Shown here: positions 1 through 64,000 of the stretch, one piece after another
How the letters are laid out: each line of letters opens with the position of its first letter
How positions within the stretch are numbered: position 1 is the stretch's first letter
NCBI GenBank assembly: GCA_964035545.1
Contig: OZ037771.1
Span: 3,304,128-3,368,127, forward strand
DNA from: Bugula neritina
Taxonomy: Eukaryota > Bryozoa > Gymnolaemata > Cheilostomatida > Bugulidae
Length of the DNA stretch: 64,000 nt
Reading direction: 5' to 3'
The notes under the pieces: generated by a model
What the model saw: the letters and a program-made list of their open reading frames with translations, nothing else
Told to the model about the DNA's origin: nothing
The model's database searches: none
Translations under genes and position numbers: made by a program

Positions 1-1
1 T

Positions 2-481
2 GATTTTCACGGGAATCGTTCCCCCCTGGCTAACCCCAACATGAAGGGAATGATCTGTGGCCTCACTCTGGACACTAGTCTCAACAGCCTGGCAGTTTTA
101 TATCTGGCGACACTCCAAAGTCTTATCTACGGAGCTAAGAACATTCTAGAAGAAATGGAGGTCAAAGGTTATGATATTTCTACTGTATACATGTGTGGTG
201 GGCTAACCAAGAATCAGCTGTTTGTACAGATGACAGCGGACATATTGAATAAGCCAGTGGTGATATCGGACGAGCAAGAGTCAGTGCTAGTAGGTGCGGC
301 GTTGCTGGGTATGTGTGCGTCTGAGCGGAAATCGTTGACTGAGATCCTGGAGGTTGTTCATTGTGGTGGGACGGTCTATGAACCCGATGTTGGCTCTCAA
401 CCTTACCATTGTAAGAAGTACCTGGTGTTCAAGAGGATGTGTAATGATCAGCTAACCTATACTGAAATGATGAACAGCTGA
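2..481 (+). CDS. FGGY: FGGY-family carbohydrate kinase, C-terminal exon (partial)
   Basis: The frame is open from base 2 and ends with TGA at 479-481, so this is the last exon of a gene that starts left of the window. It begins DFHGNRSPLANPNMKG, typical of the FGGY/ribulokinase group. Further on come the nucleotide-fold segment VYMCGGLTKNQLF and the late helix VLVGAALLGMC, both hallmarks of the C-terminal ATPase domain of FGGY sugar kinases. The animal FGGY protein is a cytosolic kinase acting on ketopentoses such as D-ribulose; that role is known for the family, not visible here. No internal break is seen. The ATG at 41 lies inside the conserved segment and is not a start. Confidence 0.88.
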   Translation, partial: DFHGNRSPLANPNMKGMICGLTLDTSLNSLAVLYLATLQSLIYGAKNILEEMEVKGYDISTVYMCGGLTKNQLFVQMTADILNKPVVISDEQESVLVGAALLGMCASERKSLTEILEVVHCGGTVYEPDVGSQPYHCKKYLVFKRMCNDQLTYTEMMNS

Positions 482-980
482 GTACTCTAGTGGGAGTTGT
501 GCTCTTAATAGTCATCCGGACCTCGGCTACACGAATAAGAACACGAGTGCAATACATTACTTTCCTCATCGAATTTTGTTAACTTTCATTTCTATTTAGA
601 ATTATTTTATGCAAAAACAGTTGTTTGACTTACAACTCTGTTTTCTATTACTTTACAGCATAATTATATAAGCTAATATTATTTAGCATAACAGTTCTAT
701 GACGCATTTAATTATATAGGCTAATATTATATGTTTTTAATATTTTATTCTAACATTTATGTGAAAGAAGCAAAATATTTTAAATAGTAAATGACGTAGC
801 TTTACACAATGTCAAGTAAAAGTGTATCCACTAGTTAAACAAAGCACTTACATTCTTCAGCCTTGGAGTGACTTGCCATGTATGAACTATTATTACAGCA
901 TTGCGTGCTATACTCACTCATACTCATGTTATATTTGCTGGCTAAAACACATCTATAGAAATAAATTAGGTTCAACAATT
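482..980. other. AT-rich spacer between convergent gene ends
   Basis: This stretch holds the 3' flank of the FGGY gene and the 3' flank of the minus-strand tail-anchored protein gene, which converge here. I see no further coding region. A reverse-strand AATAAA overlaps the stop of the minus-strand gene near 979-984. Confidence 0.5.
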
Positions 981-2531
981 TTATTTAATGAATGGTCGTC
1001 TAGGAAATCTTATAAGGGAAGTCTTAGGTTTAAAGTATTTAACAAATAAAAATGCTGTCACTGCAACCAAGGAGCTGGCTAAGACTATCTTTCCCCAGCT
1101 GTAAGTAGTGCTGCTCTGTTGCTCGTTACACTGACTGCCATCTGCTGTCTGTTGGAACGTTTTTGTGTCTTCAAGGAGTTTAGTCAAGTCATAAGATGTC
1201 TTTTTCTCTTGTACTTCATTTTTCTTTGGTGACTTGAAATTTGTTATTTCCTTATCAAACTGAACTTTTCTTGAACTCTGTGGGTGAGGGTGTAGCTTAG
1301 TTGATCTCTCCGCTGCTTTTAGCTCTTCTGCAAAGTAAACAGATGCATGCAATAAATGTAAATATGGTTTAATTTCTACAATTCTCATTTATAGCGAGTT
1401 GACTGCACTATCAATCGAGTGTTGTAGGCGCTAATTCATAACTTTTTTCTATTCAAATGTTGCAACAGTCACCAACACAGAAATATGGACAACCAACCCC
1501 CCCCCCCCCCCAACAATATAACTTAATTTCACTTTACGTAGTCAAAGATAAGATTGTATTAAATTCCAATAATTAACTTGCCTAACAATATCACCAGCTC
1601 AAAAACACTACATGAGTATCTTATATTATGATTTTACTAGAAAGATTCTGAAAATTCTGACATGCTGGAATTATTATTATTAAGTCACAGCTAGAAGTTA
1701 TTTGCATGCAAATCTATATGTATGCTATGGGCAGTTCAATTTAACTAGCAGTCAAAAATCATAGTATATAATATTGCACGCAGGTGGAGTATTTAGACAT
1801 ACTAAAAAGTAGCATACCTTGTGTAAGATCCGTTTGTGAAGAGGATTTCACTAATTCATTATTAACATAAGTTAACCGACCATGCTGCAATAGATAAAGT
1901 TACACAGTCACGTGTCAATCTGAGACAATGTATGAGCCAATAGAAGGCTAGAAGCATGCAAAGTAGCTAACAGTTTTCCAGCTGGAAAAAGCTTCTTTGG
2001 CTAGCTGTGGGTAATTAATTTATTATACAAAGAGTCAGTTTGTATCAAATGCATGAAATGAAAAAAGCAAACTGTAAAAAATACGTAGAACACCTGCATG
2101 CTATGACTGGAAACTTTGCAATGGAAGAACCGATTGCTGTTACCGCAAAGCATGTGCAATAGTGCAATGTGCAAAGGTACAGAAATTTTCATAGCCCAAA
2201 TTCTTTAATATTTGTAATAAATTTTGGTTTAGAACGAAAAGAACATCACTTATTTTGCTACATTTCTAATCAAGAACACAGGCTTTTCTCAATTTCTCCA
2301 TTACCACACCTATAGCTTGTTTGTATGGTGCATAGATTTAGGTGTAGATTGTGTCAGTCTTACCACAGTATCAACTTCTCTCACCAACTTCTTACGGTCT
2401 GTTTTGCTGTAGTCGTATGACACCAGATGCTTTGCACCCTCATTGTACCATTCTTTAGACATGAAGTTATGCCCCGCCTCCTTATCTCCCTCACATCCTG
2501 TTGCTGGGGCGGAGTTTGTATGTTGAGCCAT
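981..2531 (-). CDS. Small tail-anchored membrane protein, three coding exons, function unknown
   Basis: Coding exons (minus strand): 2364-2531, 1818-1884 and 981-1327, joined in phases 0 and 1 through clean GT-AG sites; 193 residues. The start is the ATG at 2531. The first exon is hydrophilic (MSKEWYNEGAKHLVSYDYSK). The last exon carries RKVQF, which fits the RVxF protein-phosphatase-1 docking consensus. It then has a single hydrophobic segment (KIVLASSLVAVTAFLFVKYF) about 20 residues before a basic C-terminus, RFPRRPFIK. There is no signal peptide. That layout predicts a C-tail-anchored protein with its N-terminus in the cytosol, plausibly on the outer mitochondrial membrane or ER. I do not recognise the family; the PP1 link is inference from one short motif. 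Confidence 0.72.
2176..2313. repeat. MITE-like element, copy 1, in intron 1 of the tail-anchored protein gene
   Basis: About 140 bp with terminal inverted repeats. The right end reads CTCAATTTCTCCATTACCAC and the left end is its degenerate inverse. The interior (TTTGGTTTAGAACGAAAAGA) matches the copies at 12.5, 15.5 and 63.5 kb. It has no coding capacity. Confidence 0.7.
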
Positions 2532-5096
2532 AGTTTATATTTGATGTCACTATATAATTAAACGTTACTTGGTTTGGTGTTACAACTGCTACTCTGTATT
2601 ACAATCAAAAGCTCTAAGTATATGGCAATAATCGTATATAAAAATTCTATGTTGGTTATAAAGCTGATGATGTGGCATAGTTTGTTGAAGCCATGTTGAT
2701 AAGGAAATTCTTTTTGTAAATTTCAACTATTAATTATTCAACAATATAAAAATTATAATAAAATGGGACCAGCTATGTCTTTTTTGGATTTAGCAATGTA
2801 TAAATAAGAGAGAAAACTAATGGGAAAGAAACTATATTAATCCTATATAAACCACTCTGCTATTAGACAAATTATTGGACATGAGAATAAATGTGACTGT
2901 GTGGTCTTTTGACAGTGCACCAAACTAGAAAACATTTTTAGAGGAGATAATCTCAAAAAAATGAAAAAGCGCTTTGAATTTTATTTTTGAATCAAGTCAT
3001 TCAAGTTACTCATGACAAGTAAACAATATAGAGTATGTATAATGTATGTTTTACACTAGAGATCTTATGATCATGCCTCAATACCCTCCCTAACCCCTCT
3101 GATTATTTATATGTTATTGCATACATGTAGTTTAGTAAAGGTCATGGGAAACATACCAGTGTTATGGTTATATGTTAATATTATTACCAGTATGAAAATA
3201 TCAGATAACCATATATTTGCCACAACCGCTATATTCAAAGAGTTAAAAGGGCAATATATCATGCTGTACCGCAAATTCATGCAATCAGTGAGTGACACAG
3301 TTTCAAAAGGGAGCCTCCTGTGAATGTCTGCATACTGTTATTAATTTACATAAAACTTAGTCTATTCCTATAGTCTACTGAAATAATATTGATAGCACAT
3401 GTGTTGCTTTCAGCCTGCAAGTCATTCTGAAAAATCTAAAGACCTCTTTTCTGATGAGTCTGGTATTGTGATGGAAGACATCCATAACTAATAAGCAAAT
3501 GTTCATCTTCACTGATTGCAATATTCACTGCAATCAAGAAATTATCAACAGTTGTTAGTAGTAGATCCATCTTTTCTTCTCTCAAATAATAGTAACATAC
3601 TAAATGATACACAGGTGAATTAGAAACTCTGTTTAAACTCCTGCTTGGTAAAAAATACAGCTGCTAATAGACTCCGTCATAAAAACTGAATCTTAATGAA
3701 AAACTATTTGGCTAGTCATTTAGCAGAAATTATTGACATAAAAATCTTATCATCAAGTAGTTTATCACCTGCACTGCAATCCTTATGTTTGATAGCTGAG
3801 AGAGTGGCTTAAAGTTGCGAAGGTAAATAATATACCCCTGTTGTCTAGCCTGTAAGCTGTAAGGCAACTGTTACGTGCGCATCTGATTGGTTGAGTCTCT
3901 ATTCATATCAAAGTTGTTATTTTGTCGCATGGCCAGTAATTGGCCAGTGTCGCGCTTGAGTAACCACCAATCTGAATTATTCTATTGAGTTCATTGACAC
4001 TGAATTAGAAATAATATCTTTTCCAGTTCATTGCTCATTTACTTCTATTTGGAGATCCAGACAGACAAGGCAGGGTGCGACCAGTTAGCTCATTCTTCAA
4101 CGTAAGTTAAAGTTATGTTGGTGCAGTTATTTTCGTTAAGTTTTAATTGCAAGATAATAGTATAAGGCTTATATAGATCTCGATATGAATATGCATTGAT
4201 TATACCAGTAAAAGATAGCCCGTGAGTGTGTTCTGGTGACAATAATCTGGGTCGGAGATATAAGTATAACTATAAGGTTGACCCCCCCATTTGTAGTACG
4301 TAAATTAAGTTGGCCAAAAAGTGTTCATAATGGATGAACGCATGACATACAGCTTACTATTTTTATTATATTGGATAAGAACTGCAAGACACTACTTGTA
4401 TGAATGTTTATCATAAGTCAATGAGCAGTGGTCGATTCGAAATAATTACTATAGGATGTGGATAGTGGGGTTTGAACCCCTTCAGCATCCCTTCACTTAA
4501 CAGTGTGGAACAAGAAGCACATTACCGTGCAGACCAACCCTGTACAACAGCTTCTACACTTGCTTTATAAGTGCTTATAAAAGTATTAAGAGTCAAGATT
4601 CCATGTGTTTTCCACCCTGGCGCAGATAATAATGTTAGTGGGTCACCAGAAAGAGCTATCGGAGCTGTATAGATTTGATGATCTGTGATTTGAATGTGTA
4701 AATACAGCTGCTCTTTCTATATCAACTGTAAAAGAGGAAAAATACTAAAATAAAACAAACTTTTGAATAGAAAATTTACTTTGAGCAGGTGCAAAATAAG
4801 TTGATATTGGTGACAAGTTGGATTCTTAGTTTGTGCTGTGTAATGCAGTTTTAACTCTGAGGTTATCACTATAGTCGCAAATGTTTGCTTTATTCATTAA
4901 ACACGTAGTGCATTGTGCCACTGCTAGTAGCTAGTAAACTGTGACCAATCAAATCAGCAAACTGTATGAAAGCTGCATGTATGCCCTACTTACATTTGTC
5001 AGCTCTTAGTTAAGAGATTCTCAATTTTTCACACAACCCCTGTGTAACAAACTTTGTGTTTCAGTATTGTAACCTAGGCAGAAAAGCTATCACAAT
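2532..5096. other. Divergent promoter region, with a probable non-coding first exon of the downstream methyltransferase gene
   Basis: No convincing coding exon is seen. A strong donor (TTCTTCAAC followed by GTAAGT) at about 4100 and an acceptor (TTTGTGTTTCAG) at about 5063 bracket an intron upstream of the methyltransferase ATG at 5097. I infer a 5' untranslated exon ending near 4100. The minus-strand gene at 981-2531 starts on the other side, so this interval probably holds both promoters. Confidence 0.4.
4443..4545 (-). repeat. Possible tRNA-derived SINE fragment
   Basis: On the minus strand this reads GGTTGGTCTGCACGG, an A-box-like block, and later GGGGTTCAAACCCC, a B-box-like block, at roughly tRNA spacing with extra bases between. 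It does not fold convincingly as a tRNA and differs from the other SINE family in this window. Confidence 0.3.
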
Positions 5097-8000
5097 ATGG
5101 CTGAAACAGAATACAAAAATAAAGTTGATGGAATCTTAGCCAATGGATTTGCGTGCCTGGGAATTTCCATGGGTGAGTAGTCATGCTAGGCAGTATCGAT
5201 CTTGCCTCATACTGCAGACTGAATTTAGGTCAACATACAGCGCCAGTGCATGTTTTTATTCAAAGGATTGATGGGAAAGGCTGCATCTTAACTTTATTTA
5301 TTCAGATAAATTGATTTTCAATTAAAATGTTTCTCTTACATATACTTTTAATTTTTTGTTATATATATATATTTATATATGCAGTGTATAACATACTCTA
5401 CCTCTAGGAACGAGACTCGGCCTGTTTGAAGGCCTCTCCAAGTTGGCTCAGTCTCAAGAGACAGCAGTCAGCACACAGACACTGGCTGACAGCATGAACT
5501 TCAAAGAGAGGTGACTGTATAGTATATAATACATGTATATGCTATGACTACGATAGCAAACACTCCATCTACTCCCCCTCTTTCTAAATTTTCATGCACG
5601 TCTTCAGCATACTCGTATAATTATAGATATGCATCATAGATATGCGTAATATATCTAGAATCTAAATAATAGTTCTACGTAATATGTCTAGAATCTAGAT
5701 AATATGATAGTTCTACGTGATCGGACTCTAGAGCATTAGTTACAGATAATGGCATATACTTATAGATATACATGTATAATATATCTAGGGCATTAGTTAC
5801 AGATCATTGATGTGGTAAGGTGGCCTGATTATCTTAGCTATAAATAATATAAAGTGTGTCTTTGTGGTCTGCTCTACTTTTAAATGCTTCAGTGACAGTA
5901 GTATTTATTCATCTTCGTAAGCCTGTGAAGAACTAGGCTATGAAATTGACCTAGATATGCCTGGTGGAAGTCATGCCTGTCGCCTAGAATCTACTACACA
6001 TAGCTTAGCAGAAACTAGTTGATGTTACTGATAAGTTGAGTAACTGATTGCTTGCCCAGGTACATCAGAGAGTGGATAAATGGCATGGCGCTAGCTGGAA
6101 TCCTCAGTCATGAGGAGATAGATGGTGAGGACAGGTACTGGATTGAGCCTCACACCCTCCCTACTCTCCTCGGAGACGACACAACCTGGATTGCTCAGTC
6201 AGCAGAGTTACTCACTGGTGTGGCTGAAAAACAAGTTGCTGTAGAGAAATGTTTTCCAGTTGACGGGCCAAGAGGTACACTTCGCTGTTGTGATACTATT
6301 TAATTTAAGGATCCAAGACTATGCGACATATTTGGCAGAACTTTCTTTCATTAATTAGTATTCCCCGAACTTTCAAATTCCTGCATAATTTCAGTTAAAT
6401 CATTTTTACATGGCCACGTTAAATACAGCTACTTCATTCTGCACGCTCTAAATTTTTATGTTATGCATATAACATGACATTTCTGTAGCAAACAATGAAA
6501 CCAGCGTGTAAACCTGTTACTATGCAATCAAACCTGTGTTCTAAAGATAATTGTGAATTACTTCAATGAGTCTAAACTCAGTACCTAGATATAAGAATCA
6601 TCATAACTCAAATGTATACTTATGGAGTAGACTGTAGAGGTTAGAGCGCTGGTTAGTGAACGGCGACGTCAGTGGTTGATTCCTTGAACATCTGTGATGT
6701 TAGGAAAAGCATCCAGTCCTAATTATGTCACATATGAATAAGTGCTTAGCCCCTTAAAAACCGTTTCCATTAGGGGTTCTCACAGTCCACAGGGATATTA
6801 ACCATAAACTTGTGTAAGTTTATATAAGCCAATTATTTAGCTGCTGCTATTCAAATTATTGTAATCATTTTTAGTGTTTATTTTTGCTAATATCTTGACT
6901 AGTATGTCCACACTATAGCCTAATAATTCATCTCGCAGGTACAAATGTTGACGAATACCCGGTACTACATGAGTTTCTACTGAGAAGGTCCGTCATGTGG
7001 AAGTCACCAGGAATAATTCATAAAGTATTTGAAGATGAAGTCCTTCTATCTAAACTTGGTTAGTGATCGAATTTTATTAGCAAAAAAATTAGTCCTTTTT
7101 TATCGAAAGTGTTAGGTACGAGTACTTTACAAGATTGGTTTCATAAAGCAACAACGTGCTCTTTTATGGTAAATTATCCAACAGGTTCGCAGTTTTAAAT
7201 CGAATCTGACGTTTTAACGTTTGGTTTTTCGTTTGAAACTTTGGTATGATATTCTGACACTTTGGTATGATATTCTGACACTTTACTAAATTATGTGCTT
7301 TTGTAGAGAAAGGTATTAGCGTGGTAGAAGTAGGATGTGGTGCTGCCATACCAACAAAGACTCTTGCTACTCGGTATCCTCAGTGTAAGCTTCTTGCGAC
7401 AGACATATGCGCAGATAATCTGGAAAGAGCTAAGACTACCTGTCAAGGTAAGCGTTATAGTTTGTGCGACACTTGAGCTATCCATCTGCAGCTTGAGCAA
7501 TAATTCTGTTTGCTAGAAATTGATACTTATTAGTAGATCTAGTCTGCTTCATTGCAATCCATGTACTAGATTACAGTGAGATTATGGAACGAGAAATTTC
7601 ATAATATATTCTTGGAACCTTTATCCCTTATATATCATATATTACAGTAGTTCTTATGCAGTCAAACATACTCTACTCTAATCTTGAAAAGTTAGTACTG
7701 GTTCAAGAAATTTCTATTTTTAGTATTTTTGTGTATGATCAAGTCGACTGATTTTAAGCTGTAATAACTGGAAATGTCATATTACAATAATTTCATAACA
7801 TCTGTAGTTCAACATTTTTATAACCAAATTACTCATAATATCCTTTTAAATTTATCAAATTTTGTACAATATTTTGTATGATAATATTGCCAACCCGGAT
7901 AAAAAGTTACAAACTACATCAAGCCACTAATATTTCATTATTAGTGGCTTGAGGTAGTTAATGCTCATAATATTGTGTATTCCTATATTACGTATTATAA

Positions 8001-8739
8001 TTTCACTATTTTAGGACTGGAAAACGTTGAGCTAAGAGTGATGGATGCGTGCAATGCCTCACCAGACTTGAATGAAAAGTTTGACCTCGCGATGATGTTT
8101 GACGTTTATCACGACGTCCCATACCCTGATAAACTGATAGCCGGAATTCACCGTATCCTAAAGCCGGGAGGCATGTTACTGATGAATGACATCGGGGCTC
8201 ATGAGTCTATCACAGCGAACAAAGAAGAAAATGGTACACACAATTTCTTAAAACAACGCGCACAGCCAATATAGTTTTACCATTTTAAGATTACAGAAAG
8301 TCACTTTTGCAAGCTCTCCTACTCATAAGGTGTTGAAAGTGTGATAAGTTGACAATGATAACCTGGTATAAGAAGCTGCTAGTAAAAACCTACCTTTAGA
8401 CAATCGGTTTACCCCAAAATATGTTTTTTAAATTTGGCATTATATATAAGTTGCATATTATATCATCAGCTGTAGTGTATGTAGTATCTTAATGCAGGTA
8501 GTTATTTAAATCTATAGATAAGAGCAGTATTCTATGTGTTTTTTGTAGCCACCATGTTTGGCATGTACTACACAATTAGCTCACTGTACTGCATGCCTAC
8601 CTCCTACAAATACCCAGATGGTGCAGGTCTCGGTGCTTGTGGTGGCATGGAGCTGTATGAAAGGAAACTCAAAGACGTATTTACTGATGTTCGGAAAGTG
8701 GCTAAAGACGTAGGACTGTTTTTTCTCTGTACAAAATAA
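5097..8739 (+). CDS. SAM-dependent class I methyltransferase (Rv2258c-like group), seven coding exons
   Basis: Exons 5097-5172, 5408-5510, 6060-6274, 6939-7058, 7307-7447, 8015-8233 and 8549-8739 join in frame to 354 residues. The N-terminal third (GTRLGLFEGLSKL, then RYIREWINGMALAGIL) looks like the winged-helix dimerisation region of O-methyltransferase-type enzymes. Exon 5 holds SAM motif I (VVEVGCGAAIPTKTLA). Exon 6 holds the acidic strand and HDVPYP loop followed by LKPGGMLLMND, the post-motif of Rossmann methyltransferases. Exon 7 has the conserved SLYCMPTS. Substrate is unknown. It faces a close paralogue on the opposite strand at 9.1-12.4 kb. Confidence 0.85.
6622..6835 (+). repeat. 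tRNA-derived SINE, copy 1 (eroded), in a methyltransferase intron
   Basis: It begins GTAGAGGTTAGAGCGCTGG (A-box-like) followed by an eroded B box (GTGGTTGATTCC). The tRNA-unrelated body (GTGATGTTAGGAAAAGCATC, later CCGTTTCCATTAGGGGTTCT) matches the better-preserved copy at 43.7 kb. Confidence 0.7.
7214..7287. repeat. Short tandem duplication in a methyltransferase intron
   Basis: The block ACTTTGGTATGATATTCTGAC occurs twice in direct tandem immediately upstream of exon 5, about 25 bp per unit. Confidence 0.7.
7912..7959. repeat. Near-perfect 20-bp hairpin in methyltransferase intron 5
   Basis: Arms 7912-7931 and 7940-7959 pair with one mismatch around an 8-nt loop. The left arm contains CAAGCCACTAAT and the right arm ATTAGTGGCTTG. 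It lies about 55 bp upstream of the exon 6 acceptor. It could be a small palindromic element or a structured intron segment; the arms are shorter than a typical pre-miRNA. Confidence 0.6.
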
Positions 8740-9100
8740 TCAGTCACACCTACAACTTATCGGTCAGTTTATACAATCCATTGATAGTATATACAAGAAG
8801 ATAAGAAGCTGATTTGTTATAATTTGTTTTAGAATTAAAATACTAAACAAACTACAAAAATGTTGGAATAAATTTCTGTTCATCAATAAAAAACTAAAAA
8901 TTTTATTGCTGAAAAAATCAACTATCAAAACTAATAATCAATGATATAATCAAAATATTTCATCATTTGATCTTTAGAAAAATACTAAAGATTATTGCTA
9001 TTAATACATATCAGACTAGAAATACTGCTACAGCTATGCTCAACAATCAAAAGCTCCAATCTTGTAAATTAGCCTATTTTTAACTCAAACAGATTCAGGT

Positions 9101-12100
9101 TTATATTTTACAAACACCGTCATCACTTTTAGTCTTCTTTGTCTCTGGTTCAATTTCATGTATTTCTAGAGTTTTCGTAGCACAGAAAGTGAGGCCAATA
9201 ATTTCGTCACAACGTTTCACAATCTCACCCAGTCCGCTCTCTTTGAGCAGATCTTCAAAGACTTTAGGACCTGCACAGGGCCCCAACCCTGCTCCCCCGG
9301 GATGCTTCACAGATGTTGGCATGCAGTAGAGGGTTCCTATCATGTACATTATACAGCCCTGTGCACCTAAAATAGCATCACAATAACTTTATAGATTGTG
9401 ATTAACTCTATCACATCAGTAAGTGGTCTATCGACTTAAATTCAGAATAAAATAATGGTAAAGAACAGTAAATTGTAAATTAAAATTCTAAGCCACAGTC
9501 TTGAAGCTAACCAGAAACAAATATACAACAGTTGTTACGCATCAAACATTTACACAAAATCAGCACAGATGATATCAATGATCATATCAACCAATGACTG
9601 ATTTTTTAAATCAATATGATTATTCATCAAGACCACATAACTTTTTATTCTGGTTAGGAATGTATTATAACAAATAACTATTAATTATAGTCAGCGATTT
9701 TACCACATTTCACTTTGTTTTCTTCTACTGTGTCAAACATGTTGATCTCATTCATGATAAACCTCCCTCCTAGTTTGAGAAGTTTACAAGCTCCTTGCAA
9801 CAGCTTGATTGGATACGGCACGTCGTGAAAGACATCAAAGAGTATGACCAAGTCAAACTCGTCGGCCATACTGTCAGGTACATCACACGCATCCACTATT
9901 GCATAAGAGACGTTGGCTAAGTCTAAAATGCAGCAATAAACACAAGTAGCAACAGAGCTGAAACAGCATCAGACAAAATATACTTTTTGCAAGAATTTAA
10001 GGCATTTGTGAGAACTAGAAGCTTTAGACAACTGAATTTAACTGACCAATGACCTTGTATGATTCAAACAATGCTCCACCCACAACAACATGTCTCCGCC
10101 CACAATAATATGGCTGCTGCCAGTCACTGAAACCGCCATTCAATAATGTAGTGTCCATAAATCAAGGCAATAAAATCCCTAACTCTAATAGTTTAAACTC
10201 TAACACAGAATACCTTTACAGTTCTCTTTAGCTCTGGATAAAACACTTTCACTCATTTCAGACGCAACAAAAGAGCTGTTGGGGAATCTGGTAGCCATTG
10301 TTTTGACAGGATGTGCAGCTCCGCAGCCCAATTCAATGACCTTCGCACCTTTTTCTGGCAAAACATTCCCGATTCGAAATAAGAGAGGTTACAACACTTC
10401 TTTATCAGTGATACTGTATTAGGAAAATGAAGTATTTTGTCAAAGTAAAACAATTATGCTGGTACAAAAGACCAAATTCCCTTCACAAAAATTCAAGTTA
10501 AAACATGTGTCCACATAATTATATACTTGCACAAGTTTAATAGTAATAAATTTGAAATTTTAAACAATTCTTTAAACTGTCTAAATCACATCAGATAAAG
10601 CAGGAAATACAGACAAATATCTAAGTTACAAAGAAAGATATTTTAATATTTCATATTATCTCTAATGCTGCATTCAATGCACACTATTATTGAGCTTAAA
10701 CCAATATCTGATAGTGACAACATACCCAGTTTCTTAATGAGCTGTTCATCATTTAAAATGGCATCAATCTTATTCACATCTTGAAGAGGGCTGTACTTGG
10801 TGGCCAGAAACTCATGGAGCCCTGGATAATCATCTACTTCTGTACCTGTAACCAACACACTGTAGTTGTACCAGCTACTGTAACCAACACACTGTAGTTG
10901 TACCAGCTACTGTAACCAACACACTGTAGTTGTACCAGATACTGTAACCAACACTCTGTAGTTGTACCAGCTACTGTAACCAACACACTGTAGTTGTACC
11001 AGCTACTGTAACCAACACACTGTAGTTGTACCAGCTACTGTAACCAACACACTGTAGTTGTACCAGCTACTGTAACCAACACACTGTAGTTGTACCAGAT
11101 ACTGTAACCAACACTCTGTAGTTGTACCAGCTACTGTAACCAACACACTGTAGTTGTACCAGCTACTGTAACCAACACACTGTAGTTGTACCAGCTACTG
11201 TAACCAACACTCTGTAGTTGTACCAGCTACTGTAACCAACACATTCACTATTTTGCTGCACAACACACCTGGTGGTCCATCAATAGGAAAGCACGCCTCT
11301 ACATTTCTACTGTTTTGAGCGACTCCAGAAAGAAGCTGAGAGGACGAGGCGGGACAACCCTCCGCGGAGTGTGTAAGAGCTGGAAGACGAAATGGAGCTA
11401 ACCAGTACTTGTCTACCCCGTTCTCCACACAATGATCCACCATGTCCGCACACACCATTCCGTTTATCCACTCCCTGATGTATCTTGAAATTGCAATAAG
11501 AAAACTATGCTATACTGTAGGTGATTTTGGTTCATTATCACTATTATTTTGTTTATAATTAAACAAGTTCAACAAAAGAACTTTACAATTAATCACAGAT
11601 AAAACTAAACATAGGTAGCAAGTGAGTGAAAACAGAGTAAAGGCAACAGCACCTCTCCTTACACTTTGTATAATCTGCGATGACTTGTGTGGTTACTGCA
11701 GTCTCTTTAGACACAGAGAGAGATGCAATGGCATCAAATAGTTTTAGCCTAGTGCCTGCATGTACACAATACACTGTTACTCTAGATGCATATATAGAGT
11801 TATTTTACTTGCAATAGCAAAGATCGAAGAGTCTCCTTTAACCAAAAAACTAAACAAGTGGGATATGTTTGGATATTCTATTAAAACAAACCTACACCAG
11901 ATAGAAGTAACAAAGATAATTGAATGTTTACACAAATTAACCACAGGCATTTACTAAATCCTAAAGGCCATTCAATCAAGAGAGTTTTATGACAATGAAA
12001 CTGTGTTTTGTAGCTGATATATTTCAGAATCATCTGCCCTTGAAAAAAGAATGTGAAACATGACAGTAAACAATTTATCCCAAAACGCATTATTTTTAAA

Positions 12101-12361
12101 AGAAAATATATTTGCATGAAACAGAAAACATGGTATGGGTTGAACCAAAGATAACACCAGCATGTAATATTTTCACAGCAAAACATTTACTCTATTTATA
12201 ATAACAATGCAAGCTGTTTTCAGTAATGCGATATATCAACAAATAGAACAGCATCAGCCATTTATTGCAGCATTATAATACAGACCTAATGAAATACCAG
12301 CAGCTATGAATCCCTTCATTATAGCATCTTGGACCTTCTGGGAAAAGTCACTTGAAGACAT
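9101..12361 (-). CDS. SAM-dependent methyltransferase, inverted paralogue, seven coding exons
   Basis: Exons, minus strand: 12286-12361, 11653-11755, 11269-11483, 10726-10845, 10214-10354, 9704-9922 and 9101-9366; 379 residues. The first six exons are 76, 103, 215, 120, 141 and 219 bases, exactly the lengths of the plus-strand paralogue, with the same phases. Motif I reads VIELGCGAAHPVKTMA, the loop FDVFHDVPYP is kept, and the C-terminal SLYC motif appears as TLYCMPTS. The last exon is longer, adding a charged tail (EIEPETKKTKSDD) absent from the other copy. ATG at 12361 opens MSSSDFSQKVQDAIMKGF. Same enzyme class; substrate unknown. The pair arose by duplication with inversion. Confidence 0.85.
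10846..11244. repeat. 32-bp minisatellite at the intron 3/exon 4 boundary of the minus-strand methyltransferase
   Basis: About twelve copies of a 32-bp unit containing CTGTAACCAACACACTGTAG run from the exon 4 acceptor back into the intron. On the transcript strand each unit reads GTGTTGGTTACAG, the same bases as the genuine acceptor at 10845/10846. The array is therefore a serial duplication of a 3' splice site. A few units vary (GATACTGT for GCTACTGT, CACTCTG for CACACTG). Confidence 0.9.
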
Positions 12362-12475
12362 ATTCCTAAAGAATCTTTGTTATTAGAGAACTGTAATTAC
12401 AATTAACGTAGCATATCAAATAAGATAATGAAACGAAACCTGGATTTCAAATCTGGAGCTGTGGAATGGCGTCAT

Positions 12476-12640
12476 TTAGGAGCAGTAGTGGAGAAATTGA
12501 GATAGCCTAAGCTATTTGATTTTATTATTAAATTTCGGTTTAGGACGCGGGTTAAAATTTTCGCGAGAACATAACTTCTTATGCTACATTACTACGCTAG
12601 AACACAGGCTTTTTTAAATTTCTCCATTCCTGCACCTACC
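12476..12640. repeat. MITE-like element, copy 2
   Basis: Left end TTAGGAGCAGTAGTGGAGAA, right end ATTTCTCCATTCCTGCACCT, about 165 bp, with the same interior as the other copies. It sits just upstream of the minus-strand methyltransferase start. Confidence 0.75.
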
Positions 12641-15510
12641 TACCTAACTGCTACCACTAGCTTTGAACCTTAGCTTAGCTTGTTCACTGCCTGATGCATT
12701 TATGAGTCACTTTCAGTAATTTACTAAAAAGCCTCGAACTTTCAATTAAATATAACTAATAACTATAGTCTATAAGGATATTATAATTATGGTAAATTAA
12801 TAATATTAAATATATTATTTAATAGTACTAGAACTAACACTAAGTAATACTAGAAGTAATATTAATACAGATTACAGATACTAATAGTAATTCACTAATA
12901 GTGATACTATAACTAAGTCTAATAGTAACTGCAATGTCCAAGGACACTTCGACTATGACTGACAGTCACACTCACTTTAAGTGACTGCGATAATTATAAT
13001 CTTACTTTGTTTTATTGATTATAAAATTAAATAACAGTCGAGTTAATTTTACCACTTATCTGTTATCACTATCACGGTGACACTGACTATTACATCCACA
13101 ATCACTGCTTCACCGAAACTATCACTATCAGTATTACTATGACTTTACCTGGTCTAGTCTATAACCTAAGCTTATACTCAACTTATAGCTAACAAATAAA
13201 CAAGTTTTATTTAATTTTATAACTATAATACCAAATAATAATATAAAGTTCTACAAGATTACAACTTGGGTACAACTATTATTATAACTATAAGTATAAG
13301 TATAACTATAACTATAAGTATAAGATTAAGTATAAGCCTAAGGCTAAGCATCGGACTAACTTTAAGAGTTAGAGTAAAAGTAAGACTAACAGTAACTGCA
13401 AGACTAACAGTAATACAATTACTCACTAATAGTAATACTAACTCAGTAACTGTAAGATTTATTACAATTAAACAATCAATATTATCATTATGATTATCAT
13501 TATATGATTATAAGATTAGGTGTAATTCTATTTTTTACTTTTTCTTTTAGTTTTAGTTCACAGTTAGACTTGCTTCAAGTTTAAAGTAATGGAGTTAAAA
13601 GTCTCATCTCTAAGAAAAACACAATAAACCTGATTAAATTTCAACAGGCTTTAATTACTATTCTATAGCAGTAGAGTCCAATTCCACCATGATTATTTAA
13701 TAAGCACAACCTTAAACTTTTAAGACTAAGTGAAAGTTTGCAGGAAACTCCCAGCAGCATTCACCGGAAACTTCGAAACCGCAAGTTTGGCAGGTTGCTC
13801 ATCTAGCATTATTTTTATCATGACTGCCAATAATATCAATATTATTAAAATATCAGTAATGCGTCATAAATTTTAAAAATAATTGAAGCATATCAGCAGT
13901 AGCAATGTCATAATTTAAATTACAAATAATTATTTTAAGCGCCCTATCAACTCGTAGAGCAAACGAACACAAAAAGGAGACAACTCTACAAAGATAGCCT
14001 GCTAGTGAGTGATGAACTGATATAGATGTTAAAAAATCAAGCAGCAACACTTGCACTCTCTGTGGTGTGCTCAAAATCACCAGTTAAATAAATTACTTTA
14101 TTCTTATTTAGCACAATGGTCCACTTTCGTAATCATATCTTATTGCAACCGATAATCAATTCATTCAAAGCTGTTGAGCAAATTAAGCTCTATAGTCTCC
14201 AGAGTACTATAGTAGGCCTGCAATGTTGCTGTAGCCAAAAGTATAGAACTTACCTGCTACATTATTATACCTGAATGCAGTTTCTTTTAAGCCATCAGAA
14301 AAAAATTACCAGTGCCACAGCTATTTGAGACTAGTTGATACATATTATTTATTCCAATTATAAGATATATTCCCAATAAAAGTAAGGAATCAGCCTGAAG
14401 CAACTCACAATCCTGCTGCCATAGACACTTGTTATTCATCACTAAAACACCTAAACCTTTGCACAATGGCACAGCGACAGGTGCAAGGATGTAACTCTTG
14501 TGAGTTTTAAGTGGTCATTTATATGATGCCTTAAGGAAAGTGTGGGCTGGTTCACAGTTGTAAAACAGGCTCTCAATATAATATTCTTCAGGAAGTAATT
14601 ACTGTTGATCATATGCAACCAAAAGTGCACTAGAATTTAGAGTATTATACCAACACTACATCATTATTCCAGTAGGCTATGCTATCACCTAAGTTGTAGC
14701 ACATTGCCAGGTCATAATGTAGGCTTGTATTGCAGTTGACAATGACACATTACAGACCATAATAGAAGCTTGAATTACCTACTTTATTACAAATTGGCGT
14801 ATTACAGCATTGCATTTTAACATTCATATAGGCTGCAAGAACTGTGTCAATAAGCCATGGGATGCATAGGATGCATAAGCCATACAATGCAGGTATATCA
14901 TTGCCCCCTCTCTAGTGTCTGTGTTGTCTTATAAATCTCTCAAACCGGAAATGCTGCAACATTCCTTGGCTTTGACATTATGTGAAGAATGGATGCTCTA
15001 AGGGATGAATTTGTGGTAGCCGTTAGCAAGAACTCATGGTTATGGTTTCATTTATGCAACTGTTACCAAACATCAAAAGAAAAATTCAGTTGAAGTTTGG
15101 ATACGAAGTTTCCTTATCAGGTGCTATACCTGCAACCATCATTCAAAACCTCATCTTCTGTTTACAGTGGCATGTATTTTACTGACAGAATATCTCCTCA
15201 ATGCTGCTAACTAAATCACTGCCCCACGCCTCAGATGTTTTACATTTAATAGCTGCTATATTACATTCATGACTTACAAACACAGCAACTGTTGTATCAC
15301 AATATAAAAGCTGTACACGGTATCTCATGTTGGCAAATCTGCCACCTATGTCATTACATAATATACCATAACATTCTTCAAGCTCTGCACTAGCCTGCCC
15401 ATTATATTAAGATTGCCACTTCTGTATCCAGAATCTTGTATTATTTACAATTTACATAGTTAGATTTTGAGAAATATCATGATCAAGTTACTGCATCAAG
15501 TAACTTGCCA
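12641..15510. other. AT-rich intergenic region with degenerate simple repeats
   Basis: From about 12,770 to 13,500 the sequence is an irregular mix of AGTAATACTA, AGTATAAGTATAACTA and similar words, a pattern that recurs at 31.7-32.0, 50.2-51.0 and 61.7-61.9 kb. The rest shows no coding exon, tRNA or recognisable transposon protein that I can support. Confidence 0.5.
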
Positions 15511-15653
15511 TTAGGTGCAGTAATGGGGAAATTGAGATAGCCAAAGTTCTTTAATTGGTTTGGGTGAGGTTGGAGATTTTCACGAGAAAACAACTTTTAT
15601 TTCTAATCTAGAATACAGGCTTTTCTCAATTTCTCCATTACTGCATGTACCTC
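15511..15653. repeat. MITE-like element, copy 3
   Basis: Left end TTAGGTGCAGTAATGGGGAA, right end TCAATTTCTCCATTACTGCA, about 143 bp. The AATAAA (minus strand, 15596-15601) that could serve the exon at 15700-16149 lies inside this element. Confidence 0.8.
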
Positions 15654-15699
15654 AAAGCTGAAAACACAGCCGGCAAGGTAATTTGAGTTTGAATTGAGC

Positions 15700-16149
15700 T
15701 CAATTCGAGTAGTGATACTTGACAACGCACACTCCATTTACGCACTGACTGTAATGATTTTGAGCAAACATGATTACCCTCTTGAATTCTCGATCACTTG
15801 CAAGACTAAAGTAAATTTTATACAAGACAAAATCGTGTTCATTTAGTTTCCTACAATCAATGAAATCACGGTGTTGAGATCTTGTACATGTGAATTCACC
15901 ATCCGGCAACTGGCGATAGTTCCATTTGAATGTTCCCAAGTTCTTGTAACTTCCATTACCATCCGACTTAACGTCATCCAGTGAGTATTTAGATAGATCA
16001 ACAAAGAATGTGCAGCTGTGTTGAACTTTGTATGGTAGTTGGGGAGAAAACTGAAGAGATTTGGAAGTTATGAGCTTTAGCAGGGCTGTGTTATGTAAGC
16101 TCACATTAGCCCTAAAATCCAAAGAACTATCTATAGTTATCAGGCTAGT
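15700..16149 (-). CDS. Last exon of the terminal-exon array (E10), unrelated domain, function unknown
   Basis: It opens in phase 0 after an acceptor reading GGTCACCTCCTAG and runs 149 codons to a stop at 15700. The product starts TSLITIDSSLDFRAN and looks beta-rich, with blocks SDGNGSYKNLGTFKWNYRQL and FKRVIMFAQNHYS. It does not resemble the winged-helix-like exons upstream. I do not recognise the family; it recalls domains attached to transposon-derived proteins, but I cannot name one. A reverse AATAAA lies about 100 bases downstream. It may be a further alternative terminal exon of the array or a separate gene with an unseen first exon. Confidence 0.5.
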   Translation of the reverse strand, partial: TSLITIDSSLDFRANVSLHNTALLKLITSKSLQFSPQLPYKVQHSCTFFVDLSKYSLDDVKSDGNGSYKNLGTFKWNYRQLPDGEFTCTRSQHRDFIDCRKLNEHDFVLYKIYFSLASDREFKRVIMFAQNHYSQCVNGVCVVKYHYSN

Positions 16150-16794
16150 CTAGGAGGTGACCAGCAGCTAGTAATCGAATAACTTTCTATTTAAGAAACA
16201 CATGCACGGCTCTTAATAAATAACAACTTTGACTACTGCAAGTTCTCATTATTTCTGCCTAATGAGAGAGTTGTGTTAGAACTTAGAAGCATGCTTTCGT
16301 CTCCTACCAACATTTCAGGCAAAGTTTTATCTTTTTCAAAGTAAAAAGCACTTTGTTTTTAACCAAAGAAAAATGAAACTTGCGTGTTAAGAGAAATTTA
16401 TAGCAACTGCAGCGCAAATATTTTGTATATTTTATTTTTTTATATCGATTGTCATATGATCTTTTGATATATTATCAGAGCTTCACCACTGCAGTTGTTT
16501 TCAGAAATATTTACAAAAAATATTCCATTTACTCCAAACGCACTTTGCCAAGAAATGCTCGTATAATACGAGAATATACTTCTACAATCTAAAATACTCT
16601 TGTCAATATAACAGCATGTGACACACATTTGAAGTATACATTATAAAGTTTTCTGCAATAAAAGTTGGAGCCAATTTTTCTAGATAACGTGTAGAATCGA
16701 TGGTTACCATAAACAAATTAAAATATATTTGAGTGATAATTAGATTGTAGCACCAAAATAACAATAGCAAAACTAAAATTAAAGATGAAAAGAA

Positions 16795-17124
16795 TTAATG
16801 ATTGGAGCTTTCAACGAGTTTGAGAAAATCTGAGCAGAAAGAGTCCATTTCATCTGCGGATTTGGCTGTGAACAAGAAATGGTTTTTAATCTTTTTTGTC
16901 ACATAACCAAATCCTGCCAGAGCCATGCTGGACAGAAAATTTCTAGTTCGTTCAGCTGTATACCGATTGTTAGAATCAGGGGGTGCTGATTTCGCACATA
17001 ATACATTTCTAGCAGTGATTGTTCGGTCAACGTTACGATTGGCTAGAATAATGACCCTGTGAACATACTTTTTGTAAAGTAAAACAAGATCCTCTTTTCG
17101 GAATAGACCAGAATCAAGGACTGC
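16795..17124 (-). CDS. Alternative-type terminal exon E9, winged-helix-like domain
   Basis: The acceptor TGTACATTGCAG leads into phase 0 (AVLDSGLFRKEDLVLLYKKY) and the exon ends in a stop after 109 residues. It has the family core: a helix ending YVHRVIILA, an IT-type helix (TITARNVL), then TRNFLSSMALAGFGYVTKK with a following F-containing strand and an FC pair. It is closest to E8, including the shared KSAPPD and FTAKSADEMD blocks, so the two are a recent tandem duplication. A 19-nt intronic element complementary to the 24.2-kb element lies 470 bases upstream. No AATAAA is evident just downstream. Confidence 0.65.
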   Translation of the reverse strand, partial: AVLDSGLFRKEDLVLLYKKYVHRVIILANRNVDRTITARNVLCAKSAPPDSNNRYTAERTRNFLSSMALAGFGYVTKKIKNHFLFTAKSADEMDSFCSDFLKLVESSNH

Positions 17125-17593
17125 CTGCAATGTACACAACTAAAGAGTTCATATCAAATGGTGTTTCATCTACATATTGTCCTGGTATATTTCAAAGTTA
17201 TGAGCTGATTATGAGCCAATCAAAATTTGAGGAAATTTTAGAGGAATCGGCACAGGATTATTGAGCAATTAAAATTCTATACTCTGAAGACCAAATAAAT
17301 GCATAACCAATGCTCTATAGTCTCAATGCTTTAGATGTAGCCTCAGTTCTGAATTGATATGGTCAAGCGATTACAAGAAATAAAGACTTTTACAAGAGCA
17401 AAAACATGCAACGTAATTTTGATGTCCAAATTATTATAACACTTGAAAACGGCCCCAACTTTTTTGCAGAAAACTTACACATTTCAATATCAACATACCT
17501 GCTACAGTTTTGAAGCGGTATTATTTGAGATGCCAATTGATCTGTTTTCTACAAATACCCCAAACTTGACATTTGAAGAAAGTGATTGCACAC

Positions 17594-17612
17594 TGCGAAG
17601 TCAGTTTTGGTC
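17594..17612 (-). promoter_or_regulatory. Selector-like intronic element upstream of E9
   Basis: The plus strand reads TGCGAAGTCAGTTTTGGTC. An identical 19-mer lies upstream of E8 at 19397 while the flanks are unrelated. In the transcript it is complementary, with one mismatch, to one half of the single element at 24184-24216. Confidence 0.6.
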
Positions 17613-18611
17613 AGAACTTAATATGAAGTATGTATCTCGTGCCCCCCACCCTCACTTTAGTGCCAGCTTCTTTCTAACAAGTGTGGATATTTCTAGACAG
17701 AATAGGGGGAAATTATTACTATATTCAATACTGACATGCTTTTTTCGAGAACTTGTTCTATGTAAAAAAATTAGGATATATGACCAAGAGTTATACCTAT
17801 ACATTATTTTTAAGCCTGATACTAAATTTTTTGTATCAGAATATATTACGTGTGTTTGTGTGTGTGCTTAAAAATCTTGTGATTTAAAATTTTTTTAAAC
17901 CAGCTGTTCTTGCTCACAAAATTGAAATTCATCAAACCGGCTATACATTTTTCTATTATTTGTAACCTTGTTTTTATTGAAAACTGTTTGGGTAGGATTT
18001 AGGAAAAACTGGTGCAATTGAAAGTCAAGCATAGTTTTGCATGTATGTATTGCTCCTGTTCAACACGATCAATCTTAAATTAGTTGTATTCGGCTCAATA
18101 GATTGCATATATTACAGGCGCAAGGAGCAGAAAAGGAGACAAGCATAGCACTTGCTATTAATAGAGGCAACAGGGTTGGGAAAATATTGTTGTTGTCTAA
18201 CAGTAAAATTTTACAAATACTTGCTAGATATGAAGGGCAACTCTGTTAGGAGGTAGGATGATGGTTATTGTGAGGTATGTGCAAGTTCTTCTCATTAGGT
18301 TGTAAAATCATTACAGATACTTCTAATATAAGAACTTTCCAGCTCATGCTGAAGCTAATGTTATAGCTATCAAGTAAACTAATGTGAATGGATGAATCTT
18401 TAGTGGGAAGACTAAGATATGTTTATATGACCGAATACTGTTTCATACTTTCATAAACTACATAAAATATACATAACATGTATGTAAAATGTTAAAAAAT
18501 GTTGGAAGCATTTTAGCATAAAAAATTGTATCATTTAATATTTACAGGTCTGTTTTTAGGAACACAATTCTCACCAGAAATCATAGGTCTATCAGATGCG
18601 CAAGTATGAAC

Positions 18612-18947
18612 CTAATGTCTAGATAATTGAGCAAACTTCAGCAGTTCCAAGCAGAATGGGTCCATTTCTTCTGCTGATTTAGCAGTAAATGAAAAATAGT
18701 TCCTCTTCTTCAGTTTTTGAGTAACAGAACCAAATCCTGCCTGTGCCATGCAGGACAAAAAATCTCGAGTTCGTTCAGCTGTGAGTCTTTTACTATCATC
18801 TGGGGGTGCAGACTTAGCAGAAATTATGTCTCTAACAGAGATTGTTCTGTCAGTTTTACGGCTAGCTAATAGGATGACTTTTGAAACGTACTTTTTGTAG
18901 AGTAAAACAAGATCTTCCTTGCAGAAATTACCAGAATTAGGGTTCGC
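18612..18947 (-). CDS. Alternative-type terminal exon E8, winged-helix-like domain
   Basis: Phase-0 acceptor TGTACATTACAG; 111 residues starting ANPNSGNFCKEDLVLLYKKY and ending in a stop. Core motifs: YVSKVILLAS, TISVRDII, then DFLSCMAQAGFGSVTQKLKK and FSFTAKSAEEMD. It is a near duplicate of E9. A reverse ATTAAA at 18534-18539 could direct polyadenylation. The fold assignment is inference from the helix-helix-helix-wing order; DNA binding is not shown. Confidence 0.68.
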   Translation of the reverse strand, partial: ANPNSGNFCKEDLVLLYKKYVSKVILLASRKTDRTISVRDIISAKSAPPDDSKRLTAERTRDFLSCMAQAGFGSVTQKLKKRNYFSFTAKSAEEMDPFCLELLKFAQLSRH

Positions 18948-19396
18948 CTGTAATGTACACAACTATAAAATTGACAAAAGAGCGCCCACTATAGTAAAAA
19001 GCCGCCATATACTTTGTATCTACTCTGAGGTAGAAAAGTTGTCGAATGCTGTTTGGAAAATATTAGGTTGCAGATATTGTATAAATTACTATTTTCTGTA
19101 GTAGTGGATGCAAAACTAAAGTACTTCAGGAATAAACAGACTGCAGAGATATATGTATATAAACAAAAAGTGTGCATTTTTGAACACTTGCAAAAGATGA
19201 TCCCTGAAGCTTTAATTTACATTATAAGACAACTTGATTTTGTAATTAAAACACTCAGGAAATTAAATTATGTTTTGTAGACAAAGTAACAGTTTTAATA
19301 GACGACTTATGCAGAGATTATGTTTTATAGAAAATATAGCTCAAAAATAAATATGTCACAAATAATAATTTTAGTTATCTTATTGTATTACATTAT

Positions 19397-19416
19397 TGCG
19401 AAGTCAGTTTTGGTCT
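19397..19416 (-). promoter_or_regulatory. Selector-like intronic element upstream of E8
   Basis: The plus strand reads TGCGAAGTCAGTTTTGGTCT, 449 bases upstream of the E8 acceptor. It matches the 17594 element exactly over 19 bases and the reverse of the 24.2-kb element with one mismatch. Confidence 0.6.
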
Positions 19417-19495
19417 CGCCTGAAAACCTGATATCTAGAGACAAGCAAAACACTAATTACATGTGAATAGAATAGACCTATAGTTTATTAAACCC

Positions 19496-19882
19496 TCAAG
19501 AATAAAACGGGTAGGTCTGCGCAGCTAGTGCTTCGAGCTTCGTCTTTTGGCAGTCTGTTAGGCCATACTGGGTTAATTTAGGAGTTAAATAGTAGCTCTG
19601 CATGTATTCGGAATGAGCTACACTATAAATATTTAGCTGCTCAGCCGTTGCTGTAGGATTCTTAACAAACCCAACTTGTTCATTGTAGTCTCCTAAACCA
19701 TTCAATTTCAACTCATTGAACACTTGTAATACAGTAGATATATCTGGTCTTCTACCCCAACAGTATGACATCCGAATTTGACGACATGATACAAACTTTC
19801 CAGGAGACTTGAGTACTTTTTTGATGATACTGTTTCGGTTACATCTTTTACTTTTGGCAGCTTCTTCTAAATATGAATTTAC
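19496..19882 (-). CDS. Alternative-type terminal exon E7, diverged member
   Basis: The acceptor GTTGTGGGTTTTTAG opens phase 0 (VNSYLEEAAKSKRC) and 128 residues run to a stop. It is the most diverged copy. The core is recognisable as SCRQIRMSYCWGRRPDIST, then VFNELKLNGLGDY and GFVKNPTATAEQLNIY, the last shared with E4-E6. Its acceptor is only 124 bases downstream of the E6 stop, so the two cannot have long separate 3' ends. A reverse AATAAA at 19484-19489 is immediately downstream of the stop and may serve E6 as well. Confidence 0.6.
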   Translation of the reverse strand, partial: VNSYLEEAAKSKRCNRNSIIKKVLKSPGKFVSCRQIRMSYCWGRRPDISTVLQVFNELKLNGLGDYNEQVGFVKNPTATAEQLNIYSVAHSEYMQSYYLTPKLTQYGLTDCQKTKLEALAAQTYPFYS

Positions 19883-20006
19883 CTAAAAACCCACAACAGC
19901 AGTGAAATGCTTATGAAAGAAAACCCATAACCTGCAATATTCTCATCAAACAAGATGGAAATAAATCTTGCTTTTAAGGAAATCTACAAAGACTATTCAC
20001 CAAAAC

Positions 20007-20372
20007 CTATATTGCGCTACTTTTCCAATCGTCAAAAGTTGCTAAGCCATATAACTTCTGGTAAGTTTCTTGTTGATCTCTGCGAACACGGTCACTTGAA
20101 GAGCCGCCACAGGCAGATGCTGCATTCAATGTTTTTTTATAGGACTCTGGCTTTATGTCATATACCCCTAACATTTCACTAGTCAAATTAGGATTTTTAT
20201 AAAACACATTCCCAACGATGTGGCCATAACCTAAACTGGCTAACTTCTGCATAGAATAATAAATATTTTCCACAAACTCAGGTGTTCTCTGCTTGTAGCA
20301 TTGTGTAAATTCCAATTGCCTCTTACACACTGTGTTTCCTTTCAAACACAAGATCTTTCTCTCAAGAGATTT
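20007..20372 (-). CDS. Alternative-type terminal exon E6
   Basis: Phase-0 acceptor CAATTGTTCTGTAG; 121 residues beginning KSLERKILCLKGNTV, ending in a stop. It shares with E4/E5 the block SMQKLASLGYGHIVGN, then FYKNPNLTSEMLGVYDI. It has no polyadenylation hexamer before the E7 acceptor, so it probably shares the E7 3' end or is weakly used. Confidence 0.62.
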   Translation of the reverse strand, partial: KSLERKILCLKGNTVCKRQLEFTQCYKQRTPEFVENIYYSMQKLASLGYGHIVGNVFYKNPNLTSEMLGVYDIKPESYKKTLNAASACGGSSSDRVRRDQQETYQKLYGLATFDDWKSSAI

Positions 20373-20470
20373 CTACAGAACAATTGATGGCTACACAGCT
20401 ACCAAACTTTTATATGAACTTCTTTACATCAACAATAGACTTAATATTCAATAAGTCAAAGGATAAGGTT

Positions 20471-20486
20471 GGTCTTTATAGACAGG
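20471..20486 (-). promoter_or_regulatory. Selector-like intronic element upstream of E6
   Basis: The plus strand reads GGTCTTTATAGACAGG, a perfect 16-base reverse complement (in the transcript) of part of the 24.2-kb element. It lies about 100 bases upstream of the E6 acceptor. Confidence 0.65.
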
Positions 20487-20630
20487 AAGTAGATGTACTT
20501 TAGTTTACAAACACACAGCAACAAAAAACTTTATTACACATATCTGATAATGAATAAAGCTGAGAACGAAATCAGATTACAATTGTAGCATAACATGAAC
20601 ATATAAGCATGTGTTTATCTGCCACGTGGC

Positions 20631-20969
20631 TTAGAACAAAGAGTCATGAAGGTCATTCAGTTCTTTAAGTTTATCACTAGTCACTTGGTGATTTCCTTTA
20701 GTGGATGCCAGTTTCTGGGTGTATTCATAACGAGAAATTCCATAAAATTCAAGCTGTTGATCACTTAACCTTGGATTTTTAAAAAATCGTCCTTTTATTA
20801 GATAGCCATATCCAGTTTGCGAAAGGGCTTTCATAGCACGCTCAATTCTCAACCCAAGAGCTTTTTCATGGTTTTTCCGATTAATACAGTATCTAACTTG
20901 TGTTATGTTAACAACTTTTCCGTGGGCACATAGAATCCGTTGCACCAATAACTGCTGGCTAAGACTTTC
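20631..20969 (-). CDS. Alternative-type terminal exon E5
   Basis: Phase-0 acceptor GGATTTTTAG; 112 residues starting ESLSQQLLVQRILCAHGK and ending in a stop. Blocks: NITQVRYCI (second helix), then AMKALSQTGYGYLIKGRFF (recognition helix and wing in my reading), then KNPRLSDQQLEFYGIS. It has exactly the length of E4 and is its closest relative. A reverse AATAAA lies at 20530-20535. Confidence 0.68.
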   Translation of the reverse strand, partial: ESLSQQLLVQRILCAHGKVVNITQVRYCINRKNHEKALGLRIERAMKALSQTGYGYLIKGRFFKNPRLSDQQLEFYGISRYEYTQKLASTKGNHQVTSDKLKELNDLHDSLF

Positions 20970-21021
20970 CTAAAAATCCACAACAACATGCAGAAGAATA
21001 TGCCAGTTTAGCAAAAAATTT

Positions 21022-21039
21022 GGTCTCTATAGACAGGTG
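21022..21039 (-). promoter_or_regulatory. Selector-like intronic element upstream of E5
   Basis: The plus strand reads GGTCTCTATAGACAGGTG. It pairs in the transcript with 18 bases of the 24.2-kb element, the single difference being a G-U wobble. It lies about 50 bases upstream of the E5 acceptor. Confidence 0.65.
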
Positions 21040-21153
21040 ATTAGAATTTAGAAGACCAAAGTTAAAAATATTTTTTGACATAATTAAAAACCATTAAAAC
21101 CCTCAATTGCTTATTTTATGTACATTTTTGTAAAAGTATTTTCAACTAAATTG

Positions 21154-21492
21154 CTAAAACAATGTTTGGTGAATTTCCTCTAATTTTTTCAGCTGCTCTC
21201 CACTTATTCTGTAGTTGCCTTTGTTGGAAAAGAGTCTTCGGCTATATTCATCCCGTGAGATTCCATACATCTTCAATTGTTTGTCTGTTAATCGGGGATT
21301 TTTGAAAAACCTTCCTTTAATGAAGTAGCCGAACCCAGTATCAGCGAGTGTCTTCATAGTTGATTCAATTCGAAGTCCAAGGCCTTTTTCGTGGTTTTTG
21401 GAGCTGATACAATAGCGCACTTGAGTGATGTTGACAGCTTTCCCATGAGAACACAATATTCGTTGAACTAGTAATTGTTGACTTAGGCTTTC
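21154..21492 (-). CDS. Alternative-type terminal exon E4
   Basis: Phase-0 acceptor GTGTCACTTTGTAG; 112 residues, same length as E5. It begins ESLSQQLLVQRILCSHGK and carries NITQVRYCI, then MKTLADTGFGYFIKGRFFKN and LTDKQLKMYGISRDEY, then a stop. Only a variant signal (CATAAA, reverse of 21115-21120) is seen downstream. Confidence 0.68.
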   Translation of the reverse strand, partial: ESLSQQLLVQRILCSHGKAVNITQVRYCISSKNHEKGLGLRIESTMKTLADTGFGYFIKGRFFKNPRLTDKQLKMYGISRDEYSRRLFSNKGNYRISGEQLKKLEEIHQTLF

Positions 21493-21540
21493 CTACAAAG
21501 TGACACACTCAACTTTACATAGGCCTATAATTTACAGTAT

Positions 21541-21555
21541 GGTCTTTATAGACAG
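21541..21555 (-). promoter_or_regulatory. Selector-like intronic element upstream of E4
   Basis: The plus strand reads GGTCTTTATAGACAG, a perfect 15-base complement of the 24.2-kb element, about 48 bases upstream of the E4 acceptor. Confidence 0.65.
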
Positions 21556-21843
21556 TGTATAGCTATATTTGTATATTGAAAAACAGACTCCTTTTGCTCA
21601 ATTTTACATGGAAGTGTGAATATTTTATTTATTTCAGTGTTAGGCCAGTAGTATTTTCATAACCTATTGACGAAAATGGAAAACTAAGAACTTCATGATA
21701 TAAACTATATTGATGATTGAAAAATAAAATTTATTGTACATACGAGTTACATCATATGAACTCAAATTTATACATAAAATACATACCACTACACGCTGAT
21801 ACAATGAAATATGATTTACATTACCAAATTAGAAAATTTGAAC

Positions 21844-22218
21844 TTATATTTGGGCTGATTCACACCATGCCGATTCTGGTATTCCTAATACCAACAAAGT
21901 ACTCTTACAAAATGAATTGAGGGTATTCCACTTGTTTCTATAAAATGACACTTTTTTAGTTCTACCCTTTGCAACTCTACCAAACCCAATACTTGCAACT
22001 CTATACAAAAAGTTCTTCGCATTAGTTGCAGTGTACACTTTTTTTCCCAGTTCATTACGATCAAATGGACAATAGTGTAACTGCTGAATTCTAGTATGGG
22101 TTATCGCAATAACCGTATCGTCCATTGTAAGCAACCGTTTGATTTGGTATGCGAAATCTTTAACAAAATCTGCATCACTCATTGACAATATTTCTGATTC
22201 TTGTTGGATATTCAGTCT
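21844..22218 (-). CDS. Alternative-type terminal exon E3, winged-helix-like domain
   Basis: The acceptor CACTTTGTTCCAG opens phase 0 (RLNIQQESEILSMSDADFVK); 124 residues to a stop. Core: YQIKRLLTMDD, AITHTRIQQL, CPFDRN, then AKNFLYRVASIGFGRVAKGR and VSFYRNKW, then LNSFCKSTL. It has the same length and near-identical blocks as E2. The frame is also open upstream to an ATG at 22284, so unspliced initiation is an alternative. A reverse AATAAA lies at 21730-21735. Confidence 0.7.
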   Translation of the reverse strand, partial: RLNIQQESEILSMSDADFVKDFAYQIKRLLTMDDTVIAITHTRIQQLHYCPFDRNELGKKVYTATNAKNFLYRVASIGFGRVAKGRTKKVSFYRNKWNTLNSFCKSTLLVLGIPESAWCESAQI

Positions 22219-22445
22219 CTGGAACAAAGTGCAAAAATTAAGACGTACAGAGCTGACACAGCACTGGACATGTGAAATTTTCATTGTAAGTCAGTTTCTT
22301 TGATTGTGAAATTTTAAACTTAATGACCAGTGCTTAAATTATGGCACCAAGTTACAAATAGTATTTTAAAAATGAGTTTAAGTCATTATATCAAGTGGAA
22401 TAAATATGAATAGCATGATTTCAACCAGCAAATAAATAATTATTG

Positions 22446-22458
22446 GGTCTTTATAGAC
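22446..22458 (-). promoter_or_regulatory. Selector-like intronic element upstream of E3
   Basis: The plus strand reads GGTCTTTATAGAC followed by GG, a 13-base perfect core complementary to the 24.2-kb element, about 230 bases upstream of the E3 acceptor. Confidence 0.6.
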
Positions 22459-22699
22459 GGTGTATACATTACAACTAAGTGTTAATCAGGAAACCCGCGT
22501 TCTATGAATAATTCACTAGAATTTAAATTGATCAACTGTATGTAATCAAAACTTATTATAATTGAAGACAGACTCGAGAATAGTGATTGAGAAATTTTAT
22601 TATGCGACCATATTAGTTTTGTGAAATATATACATATCTTAAAATTACAGCCATTAAATTCTATACAATAGGTTATTAACCAAAATTTCAAGGAAGAAT

Positions 22700-23074
22700 T
22701 TACGACAAAGCAGAAACCATCCACATAGACTCAGAAATTGCTAATGCTGCCAGAGTGTTTCTACAGAATGAGTTTAGATTTAACCACTTATTTCTATAAA
22801 ATGTTACTCTTTTTGTCTCACTCATGGAAACTGTGCCAAACCCAATACTAGCAATTCTACATAAAAAGCTTTTGGCTAAGGTAGCTGTAAAAACTTTCTT
22901 CCCTTTTTCGTTCCGTTCAAACGGACAAAAGCGAAATTGCTGAATTCTAGTGTGAGTTATCGCTGAGACAGTGTCATCCATTGTCAACAATCGCTTGATT
23001 TGATAGGCATAGCTTTTAACAAAGTCAGTATCACTCATTGACATTATTCCAGGTGGCTGATGGATTTTTACTTT
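22700..23074 (-). CDS. Alternative-type terminal exon E2, winged-helix-like domain
   Basis: The acceptor TTTCGTTTTTTTAG opens phase 0 (KVKIHQPPGIMSMSDTDFVK); 124 residues to a stop. Core: YQIKRLLTMDD, AITHTRIQQF, CPFERN, then AKSFLCRIASIGFGTV and FYRNKWLNLNSFC. It is a sister of E3. A reverse AATAAA lies at 22596-22601. Confidence 0.7.
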   Translation of the reverse strand, partial: KVKIHQPPGIMSMSDTDFVKSYAYQIKRLLTMDDTVSAITHTRIQQFRFCPFERNEKGKKVFTATLAKSFLCRIASIGFGTVSMSETKRVTFYRNKWLNLNSFCRNTLAALAISESMWMVSALS

Positions 23075-23241
23075 CTAAAAAAACGAAATTATCTTTACAG
23101 ATTGAGAATAGAAGCCAAGAATCACATGTATCACATAAAAATATATTGACCCGAGACCATTAAATAAAAATTCAAACAAAGTTATGATGTACAAAATAGT
23201 GGTACCTAAGAAAATTCAAGAGCTGTAATACCATAACACTA

Positions 23242-24032
23242 CTAGGTGACCATATGCACATCTGGCATACCAGATTTTTCTTGTTCTAGACGACGAACAC
23301 GTTTCCAAAAGTATTCAAGCCAGCCTAAAATTATATTAAACACTAAAAGCAGTTGGTCTTTATTGCAGCAGACATGATATTATCTTGGAAATTTAGAACC
23401 ATATTATTATATTGTAAACATTACAGCCATGTCTGACCAAACTCACCATTTGAAGCTTTAAAAGTGTGATAGCCCAACTGTTGTGCGACTTCTTTTGCTT
23501 TAGTTTGAATTCCAACTCCTGTTGGAGTTTTCCCGGACGCTTTAAATGCCCAGTACCAATCAAGTATAGCAGCATTAATTTCAGCGTATGCATTTGATTT
23601 TAAAAGTCTCTGTTTTTTAGTGATGAAAGGATTGGAAAACCTAAACCATTCAGCCATTATTTTGTGCTTATTCTGGACAATGTTAGTTATTGTAAATTTG
23701 CTTTGACCATACTGTAGGCACAGAGCTTTTATTGATACACCACTGTCGTGAAGCTGGCAGCATTGAAACTTTTGTTCTAATGATAGTACTGTTGAAGATG
23801 GCTTGGTGTATGTATCTTTCATTTTCAGAGATGACATAACTCTTGATTGTTCAAGTGTAGTGGCACTCATAGAATCACCAACTTTAGATTTCAAAGCAAT
23901 GTCCTGATTAGAAGACGAATCAGCTGATTTCATGCCAAACCAATTGATGGAGTTATCTTCATTCATAGTTCTTTCATGATGTAGTAAACCATCGCCATGT
24001 GTGCTCAAAGGTGACTCATGCGAATTAAAGCT
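23242..24032 (-). CDS. CENP-B/pogo-type DNA-binding module, two exons (C and D), no transposase domain
   Basis: Exon C (23447-24032) opens in phase 0 after ATTCACTGTAG; exon D (23242-23324) completes it through a phase-1 intron and ends in a stop; 222 codons. After an acidic Ser/Thr-rich stretch comes a psq/CENP-B N-type helix-turn-helix (LSLEQKFQCCQLHDSGVSIK, with YGQSKFTITNIVQNKHKI). A CENP-B/Tc5-type second HTH follows (INAAILDWYWAFKASGKTP, AKEVAQQLGYHTFKASNG, then GWLEYFWKRVRRLE across the splice). The DDE catalytic part of pogo/Tigger transposases is absent, so this is a domesticated DNA-binding remnant or module. The phase-0 start needs an upstream exon; the 29172 donor or exon A fits. 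Confidence 0.72.
23350..23363 (-). promoter_or_regulatory. Degenerate selector-like element between exons C and D
   Basis: The plus strand reads CAGTTGGTCTTTAT, matching the centre of the 24.2-kb element apart from a two-base deletion and losing the GACAG part. It lies about 275 bases upstream of the E2 acceptor. Confidence 0.35.
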
Positions 24033-24183
24033 CTACAGTGAATTAGTATGCCAGGTTGTTTATATAGAACTAATTTCGATATGCCCACTATAGAGGCTGT
24101 TTTGATGCCAAGAAAATAGGGAGGGGTGCTTTGTGATACATGTGATTCACAATAATCTAGTTAACACTGTTTTATAATTTCAC

Positions 24184-24216
24184 CACCTGTCTATAAAGAC
24201 CAAAACTGATTTCGCA
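24184..24216 (-). promoter_or_regulatory. Docking-like intronic element (single inverted copy)
   Basis: In the transcript sense (minus strand) it reads TGCGAAATCAGTTTTGGTCT followed by TTATAGACAGGTG, 33 bases. All other copies of this word in the array are in the opposite orientation. It can therefore pair with the elements upstream of E3, E4, E5 and E6 through its second half and with those upstream of E8 and E9 through its first half. It lies in the intron before exon C. The orientation and pairing are read from sequence; a role in choosing exons is inference by analogy with arthropod Dscam. Confidence 0.55.
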
Positions 24217-24407
24217 TTTTATGTTAAATGAAAACATGAAGGTTAGATTGATATTGAAAATTATATGAACTTGACTACCCATAGATTTACAATCGTTTGT
24301 AAATCTATAAGTTAAAAAACAGCTCGTAATTATTTGAAATATACAAGGATAATTCATTGCCATACCATGGCTTTAAAATAAAAATGTAACCAAGTCATAG
24401 ATAGTTC

Positions 24408-24424
24408 GCATAGTTTATACCACA
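24408..24424. repeat. 17-bp inverted repeat, right partner in the transcript
   Basis: The plus strand reads GCATAGTTTATACCACA; its exact reverse complement is at 25615-25631. The pair brackets exons A and B. Confidence 0.6.
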
Positions 24425-24632
24425 TCCAGCGTCATTTGCAATGTTGTGCCGGACATATAACTACATTTCTTAATAAAAAAAACACGCTACATTTTCAAAG
24501 CGACCGCAGAGTAATTGGCAAATTTATTATTTACAATTTTATTACAAAAAAAGATGTGAAAGTACATTAAAATATTTATTACAAAAATGAGGACTAGAAA
24601 ATCTGAAAAGCCATCCAAAAAGGCAATTGAAA

Positions 24633-24998
24633 TCAAAATACATAACTCTTCTTTTGCTTCCCAATTAAAAGTGGCCATAGCAATTGAAACCACCGAAGAT
24701 GAGATTTACTAGTGAAAGAAGCATCCAGCTCAGATCCACTTTGCGATTTCACTGCTCGGTTTACAATTCGAAGACAGTACTTAAACTTGTTACGTATTCT
24801 GTCCAGGCATTGGTGAGGACTATGTGGATGCTTGAGTAAGAATTCTTTAAGAACAGATTCATATGTTTGAGTAGTTCCAGTATAGTTTACTTCTGTTATA
24901 AGTTTCTTTCGATAAGCCTCATTAGATGTTATGATTGAGACCAAATCATTGACTTCTTCTAGCGACCAAGAAAGCTTTTGACATAGCTCCATATCAAT
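24633..24998 (-). CDS. SANT/Myb-like DNA-binding terminal exon (B)
   Basis: The acceptor ACATGAAATTCTAG opens phase 0 (IDMELCQKLSWSLEEVNDLV); 121 residues to a stop. The W-S-x-E-E-V start, YESVLKEFLLKHPHS and QCLDRIRNKFKYCLRIVNRA give the three-helix pattern of trihelix/Myb-SANT domains often found in domesticated transposon proteins. A reverse AATAAA at 24575-24580 supports this as a true last exon. It joins in phase 0 to exon A (25468-25593), giving a 163-residue product if A supplies the start, or it could follow the 29172 donor. DNA binding is inferred from the fold. Confidence 0.68.
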   Translation of the reverse strand: MDMELCQKLSWSLEEVNDLVSIITSNEAYRKKLITEVNYTGTTQTYESVLKEFLLKHPHSPHQCLDRIRNKFKYCLRIVNRAVKSQSGSELDASFTSKSHLRWFQLLWPLLIGKQKKSYVF

Positions 24999-25467
24999 CT
25001 AGAATTTCATGTAGATGGTTTATAAACGCATATCACCAAGCAACAGATTATGAGCTTACCATACAAAATCTCAGTAAAACAAAAAACATGTTCATTACGA
25101 GTTAGTTAGCTTGAAATACAAATTTGAACAAGTTTGAAAAACCATTATCAAACTCTATGCAACATAGGACAAAAAGCACAGTTGAGTGGACAGACAACTG
25201 CCTAACAGTGAACCTTTTCACAAATATTTTTATATTCAAAAATTTGTGCTTTACTGTTTGACTAAGTTGCAGTCAGCATATACATAGACAATGGATGCAT
25301 AAGCACAGTAATAGCTATAAACAAGTAATATAGTCTGGAAAACATGGCATAGAAAAAGTTTGGAGCACTTTGGCACACATGCTGATACAAATTATAAAAG
25401 TTTCAATTGAAAATTTTACCAAATTCCTAAATTCGATTGACAAGACTATGGCTAAAAATCTACTTAC

Positions 25468-25593
25468 TTTGTGTACCAAATCTTGAGCATATCCCAGCAC
25501 AGTTCTTGAATGGTTAAGCACCATTTCATGGAAGTCCAAGTATTTGTAGACTATGCAGTATATACAGTATAGCTTTGCCATCGCGAAATTCAT
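25468..25593 (-). CDS. Exon A: phase-0 first or cassette exon before the SANT exon
   Basis: ATG at 25593 opens MNFAMAKLYCIYCIVYKYLD and the exon ends DLVHK before a strong donor GTAAGTAG, in phase 0, 42 codons. The frame also stays open upstream to an acceptor-like CACCCTAG at about 25609, so it could be a symmetric internal exon. Because its donor is phase 0, it can legally join to every array exon downstream. Tyr/Cys-rich; no domain recognised. Confidence 0.55.
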
Positions 25594-25614
25594 TTTGGGC
25601 GAAAACGACTAGGG

Positions 25615-25631
25615 TGTGGTATAAACTATGC
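25615..25631. repeat. 17-bp inverted repeat, left partner in the transcript
   Basis: The plus strand reads TGTGGTATAAACTATGC, the exact reverse complement of 24408-24424. It lies just upstream of exon A on the transcript. Confidence 0.6.
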
Positions 25632-25985
25632 TCGTTAAACAGTTGTCTGCCCATTAACAGACTGCTGCCCAGCCTTTGAGCTCTAAGTATTGCCAAAACA
25701 AACTATAGTTAGCATAGTTACTATAGCTGAAAATAGTACTGGCATTCCAATATTCAAAAATACTTTACACAATGGGGGACATTGTCTAGAGCATAGCTCA
25801 GAAGTAATGCCTACACTGCAGAAAATGAAGAGAGAGCAAGCATAAGAAATTGGGTAGTAAGAAATTATTTGTGGTAATATTGTTCTGGTGATCTTAATTT
25901 CTGGTAAACTTGAAGTCAACCATTTAATACTACATTCAGGTTTATTAGGTGAAAAATATGTAAAAAGTTCATTTTATAAAAAAAA

Positions 25986-26294
25986 CTACTGTAAACATCG
26001 AACACAAAACTCATTTAAGTCATCATGTAGACGGAATAAGATTTGTCCTTTTTGACCTTTTCGTATGGTACCGAAACCTGCACCAGTCATGCAGAGTAAA
26101 AACTGTAATGATCTGTTTCTTTTATGTTTCCCTTGACCATCCCGAGGACAGAACTTTCCCACGGTGAGGTCTCTTAGAGTCAATTCTCTACCCATATTTT
26201 CTAAACTTCTTGCTTTGTTCACAATTCGCTTCACGTGGGCTTTATACTTGCCAAATAAATCATCTTTTAGAAAATCTCCAAAATCTTCATTAAC
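25986..26294 (-). CDS. Alternative-type terminal exon E1, winged-helix-like domain
   Basis: The acceptor TTGCACATTTTCTTAG opens phase 0 (VNEDFGDFLKDDLFGKYKAH); 102 residues to a stop. Core: HVKRIVNKARS, ELTLRDLTVGKFCPRD, then SLQFLLCMTGAGFGTIRKGQ and LFRLHDDLNEFC. It is most like E8/E9 in layout but diverged. A reverse AATAAA at 25941-25946 follows the stop. It lies upstream of exon A, so its 5' partner must be further upstream; the phase-0 donor at 29172 is the candidate I see. Confidence 0.65.
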   Translation of the reverse strand, partial: VNEDFGDFLKDDLFGKYKAHVKRIVNKARSLENMGRELTLRDLTVGKFCPRDGQGKHKRNRSLQFLLCMTGAGFGTIRKGQKGQILFRLHDDLNEFCVRCLQ

Positions 26295-28536
26295 CTAAGA
26301 AAATGTGCAACTTGAATATAGTCAGAAACATCAATTTCATAATGAAACATGGATAAACTTGACTTCTGGATACAAGCCTACTATTGGTATAACTTAAACG
26401 AATCAGGCGACGTATTAGTTTTATAACTTATAACTTACACTAAACATGCAACAGTACTATTACCATGGCTTACATTGAGAGCAGATTGAATATTCACTAT
26501 CTAATTGCACAACATTATTGAGTCAAGGTAGAGTCATGAAAGCATAAAGATCAACTTCCAATCAATCCAAAATTATATTACTAAAAACTTTTGGCACAAA
26601 CATTTACCATTATTGTACAACAAGCAGGGAACAATAAATCATCTGCCCAATTATTTCACCCAGAACAAATTCAAATGTTGACTTTTCATAACAAAAACAT
26701 TCTTTTCATATGCTAATTAATTGACTGATGGATGATAAATTTTACTGTATCAATTAAAATTTACAATGTTTCTAGGTTAAATCAAAATCACTCTACAATT
26801 GATATTACAACAACTACACCACTTTAAAACTGCCTTTGGAAATTGCATTGCAAAGAGTTGCCAACACAAGGAAAGCATGTCACCATCTGAAATAGACTTT
26901 TATCACAGTGAAATATTAAAGGGTATATGCCCCCCCCCCCCCCCCCCCGTAAAATTGCTGACAGTTTGAAGAAAGCTATCAGTGGTCTCAACTTTCTATT
27001 TATTAATAAAAATTGAGATTCCTACATGGATTAGAGTATTGACTTGACGCTCAACAACTTTGCATTGTTCTCGAGGAAAGGTTAGCAAGTTTTCGCCAAC
27101 AGCTAGAGTAATTGTTGGGCACCAGAACGTATTACATGAGAAGCAATAATACATTGCATAGAGGAACACAACTCCTTAGGCAAGCAGGCAGTTTCACAAA
27201 TTCATCCGAATTGAACAAACATTTTCAGTTATAGACTTTAAAGCTGCTGATAAGATGCATATAGTAAGTGCCTATCTACCCTATCTAATACATAAGTTGC
27301 CCATCCTATTCCAAGTGACAGATTCTTACAGAAGCCATCAATTACAATATTTAAAGTAATTTAATATAATGTATACACACAGCTGTACATAAACAAATAG
27401 ACCCACACAAATAAAACCACAACTAATCAACAGTGTAATCATACATACAGCCATTACCATTCATATTTTCCTTACCTGATCCAACAGCAGCCACCAGCTT
27501 TGAGTATTCCAAGTTTTTCCACCAGTTATCACATTTCCTCAATATTTTTTGCAGTCAACCCACGGTTTCACTAGCAACTAGTGTTTATTAGCAGCAACAA
27601 CTTCAGTGTTTCCAAATATGTCACAGACTCTGCTTGAGATCATTTACTTTGAAATGTTCATATTGCAGGTACAAATAATAACACTATTGAAATACACAAG
27701 TAAAAATAGCATCTTGTAAATTGATGAGTAATATGAAAAAACATCCACTAGCAATAAGACGAAAAGCCACAAAACCTTAGGGGAACTTCACTACTACTAC
27801 TAACAGAAATCTCAATCTTATCACAAACATAAAAAAATGCTATATAAAAATCATGAATAAGAATTTGTCCACTCTTTAATACACTGAGCAGTAGTTCATC
27901 CCCACAGCAGTTAGCAGGTGAACGTATAAGAAGTTGAGACCACCGATTTCCTATGTTATGCTGTCTAGGTTACTTGAGTGTTAAGTGAAGGCAGTTATAT
28001 TGCCCACGCAGTGAAGAAGATGGCATTTAGAGACAGTTTAGATGCAGTATGAGGAGACATTGCACAGTGAAAACGCGAGAGTATATCCTGGGTAACACCG
28101 AAGTGGTACTCTATGAATATTGGAATGCCAACACAGCATTTTCACACTAACAGTGAAGTGGCCAGCAGCACTGGTGGTAGAAGAACTAGAAAGTCAAAGC
28201 ACTTTCTCATTTTTTAATTGAGAAAACTTCCTCAATTTGAAGAAGTGAAAATGAGTTTCTAGTACTTTTAACCACAAACTGCAGAAATCACACTGACTTG
28301 CTAGAGATGATGAGCTACGAATATGTATATTATATATTTTTAGAGCGAACAATCAAAACAAATAAATATATTAAATTTGATTTCAGGTTTCAATGGAAAA
28401 ATATTAAAAATCTGTGAGTCGGTATAAGTTTATACAATGTTTTGATTGGCGGTCATTAAATTATCAACTTCATATTACAAATCATGATATAAAAACCAGT
28501 CTGCCTGATTGACGACATAAGTGGCTAGCTAAGCGG
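26295..28536. other. Long non-coding stretch within the array
   Basis: I see no exon I can support. A poly-C run fills about 26931-26948. A short open segment near 27474-27530 (minus) ends in a good GTAAGG donor (LRKCDNWWKNLEYSKLVAAV) but has no clear acceptor or start, so it is left unannotated. Confidence 0.45.
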
Positions 28537-31225
28537 TTACCCTATATCCTTCGAGTTAGTGAGTGTTTTTATGGTAGGTTTTGACCATACTCGGGTGGAC
28601 ACGATGGTAACACCGTGCTGACGCTTCAAGTGATTTATCATGTTACTTGTATTACCACCAGTGGACTTAATAACTTGTCTACAAGCTCTACAGACTGTAA
28701 AATCTCTGGAATTCTCCACAGACCCTTCTGCCAAAGTTTCAAAATATTTCCAAACCTCACTTCTAAAAGGGCGCGGAACTGTTTTATGCAGCTGAGTTGC
28801 TGGATTGGTGAGGTTACAAGAGTTCCGACTCTGAAAAGACCAGATTCACGCGTCAACGAGCTGAGAAAGCAAATTCTCTTCACATCGGCTCATAACCTTC
28901 CTTGCAGGACTAAACACAGAACTCGTGCTTCCACATTGGTCGGGTATGCAAATTAACCTTCATTTGAGTAGCGAAAAGAAACACCACAAGTTTTTGTTGT
29001 CTTTTTTTTAGAAAAAAGGGGAATAAGGAATCTGAGGCCTCTCGAAGTCAGTGTGATTTGATAAGCATTGCAATGTGTAGCAACTTGAACCTTCAGAAAA
29101 TGCTCAGCCAGTTGGTGAACGTTCAAATTGTCACACGTTCCAATTTAAGAAAGAATGACATAAACACAAACCTTTTGGCTAGACTGGCTAGGAGTAGGTT
29201 GAGAGTGGAACTGTGGACGATATATATGCTGATTGGGAGTCATACTGGGATAAGTCGACGAGATTGGCCCTGTGGGTATCTTTATTCCTGACAGCGGGCC
29301 CATAACAAAGTCTGGCCGTGACGGTGTTTCCTTTTTATACATGTGCTGCGGTGTGGAGGTGGTGGGAAGCGGGTTGATTGATTGTGAGGGTGTCATGGTT
29401 TGACTGTTGAATATGTTCATCATGGAGTCGATACTGGGGTCAGAGGGAGGAAAAACTACATCTACAAATGAAAGCATAAAAAGTGTATCAATTGTATGCA
29501 GCTTGGCTAAGGTTTACGATGAGCAAAGGTGTTAGCAATCATACATTAAAGAAACAGTAACATCAAAAGCTGTTGGGGAGCATCGTAAATAATTCTAAGA
29601 ATTAGAAAAACCTGGCGAAAGCAATGGAAGACCTACTAACCGGGCAATACATTCATATCCAGTTCTTTGTTGCGACTTGCACCATCTTGTTCCCCGACTT
29701 CCACCTTGATCTCTAGAATATCTGGGTCAAACTCGAATGGCTGTTGTTCAGTTGGGTCGTCCGAAGGTCGTTGTTCTGATTCCGAGTCTCGTTCCGTCTC
29801 AGGTTCATCCTACAGCAGAATGTAAGAGAAATACAGAAATTGGACGTTGTTTGGTTGTATGCAGTACCGACAGCCACATGAAGAAGTAAAGTGCTTGCGG
29901 TAACTCACCTTATTGGGTACATCTTCAAAGTCGAGTCCAGAGGGAGTTTCCGAGTCCTTATCAACAACAGGGGGGATATCAATGTAGCCCGGGCTGGCCA
30001 TCTCAGAGTCAAACTCCAAGCTAGCCGGCTCCATCGACACTATGTTAGAGTCCGCAGGATTGGTCTAATAAACAGGAAGTAAAAGAAGACTAACCAGACA
30101 TGTCTTACTAGACTCTAGAAAGAAAGACATGATGAAATGGCAAAGTTAAAAAATAGAACACAGCAGATAGAAATATTTATGATATCACATCATATGACTC
30201 ATGGTAATTATTTTTTGAAAACCAACTTTTGTTTCAACAGATTACTAGTCGAAAACTAAAGTAATGAGAGTCAAGGGTTTTAATTTAGTGCTAAACATGT
30301 CTGAAACAACAACATACAGCAGTCGATGTCATTATACAAAGGCGATGTGCTTACAGTGAGTGTAGGCATGCTGGAGGTAGCCACAGGTGTGGAAGTATTG
30401 TTTGATGAGGCTTGACTAGATGTTGGATTGCTGAGAGAAAAACCCGCCTTTAAGGGGGGCGGCACAGGAGGCGCCGAGAGTAGCACAGCCGACTGTGAGT
30501 CTGGATCTGAATCTACAAAGGAAAGACATGTATTTAAATCTGATAGGCTTTAAACTCCAAGAAAATGTTCACCTGGGAACACATACAGGTTAGCAGATAA
30601 TGGTGAGCACTTGACAGTACCTTCATTACGTGGGTGAGTGGTGCTAGAAACCCGTTTCGGTGCATTGACTTTACGCTTCTTGGTGTGAGATCTGAAATCT
30701 TGAGACATTATGCAGATGTGTTTGTGGTGCTCCATCTCGTGTGAGTAGAAGGCTTTATACTGACACTTATCACACTCAAAGTACCAGCTGAGTTTCTGAA
30801 TATAGCCGTCATGTGGCAGAGTCATGTCAGTGTGTTTGTGTCCATTAGGGTGCATCGACTCGACTATCTGTTGAAGAATATGACGCAGGGCTATCGAGAG
30901 GTTATGCTCTCCTGCAGTGTGCTACAAAAGAGGTAAAATGACAGTCGAAGAAAGGTATGTAGAGGCATGCTGATTAGATGAACTATAATTTCATTTCATT
31001 TCTACCAGAAACGTAAGCAAAACACATGTAATTATTACTACAATAACTTGTACTAGTTTTAAATACAGATGTGTGGGCTTGCATAAAACTAACAGAGAAC
31101 ATTATCGCATTGTTTTCATATTCAATAAAAAAAAATACATGAATTCTATCAAGTAACCAGAAGCTACTATAAAATATCACACCAGTTTTTATAGACATAC
31201 AAAAGGAAAAACTTACCACAACCAT
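28537..31225 (-). CDS. Zinc-finger protein with a C-terminal BED finger; shared N-terminal module of the array
   Basis: Exons, minus strand: 31217-31225 (only Met-Val-Val), 30573-30921, 30355-30512, 29909-30064, 29641-29809, 29172-29461 and 28537-28830; 474 residues, all phases consistent. Exon 2 holds a Cys2His2-like finger (FECDKCQYKAFYSHEMEHH) followed by a basic patch KKRKV that could be a nuclear localisation signal. The middle (exons 3-6) is low-complexity, Pro/Ser/Thr- and acid-rich, as in transcriptional regulators. The last exon is a BED finger (SEVWKYFETLAEG, CRACRQ, NTSNMINHLKRQH). Exon 6 ends in phase 0 at a GTTTGT donor, so any array exon downstream could replace the BED exon. 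Joining BED to the N-terminal module is my inference. Confidence 0.65.
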
Positions 31226-32863
31226 CTTTGCTGTGTGGGGAATGTATTATTTGGAAGTCAAAAGCTGAAAGAATATAAAAGTAACTCAAAAGCCTGTTTT
31301 ACATGTTATAAAACAAATAAAAGAACAGGTATAAAATTATAGCAATCCACACCAGATTTTGCATAAATAGAAGACAATTGCAATGATAAAACTAATATGC
31401 ACAACATTACCAAAAAGGAGAGAAAACTATAAGACAAACTGAGTTGCATAAATACTTGTTGGAGAAAAGACGTGAATAAATACGATGCAAATGAATTAAA
31501 ATTCAGATAGCTCATCGTGGTTTGATTATTACAGCACTAAGCAATTGGGCGCTTGAAATTCAAATAGAATGCTATTTTTTACTTGGGAAGATTTATCAAT
31601 ATTATTATTCTCAGCTATGTCTAAATTTCTGCAATTTTAATGCAGGTTTCTCTTAAATCAAAATTTAAAAAAATTATTTACATCAATAATATTAAATTTA
31701 ATATAATTAAAATTATAAATATATTCAATTTACCTATTTATATTGATATTCATATTGACTCGTCAACCTCAACCTGGGGAAAAAATAAGATCAGTTTTAG
31801 TTTAACTTTAAGTTTAAGACTGAGATTGGGAATAAAACTTCAATTTAAATTTGAAGTAAAAATTCAAGCTCATAACTAATAGTAATACTATTAGTATTAT
31901 TCTTTAAGTTTAACTTCAAGTATTAGTATTACATTTTGATTTACTGTTACACTTACTGTTAGTTACTAGTAATACTAATATTTAATTGTATATTCATACT
32001 CGCAGTCAGTGTCACTTCATCATGATTAGAATAAAATATATAAATGACAAATATGTAACAACATGGCGCAGCCGCAACAGTTTTAGCTACTTAATAAACT
32101 TGCCTTAATATTTAACAAAACATATACTATAAGAATACTTGTGTACGACTCATTGAATAAATTCTACGAGAACCGACTTCGCCACGGTAAATTGAACGCT
32201 TTTGCACCTACAGGAAATACGGGCACTTGTTGCAGGGCGTAAATGTGTCAAATTACATTCAAATGAGTAGATAACTCTGAAACCTACCGATAAATCAAGT
32301 GATGATAGTTTAACAATTGTGTTACTAAGCTGGAAGGAGAGTTGCTAGACTACATAGACTTGGCTAAATAAAATCTGTACTGTCTACATGCATATTTTAT
32401 AGTTCAAAATGTATTACTTTAGCTGTCTTAATGAAGACTTTAGCTCTCTTAAAAAAGAACAACTTGAATTCAAAAGATGTGTGAATTCAGTCTATAACTA
32501 TTGCCAGCATAATATAATGATATATCATGCATTTAGGGCTAACCCCAATCATCAAATGCTGTGCTTTTCAAGTATAACTGCCAAATTAAAATACAAAAAT
32601 TTTATTAGAACTATATCAGAAAGCAGTGCATTGACAGTACAGTTCAGAACTGTATCTCAAAAGACAAAGACTCAACATACTATGAGAATAAACAAGATCA
32701 ACTAGTTTTATATTACAACAAAATGTTAAAATTATACACAAAACAAGATAGCTTCCGTAGCAGCCAGATACACATATTTGGCCTTGACCTTGGCCCAAAG
32801 AGTAGAGGGTGTGACAACAGCAGGTGAAGTGATATATGCATGTGATATGGCTGTTGGTGCCGT
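31226..32863. other. Intergenic region between the zinc-finger gene and the ADAR 3' end
   Basis: It holds the promoter of the minus-strand zinc-finger gene on the left and the ADAR 3' flank on the right, where a reverse AATAAA lies near 32598. Bases 31,660-31,990 are a degenerate AT-rich repeat (TAATAGTAATACTATTAGTA and TTTAAGTTTAAG words). No gene is seen. Confidence 0.5.
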
Positions 32864-35800
32864 TTATACTGGCGCCAAAGCTGCTGCCGCCGGTGTTACT
32901 GATGCTGTCACCGGTGTTACTGGTGCTGCCGCCGGTGTTACTGGTGCTGCCGCCGGTGTTACTGGTGCTGCTGCCGGTGTTACTGGTGCTGCTGCTGTTA
33001 CTGATGCTGCTGGCACTGTGGCAGCTGATGGAATGGTGATAGGGGGTACGCTGTCAAACATGTCCTGCTCTACAGGCTTCCTCACCCACTTGCCATATCC
33101 CCGAGCTTCAAGATTGGAGTAAAGGTCCCTTTTCACCTCCTGAAAATATCCACACACATGATATTTGATCTGCTGCCAGAAATCTGGTCAGAAAATGATT
33201 GGAAGTTTACAAGAGAGTTTCTTGAACCAATAAGTAGTGATAAAACATGTAAGTACCAATATTTAAGGTGACAATAAATTTTATCACTGTAAGAACTTTG
33301 TCATTTTCTATAAAAGGTGTCTAGAAAATGTGCAGAATGTGTTCTAATCACAAAAAAACTGTTACATTTCGAATATTGGGGTAGAAATCATATCTCAATC
33401 AAAATACTGATACAGGAAATACACAGAGCCAATTACCAACCTGGTATTGTACGGCTTTGTCTTTAGCAGCAGAGTAAATGTCCGCCTCAGAGCTTACAGC
33501 AGTCTTTTGCACTTTCCTAAAAATCAATGACTGAACAGATATTTTGCAAAATTATGCAACCATTTATTAATTACAGTATAACTTGATTATATGATAAATA
33601 TTTTGCTAATCATACTGAATCTACACTCATTGCCATGGCCATAGCCATTAGTTATATTACAATACTTTATATTATGATTGCATGCAACTTTAGGTAATAA
33701 AAGTATTTAGCTAATGGTAACCATATTTAGAGTGATCTATTCAAGAAATACGAAATAAAAAAAGAGAAGACGAAACCTAATTACCATCAAATGCTTACCT
33801 GAACTGAAGAAACAGCATTTTCTTAGATAAGCTGGAGTAGCTGTTGTCAAAGCAGATACCAGTTCTAGTGGTGAGTATTTCTGAGATGTCATCAGTTGAA
33901 AGCCACACAATCCTACAACAACAACGTTGTATTAAATGTGGTAATAAATGATTATGATATGAATCTCAGAGATTCAATGAAAACTATTAGTGAAAAATAC
34001 AAACAGGTATTGAATTAAATGTGGTAATGAATGTTTGTAAGACAAGTTTAATGATCCTAATGAGTGAAAAAATTGGTGAAAAAGAAAACAAATTTTATGA
34101 TTTTAAACAGTGGACACGTTCATTCTTGAAAGTTACTCGGATGAATCATTCAAAATCATAAGGTTATAAAACAGACCTGGGTGAATGATATGTGGCAAAA
34201 AGCAAACTAATTAGTAATCAGCATCAAATTGTATTTAGTTTTCATTTTTCTTGCTTACAAAACTTTTCATCACATCTTTTAAAAGTTCAAATTTTTCATC
34301 GCTGTTGCATTGCACAATATTTAAAAAACGCAAGCTAGAGATGGTTACACAGCAAATTATACGTGAACTCAGCATTTAGAGACAATAATAATGCCTGGGG
34401 TACTTTCTCATATGTAATGAATCATAGGGCAGACAACTCACGAGTAGGTGGGGGGTTTGTGAGTGTCCCGAGGTTCAGGCATTACTGTTCCAATGATCTC
34501 TGGGCAATGATGTCTGTATGGAGCAGGTAGCTTCTCAATGAGCTCTAACTCATTAATACGGCCTTTAACATCAATAAAATAGCAACTGTAATACACAAGC
34601 TCATACTTGCAGACAACACACATATGAGCTATAGAGCAGGTGGGTGTTTACAAAAGGAACAATTACAGATATATTTCAGTTTAGTCACCCTCAAAACATT
34701 AGATACATGACAGCACAAATATCTCAACAACAAAATGTCTCAACAACTTCAAATCAAATCCTCCATAAATATCCAGTATTAGTTTTCGTTCATTCACAAG
34801 TTTTCACTGATCTTGTATATTTGTATGTGTTGCTAGCGAACATATTTACAACTGAAAATATACTGAAGTAAGGCATACGTTGATTACTTCAGCATATTGA
34901 AACATGCCTAGACTATGGGCTTACAACAATCACCATAACTATTAGGTTGGCCACCAGAAATAGCTGCTGTTATATACAGACAGCCAAGAGCTGTTGATAA
35001 ATTTCAAAGACTATCAAATATCACATTCTAGTATGTCATGGAGTACAAATAGACTGGCAGCTAGTATTACTGTATATTAGTTCAGCTATACGAGCTGAAG
35101 GCATGTGTACAATATAATAAACAGATGTAATGAGATACATACCATACAGCCCTCTGTATATATGAGCCTGATTAAACATGCTAGCCACAATGATGCTGGA
35201 GAAATAGACAGGCTGTATCAGCGTACTCAGCAGTGACCCTGTAAGTATTTCATACAACTATCACATAATATATACCTGTATATGTTTATATGTATATATG
35301 TATGTATGTAGGTATATATGTATGTAGGTATGTATCCATAACCATAACTGCTGCTACTCAGCAAAAAACACAATTTGCTAGTACACTGCATACTCACAAC
35401 CTTTAGGTATGCGACATCACGTTAAATCCATTATTCTTATAGAAATAAAAATAACAAACTGTTCTTGAAAACGTGTCGAGTAAATTTACAAGTTTTGAAC
35501 ACAATTACGATCATAAAATACATATCGACCTCAAAGTAAAATATATCAAATATTGACCACTAAGTTGAAAGTCTCTCCTACCTTGAAACCCGAGGACGGC
35601 CCACCTAGCCACCTTGTCACAGCAGGACATGTTCAAGTACCTGTCTCCAGATGCTATCCCATCTAGCACCTGCACCACATTCATTTCCTGTTCATTCACA
35701 GGCAGTGTACCTGTAACAACAACACACACATACTACTGTAAGTGGTGAATTACCTGTAGCAACATACACGTAGGTGGTATACTGTGAGAGTCAAGTGTAA

Positions 35801-38800
35801 ACTATAACTTGTGTACTAAACAACATACATAAATTCAACAATCAATAAACTATTTCGAAAATCTTTTTATAATAAATTGAGTAGTTGAAGTATTGAAGAT
35901 CTCCAACTGGTTATATAACATTTATAAGGATTTACACCATACATTTCCTATTAAGATAGTCAATATAATTAGGCATTCACTATTAAAAACTATTTTACGA
36001 ATTTCATGGTGCATTTCAATTTTTAATGAGAAGACAACTTCTATATATTATGAAAAATCTCTGGTAATAACTATCCAAAAAAGAACAGCCTAGTTACACA
36101 TTGACAGTCAATCACAAACTAGGAAGGTATAATGTAGAACAATCAGGAGGATAAGTACCCTGTCCAGTTTCCATCTTGACCCTCAGTTGACCCCTGCTAG
36201 CTCTCAGAGGATTCGTGTCGATGTTCTCAGATGAACTCTCGCCCTCCTTCAACAAACTGGAGGTGAAGACTCGAGAGTCTCCACAAGGAGGGGAACTTAT
36301 ATACAAGTGAAACTTCACTCCATCCGCCAACTTGTACGGAGCTCCGGAAGGATCTAGAACAGACACGTGAGTGGTACAAGTGACTAGAAACTATATGAAC
36401 CACCAGATTGTTTATTTGAATTACTAATTTATTTGACCTACTAATTTATTTGAATTACAAATTTATTTGAATTGCAAATTTACTTGAATTACTAATTTAT
36501 TTGAATTACTAATTTATTTGAATTACTAATTTATTTGAATTAACAATTTATTTGAATTACAAATTTATTTAAATTAACAATTTATTTGAATTACAAATTT
36601 ATTTGAATTGCAAATTTACTTGAATTACCAATTTATTTGAATTACAAAGTTATTTGAATTACTAATGTATTTGAATTACTAATTCAGCAAAGAACCTGAT
36701 CTAACTTGTTAGTCAAATGCTGTCTGCTACACTAGATTTGATCAAAGAGACCAAAGAGCTGACTGACACCAGAAACACTCACCATTGTTGACAGGCACCA
36801 GGATACTGGGCTGTGAGGCCTGCACCAACTCAACCTGCCTATACAGATATTTCTTCATAGCTCTTCTAACCAGAATCTCAGCGTGCATGTCATTGACTGG
36901 CAGACCAGAGGTTGCGATGAACTCACCGGAAATACATTTCGTACCTGTATAAGACAACCCTAGCTAGTAATATCCTAGATAATTCAGGGTTATACTCAGA
37001 TATAAGACAACTCCATCTAGTAATACCGAAAATACTTCAGATTTGCTATCAAGCCTCATCTGGTCAAGAGAATGATATTACAAGGTTCCAAGTAAGCAAA
37101 TATACAGTGCATATATCTGCTTTTCAAAAACACTGTTAATAAAAAGATATATAAAGCTATTATAGTAAAATCCCAACATAAAACAATACACAAATCATAT
37201 ATTCAAAGTTCTACAAATAGTTTCGAAGAATTAGTTCCAGGGCTACAGCGCAACGTCTACAGGCAGGTCACTTGACACAAACCTGAAGCAACTGCGAGCA
37301 CCTCTGCGGAGGTGAGGTCATCATCTCTGGTCATCACACAACCTGCCAGAACTTTCTTGGCGTGGAACTGAGAGCCGAAAATCGCCATCAGTTCACCATA
37401 CTTCTGCACCACCATGCGTTGGACCTGGCAAGAAACATTGTATATAGAAAGTCCATACGTAAGTAAATGTTACGAAGTTATATGGTAGACCTACTAAATG
37501 TGTTGTAGAGTTTATAGAGGCTCTACTGTTTATTATATGAGAATGCTGAATAAATCCCATCTCTCTTAGCAATTACGGTTCATAGATAGTTTATCACATT
37601 TACCCTAACGAAAAATAGTTGACAAGAAATGAACTCCTGCTATTATGTAATAAAATAAAATCAGGAGTTTACTAGATGAAACATGACTCCTACGGTAACT
37701 AACCTTAGTAGAAAGAGATTGATGGTCCAGCTTTCCAATATCCCCTCTCTTCATATCTGCAGCTGTCTTGGGAGAACTAAAATCCCCTGTCAAAAGAAGA
37801 TATAATGTTATTAAGAGAAGATATCTGCCAGCTATTGCCATAAAATGACCACCCACCAACAGCATGGAAATACGCTTTAATAAAAGTCATCAGTCACTGT
37901 CCTTTGCATAATTTTACTAAACCGTGCACCAAACAGTGAGCTGTGACCACACATAGCCTGTATCCTCAGTTGTTTGTGCAGCAGATGCTGTCCATGCAAC
38001 TGGAGCACCTGTTTGGCTCTATCACTTTCAGTAGAAGGTGGCACTTGGCAGATGACACATGTCAGTAACTTGACTCTTTGCACAGTGACCGACATGTGAC
38101 ACCAGCAGTCAGTGCTACTTTAGTAAGTGCAGTTGCTGCTGTTTGCTGCACACTGGGTGCTATGAGAGCACAGTCACAGAGCGCAGTAAACATGAACACC
38201 TGTAAATACAGAAGTTGTTAGCAAAAAGAGTTTTAAAACCCTACAGGATATGAGAATTTATTCTGTGAAAAACTTGACTCCCTTCCTCTGCCTATCACTA
38301 CTACAGGTTCTAAATATATCTAGGTGGTTTGGTTTCAATAGGTCATACAAATAGCATTGTCATGGTCATATACATTTAAATGTTTCCCATAATTCTAGAC
38401 GGTTTGCTTTATTTTTTATCCATTCTATCTGAAGAAAACACAGTGTTCACGAAATAACAAGTTTTCCACCAACCGCTTTTGACTCTGGAACCAGCAGTGG
38501 AATTTAAATTCAGAAATATCCATAAGGAAATGAATTAAATGTTTTATCTGCTAGAGAAAACTTTTAACTTAGTTGTTTCCAAAACAATGCATGTCAAAAG
38601 TAAAAAACACCCAATTGAAATTATTTTACAAACTTCAAAACTTATTCACGGAATAAAAAGCTTTTGTTTTATGAGATTTCAAACAAAACTGTTTATTATT
38701 CAACAGAATTCAGGGAAACTATACAGGAATGCCTCATTCAAAGTTTTTTTTGTAGGCTTTGCTATTAAAAAACTGAACAACAAGATATATTTCTTCTGTG

Positions 38801-41800
38801 TGGTGTCTAATCACAGAGGAAATAAGCCAAGCTTTAAATAGAACAGATTTCTCATTCCATTGTAAATACTCCACTCATCTTACTGATTAATGCCGGGCAG
38901 AACTCTCTCAAATAGAGTGTTTAGAAACTAGCAGTTTTCACCCTCCGTCCATCCTGCAAAATAATGACTAGAAATGACAACACATACCTAGAGGCAGCAG
39001 TAAGCAAATAGAACAGCACAGTCTTTATCTGGATGACTAGCGAAATTATGAAACATGTAACTTCCTAATGTTAAATGCCACAAAACTACTTGATATAAAT
39101 AAAAACCATAAGGAGAAATCCTAATAAAACTTCGACTTTTTTACAAAGAGAATTTTACTTTGTTTAATAAAATTAATTTAACAAGAAAAAATTAAATTAT
39201 AAGTAGATGCAACGGAAAAGAGAGAATATTAGTGGTAACAGAGAAAGAATAACTGATGTAGAGGAAACAATGCAATGGTTAGAAGAGCATTGAAAAAGAT
39301 GAGAAAACTCCTGAAAACATCAAATGTACACATTACGAGGGAAATACAATCAATAGAATAAAACACAAAACATCCATAAATATCCAACATTATTTGTATA
39401 GGGTAAGGATACAGTGAGGGGGTAACATACCTAAATTAAACTTATGCCCGTACACCTCCACTAAAATCACAGCCGCACAGTTGTGTTTGGCGTGCATCTT
39501 ACTTTTACCAGAGCCTTGGTATTCCTGCAACACGAAGCACACCATTCAGCATATGAAATGACATGAGCTTCCTGTACATCAGGGTAACAAAACTAAAAGG
39601 GGTTTATAGTCGCTATCCCAGTGAGGACCTCTGATGGAAAGGGGTTTTTGTAAGTGGTCTAATAACTTGTTTTCTATTATGGTACAGGAGCAATTATAAC
39701 TGAATGCTCTTCCTAACATCACCAATCGTACTTACTAGAATGTGTTTATTAAGCCATCAATCTAAACCTAGACCACAGAACAGGTTTAAAAGTTCTGCAC
39801 AAAAGGAGAGAGACGCTATAAACTTATAAACCTATATTAGTGCATCTAGTTTAGTCCAACTCACGTGTCCGTCCACAGTAGCCTTGGCTAGGAAAGTGTT
39901 ACCAACTCCTTGTGAACCCAGACATGTCACCTCAATGTTGATTTCTTTATCGACTTTCTCATTCAATATACTCATTGGTGTCTTCTGCAAACAAAGAGAG
40001 ATCCTTGTGAACATTATACGACACATCAGTTGATATTATACAACTCATCAGTTATTATTGTACACAAATCGACAAGAAATATGGTCAAACAATATTTTTA
40101 TATTTAAATCCCAAAATCACAAGTAATCATTTTAAGCTGAGATTCTGCCATTAGGAGACGACATGCTGGCGAGTGGACAGGAAATGAAAAGAGTAGAGCT
40201 TACCGGACCATCTGGATGCAGCACCATTTGGGCCTCCAGCGCTTGTCTAGCAACTTCCTGCTGGGCTTCCGCCGCTGACTCAGCAGCTACAAGTTATAAC
40301 TCAACGTCTTAATTGGTAGACAACACAACAGTACCTCTGAGAGGTACGCAAACAGTGACATGACACAACGTTGACTTGTGGGGCATGTCAAGTATAATCA
40401 ATATCACATTATATGACTACCAGGCTAGTTGCCATATATGGTACTCCAGCAATTACAAAATATAGTGCATATCCACTCGATCTATACACACAAAGATCTC
40501 TAAATATGTTTTAATGTAGGCCTAATTGATAAACAAAAAAGAAGTATTGCTAATATTAAAGTTTCATTACAAATACTATGGGATTCAATAGAAATTTTTA
40601 CAAAATCTCAGAGATTTTATAATGAAAAGGCTTTAATACCCATTCCTTAGCCTACATGAATACGTAGTGTAGACACTCACACGTGGCGCTGTACACTTTG
40701 TCACCGTGTGTGAATGTAGCTTTGTAAAGACTGCTTCCTTCAGATTCAGTCACCTCATACGGTATTGTCTTTTTCTTGAACATTCGCTTGAACTTGGCCA
40801 TTATTGGATTCTGGGGAAAGGCAAAGACAGCATAAATAAATGAGATTAAGAAAGATATGCCTTTAAAATCTGATCGAATTTACTGAAATATTTGCCAATC
40901 TATCTACTGATCACACTCCCTGCCAATCTATCTACTGATCACACTCCCTCCTAATCTATCTACTGATCATACTCCCTGCCAATCCATCTACTGATCATAC
41001 TCCCTGCCAATCTATCTACTAATCATACTCCCTGCCAATCTATCTACTCATCACACTCCCTCCCAATCTATTGCACTCACTCACACAGCTTAAACCACAA
41101 CACCCCATCATATCACTGCATCACAGCACCAGCATATCAAATGCTGGAGACAGACAGACAGAAAAAAGAATACCTGAACAGGTGTAGACGGAGCAGACGT
41201 CAGAGCACTGTTCTGTAAAGCACTGTTCTGTAAAGCACTGTTCTGTAAAGCGCTGTTCATAAGAGCAGCTGAAGCTTCTTCCTCAGTAGCCCCTACAAGT
41301 TTAAGTTGTATGAAAAACTCCCAGCCAAGTGACTTCTATTTTTCAGACAGTCCACAAACGTTCAGTTTAAAAAAATTCAATTCACAAATGATTAATAATT
41401 GCAAAACAGTTTTTGAAAAAAAATCCTATCAACTATTTATAATTTTTCATGTAACATAATTGTAAAATATTTTCTTTTTGTTTTATCACCTATGTGCTTA
41501 ATTAAATTAAAAAGATATTGTTTTACAAAGTTGTAAACTTCAAAACACAATGTAGAAACGGTTGATCATCCACATTATTTCTAGAATTGACAATAAATTA
41601 AAAACTTCAAGAGTCTGGTTACTTTAAGGTAATTACACTCAAAGCCAGAAAACTGTACACATTTCAAGTTCTACTTATCTTTTATATACTCACACTTTGA
41701 ACAATGAAAATATTTTTGACATTCTAAAAGATACGTCCAACAGAGTCACGGCCATCAAAATAAAGTGCATCTTAAAACAAACCAGTTTCAGTAATTGTCT

Positions 41801-44800
41801 GCCCATCAATGGTGGCCGATGCTTTATAGATAGGAGAGTCCTGGGAGTTGTCTGTTTCCAAGTTAATCTGAGGATTCCCAAATCTCTTATTGAACTTCTT
41901 GCTGAGAAAAAATGTTTTCGGGGCTTTCTGCAATCGTGAGAAACAAACAACACATCAGTTCAATTTGCACCTGAGATAACTTACCAAACTGCATTTCTAG
42001 GCAGAGGAAACAGAATACACAAAGCTATGAAATTACACAGTAATGAAAACAGGAGACCAGTAAACAAAATTTCAAGGTAAATTGGCTCCAAAAGACTTCA
42101 CAGGAAATGCACTACCAACAGGAAATGCACTAGTGACAGAAAATAAACGACTCACAGGAAATAAACTACTGACAAGAAATGAACTACTCACAGGAGCCGG
42201 AACGTGATGAGGATGGATAATGCTGGCAGCAGAAGCAGCCAAGATCTTCTGGCAGATCAACGCCTTGGCTTGTTTCTTGTTGCTACCTACAGATGGACAA
42301 TAAGACCATTACTACAGTTAAATATATACCATCAGCTGCTCCACACTCATAAAGGAAATATATACAGAAGGGATTAAATTCTCCAATATTCTGAATGGGA
42401 CAGCTTTGTCTTTGACAAGGACACTGCTGCCAAAGTACCGAATATGCAACTACACAGTAACTATATCAATTCTTTTATCTGAAACTGCCGGCAGATGTGA
42501 GCTATGAAAAATACTTACTAGACCATTTGGCAAATAGATCATCTACTCAATTAGCCAATTGTGGTGCAGAACCCAAGTATATATTCACAGCCCACAGCCA
42601 AATAATGAATCAGTAGAGCAGCGTCAGTAAATCAAGCAGGGCTACTTTAAAACCACCCTGAAGGTGTTCAAGTTGCAGGAAGCTTTACTTCAGTAAAAAA
42701 AACTACATTTTTAATGAAAAAGAGAAAACCAAGCACTTCAAAATATTATCACCACTGTCTGAGAATTGGACAGGTTAAATGGTAAGAATATCACTTAGCC
42801 CCCACCACTCACTCCCCCAATTTAACTGTGTAAAGCAGTAACTGAAATCTGCACCAAGACTAACCTGTCACTTCAAATGGTACTCCATCAATAGTAGTTG
42901 AGAAGTGACATAAGTGTTGGTTACCTTTAACCTCAATCCTGTGCTCCCATTCTAGCCCTGGCCACAGCCTGCCAACTACAGCTTGCGGAGGTTCAACCTA
43001 ACAATTAGTGGAGTACAAGACGTGTCTACACCCCACCGTGTCACTAACACAAATCAGGCATTCGGCAATATAATTCAATACAAACATGGCTTCTGTACTC
43101 GCTGTTACTGATAAATAATCTCAATGAAAAGGAGAGACTAAACTCTAATCGGCAAAATGGCATGAAAAGCTCACCGTAAACTACTTTGCCCCGTTTTAAT
43201 TATATTCATTGAAAAGAATCATCAAACAAACATGAAATAACGATTTTCCTGTGTTTCTATCAGCATATCATAAGCACACTAAAGGCTATACCATAATATT
43301 TATCTCAGAAATGAAACATTAGGATCTCAGTCTACACAACTACAAAAAATGGCCGTTATACTGATAAGTTGAGATGCAAACAAAAACTGCTTAGCAAGCA
43401 TTCTTATGCCAGCTAAATAAGGGGGTGGTATCCGAGCCTGCCTTCAACAGAACAGAGAACTAAACTAAAACACAACGCAAGACCGAACTGAAGTCAAGAA
43501 GGAAGAAAGAATACCCTTTCCTCAGCAGTTATCTCCCCATTCTCTAAGGCTAACAAGATTTTCTGACAGCATTCCATTTTGCATTGTTTCTTCGAAGCAG
43601 CTATAAAACAAAACATTGTGTGAGAGCGCAACTCCCCTTAATATTAAAAACTTGTACAATATCAATACACAATATTATGGAGCAGCCGTAGTCTAGGGGG
43701 TTAGAGTGTTTGCCTAGTAAACACGAAGTGATGGGTTCAAGTCCTAGTAATGCCCATTGGTGATGTTAGGAAGAGCATTCAGTCATAATTGCTCCTGTTC
43801 CGCATATGCATAAGTCCTTAGCCTGCTTTAAAAACCCCTTTCCATCAGGGGTACTAACAGGGATAATGACTTTAAACTTGCAAAAGTGAGTTTTTTTTTC
43901 TCAATACACTATATTAATAGAGACAGAGTAGCCGGTCTATGATAAATCAGTATCCATTGCCTAGTCTTTGGAGTTGTTCTCCCAGAGATCCTGTGTTACA
44001 GTAGAATACTACACATTGAACAACTCTCTTTGAAAGCCAGTCACAGCCTACATAGCCCTATCACTAAAGGTCAAACAAATCAGTCTGTATAGCTTACTAT
44101 CAAAGGGCAAAACAAGTCTATGAGGTTCACTAGGGAAAGCTGAACAGGCTTTAAACATTTTTTTACTAAAACTGCATGTGTATGAGAATCAGTTGACTGA
44201 CCAGTACTGCTGAACACTTTGTCTCCTATAGTAGTTGTCATGGAGATGAGTGGCTGGTTATTCAGCGTAGCCTCATTAGTCTGCTCCCAGAAGATATTGC
44301 TAAACTTCCTTGACACGAGAGATATTGGGTTGTTAGGCTACAAAAATACAACAACTCCCTGTACACAATCGCAAAAGGAATAACTGAAATCATGAAGTCA
44401 ATGAATAAAACTTGTTATTAAAAATGTACACTGGAAGGAATGGTGAGGGTCTAAGTTGGTAAAACGCAATCAGCACAAACTGTTTCCTTTAATTCTCAAA
44501 CTGTAACAACTTCTCTCTCTTGTCAACAGAATTGTATCTGAATCAACTATATGTTATACATATAAACAAGGTGAGACAGATAGTCATATGTGCCCGGCCA
44601 TCTCCAATAAAACAGAAAATCTGAGAGCTTACGTCATTCCCGCCTTCTGCACTCGGTAAGGTAATATCCTGCTGAGCAGGTTCAGCCACTTCCATAGACT
44701 CAGACTTCACTTTCTCCATATGCGGGGGTTTGACTTTGGGCGGAGGCTCAGCTATACTCCCATTGGCTAGTGCCTCCAGTGCTGAGACACACGCCAAGAA

Positions 44801-47800
44801 TTTAGCTTCTTTCTTATTACGACCTGAATGAAACACAACATACTGTAAAACTTTCTCCATCCTGCTTCATCTGATACAGCTGAGTTACTAATCAGAAGTG
44901 AAATATCTTCACAGGTGAGTGGATACACTTACCAGTGCCGTTAAATGTGATGCCCTGCAGTACAGTTGTAGCTGTACACTGCGGGGCGTGTGGAGGCCCC
45001 GCCAGCTGGAAGTCCCACTGCAGTCCTGGGAACTTCAGGTTAAGTTGACTAACAGGATTCAGACTCGTTGTCTCAGTTTTAACCTGAACAACAATGACAG
45101 TGTCAAGGGAGATAATAACCAATAGCTACAGAGTATGACGGGGGGAGGATAACAACCAATAGTTACGGAGTGTGAAAGGGATAACACAGCTTAACTTCTT
45201 ACTTTATTAACAATTTCCTAATTTTACCCTTAATTTCAGAAAATCTTTGCTGCAACTAACTATTGAAGCAGCGAGTCATGAGCTACTCACAGCTGACTCA
45301 CCTTTTTAATGGCTGGAGCCGCGTCAACACCTGGTGCGTCCGTGCTGTCAACCGGAACGGGACGTTTTAGTACCTTTTTAGGCCCCTCTGGCAGAACAAT
45401 AGTGCCTTTCTCTATTGCTTGCAGAATTTGGTCAGCAACAGCAGCCTTGGCTCCCTTTTTAGTTGAATCTAGATAATAGAGCCAAGAGTTGACAACTTCT
45501 GATCGATATTACTGAAAGAGTATATTCATATACTACTCTTTGCATACAGGTAATGCAGACAAGAGGCACATTGATTGTAAGAAGGAGCAGGCTATGGGGT
45601 TCATATTACTGAGAGAGTATATTCATATACAATGCAGAGAAATCAAGTTATAATAATATTAATACCTTCACATGCAGACAATATATAGAACACAGAGAAA
45701 AGTATTATCAGAAGGAGCAGGCTCTGCTACTTCTTACCAGATGCACGGAACTGCTGATGGTAAAACTCCACAGATGCAGTGTGCAGATGGGCATTTCCTG
45801 CGTTCAGCTTAGCTGACTGAAAGTCCCAGACGAGACTGGCAGCAGACAAACCAGCGGCCACTAGCTTGGAGTTCAGCTGGGAAAGTGGATTCGTCAAAGC
45901 AGACTTTGCTGCCTGGCCCTCCTCCTAGCAAAACAAACATGTAGGTTGGTAGGTAATATAAGATAAAAGGTACACCTCAAAGGGCTTGAAAATTCTGTTT
46001 ATCTCACAAAGAAACATGCCAGTGAGATGTGAATCTACGCAAGTTTGTAACAAGGTCTAACAAAGCACATCTTAAAAGATAATAAAGTCTATAAAAGGGC
46101 TCTAAACAGAAATGCATGATTTACATGTCCTGGACTATTCTAACTAGTTTCATGCAATAATTCAACAGTAAAACACATAACACTGTGTGAAGTGATGAGT
46201 CAACACACAACAACACAGATGAATACTTTTCATAAATACAGGGAAACTTTCAAAGCATCAACATTGACACATAATAATTTTCTTCCAAAATATACGAGGT
46301 AAAACCCCAGGGCATTAGAATGTTGATGCACATAGTAACTGCTCACGGCATCTGACAGTCACTAAGGACCTTAAGATGCCATGTTTAAACCACAGTTGTA
46401 CAAACACACCATTTTCTCTTCAGACGAGGGCACAGGGATCTCTAGAAGACCCACAGTGATGGCATCAATGATCCTCTGAGCCGTGGCAGCCTTGGCAACT
46501 TTTTTTGTGTTTCCTGCAGACAACAACCCAATGTATGTGAGGCCTAACAAAAATATCTTTACAAACAAATCAAATCATACATAAATAATGGAATTGTCTT
46601 CCCTCAACTTCAGCACAAGTTTTACACTTTACTTAGGTAACAAACACTGAAGTGTGAAAACTCCCACAAGTGTGCTTACCGAGTCCGGTGAAAGTGGTGC
46701 CAGCCACAGTGGAAAAGCAGACGAATGGCGTCACTTCACCGTTATATGTAAACTCCAGTTTCTCTGAATATTTCTTGGCCTGGAGAAGCTCGTACAGTTT
46801 GGGTATAACGTTAGACGCTGCCGGGTGCTGTCGGATGAATCATCACAACATCATCATACAATGAATAGTATGCGCACTAAATATAACAATAGTTGAAGTG
46901 ATAAGGTGAAGAAGATATTGCCAGCTTGCATGCTGGTAACAGCAAATGAGTAGTTATCTTCCCTCTACACAATATGCGTTCACGAGGGAAATAACTCCCA
47001 TGCTGACTAAAGTATACGTTTAAAACAGTGGCAAGCTCTAAACATATCCCAATACAAATATGCTTTTGTTTAGCTTGAGTTTTTAACTTTAGATTGAGGC
47101 TTGAGTTTAGAGTGTGACTGCTATATTTAATGGGGGAGAGTTTTTCAACCCATAAATATTTAATAAACTGCATTGTTTTTTAAAGCTCACAAATAAGTTT
47201 TATGGTGAAATTATTAAAATTAGCATATCAAATGGTTGGGGATTTATACATATCATTGTCATTATTTACTGTAAAATTTTATATAAGTATGCCTGCTGTA
47301 ATCGGTCTTAGAGTCATGCTTTAAAATGAAGTCCAGTTGCAAATCATCATAACATTTTAATTATTTTAATTACCATAAACTATAAGCAAACTCTAGAACT
47401 GAAAAAGCTGTAGGACTGTGAGTAAAACAGAGTTGCTAAACTAAACGTCAACTATAAAGTTTCTGAATAACTAGCAAACCTTTAGCCAACTCGTACATCT
47501 AACATATCTCAAATATTTTTTGAAACTTCAAGCTAAAATAAGACTCCCATTCAAATTCCAAGGTTAAAAATCAATTAAATTGCCTACTTTTGATCTCTGA
47601 TTCTATTCTGCAGTTATGGATATAAATAGTGTAATTTGTGTCTAATACTTTAAAAGAGCTAAAATAAAACCAATACCTAGTGCCAATAACGAAGTAAGAT
47701 ATTACAGAAACAAACACTTGGAATATTAGTCTGACAGGGGACATAACTACTAACCTCTTCAGGAACGAAGGCTAGGCTGTCACCGAGATACTGCAGCAAG

Positions 47801-49953
47801 TATTTAGAAGCATCATTATATGCATCATTCTGACTACGACCTGTCAATACATACAAAGCAGAGTATTTAGAATGTTCCAGTAAACTACTATAGTGAGAAA
47901 TTGTCTGCCCACAGCTGGGTCTTAACTTCAAAGATAAACTTCCAACTAAAACTCTAAATTAAAAGAACCATTGTTTTCACTCAACAATAATGCCAGATAG
48001 TAAAATGAAACTACCACATGCCTCCAGTTCCATTGAATTGGTTTAAAAAATAAAGAGAAGATTACTCCGCATACCAGTGCCGAAGAAATCGTGCTTTGCG
48101 TACGAGAATGAGGCTACATATATGCGCTCCTCGCCATCAACAACGCGAATATTTTGCACCAAACCAATTAGATTTTTCTGGTTCAGCATCTGAAGGGGAC
48201 TCAAGGCTGGCAGATTCTATAAAGTGGTAGATAGTTCACTATACAATGCTTATCAAACTATACCAAGTGATGTTGTGAGTGTGACTGCTAGGCAAGGGTT
48301 CAAATATGAGCACAACACTTATCAAATACAAGCATCTTTATATTTGCTGGGAGAAAATAACTACCAATATAAGCAGTAAATACTTGCAACAAAGTCACTA
48401 TCTCAAAACTACAATATATCTTCACTAACATGACAATATAGCTACAATTTTAGTAACAAACACTATTTTACAATAAGAAAAATCTTTGAAACATTTTTAG
48501 CAACAAAGTAAAAGCTAAGCATGCTAACTCATCAGTAATACTGTTTTCAGTTTGATTGTCATGACCACTAATATGTGAAAGTAAACATCTTAGACTGAGA
48601 TCTTACTGGTACCTTCAGTTGGGACTTTTGGCCAACTCCACCACGTGCACCCCATCCACGGCCTCGACCACTGACCATACGGGATGTTATTTGAGCGTTG
48701 GCCATCTGAAACACCTGGGCCTGTGGAAGTAGTGGGCCGGACCCATGTCCTGCTGAAGTTTACATGATAACAGTGCATGGTATCTAGCTCAATGACTTAG
48801 TAAGTGTTCACATTGAAGATAAGTCAGCAATCTCACGGGCTCTTCATTTTATAAATGAAAAACATGCTACAGAGTCTAGTGTCTAGATAGTATGAGCATG
48901 ATGATGAGTGATAATATACAGGATGCAGCATAAATGTTCTGTTTTCTTTACAAAAAAAACTATCAATAGCTAAAACATTACAGAAAAAATTTTCAATTGT
49001 AAAACCTCCATCTTGATTTTTACAAGAAATTAATTAAAGTAATACACTGAAATTGAGACCTTCAGTCAGTGTTTACAGCCCATACCTGAGGTATACACAT
49101 CATGGTTGAAGTCCTGGTGACTTTGAGATGTGAAGTTAGGCTTGAAGTCCTGCTGCGATGAAGGAGGTGTGAAGTACGGGGCCCTAGACTGTGAATCTGA
49201 TTGGCTGAACATCGAAGGTGACGGCTCAGCGTGCAACGATCCACCCTATCCGTGTACAGAAAGAATATGGAAATTAGGGCAAGTTGAGATCAAAAATAGC
49301 AAAAAATATAGACTAAACACTTAGTAGCATGTGAACTAAACACTTAGTAGCATGTGAACTGAACATTTGGTGGCGGGTAAACTGAGTGTCCCTAAAAACA
49401 GATATAATAAAGACGAGTAGCCTCACCTTGTGCCAGCCAGACCTCTGCTGCCACCCAATTCTTGCATCTGGTTTGGTGGACTGGTTGGGAGAAGAGTAGA
49501 AAGGAGTAGATGGTGTTTGGGGAGCAGGTTGAGTCCAGTTCTGTGTGCCTGGTGAATACATGATACAATACATGTCTTGATTGTATCATTAGTTCACACA
49601 CAGTAACAAGTTGTACAAAAATTATTTCGAAATATTGATAACATTTTATAAAATCATTTCACCAGATCAAGCTATCTACGGCCCGGTTTAATGGTGGCAC
49701 TACAAGTCTTGCTATAGATAAACTACTAGTTTATGGAAAACTATAGCAAAATATTTTATTTATAATTAGAATTTTAGAAGCCATTTCGAGGCTTCATGAA
49801 TTATATTGATTCTACAGAGTTTAGAAAGAGACTGAACACAGGTCTATGAGTACCTGGGTTGACTGGGTTAGCCTGTGCTGGAGAAGACATCCAATTGGTT
49901 GACTGATGGGACATTCCATTATCGTAGGGGTTGTAATACTGATTGTTTGCCAT
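32864..49953 (-). CDS. ADAR: ADAR-type double-stranded-RNA adenosine deaminase with nine dsRNA-binding domains
   Basis: Thirty-two coding exons join without a phase conflict to 1411 residues. Start is ATG at 49953 (MANNQYYNPYDNG). The first ~175 residues are Gln/Ser/Pro-rich with an RGRGWGARGG patch and no Z-DNA-binding domain. Nine dsRBDs follow, each from two exons (48216-47755, 46827-46410, 45924-45302, 45083-44633, 44337-43515, 42997-42192, 41927-41174, 40810-40204, 39984-39431). The deaminase starts at 37786 and spans ten exons to 32864. Its zinc and catalytic residues are present: HAE in NDMHAEIL (exon 36783-36944), Cys in PPCGDSR (36159-36353) and Cys in MSCCDK (35582-35710). It ends GYGKWVRKPVEQDMF plus an Ala/Pro/Val/Thr repeat tail. 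Known role: nuclear A-to-I editing of double-stranded RNA. Confidence 0.9.
32881..33010. repeat. 18-bp coding repeat in the ADAR C-terminal tail
   Basis: The plus strand repeats GCCGGTGTTACTGGTGCT about five to seven times with small changes. In the ADAR frame it encodes repeated APVTPA units. Confidence 0.85.
36413..36690. repeat. Minisatellite in an ADAR intron
   Basis: About fourteen copies of an 18-20 bp unit, consensus TTATTTGAATTACTAA, with AACAA, ACAAA and GCAAA variants, between the HAE and PCGDSR exons. Confidence 0.85.
37877..38220. other. Unassigned segment in the ADAR intron before the deaminase
   Basis: Base composition is more balanced here and the minus strand has an acceptor-like TGTATTTACAG near 38,200 and an open frame of 72 codons at 37877-38095. 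In the ADAR phase it meets a stop at once, so it is not an ADAR exon by my reading. Confidence 0.3.
39596..39735 (-). repeat. tRNA-derived SINE, copy 3 (5'-truncated), in an ADAR intron
   Basis: On the minus strand it reads TGGTGATGTTAGGAAGAGCA, then TAATTGCTCCTGTACC and CCCCTTTCCATCAGAGG, matching the body of the 43.7-kb copy but lacking the tRNA head. Confidence 0.75.
40893..41070. repeat. 28-bp tandem repeat in an ADAR intron
   Basis: About six copies of a unit containing CCAATCTATCTACTGATCAC and ACTCCCTG, between the exons of dsRBD 7 and dsRBD 8. Confidence 0.85.
43677..43892 (+). repeat. tRNA-derived SINE, copy 2 (best preserved), in an ADAR intron
   Basis: The tRNA-like head has A-box-like GTAGTCTAGGGGGTTAGAG and B-box GGGTTCAAGTCC. 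The body is GGTGATGTTAGGAAGAGCAT and CCCCTTTCCATCAGGGG, ending near CTTGCAAAAGTGAG. It is inserted between the two exons of dsRBD 5. Confidence 0.85.
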
Positions 49954-51761
49954 GCTGAGCTGGCCTTAATACTAAAACTATCATTTCAGGTAATTGTTAG
50001 AAAAATACATCACTGTGAACTTTAAATCTTTTAAAAAATGATTAAAACTACAAACAAAATAAAAACCAAAGGTATTTGGTTAAATAAATGTCTTTTTTTC
50101 CCCAGTACTAACATAAAAGGTAGTGATTCCAATCACACTTTCAAATTAAGTAAACAATAAGTAAATAACCATACTCCATAGACCATAGCTATAAGTATTA
50201 CTATTAGTAATATTATTATTATAGTTACTAATACTGAGTATTTGTAACCGCAATCATAACTAGTAATATTAGTATGAGTACCTTTAAGTTTAAGTTAAGC
50301 CTTGAGGCCTACAAAGACTAAAACTGAAAGTATTACTATTAGTAATACTAATACTAAATAAGTAAAATCATATTAAATACTATAAGTAAAATACTAATAC
50401 TAATTTATTTATTTGCTAAATAGCAAACAATTAATCCAAGTTTATTTACATATACATATATTTCAATAATATTCAAATAAATTGCACATAAAATATATAT
50501 TGTACCAAAATAAATAAATAGCGTCTAACAGTATGAGTAACTGGGAAGCGTCTAAGAATAAGTGGGAAGCGTCCAAGTGGGAAATTTAGCCTAGCATCTA
50601 TGATTCTATCTGGGAAGTGTCTATGTGAGATGACACCACTGATTGTCATTGCCATTGTGATTGAAGCATTAAAATTGTGATCTTCATATAATAGTAATAC
50701 TAATAGTACTTAGTAGTAATACTCACTGATAGTGATAGTAATACTAAGTCTAATAGTAATACTAATAGTAATACTATTACTATTAGTATTTGTCATTAAG
50801 ACAAAGTGAGAGTGAGAGTCAAAGTGAGTAACAGTCTTAGTCATAATCTTCATTAGGTCTAAGTTTCTAAGAGCTTTAGTTTGGAATAGTAAACTTGACA
50901 CTAAAAGTAAAACTATGAGTATGAGTAAAGCTGGATTTATACTTACAATTAACTTATACTTAATCTTAGTTATAGTATTAGTTAAACTTAATGTTATACT
51001 TATACTGCTTATGATTATGAAAATTTACATAGCGGTTGTTATTGCGAGTAGTCGTAAACTTTACAAATAATTAACCATTATTCACATGGCCGTCAGTGGC
51101 AGTGGTACAGCGTTCAATGCTGATGACAATAAATATTAAAATGTTTAATTAAAAAATTAAAATTATTATTTGCTTGGACTAGCACAAATTTTACAAATGG
51201 AACTTTTGTAATCGCTGTTCGCCCTGAAGAGGAAAGACAACTTCACAAAGATGTATGCAATTATTGTTCAAGATTAAAATACTTAGTCTTCATGCACTTT
51301 AATACTTGTCTATTTTAATTATAAATCTGTCTATATAAACATAGCACTAACCAATATTTAAACTCTGTTCAATACGCAAAAATATTTTGCACGATATAAA
51401 CATTTGTAATTTATTGCCTTAGCAAGAGCAGTACAGCACCAACTGTACATTTGCATAAATTATTTGAAATTGATGATATTAAATCTCTATTATAAACAAT
51501 CAATATTATTTCAATCTCTTTATGGTGGCTTTATTGCCTGTTGAAGTTACACCACTTTTATTAGGAAGTTAAATGCTACAATTATTCCATCAAAACTAAA
51601 CTGTCCTGATACTCAGATAAATAATTCCTATTTATAGAATATTATGTTTAGCTTTATTAGTCTTTATTTCATATCAAGTATAGATTTTAGAGTCAAGTCA
51701 TGACTTGTACACATTTTCATTTTTATATTTCAAATACTGTTGCATATTTTACATGCATATT
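49954..51761. other. Intergenic region upstream of ADAR
   Basis: From about 50,190 to 51,010 it is a degenerate repeat field of TATTACTATTAGTAATA-like words. A small local repeat GGGAAGCGTCTAAG occurs near 50,547-50,585. The ADAR promoter should lie close to 49,960. No exon is seen. Confidence 0.5.
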
Positions 51762-53262
51762 TTATTTTCCAAATACTAGTCCTGAAATGCCAAATGATGT
51801 TACATCCCTTTCACAAATGTAGTTAACCAGCACTTGACACCGGCCATCCCCCCATTGCAAGTTTGGTGAGATTCCCTTGTAGAAGAGTGAAAGGCAGTTT
51901 TGGCCATTGTAAAGGTTGTCTGGTTGGCCTCGGGTCCAATCAGTGCTTATTATTGGAGTTTCACTGGTTCTGGTTTCCCACATCCAGCGTCCCATGGAGT
52001 TCTTAAAGCCACCTATCCAAAATCCATCAGCTGCAAAAATTTTAGTCATAGTTACTATGTATGTTGTATTAGACTAGATAAAAGTCACCTTAGAGGTTAG
52101 AATTACATATATAAGATGGCTTAATAATAAATAATCCGAATTATAAAAAAATTTACCAACAATCACTAATTAGTACACCAACACATCATGCATATAAATT
52201 TATAAAAATCACAAAAAGCTCATTAGTAAAACATATGACCAATTAAACATGGTGTTCAACATTCTATAGCCACATGCATGTAATCTCTTGGTTAAGCTCA
52301 TCAGCTAATTTAAAACTTTGAAATCATTGACTGCTTCTTTGGAAGACATTTTATAGTTATTTTGTTATCAACCATAAGAATTGCTCTGTGTAATAATTAG
52401 CACCTGAAAGGAATGTATTGGTAGGTAGCACAAAAATACCTGTTTACTTACATACCTAAATGTGTTTCTATCAAATTTTTTTTATATAGACATCTACAGA
52501 TTAAAATATTTTTTATTCTATCTTGTTACTTTTTGCTTTGTAAATCACATTGTAACATTCTGCACATGTATTGCGTTGCATATCAAGATTAAATAAATAC
52601 TGCATCTACTATTTTGTTTCTTATAATATAATGTTAACAATACTCAATATAAACTCACTTAATCCATGGCTCAATCTGTAGCCTTTCATCCATGCTATTT
52701 CATCACGAGACTCTAGTACAGCGAGTACACCACCCAACTTTAGGCATGCTTTCTGGGCATTGTGCCAAGAAACTCGGCTTGAGGTCACAAACAAATAGCA
52801 TGAGCCAGACAAGCCTTTCACCCACCCATTACCACACGTACTCTCCGTAGAGGCTGTAAAAACATGTCTTGATACAGGAAAATAATACAAATGGTTTCAG
52901 AAACACGGGCAGAGATTGTTATGTATTGATTTGATGCAATGTGTAGAGGATCACTAGAAATTAGGCAACACTATTTAAAAAAGTACACTGACAATGACAG
53001 ATTTTAGTTGTTTGCCATTCAAACCAAAATAAATTAGATATATTGAAATGTAAATATAATATACATGACAGATGATACATTCTAAAGATTGAGGCTGTTT
53101 AAAGAATGTTGCAAATGGTGCATATTTTTACAATGTTTTAATACCAACTTCCATTAATAATACATATAATACACCAACATGATAAAAACAGTTCAGTTTA
53201 TGCTTACCGAGTAGAAAGAAGTAAGAGAGTAATATCAGCACACTCTTTGCTAACTGAACCAT
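51762..53262 (-). CDS. Secreted C-type lectin, single carbohydrate-recognition domain
   Basis: Exons 53208-53262, 52659-52853 and 51762-52030, joined in phase 1 both times; 172 residues. The start MVQLAKSVLILLSYFFLLG is a signal peptide and no membrane anchor follows, so the product should be secreted. The CRD begins CGNGWVKGLSGSCYLF, has the WHNAQKACLKLGGVLAVLES helix, the WIGG block, and ends WGDGRCQVLVNYICE. The six cysteines of a long-form CRD are present. The Ca2+/sugar motif is QPD, which in known lectins goes with galactose-type binding, followed by the WGD block. A role in recognition or innate immunity is family knowledge only. Confidence 0.87.
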
Positions 53263-53980
53263 CTTGTAGCTTGCTGTCAGAGTAAGTCACATGCAACACA
53301 GCACAATAAGCCAGCTGTTAACTCCTTACCTTTACACCATCTGTATGTTCACATCAACATTAGTATTGTCAGTTAAAATTTTATTATGACAAGCATCAAC
53401 TGTTGAAAAAAGAAACACATATTATGTAAAAAGTTGTACTTATTGATGAAATTGTTGTATTGGTATAATTGTAATACAATATCAATAATCAGATTATTAG
53501 ATAAGATGTTGTATAAAAAAGAACAAGGGCTTTAGATTAGCATTTCAAAGTAGCCTTATTTCTTGCAAACATTTGACATCTAATTGCTGTAGTTATCCTT
53601 GTAAAAACTTATGGCTGAAATTAACTTGCAATGTTTAAAGATTATATAAAAGGTGTTTCTATAATTGAATTATTTATTTATAACACATTATTATCAGAGT
53701 TTCATATAAGCCAATATAACCTTCCCATTAACTGCTGAAATGCAAATTTTCCCATATTTTATAAACTCATAACTTTAGAGTTTGATTTATTTTAGCTTCA
53801 GATACTTTTGAGCAGAAACTAAAAGCTAGACTTTGATGGCAGCTAAAACCGCTGGTTTTCATTTATATCTTTCAGGTTTTATAAAATTAGCTCTAAAATC
53901 TGGAAGAACATGGATACTATCCCAGGTGCCTTGGTTATATTATTATAGTATGATATTGTGGTGTTCCCGAGTCTCTAACT
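53263..53980. other. AT-rich intergenic spacer
   Basis: Promoter side of the lectin gene and 3' flank of the next minus-strand gene. Nothing else is seen. Confidence 0.5.
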
Positions 53981-56084
53981 TCACTCTTTTTCAACATACA
54001 GCTTGGTTATTAGGTAAAGAAGCTTTCTTTGTAGGTTAGCGAGATGCGGGATGAATCCTACGAACCCTATCAATTCCTTTTCACTCACACCAGTCCGATA
54101 GGCAAACAAGTTTTCTTTGGTATTATGAGTGTCGGTAAAATCGAAATCTAATTCACTTTTAACAGAAGCTTCTCTAGCTAAAGAATCAATCTGAGTTTTA
54201 ATGTTTGGGTCTCGCAGTCGAGTTATGGTAAAGCAGTAGGCGTTCACTGGAGCGAGTACTGAAGTGTCACACTCGCTTCTTAGCTCTTGCAGTCTGTCCC
54301 AGAATTCTCTGTACTTTTCTAAGTGTTCCAATCCATTGCAGGGCAGATATAGCTTGTTTGCTCTACATTGTATCAAGTAAGCATGAAACATAATTTTAGT
54401 TATATACCTGAGATAATTATAGGAAATAAGACTGTAATACAAGTTAGTATGAAATTTGTTGTTGGTAAATTTCCTTGACATAGTTCACTAAATATCAGAT
54501 TGAAAGACTAATTTTATAACTACTTAAGTTTCTCCGTAATTTGTTTTGAAACGATTAAGATGTGACTAACCTAGTAAATGGCAGTATAACAGAAAATGTA
54601 AATATAATATAATAATACCATATGTAACATATAATATTAATAATATAGAGCATGTAATATATTTATTACAGCTTATATCATATAACATATAACTGTATAG
54701 CTTTATAAATTATTAATTAAAAGTTAAGTTAATAGTTTATTGCTACTGTTTTGCTACTAAATAGAAGTATTATAAATTAATTACATTAAAGAGAAAATAA
54801 CAAAGATTTGTTGCTTTTAGATGAGCAAAATATATAACTGATTGGAATTGCATGCTTGGAGTACAAATTGTCTCTTGTATGACATGCAGATATATTACTT
54901 TGACTAAATGAAGCAGCGGTTGCATAAGTATTACTATAATCACTCCAAACTTATCTTGCCAACATTAACAGTTTGACATTACATAACCCAAATTAAATAT
55001 CAACTAATCAGACCTCACCTACAGCACCTGACTAAGCAAGTCGTCTTATCAAACCTACTTGAATTGCGCTCTGTAAGAAATAGCAGCATATCAAAGACTT
55101 TGAACTTATTGTATAAAATTTCCTACCTTTGAATTTACTTACATCTGATTTGTAATTGAACTTATTGTATGATATCTAACCTTTAAACTTACTGCATAAT
55201 ATCTGACCTTTGAACCTGATGTATAATTTATGTTTTACTTACAAGAAACCTACTAGGTTATATATTATCTAGCTTCTATCTCTATTGACTCACTTCTTGA
55301 AGATATATGTCATTTCCATTAGTTTATTGAAGTTGTCTATACACTGTATTTTCTGAGGACACATTGACCTGTCCAGCATCTGAACCGTGTGTAGTGCTTT
55401 TAGGAAAGAGCTTGACCTGTTACCCCACCACTCCTGTTCAATAATGGTAGTTATTTATACATCTAATTGGTAGCTGACAGCCGCTCAACTGAGCCACCGT
55501 TTTAATATCACTGCCTCAACAATAATTCTCATTACATGAACAATACATATGAAAAATACAATTTATGGTGAAAAGAAATTTAATAGATTTCATTGAAAAA
55601 CAGTGCCTACAATATAAACTTTAATGCTTCTACCTGCAGCCTACTCATATTTTTTGAGATTTAATGCAATCAAGTTCAAACCCAAGTTTATGCACGAAGC
55701 TCAATTGCAGAAATTAAAATCAACTAAAAGCTTTAATATTTAATATTTTCCCAACTACATGAATATATTGTTGAAAATTGTTTTTTGGAAACAAAAAGCA
55801 GCTATTTGTAGCATCAATTCCAATGTTTCACTTTTAAATTATGTGCAAGGCATGCAATAAATTGTCAACCAGCATGTGAAAGATTTTAATCTTTCTTAAT
55901 CATAAAAGTTATGCTATAGCTTTATACTTGCCATATATTCTAGTTTCAGTGCATTGACTTTTCTCATATGGAGTACTGCATCCCGTTTAAGTCTGTCCAG
56001 TTCAGAGGCTTTCTCGTCAAACGCCGTGATGGTCATCTGAGACATTGACCGAGGCGTTGAGCACGTTGAGTACAGGAAGGACAT
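53981..56084 (-). CDS. Helical protein of 224 residues, weakly SPACA9-like
   Basis: Exons 55932-56084, 55294-55433 and 53981-54362. The first intron needs a GC donor (ATATG then GCAAGT); phases 0 and 2 then fit to the stop. The N-terminus is MSFLYSTCSTPRSMSQMTIT, followed by mostly helical sequence (KASELDRLKRDAVLHMRKVN, FLKALHTVQMLDRS, HLEKYREFWDRLQELRSECD). The last part, ELIGFVGFIPHLANLQRKL, recalls the end of SPACA9, a microtubule inner protein of cilia and sperm. That likeness is from memory of the family and weak. The neighbouring gene also looks axonemal. Otherwise: unknown coiled-coil protein. Confidence 0.55.
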
Positions 56085-58045
<1,961 letters not shown>

Positions 58046-61000
58046 CTAAACTTCATTTACAGCTGCATTCAAATACTTCTTCCGTCTCTCCATCCTAAGG
58101 AATAAACATTATTATGAATTTTACTATTTATTTCATGCAACATAATTATCTTTGTGTGTACTGTGCATGAGTGCGTGCATGTGTATGTGGTGTGTGCACA
58201 TGTGTGTGGGCGTGTGTACCTGCGTGTGTGTGCGTGTGTGTGCGCGTGTGTGCGCGTGTGTGTGGTATAAGCTCTGCATCATTTGATCTTGAACAAATGC
58301 ATGTAAAATCATAATGAAAGGTTGTACATATAATATAGAAATACCCTACTACATGTATGCTTTCTATATCATTCTTTTCAATTAGCAGCATAAAATAAAA
58401 GCGTTAAACAAATAAACAAGGAATAATGATCAGGATTGTATACTTACACTACGTTGATGTCACTGAAAAGTATATCATATATTTTCATATTAAATTGAAT
58501 ATATTGAAGTAATTAATACTTTAATATGGTATAAAAGCACATCAAACTGTAACATAATCAACATTTTTTAAAAATAATCAATGTGTTCATGTTTAAACTA
58601 GGAAAATTTTTAATTTAAATAAAAGTTTTATAAAAAACATCTTGTTATCTTGGATGTATATAGAAAAAGCTTGCAATTAGTTTGTTTCATCGACATTAGA
58701 CATTTTGTTCATAAAATAAAAGACAATAATACATATTTCGCAAACAAAACAAATAACTCACTGGTCCAACACTGGTAAGATTCGAGTTTTCATTGCATAT
58801 CTATCAGTGTATTCACTAAAGTGAGGCCACTGCTCTTTAATCTGCCCCAACTGGTCTTTTTGGTATTCTTCAATTTGTTTGTAGAGTTGTGTGCTCTTAG
58901 CAGGTACAGTTTGTAGTACTTTGGTTCTGTTCAGTGGAACTCTAGACTCATTCCAAGTGGTGTCAGCTAAAATTTCCCACAGAAACTTGATAATTTATGA
59001 AGGATATACACCCTAATGAACACACCTACGTACGTATATAAGTATGTTTGAATATATATGTATGTATATGTATATTTATGTATGTATATTAATATAAGTT
59101 GTCAGCTACAATAATTGTAGTCTTTATTATAAAAGTAAAATGGGTAATGAACTAACTTTTTTTTTACAAATTTTTAATAAATTCAAGTAATGAAGTTGAA
59201 AAATATTTAGATATTTAGATATTTTAATTCTATGTCAAATATAAAAAAATGATGTACTACTATAAATAAACCGAAATAGCTTGCTACACCACAGTAAGAC
59301 CAATTGCAACAGGCAAGTGTAAACAAAAATGAACAAGGTTCAATGAAGTAAGGCTTTAGCTTAATAGTTTACAAGAGCAAGTATAAGGTTCTTACATGGA
59401 TACTTTTGGGTGTAGTATCCTTCGGCAGGTCGGCCATATTTAACAATTGTTTCTCCTGGAGTATTGGTAGGATTCCTTCTATACATGTCTATCTTAGTGT
59501 ACATGTGTGTAGGCTGGCCGTAGTGGTATCCAGCAGTTCTTATTCCTACACATATGAATCACAGCTACAGTGATAACAGCTTAACTATAGGCTTAGCATT
59601 TCACATGTTGAAGTTGTCCTCTCCTACTGCTTGTTGGCTGTCAGTGTATACTTGTATAGCAATATAGTGAAGTGATTATTATGCAGTAATAGATGTGAGT
59701 GGAAGCATCACATCCTACTTTAAGCATAATGTATTACAATTTTATATTTATAAATATATATCAATGTAGTAATTATCTAGTGAAATAGTGTAATTCAGTA
59801 GGGTGTAGAATAGCTTAATGCAGTACGGTATAAAGCGGTGTAATGAAAAGTATTATAGTGTAGAGTTAGAGCAGGTCATTTATCTAGCTTTAGCATTACA
59901 AATGCACAAAGCAAACTTTCTTCTGCTCCACTATGCATGTATATAAATAATAACACATTATATGCTGTAATATTATGTACAGTTTATTACTACATATAAT
60001 TATTAGCACATTACATATTATATGTCATAATATTATACAATATATACAGTTCCTTATTACGTATATTATATGTCATAATATATAGAGTATATTACTAAAA
60101 ATATTAACTCACCACATTTGTATGTACCCCATTTCTCTGATGCCAATGGTCTACACGTGTCATACTGTTGGGTTGGATATCGATTCCATTGGTCGTCCAC
60201 ATAGCAAAACCTGCAATGTGTTTGCAACAAAATAGTTTAATAATGCTATAATAACTTCTGATATTACATTTTAGTCTATCGACTCAGAAAATTATGTGTC
60301 CCAATTTCCAAAGTATATGAATATTCCCAGAACTTAATTTATATTTCTACAAGCTATCTGTTAACTTTATTCATTATTTTCACTATAAACAATGAATTAA
60401 CTTTAATATATCTTATATGAGAGTTAACAGCAATCAATGGAACAGTTATTATCTAATAGCATGTACTAAGTCACATCTGTTAGAGTTCTGGCTGAACCAT
60501 TGGCAAAGTTAAAAAGGCAGTTAGTCATAATGTTCCTGTGCTACTTGGAAACTACCAAAATAGTGACAAGCATGTAAATACCAGGAATTTGCACAAAAAT
60601 AGACACTTTGAACAAACAAGTGTTTATATGATAGTAAATGTCTCAATGTAATCATTAGTAGACAAATATTTTAACATAGAAAATGCAGTGCTTCTTTAGG
60701 CTATTAATTGAGTTTAAATGGAATTTTGACAGTAAAGTTGAGAATAAGTAAAGTTCTATGTTTATTGCAATTGTGTGTAAATTTTATTTAGTGCTATATT
60801 CTCAATTAACTCTAATTTAAATGACTTTAGTGCCTAGTAATTTTCAGGCTCTTGAAGCAAATAAATTCTAACTTAATCATGCTGGTTTGGTAAAAAAACT
60901 TATCACACAAGCAATTCACCAAAGAGAAAATACATGTATTTTTGTATTGTTGCATGCAAAACTTTATTTTAAACTTACCTTTGTGTTTTGTATCCTGATC

Positions 61001-61331
61001 CTTCTCTTGTCAAGTGCTGGCTGTAGCTATCCACGTATCTATTTTTGTAATGTTTAGTCTCATCAAACTTTTTAGGGATGGAGGCCGCAAAAAGTGTTTC
61101 AGATTTACTTTTCTAAAAGACAAGAACTTAAATTAAGTTTTATACTTTGAAGAGAAGTTGCATATCAGGTTGCTATTCTTATAAAGTTTTTAAAATTCTA
61201 GTCATATGGAGTTGTCATACCTTTTGAATATTAGCTAACTGTTCATCAGTTAGACAAGTATATTGTGTATTTGGAGTCCGTGGTCGTCCTGTAATTACAT
61301 CTATCGGGACATCTTTATCAGCTGCAGCCAT
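58046..61331 (-). CDS. Tyr/Pro/Thr-rich protein resembling an axonemal microtubule inner protein, seven exons including a 15-nt microexon
   Basis: Exons 61221-61331, 60979-61112, 60113-60210, 59396-59545, 58762-58966, 58448-58462 and 58046-58094; 253 residues, all phases consistent. Start ATG at 61331 (MAAADKDVPIDVITGRPRTP). The body is short charged/aromatic repeats without a globular motif (HYKNRYVDSYSQHL, DDQWNRYPTQQYDTC, AGYHYGQPTHMYTKIDMYRR, KYGRPAEGYYTQKYP), a composition seen in ciliary doublet microtubule inner proteins. A helix follows (QLYKQIEEYQKDQLGQIKEQ). The 15-nt exon encodes the DINV region and links to VMERRKKYLNAAV and the stop. If the exon 5 donor is not used, a TGA follows at once. 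Family assignment is inference. Confidence 0.62.
58150..58265. repeat. (TG)n/(CG)-containing microsatellite in an intron
   Basis: Irregular TGTGTG and TGCGCG units in the intron between the microexon and the last exon of the 58-61 kb gene. Confidence 0.85.
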
Positions 61332-63133
61332 AATTACTAAAAACTAATACAATAGAGATCTTATTAAAAAAATTTAAATTAACTTGCGTTTAGTTTGATG
61401 AACTAAAAACTAGTATTTTTTGAGTTGTGTAGCTCTGGTGTACACACAAGTCTTGCAAAAAATCGCTATTAGCTGCATTTTATTGTACCAATTCTCAAAG
61501 CTAACTAACTAGCTTGATAAGCAGTAAGTAAAGACAACTTAAATAAACTTGAAAACCACAATATAATTATTTTGACAGCACCATTGTATTGCACTATAAC
61601 ATCCCATAATATAAGACTATGAGATGAAATGGGTCACATATGGGATAATATTGACAATGCCTTAGTAAACAAACAAAAACATCACTGTAAGGTGACTTAT
61701 TTGAAAGCTAGGAACAAAATATTAAATAATGTACTTTATTGAAATATAAGTCAACTATTAAGTATTAGCCTTAGCCCTTAGGCCTTAGGTAACTATGATA
61801 ATGATAACTACTAAATTTATTATGTTCTGTAATTTAGAATAATGGTCATTTATATTCATAACTATACTTAAAGTTTTAGTAAATTTTATACCTGTGTTTA
61901 CTTTAAAGTTTATGTAATAAATAATAACTAATAATTACAATAACTATGAATCTAAAATGCAATTATAAATATTTGTGATCTGAACCATGAAAAATAAATA
62001 AATTAAAAAAAATGTCTATATTAGTGTGAATTAGTAAACAATAAGTTACTTGCAAATTGTAACAAAACAGGCAATAAATTTTTATACAAATTAATGTTCC
62101 CTTACTGATGTTACAGTGATGGTTGGCCAATAAACAAATTTGAATTAACACATCCAAGAAAACTATTTACATCTTATTATTGTGAGAAGTTATTGAGGTT
62201 TGTGGTTGCTATGCAATAGTAAAATTAAAATATTTTATTAATTGACTCGGTAAAACTTTATATATAGTCGTCGAATCAAAAGTTGTGTAAGTCGTTTCTG
62301 CGAATGTTTTAAAGATGGCTGCGCCCTGATGGCTAAACTAAAATGTGAGCGTTCAAATTTTGATCGTTTTATTATGAAATTAAATCAGCATTCTAACGAA
62401 TGAGCATGAAACAGTTTTTACTTTTTAAAATTGTTTAGTAATAATAAACACATGTTGGTCATAAATGTACTAATTACTATCAAGGATTACTTATTACTAA
62501 CAATTGTAATAATTAGTACTAGTACTAGTAGTACTACTACTAGTAGTAGTACTACTACTAGTAGTAGACGTAGTACTAGTAGTAGTAGTAGTACTACTAC
62601 TAGCTGCTACATTCAGTTTCACATTGAATTGTACATTTATATTGTCATTGTAATTTATTGATAATCATTATCAATATCATTGTAATTATTAAATTGAATA
62701 TCAATCACAATGGCAACAGTCAGTGTGAATATAGCCAAGCCTACGGCTATGCTTGCAGAACTAAAAGTAAAAGGAAATATTTTATTGCTGTTAATTTTCA
62801 ATTGTATGGCTGTCTGAACAATTGAATTTTTCATTTTTCTTACCAACTGTTAGTGATGCATGTGAAGATTATTAAATTGTGCCTGAAAGCGATATCTAAC
62901 AATTATTTATAATTTTGAAATGAACTTAGACTTAGAGGTGGGTACAAAATTGCAGGTTTATTTTTGATTAGCGCTCGAATTAATGGAAGTTTGTAATATA
63001 TCAAGTATATATTGCATTGTAATACTAAGTATATATTATAAGGTAATACTAAGCATTCACTAGTAATAGAGTAATCATGCTGAACAGAAATCTACATATC
63101 ACTTTCTTTTCTTGCAGGTAGATTGAAGTAAAA
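61332..63133. other. Divergent intergenic region
   Basis: It separates the minus-strand gene from the plus-strand alanyl-tRNA synthetase gene. It contains GGCCTTAGGTAACTATGATA-type degenerate repeats near 61,750-61,800, an ACTAGTAGT trinucleotide tract at about 62,515-62,605, and an acceptor (TTTCTTTTCTTGCAG) ending at 63117, which implies an upstream untranslated exon for the synthetase. Confidence 0.5.
62515..62605. repeat. (ACT/AGT)n palindromic trinucleotide tract
   Basis: Alternating runs of TAGTAGTAG and TACTACTAC that are complementary to each other and could fold as hairpins. Confidence 0.9.

Positions 63134-64000
<867 letters not shown>

Follow-up and report, generated by a model that had tools for sequence, protein, structure and literature searches.

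A composite intronic element complementary to selector-like sequences upstream of six predicted terminal exons in Bugula neritina

In a window of 64,000 nucleotides from Bugula neritina (contig OZ037771.1), a single minus-strand element located at 24184..24217, designated as the hub and reading TGCGAAATCAGTTTTGGTCTTTATAGACAGGTG in transcript sense (24216-24184), was found to be complementary to elements upstream of six of 13 predicted terminal cassettes, namely E3, E4, E5, E6, E8 and E9. A docking/selector reading of this arrangement is well supported at the level of the sequence, and we consider it probable that RNA pairing in cis selects among the terminal exons.

The locus is interpreted as one minus-strand gene with a constant 5' part followed by about 13 mutually exclusive 3'-terminal exons, an organization that is probable jointly with the pairing-selection explanation as a whole. 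All features described here lie on the minus strand. The last constant coding exon (29172..29270, the start of this stretch being arbitrary) ends at a predicted donor, AAAAG/GTTTGTG, at 29172/29171. Downstream of this single donor, 13 phase-compatible terminal exons were predicted, and each of the 13 has an AG acceptor from which it can be read in phase 0, matching the phase-0 donor (acceptors picked by eye); the coding share of the array is 37%. As the cassettes terminate in stop codons, one variable exon per mRNA is expected. The first cassette, T1 (28537..28830), encodes a BED zinc finger (zf-BED, 43.8 bits; cut-off 20.6), T2 (25986..26294) is homologous to the domain of E8 and E9 (30% identity; E=1.6e-7 with E8 as query), T3 (24633..24998) is Myb/SANT-like (Myb_DNA-bind_4, E=0.017, below the cut-off), and E1 (or T4; 23421..24032) matches a CENP-B/Tc5-type helix-turn-helix (HTH_Tnp_Tc5, 27.9 bits with a cut-off of 22.2; CENP-B_N, 21.0 with a cut-off of 21.2), with a possible second exon at 23325-23235 by reading only. 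These are followed by E2 (22700..23074), E3 (21844..22218), E4 (21154..21492), E5 (20631..20969), E6 (20007..20372), E7 (19496..19882), E8 (18612..18947), E9 (16795..17124) and, as the last cassette, E10 (15700..16149), whose acceptor was picked in phase among several nearby AGs and whose Gal-bind_lectin match was below the cut-off.

The cassettes thus span several unrelated domain types, of which several look like DNA-binding domains, and the C-terminal domains overall are probably DNA-binding. Predicted structures of E4 and E8, built from shallow alignments of four and three sequences, respectively, were winged-helix-like: the E4 model showed the winged-helix order, with a best PDB match (E 0.31) that is not confident, and the E8 model a weak likeness to MarR-like winged helices (best E 0.0098; TM-scores ≤0.55 among the matches listed). 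The tested piece of the constant part, which comprised one exon, did not match a BTB domain. This exon had three protein homologues with 62-74% identity on short contigs, and none of four candidates was a homologue of the E4 cassette protein at E≤0.01; as the search requires shared 5-residue words, the latter absence is weak. A single scan of viral contigs revealed nothing. No paralogous locus was detected in the genome at E≤0.01, the E4 domain matching itself, E5 and E6, the E8 domain matching itself, E9 and T2, and the constant exon matching itself.

Canonical poly(A) signals were located for T2 (AATAAA at 25946) and T3 (AATAAA at 24580, 24543 and 24528), and the AATAAA of E10 (15601) lies in the loop of a hairpin (15507..15645) detected by the duplex scan. 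The sole canonical signal of E9 is at 16436. Neither AATAAA nor ATTAAA occurs between E6 and the acceptor of E7, and where one would be expected for T1, E4, E6 and the possible second E1 exon, no canonical signal is present.

The hub is a composite of two halves overlapping by 5 nt, the left pairing with E8 and E9 and the right with E3 to E6. The selector of E6 (20469..20486) is a perfect complement of the right half over 18 nt, that of E4 (21540..21556) over 16 nt (21540-21555) and that of E3 (22446..22461) over 13 nt (22446-22458), and the selector of E5 (21019..21039) pairs with it over 21 nt with one G-U. The selectors of E8 (19396..19416) and E9 (17593..17612) match the left half with one A/C mismatch each in transcript sense, although their flanks are alike at only 15/60 and 17/60 positions. 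These data bear out the original prediction of one element at 24184-24216 facing six introns, its coordinates, the assignment of four introns to the second half and two to the first, and the unlike flanks of the latter. The E3, E4 and E6 selectors contain CTATAAA in transcript sense, the E5 selector contains TATAGAG, and the core of the right half, GTCTTTATAGAC, is nearly self-complementary with a 12-nt dyad.

A scan for duplexes with the hub between 15.5 and 29.2 kb placed exactly the six named introns at ranks 1 to 6 (−42.4 to −30.6 kcal/mol), the weakest partner being E3 with −26.7 to −26.9 kcal/mol over shorter stretches; in the same scan, no selector of E7 was found. A comparison of pairing energies with shuffled sequence had been proposed, and with 60 shuffled hubs the best sixth rank was −25.0 kcal/mol versus −30.6 kcal/mol for the real sixth partner, yet the strongest single match of a shuffled hub was −35.7 kcal/mol. 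Ranks 7 to 11, including 25581-25625 (−29.0) and 23336-23380 (−27.0), were left uncounted; each of them is within the single-best range of the shuffled hubs (mean −26.4, lowest −35.7), and taken as a set they too are stronger than the shuffled ranks. The number of distinct partners of at least 12 nt was six for the hub and maximally three in 500 shuffles.

Beyond the hub, and not part of the original observation, four exact inverted repeats of 15-17 nt, S1, S2, S3 and S5, each flank one terminal cassette. S1 (29045..29059 with 28285..28299; 15-mer) flanks T1. S2 (28114..28130 with 25740..25756; 17-mer; −37.2 and −38.4 kcal/mol) flanks T2, its downstream arm being downstream of the T2 AATAAA. 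The arms of S3 (17-mer) are located at 25615..25631 and at 24408..24424, where the word contains TATAAA in transcript sense, and S5 (17-mer) has its docking arm at 24132..24148 and its selector arm at 23119..23135, 45 nt before E2. A fifth stem, S9 (17451..17481 with 16641..16672; −30.2 kcal/mol, and −40.2 kcal/mol over a wider stretch), flanks E9, and its upstream arm is a possible docking arm for E10; its downstream arm precedes the E9 poly(A) signal, which is thus outside the loop. Each of these five stems encloses exactly one cassette, for which the joint chance under random placement is 3.5e-4, a rough figure as the stems were chosen after looking. In addition, S2' (27931..27946 with 26979..26994; 16-mer; −31.4 kcal/mol) forms a possible docking and selector pair for T2, the selector arm being ∼690 nt before this cassette, and S3' (25634..25653 with 25191..25209; −35.6 and −33.7 kcal/mol) has its selector arm ∼190 nt before the SANT exon. 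S3' adjoins S3, and as the two cross, a nested fold has room for only one of them. Allowing G-U pairs increased the number of stems, and strong duplexes outside this scheme were observed at 28624/20092 (exon to exon) and 21002/20231. None of the 24 tested arm coordinates, of which four belong to the hub, is coding. By eye, no sequence is common to different stems, complementarity being what they have in common. Differences within stems were of the G-U kind in 10 cases and of the A-C kind in five (14 alignments; not significant; the hub-E3 and hub-25.6 alignments drifted outside the stem), and the difference of the E8 and E9 selectors from the hub is of the A-C kind; as the bias towards G-U is only mild, the stem differences do not establish which RNA strand is paired.

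Exact inverted repeats of at least 15 nt numbered six in 15500-29200, against a mean of 0.25 and a maximum of two in 100 dinucleotide shuffles, and those of at least 17 nt numbered four (mean 0.01, maximum one; same span and number of shuffles). Twenty control segments of 10 kb from the genome contained 15 non-low-complexity repeats of at least 15 nt, several of them pieces of long foldbacks, with a maximum of three per segment and none in 12 of the 20; the richest 10 kb of the locus holds five. The possibility that the hub word is a dispersed genome-wide repeat had been named in advance as a test. Allowing up to one mismatch, the 19-mer TGGTCTTTATAGACAGGTG had two matches in 215.8 Mb, both at the locus, and the left half had four, three at the locus and one in a transposon copy with unrelated flanks. 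The 17-mers of S2, S3 and S5 each occur in exactly two copies in 216 Mb, both at the locus and in opposite orientation, the S2' 16-mer likewise has its two genome copies at the locus, and the S3' word CAGACAACTGYYTAAC has three matches, two of them at the locus. A dispersed repeat with related flanks was thus rejected for the hub, S2, S3, S5 and S2' words; S1 is the exception, its 15-mer having six genome copies with two at the locus, and is therefore weaker than the other stems. An origin of the left half as a transposon end was also rejected: one family carries a 16/18 match within its long inverted repeats, but the flanks are unrelated in the five copies compared.

The selectors of duplicated exons are identical at 14/16 to 19/19 positions despite differing flanks. 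Between E4 and E5, the selector is identical at 14/16 positions and fourfold sites are alike at 6/22, such that silent sites look random, and the E5 change still pairs with the hub, as G-U. Between E8 and E9, all 19 selector positions are identical and fourfold sites are alike at 19/33. In E2 and E3, 82/124 amino acids are identical.

In the proposed mechanism, intronic complementary elements would fold the nascent pre-mRNA, with S1, S2 and S3 in series looping out the first three cassettes and drawing the donor towards the hub. One selector at a time would then pair with the hub, looping out the intervening acceptors and poly(A) sites, so that the chosen acceptor would come to lie ∼0.6-1.0 kb from the donor and the six hub cassettes would be made exclusive by competition for the hub. 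S2' and S3' may act likewise for T2 and the SANT cassette, S5 for E2, and E10 could be served by S9 after pairing of the hub with E9. The product would combine a single N-terminal part with one C-terminal domain out of several, which are probably DNA-binding. With serial stems plus the hub, the computed path from donor to acceptor for E3 to E6 would fall from 7-9 kb to 0.6-0.8 kb, with acceptor distances largely evened out. Selection by pairing is supported by the non-chance complementarity, the unique or nearly unique words, the phase-0 cassettes, the non-coding arms, the one-cassette stems, the retention of selectors amid diverged surroundings, the E5 G-U pair and the evened acceptor distances. 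Counting against the model are the lack of a selector for E7, the need for S1 to be open if T1 is to be used, the position of the E9 signal outside the S9 loop, the canonical signals missing for T1, E4, E6 and a possible second E1 exon, the S1 15-mer not being unique and the strong duplexes outside the scheme.

Among the other explanations, that the stems mainly suppress premature cleavage and polyadenylation by hiding poly(A) sites in loops, splicing factors setting the exon choice, is unlikely, yet it ranks highest. For T2, T3, E2, E3, E5, E7 and E8, the first canonical poly(A) signal of the cassette indeed precedes the next arm, and excerpts of a study on human genes propose that pairing suppresses intronic polyadenylation (PMC8052449), but the exposed E9 signal and the signals missing from T1, E4, E6 and the second exon that E1 may have do not agree with such a role, which moreover has no need of one-to-many competition at the hub. 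Considerably less plausible is that the terminal exons are transcribed from promoters of their own and attached by trans-splicing, the situation in Drosophila mod(mdg4), where constant exons are joined to 3' exons from independent promoters (PMC12692577). The intronic TCTATAAAGACC words would then be TATA boxes, as could be read from CTATAAA in the E3, E4 and E6 selectors and TATAAA in the downstream S3 arm before E1; however, TATAGAG in E5 spoils the TATA box yet still pairs with the hub, TATAAA is absent by eye from the E8 and E9 selectors and from the downstream arms of S1, S2, S2', S3', S5 and S9, and the exact reverse complement at the hub and the unique flanking pairs are left unexplained.

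We regard it as very improbable that the words, instead of being pairing partners, are dyad-like sites at which proteins bind (of the insulator, enhancer or splicing-factor type). A single protein site could read the nearly self-complementary right-half core in both orientations, but the complementarity of up to 18 nt extends past the 12-nt dyad, and the left half and the S1, S2, S3, S5 and S9 pairs, mutually unrelated by eye, are still paired. Just as improbable are functionless relics of inverted repeats, transposon ends or exon duplication: even though the left half resembles the inner part of a transposon long inverted repeat at 16/18 positions, and stem-arm duplication is a proposed origin of selectors in the part of the literature cited here (PMC6071210), the transposon flanks are unrelated, the words are unique or nearly so, and selectors were retained where the silent sites of E4 and E5 look random. 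Choice of the terminal exon by RNA pairing in cis is accordingly the reading that we prefer.

Pan et al. 2018 is reportedly the original paper on RNA pairings in the 3' variable regions of Drosophila genes. Competing pairings that select alternative terminal exons in PGRP-LC, CG42235 and pip are described, under its reference 42, in excerpts of PMC9013439. The bryozoan gene resembles these in its predicted alternative terminal exons with mutually incompatible pairings, as seen in the six-selector hub and the crossing S3 and S3', and differs in gene and phylum, in having ∼13 cassettes and in combining a shared hub with serial single-cassette loops. In Dscam1 exon 6 of insects, as described in sections of PMC6071210, PMC8042237 and PMC11802352, one intronic docking element faces many competing selectors and a single exon is chosen; a review adds that further hidden pairings cooperate with docking-selector pairs and favour distal exons (PMC11802352, in part). 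The original comparison with this geometry holds for one intronic element facing six complementary partners in several variable introns, but not for its position, as the hub is not beside the constant exon and three cassettes and 5 kb separate donor 29172 from hub 24217. Since these cassettes (BED finger, T2 and SANT-like) each have their own stem, the hub resembles the final link in a relay. Unlike the internal exons of similar sequence in Dscam1 exon 6, the bryozoan cassettes are terminal and of several unrelated domain types, and the composite hub has two overlapping selector classes, plus unique serial flanking stems. Looping out by surrounding complementary intron sequences is described in parts of the literature for srp and Dscam1 exon 9, with bidirectional pairing (PMC6071210 among the sources), and for a terminal exon of human FGFR1OP2 (PMC8052449). 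These cases concern a single cluster or no more than two exons; the bryozoan loops follow one another in a chain across the terminal-exon array. In Drosophila lola, one N-terminal part is combined with any of many alternative C-terminal exons. The same holds for mod(mdg4), where trans-splicing and independent promoters are involved, unlike the single pre-mRNA proposed here (PMC12692577). The original statement that no such arrangement is known for terminal exons must therefore be narrowed, given PGRP-LC, CG42235, pip and FGFR1OP2: RNA-pairing choice of terminal exons is already known in Drosophila, and the bryozoan combination with DNA-binding domains and a relay is the part that appears new, being without precedent in the literature searched.

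It is about an even chance that chained single-cassette loops and a composite hub form a relay that evens out the donor distance to many terminal exons, such that a bryozoan regulator gene could join one N-terminus to any of ∼13 C-terminal domains largely irrespective of their order, and that docking/selector pairing would thus exist outside arthropods, possibly by independent origin. If true, the locus would serve as a compact test case, provided by nature, of the way in which chained RNA loops overcome both distance and order when splice sites and poly(A) sites are chosen, with word pairs that are unique enough in the 216-Mb genome for clean mutation, and RNA-pairing exon choice would extend beyond the best-known insect genes to the DNA-binding domain of a lophotrochozoan regulator.

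The composite element at 24184–24217 (the hub) is complementary to six introns of the minus-strand terminal-exon array, its right half facing those upstream of cassettes E3–E6 and its left half those upstream of E8 and E9, and its sequence agrees with the description in the original prediction, which likened the arrangement to Dscam docking and selector sites. The hub had six distinct partners of at least 12 nt, as against at most three in 500 shuffles (maximum one in 134, two in 342 and three in 24). When a 53-nt hub region was used as query for a duplex scan, ranks 1–6 were exactly these six introns (−42.4, −33.9, −32.9, −31.9, −30.8 and −30.6 kcal/mol), whereas the shuffled hubs, 60 in number, reached no lower than −25.0 at sixth rank and −35.7 kcal/mol for the single best match. 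Between 15500 and 29200, six exact inverted repeats of at least 15 nt and four of at least 17 nt were present, compared with means of 0.25 (maximum 2) and 0.01 (maximum 1) in 100 dinucleotide shuffles. As a control on real DNA, twenty 10-kb stretches, taken from this genome at round coordinates, were searched for non-low-complexity repeats of at least 15 nt with spans of 100–8000 nt; 15 were found in total, with none in 12 of the 20 stretches and no more than three in any, and several were pieces of long foldbacks. The richest 10 kb of the window held five. Elsewhere in the window, a long inverted repeat with exact blocks of 28 and 19 nt about 4 kb apart (39631–39727 and 43756–43849) is probably a mobile element or foldback, and a field of AT-rich microsatellite-like inverted repeats of the ACTAATAGTAATACT type occupies 50194–50790.

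The hub words were searched genome-wide, and neither proved to be a dispersed repeat. With at most one mismatch, the right-half word TGGTCTTTATAGACAGGTG occurred twice in 215.8 Mb, in the hub and before E5, and the left-half word four times, in the hub, before E8 and E9, and in one transposon copy. With two mismatches the left half gave 38 matches, against 10 for the reversed control, and 23 of the 38 were one identical variant word. In the inspected copies (L002 and L005–L008) this word sits within inverted repeats belonging to a transposon family, and the flanks are unlike those of the hub, so that a transposon end was rejected as the explanation. L005 and L006 (C1:7305367 and 7307732) represent a family of DNA transposons whose inverted repeats, spaced by about 2.4 kb, contain TGCGAAATCTGTTTTGGC, a word that resembles the hub left half by chance or by descent. 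In the same assembly, the mitochondrial contig (15,248 bp) was best read with code 5 (COX1 ATA as Met, AGA as Ser). A COX1 match in a large contig (C6:11174072–11175412) scored nearly as high and is probably mitochondrial DNA that entered the nuclear genome recently, and another without TGA codons (C17:12213–13505) is possibly bacterial DNA within the assembly.

The constant exons end at a predicted donor at 29172 (AAAAG/GTTTGTG), downstream of which lie 13 open frames, all preceded by an AG acceptor and compatible with the donor in phase 0; acceptors were chosen by eye, and at E10, where several AGs cluster, the in-phase one was taken. Most cassettes are then followed by a canonical poly(A) signal, which was absent at the expected place for T1, E4, E6 and a possible second exon of E1, and which for E9 lies beyond S9, the stem around that cassette. 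One constant exon (30550–30921, minus strand) shows by eye a C-x2-C...H-type motif; it has three relatives (P0001–P0003, 62–74% identity), matched no Pfam family above the family's own cut-off, and is possibly an undescribed conserved domain. T1 encodes a BED finger above cut-off and E1 a Tc5/CENP-B-type HTH (HTH_Tnp_Tc5 above cut-off, CENP-B_N just below), whereas the Myb/SANT match of T3 is weak and below cut-off. AlphaFold2 models of E4 (pLDDT 84, four sequences) and E8 (pLDDT 82, three sequences) have the helix-strand-helix-helix-strand-strand order of winged helices; against the PDB, the E8 model gave weak MarR-type matches (best E 0.0098) and the E4 model no significant match (best E 0.31). 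Based on these matches and models, DNA binding is well supported for T1 and E1 and suggested for T2, T3, E4–E7, E8 and E9, with no call for E2, E3 and E10.

Further minus-strand stems flank single cassettes. Exact pairs surround T1 (S1, 29045/28285), T2 (S2, 28114/25740), the SANT-like T3 (S3, 25615/24408) and E1 (S5, 24132/23119, the second arm 45 nt before E2). The 17-mers of S2, S3 and S5 each have exactly two genome copies, both in the window and in opposite orientation, with one, three and no additional matches elsewhere, respectively, at one mismatch; the S1 15-mer is weaker (six exact genome matches, two of them here). A second scan of 13000–31300, requiring a 10-nt exact seed, scoring G-U pairs and run against 40 shuffles, gave 15 duplexes at or below −28 kcal/mol (shuffle mean 2.2, maximum 7) and 12 at or below −30 (mean 0.9, maximum 3). 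It added S9 around E9 (17464/16646) and the candidate docking/selector pairs S2' before T2 (27934/26982) and S3' before the SANT exon (25640/25191), whose words have two genome matches, both here, and three, two of them here. S3 and S3' use adjoining docking words and their stems cross, so that they are mutually exclusive as nested folds. Three of the 15 fall outside the relay described below, namely a −38 kcal/mol local hairpin (15507–15645, minus strand) with the AATAAA of the last cassette, E10, in its loop, the exon-to-exon duplex 28624/20092, and 21002/20231; the hub–E3 duplex (−26.7) did not reach the −28 set. Differences within stems favoured G-U over A-C by 10 to 5, too slight a bias to prove which strand is under selection.

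None of the 24 tested arm coordinates, of which four belong to the hub, falls in a coding exon; coding exons make up 37% of the array. All five flanking stems surround one cassette and no more. If equal spans are placed at random, the joint chance of this is 3.5e-4, an approximate value, since the choice of stems was made with the data already in view. Formation of S1, S2 and S3 would shorten the computed path from donor to E1 from 5140 to 753 nt; if the hub pairs as well, the path would fall from 6954 to 811 nt for E3, 7680 to 631 for E4, 8203 to 631 for E5, 8800 to 679 for E6, 10225 to 1019 for E8 and 12048 to 1039 for E9, and via S9 from 13023 to 1184 for E10. E7 had no selector (hub-complementary intron word) of its own in the array scan and would lie 1169 nt from the donor through the E6 pairing. 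The E6–E7 gap (19883–20006, minus strand) is only about 125 nt long and contains neither AATAAA nor ATTAAA; together with the missing E7 selector, this suggests that the two cassettes may share a 3' end.

In place of a second species, duplicated cassettes were compared within the one genome. E4 and E5 share 77 of 112 residues and 6 of 22 fourfold sites, about random, while their selectors are the same at 14 of 16 positions, both versions pairing with the hub and one E5 change giving a G-U pair; identity in the 60-nt flanks, compared ungapped, is 20/60 on either side. The E8 and E9 selectors are identical (19/19) amid flanks of 15/60 and 17/60, the cassettes sharing 70 of 109 residues and 19 of 33 fourfold sites, so that silent sites of this pair are not saturated. 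For E3/E4, E4/E6 and E5/E6, selectors match at 15/16 positions and flanks at 16/60 to 27/60. Gapped comparisons of 150-nt flanks (200 shuffles each) revealed nothing unusual in seven of eight cases; in the eighth, E4/E5 downstream, which takes in about 100 nt of coding exon, none of the 200 shuffles scored as high. E2 and E3 are duplicates too, sharing 82/124 residues and 9/30 fourfold sites, yet their words differ, E2 having that of S5 and E3 that of the hub. Retention of selectors amid diverged flanks is the pattern that selection on pairing would predict, here within one genome.

Most likely, the nascent transcript would fold into a series of loops, taking out the first cassettes and bringing the donor to the hub, which would then pair with one selector at a time, the nearest usable acceptor being chosen; the loops would also conceal many bypassed poly(A) sites. 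The sequence shows the words, their complementarity, rarity and positions, the phases of the cassettes and the retention of selectors, and from these features we infer pairing in vivo, an effect on splicing and exclusivity of the cassettes. Among the top-listed entries of mostly open-access literature, judged by title and opening abstract lines, no like case appeared for bryozoan, mollusc or annelid docking/selector systems, for RNA pairing at terminal exons, or for lola/mod(mdg4). Other sources document docking/selector pairing in the Dscam clusters and in certain further genes of insects (PMC6071210; PMC8042237) and report terminal-exon choice by competing pairing in PGRP-LC, CG42235 and pip (PMC9013439). 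Hidden pairings in Dscam exon 6, which according to a review favour distal exons, are a partial precedent for the relay proposed here (PMC11802352). Given these known kinds of pairing and the lack of a like case in that literature, the Bugula neritina array would represent a variation on known RNA-pairing control.
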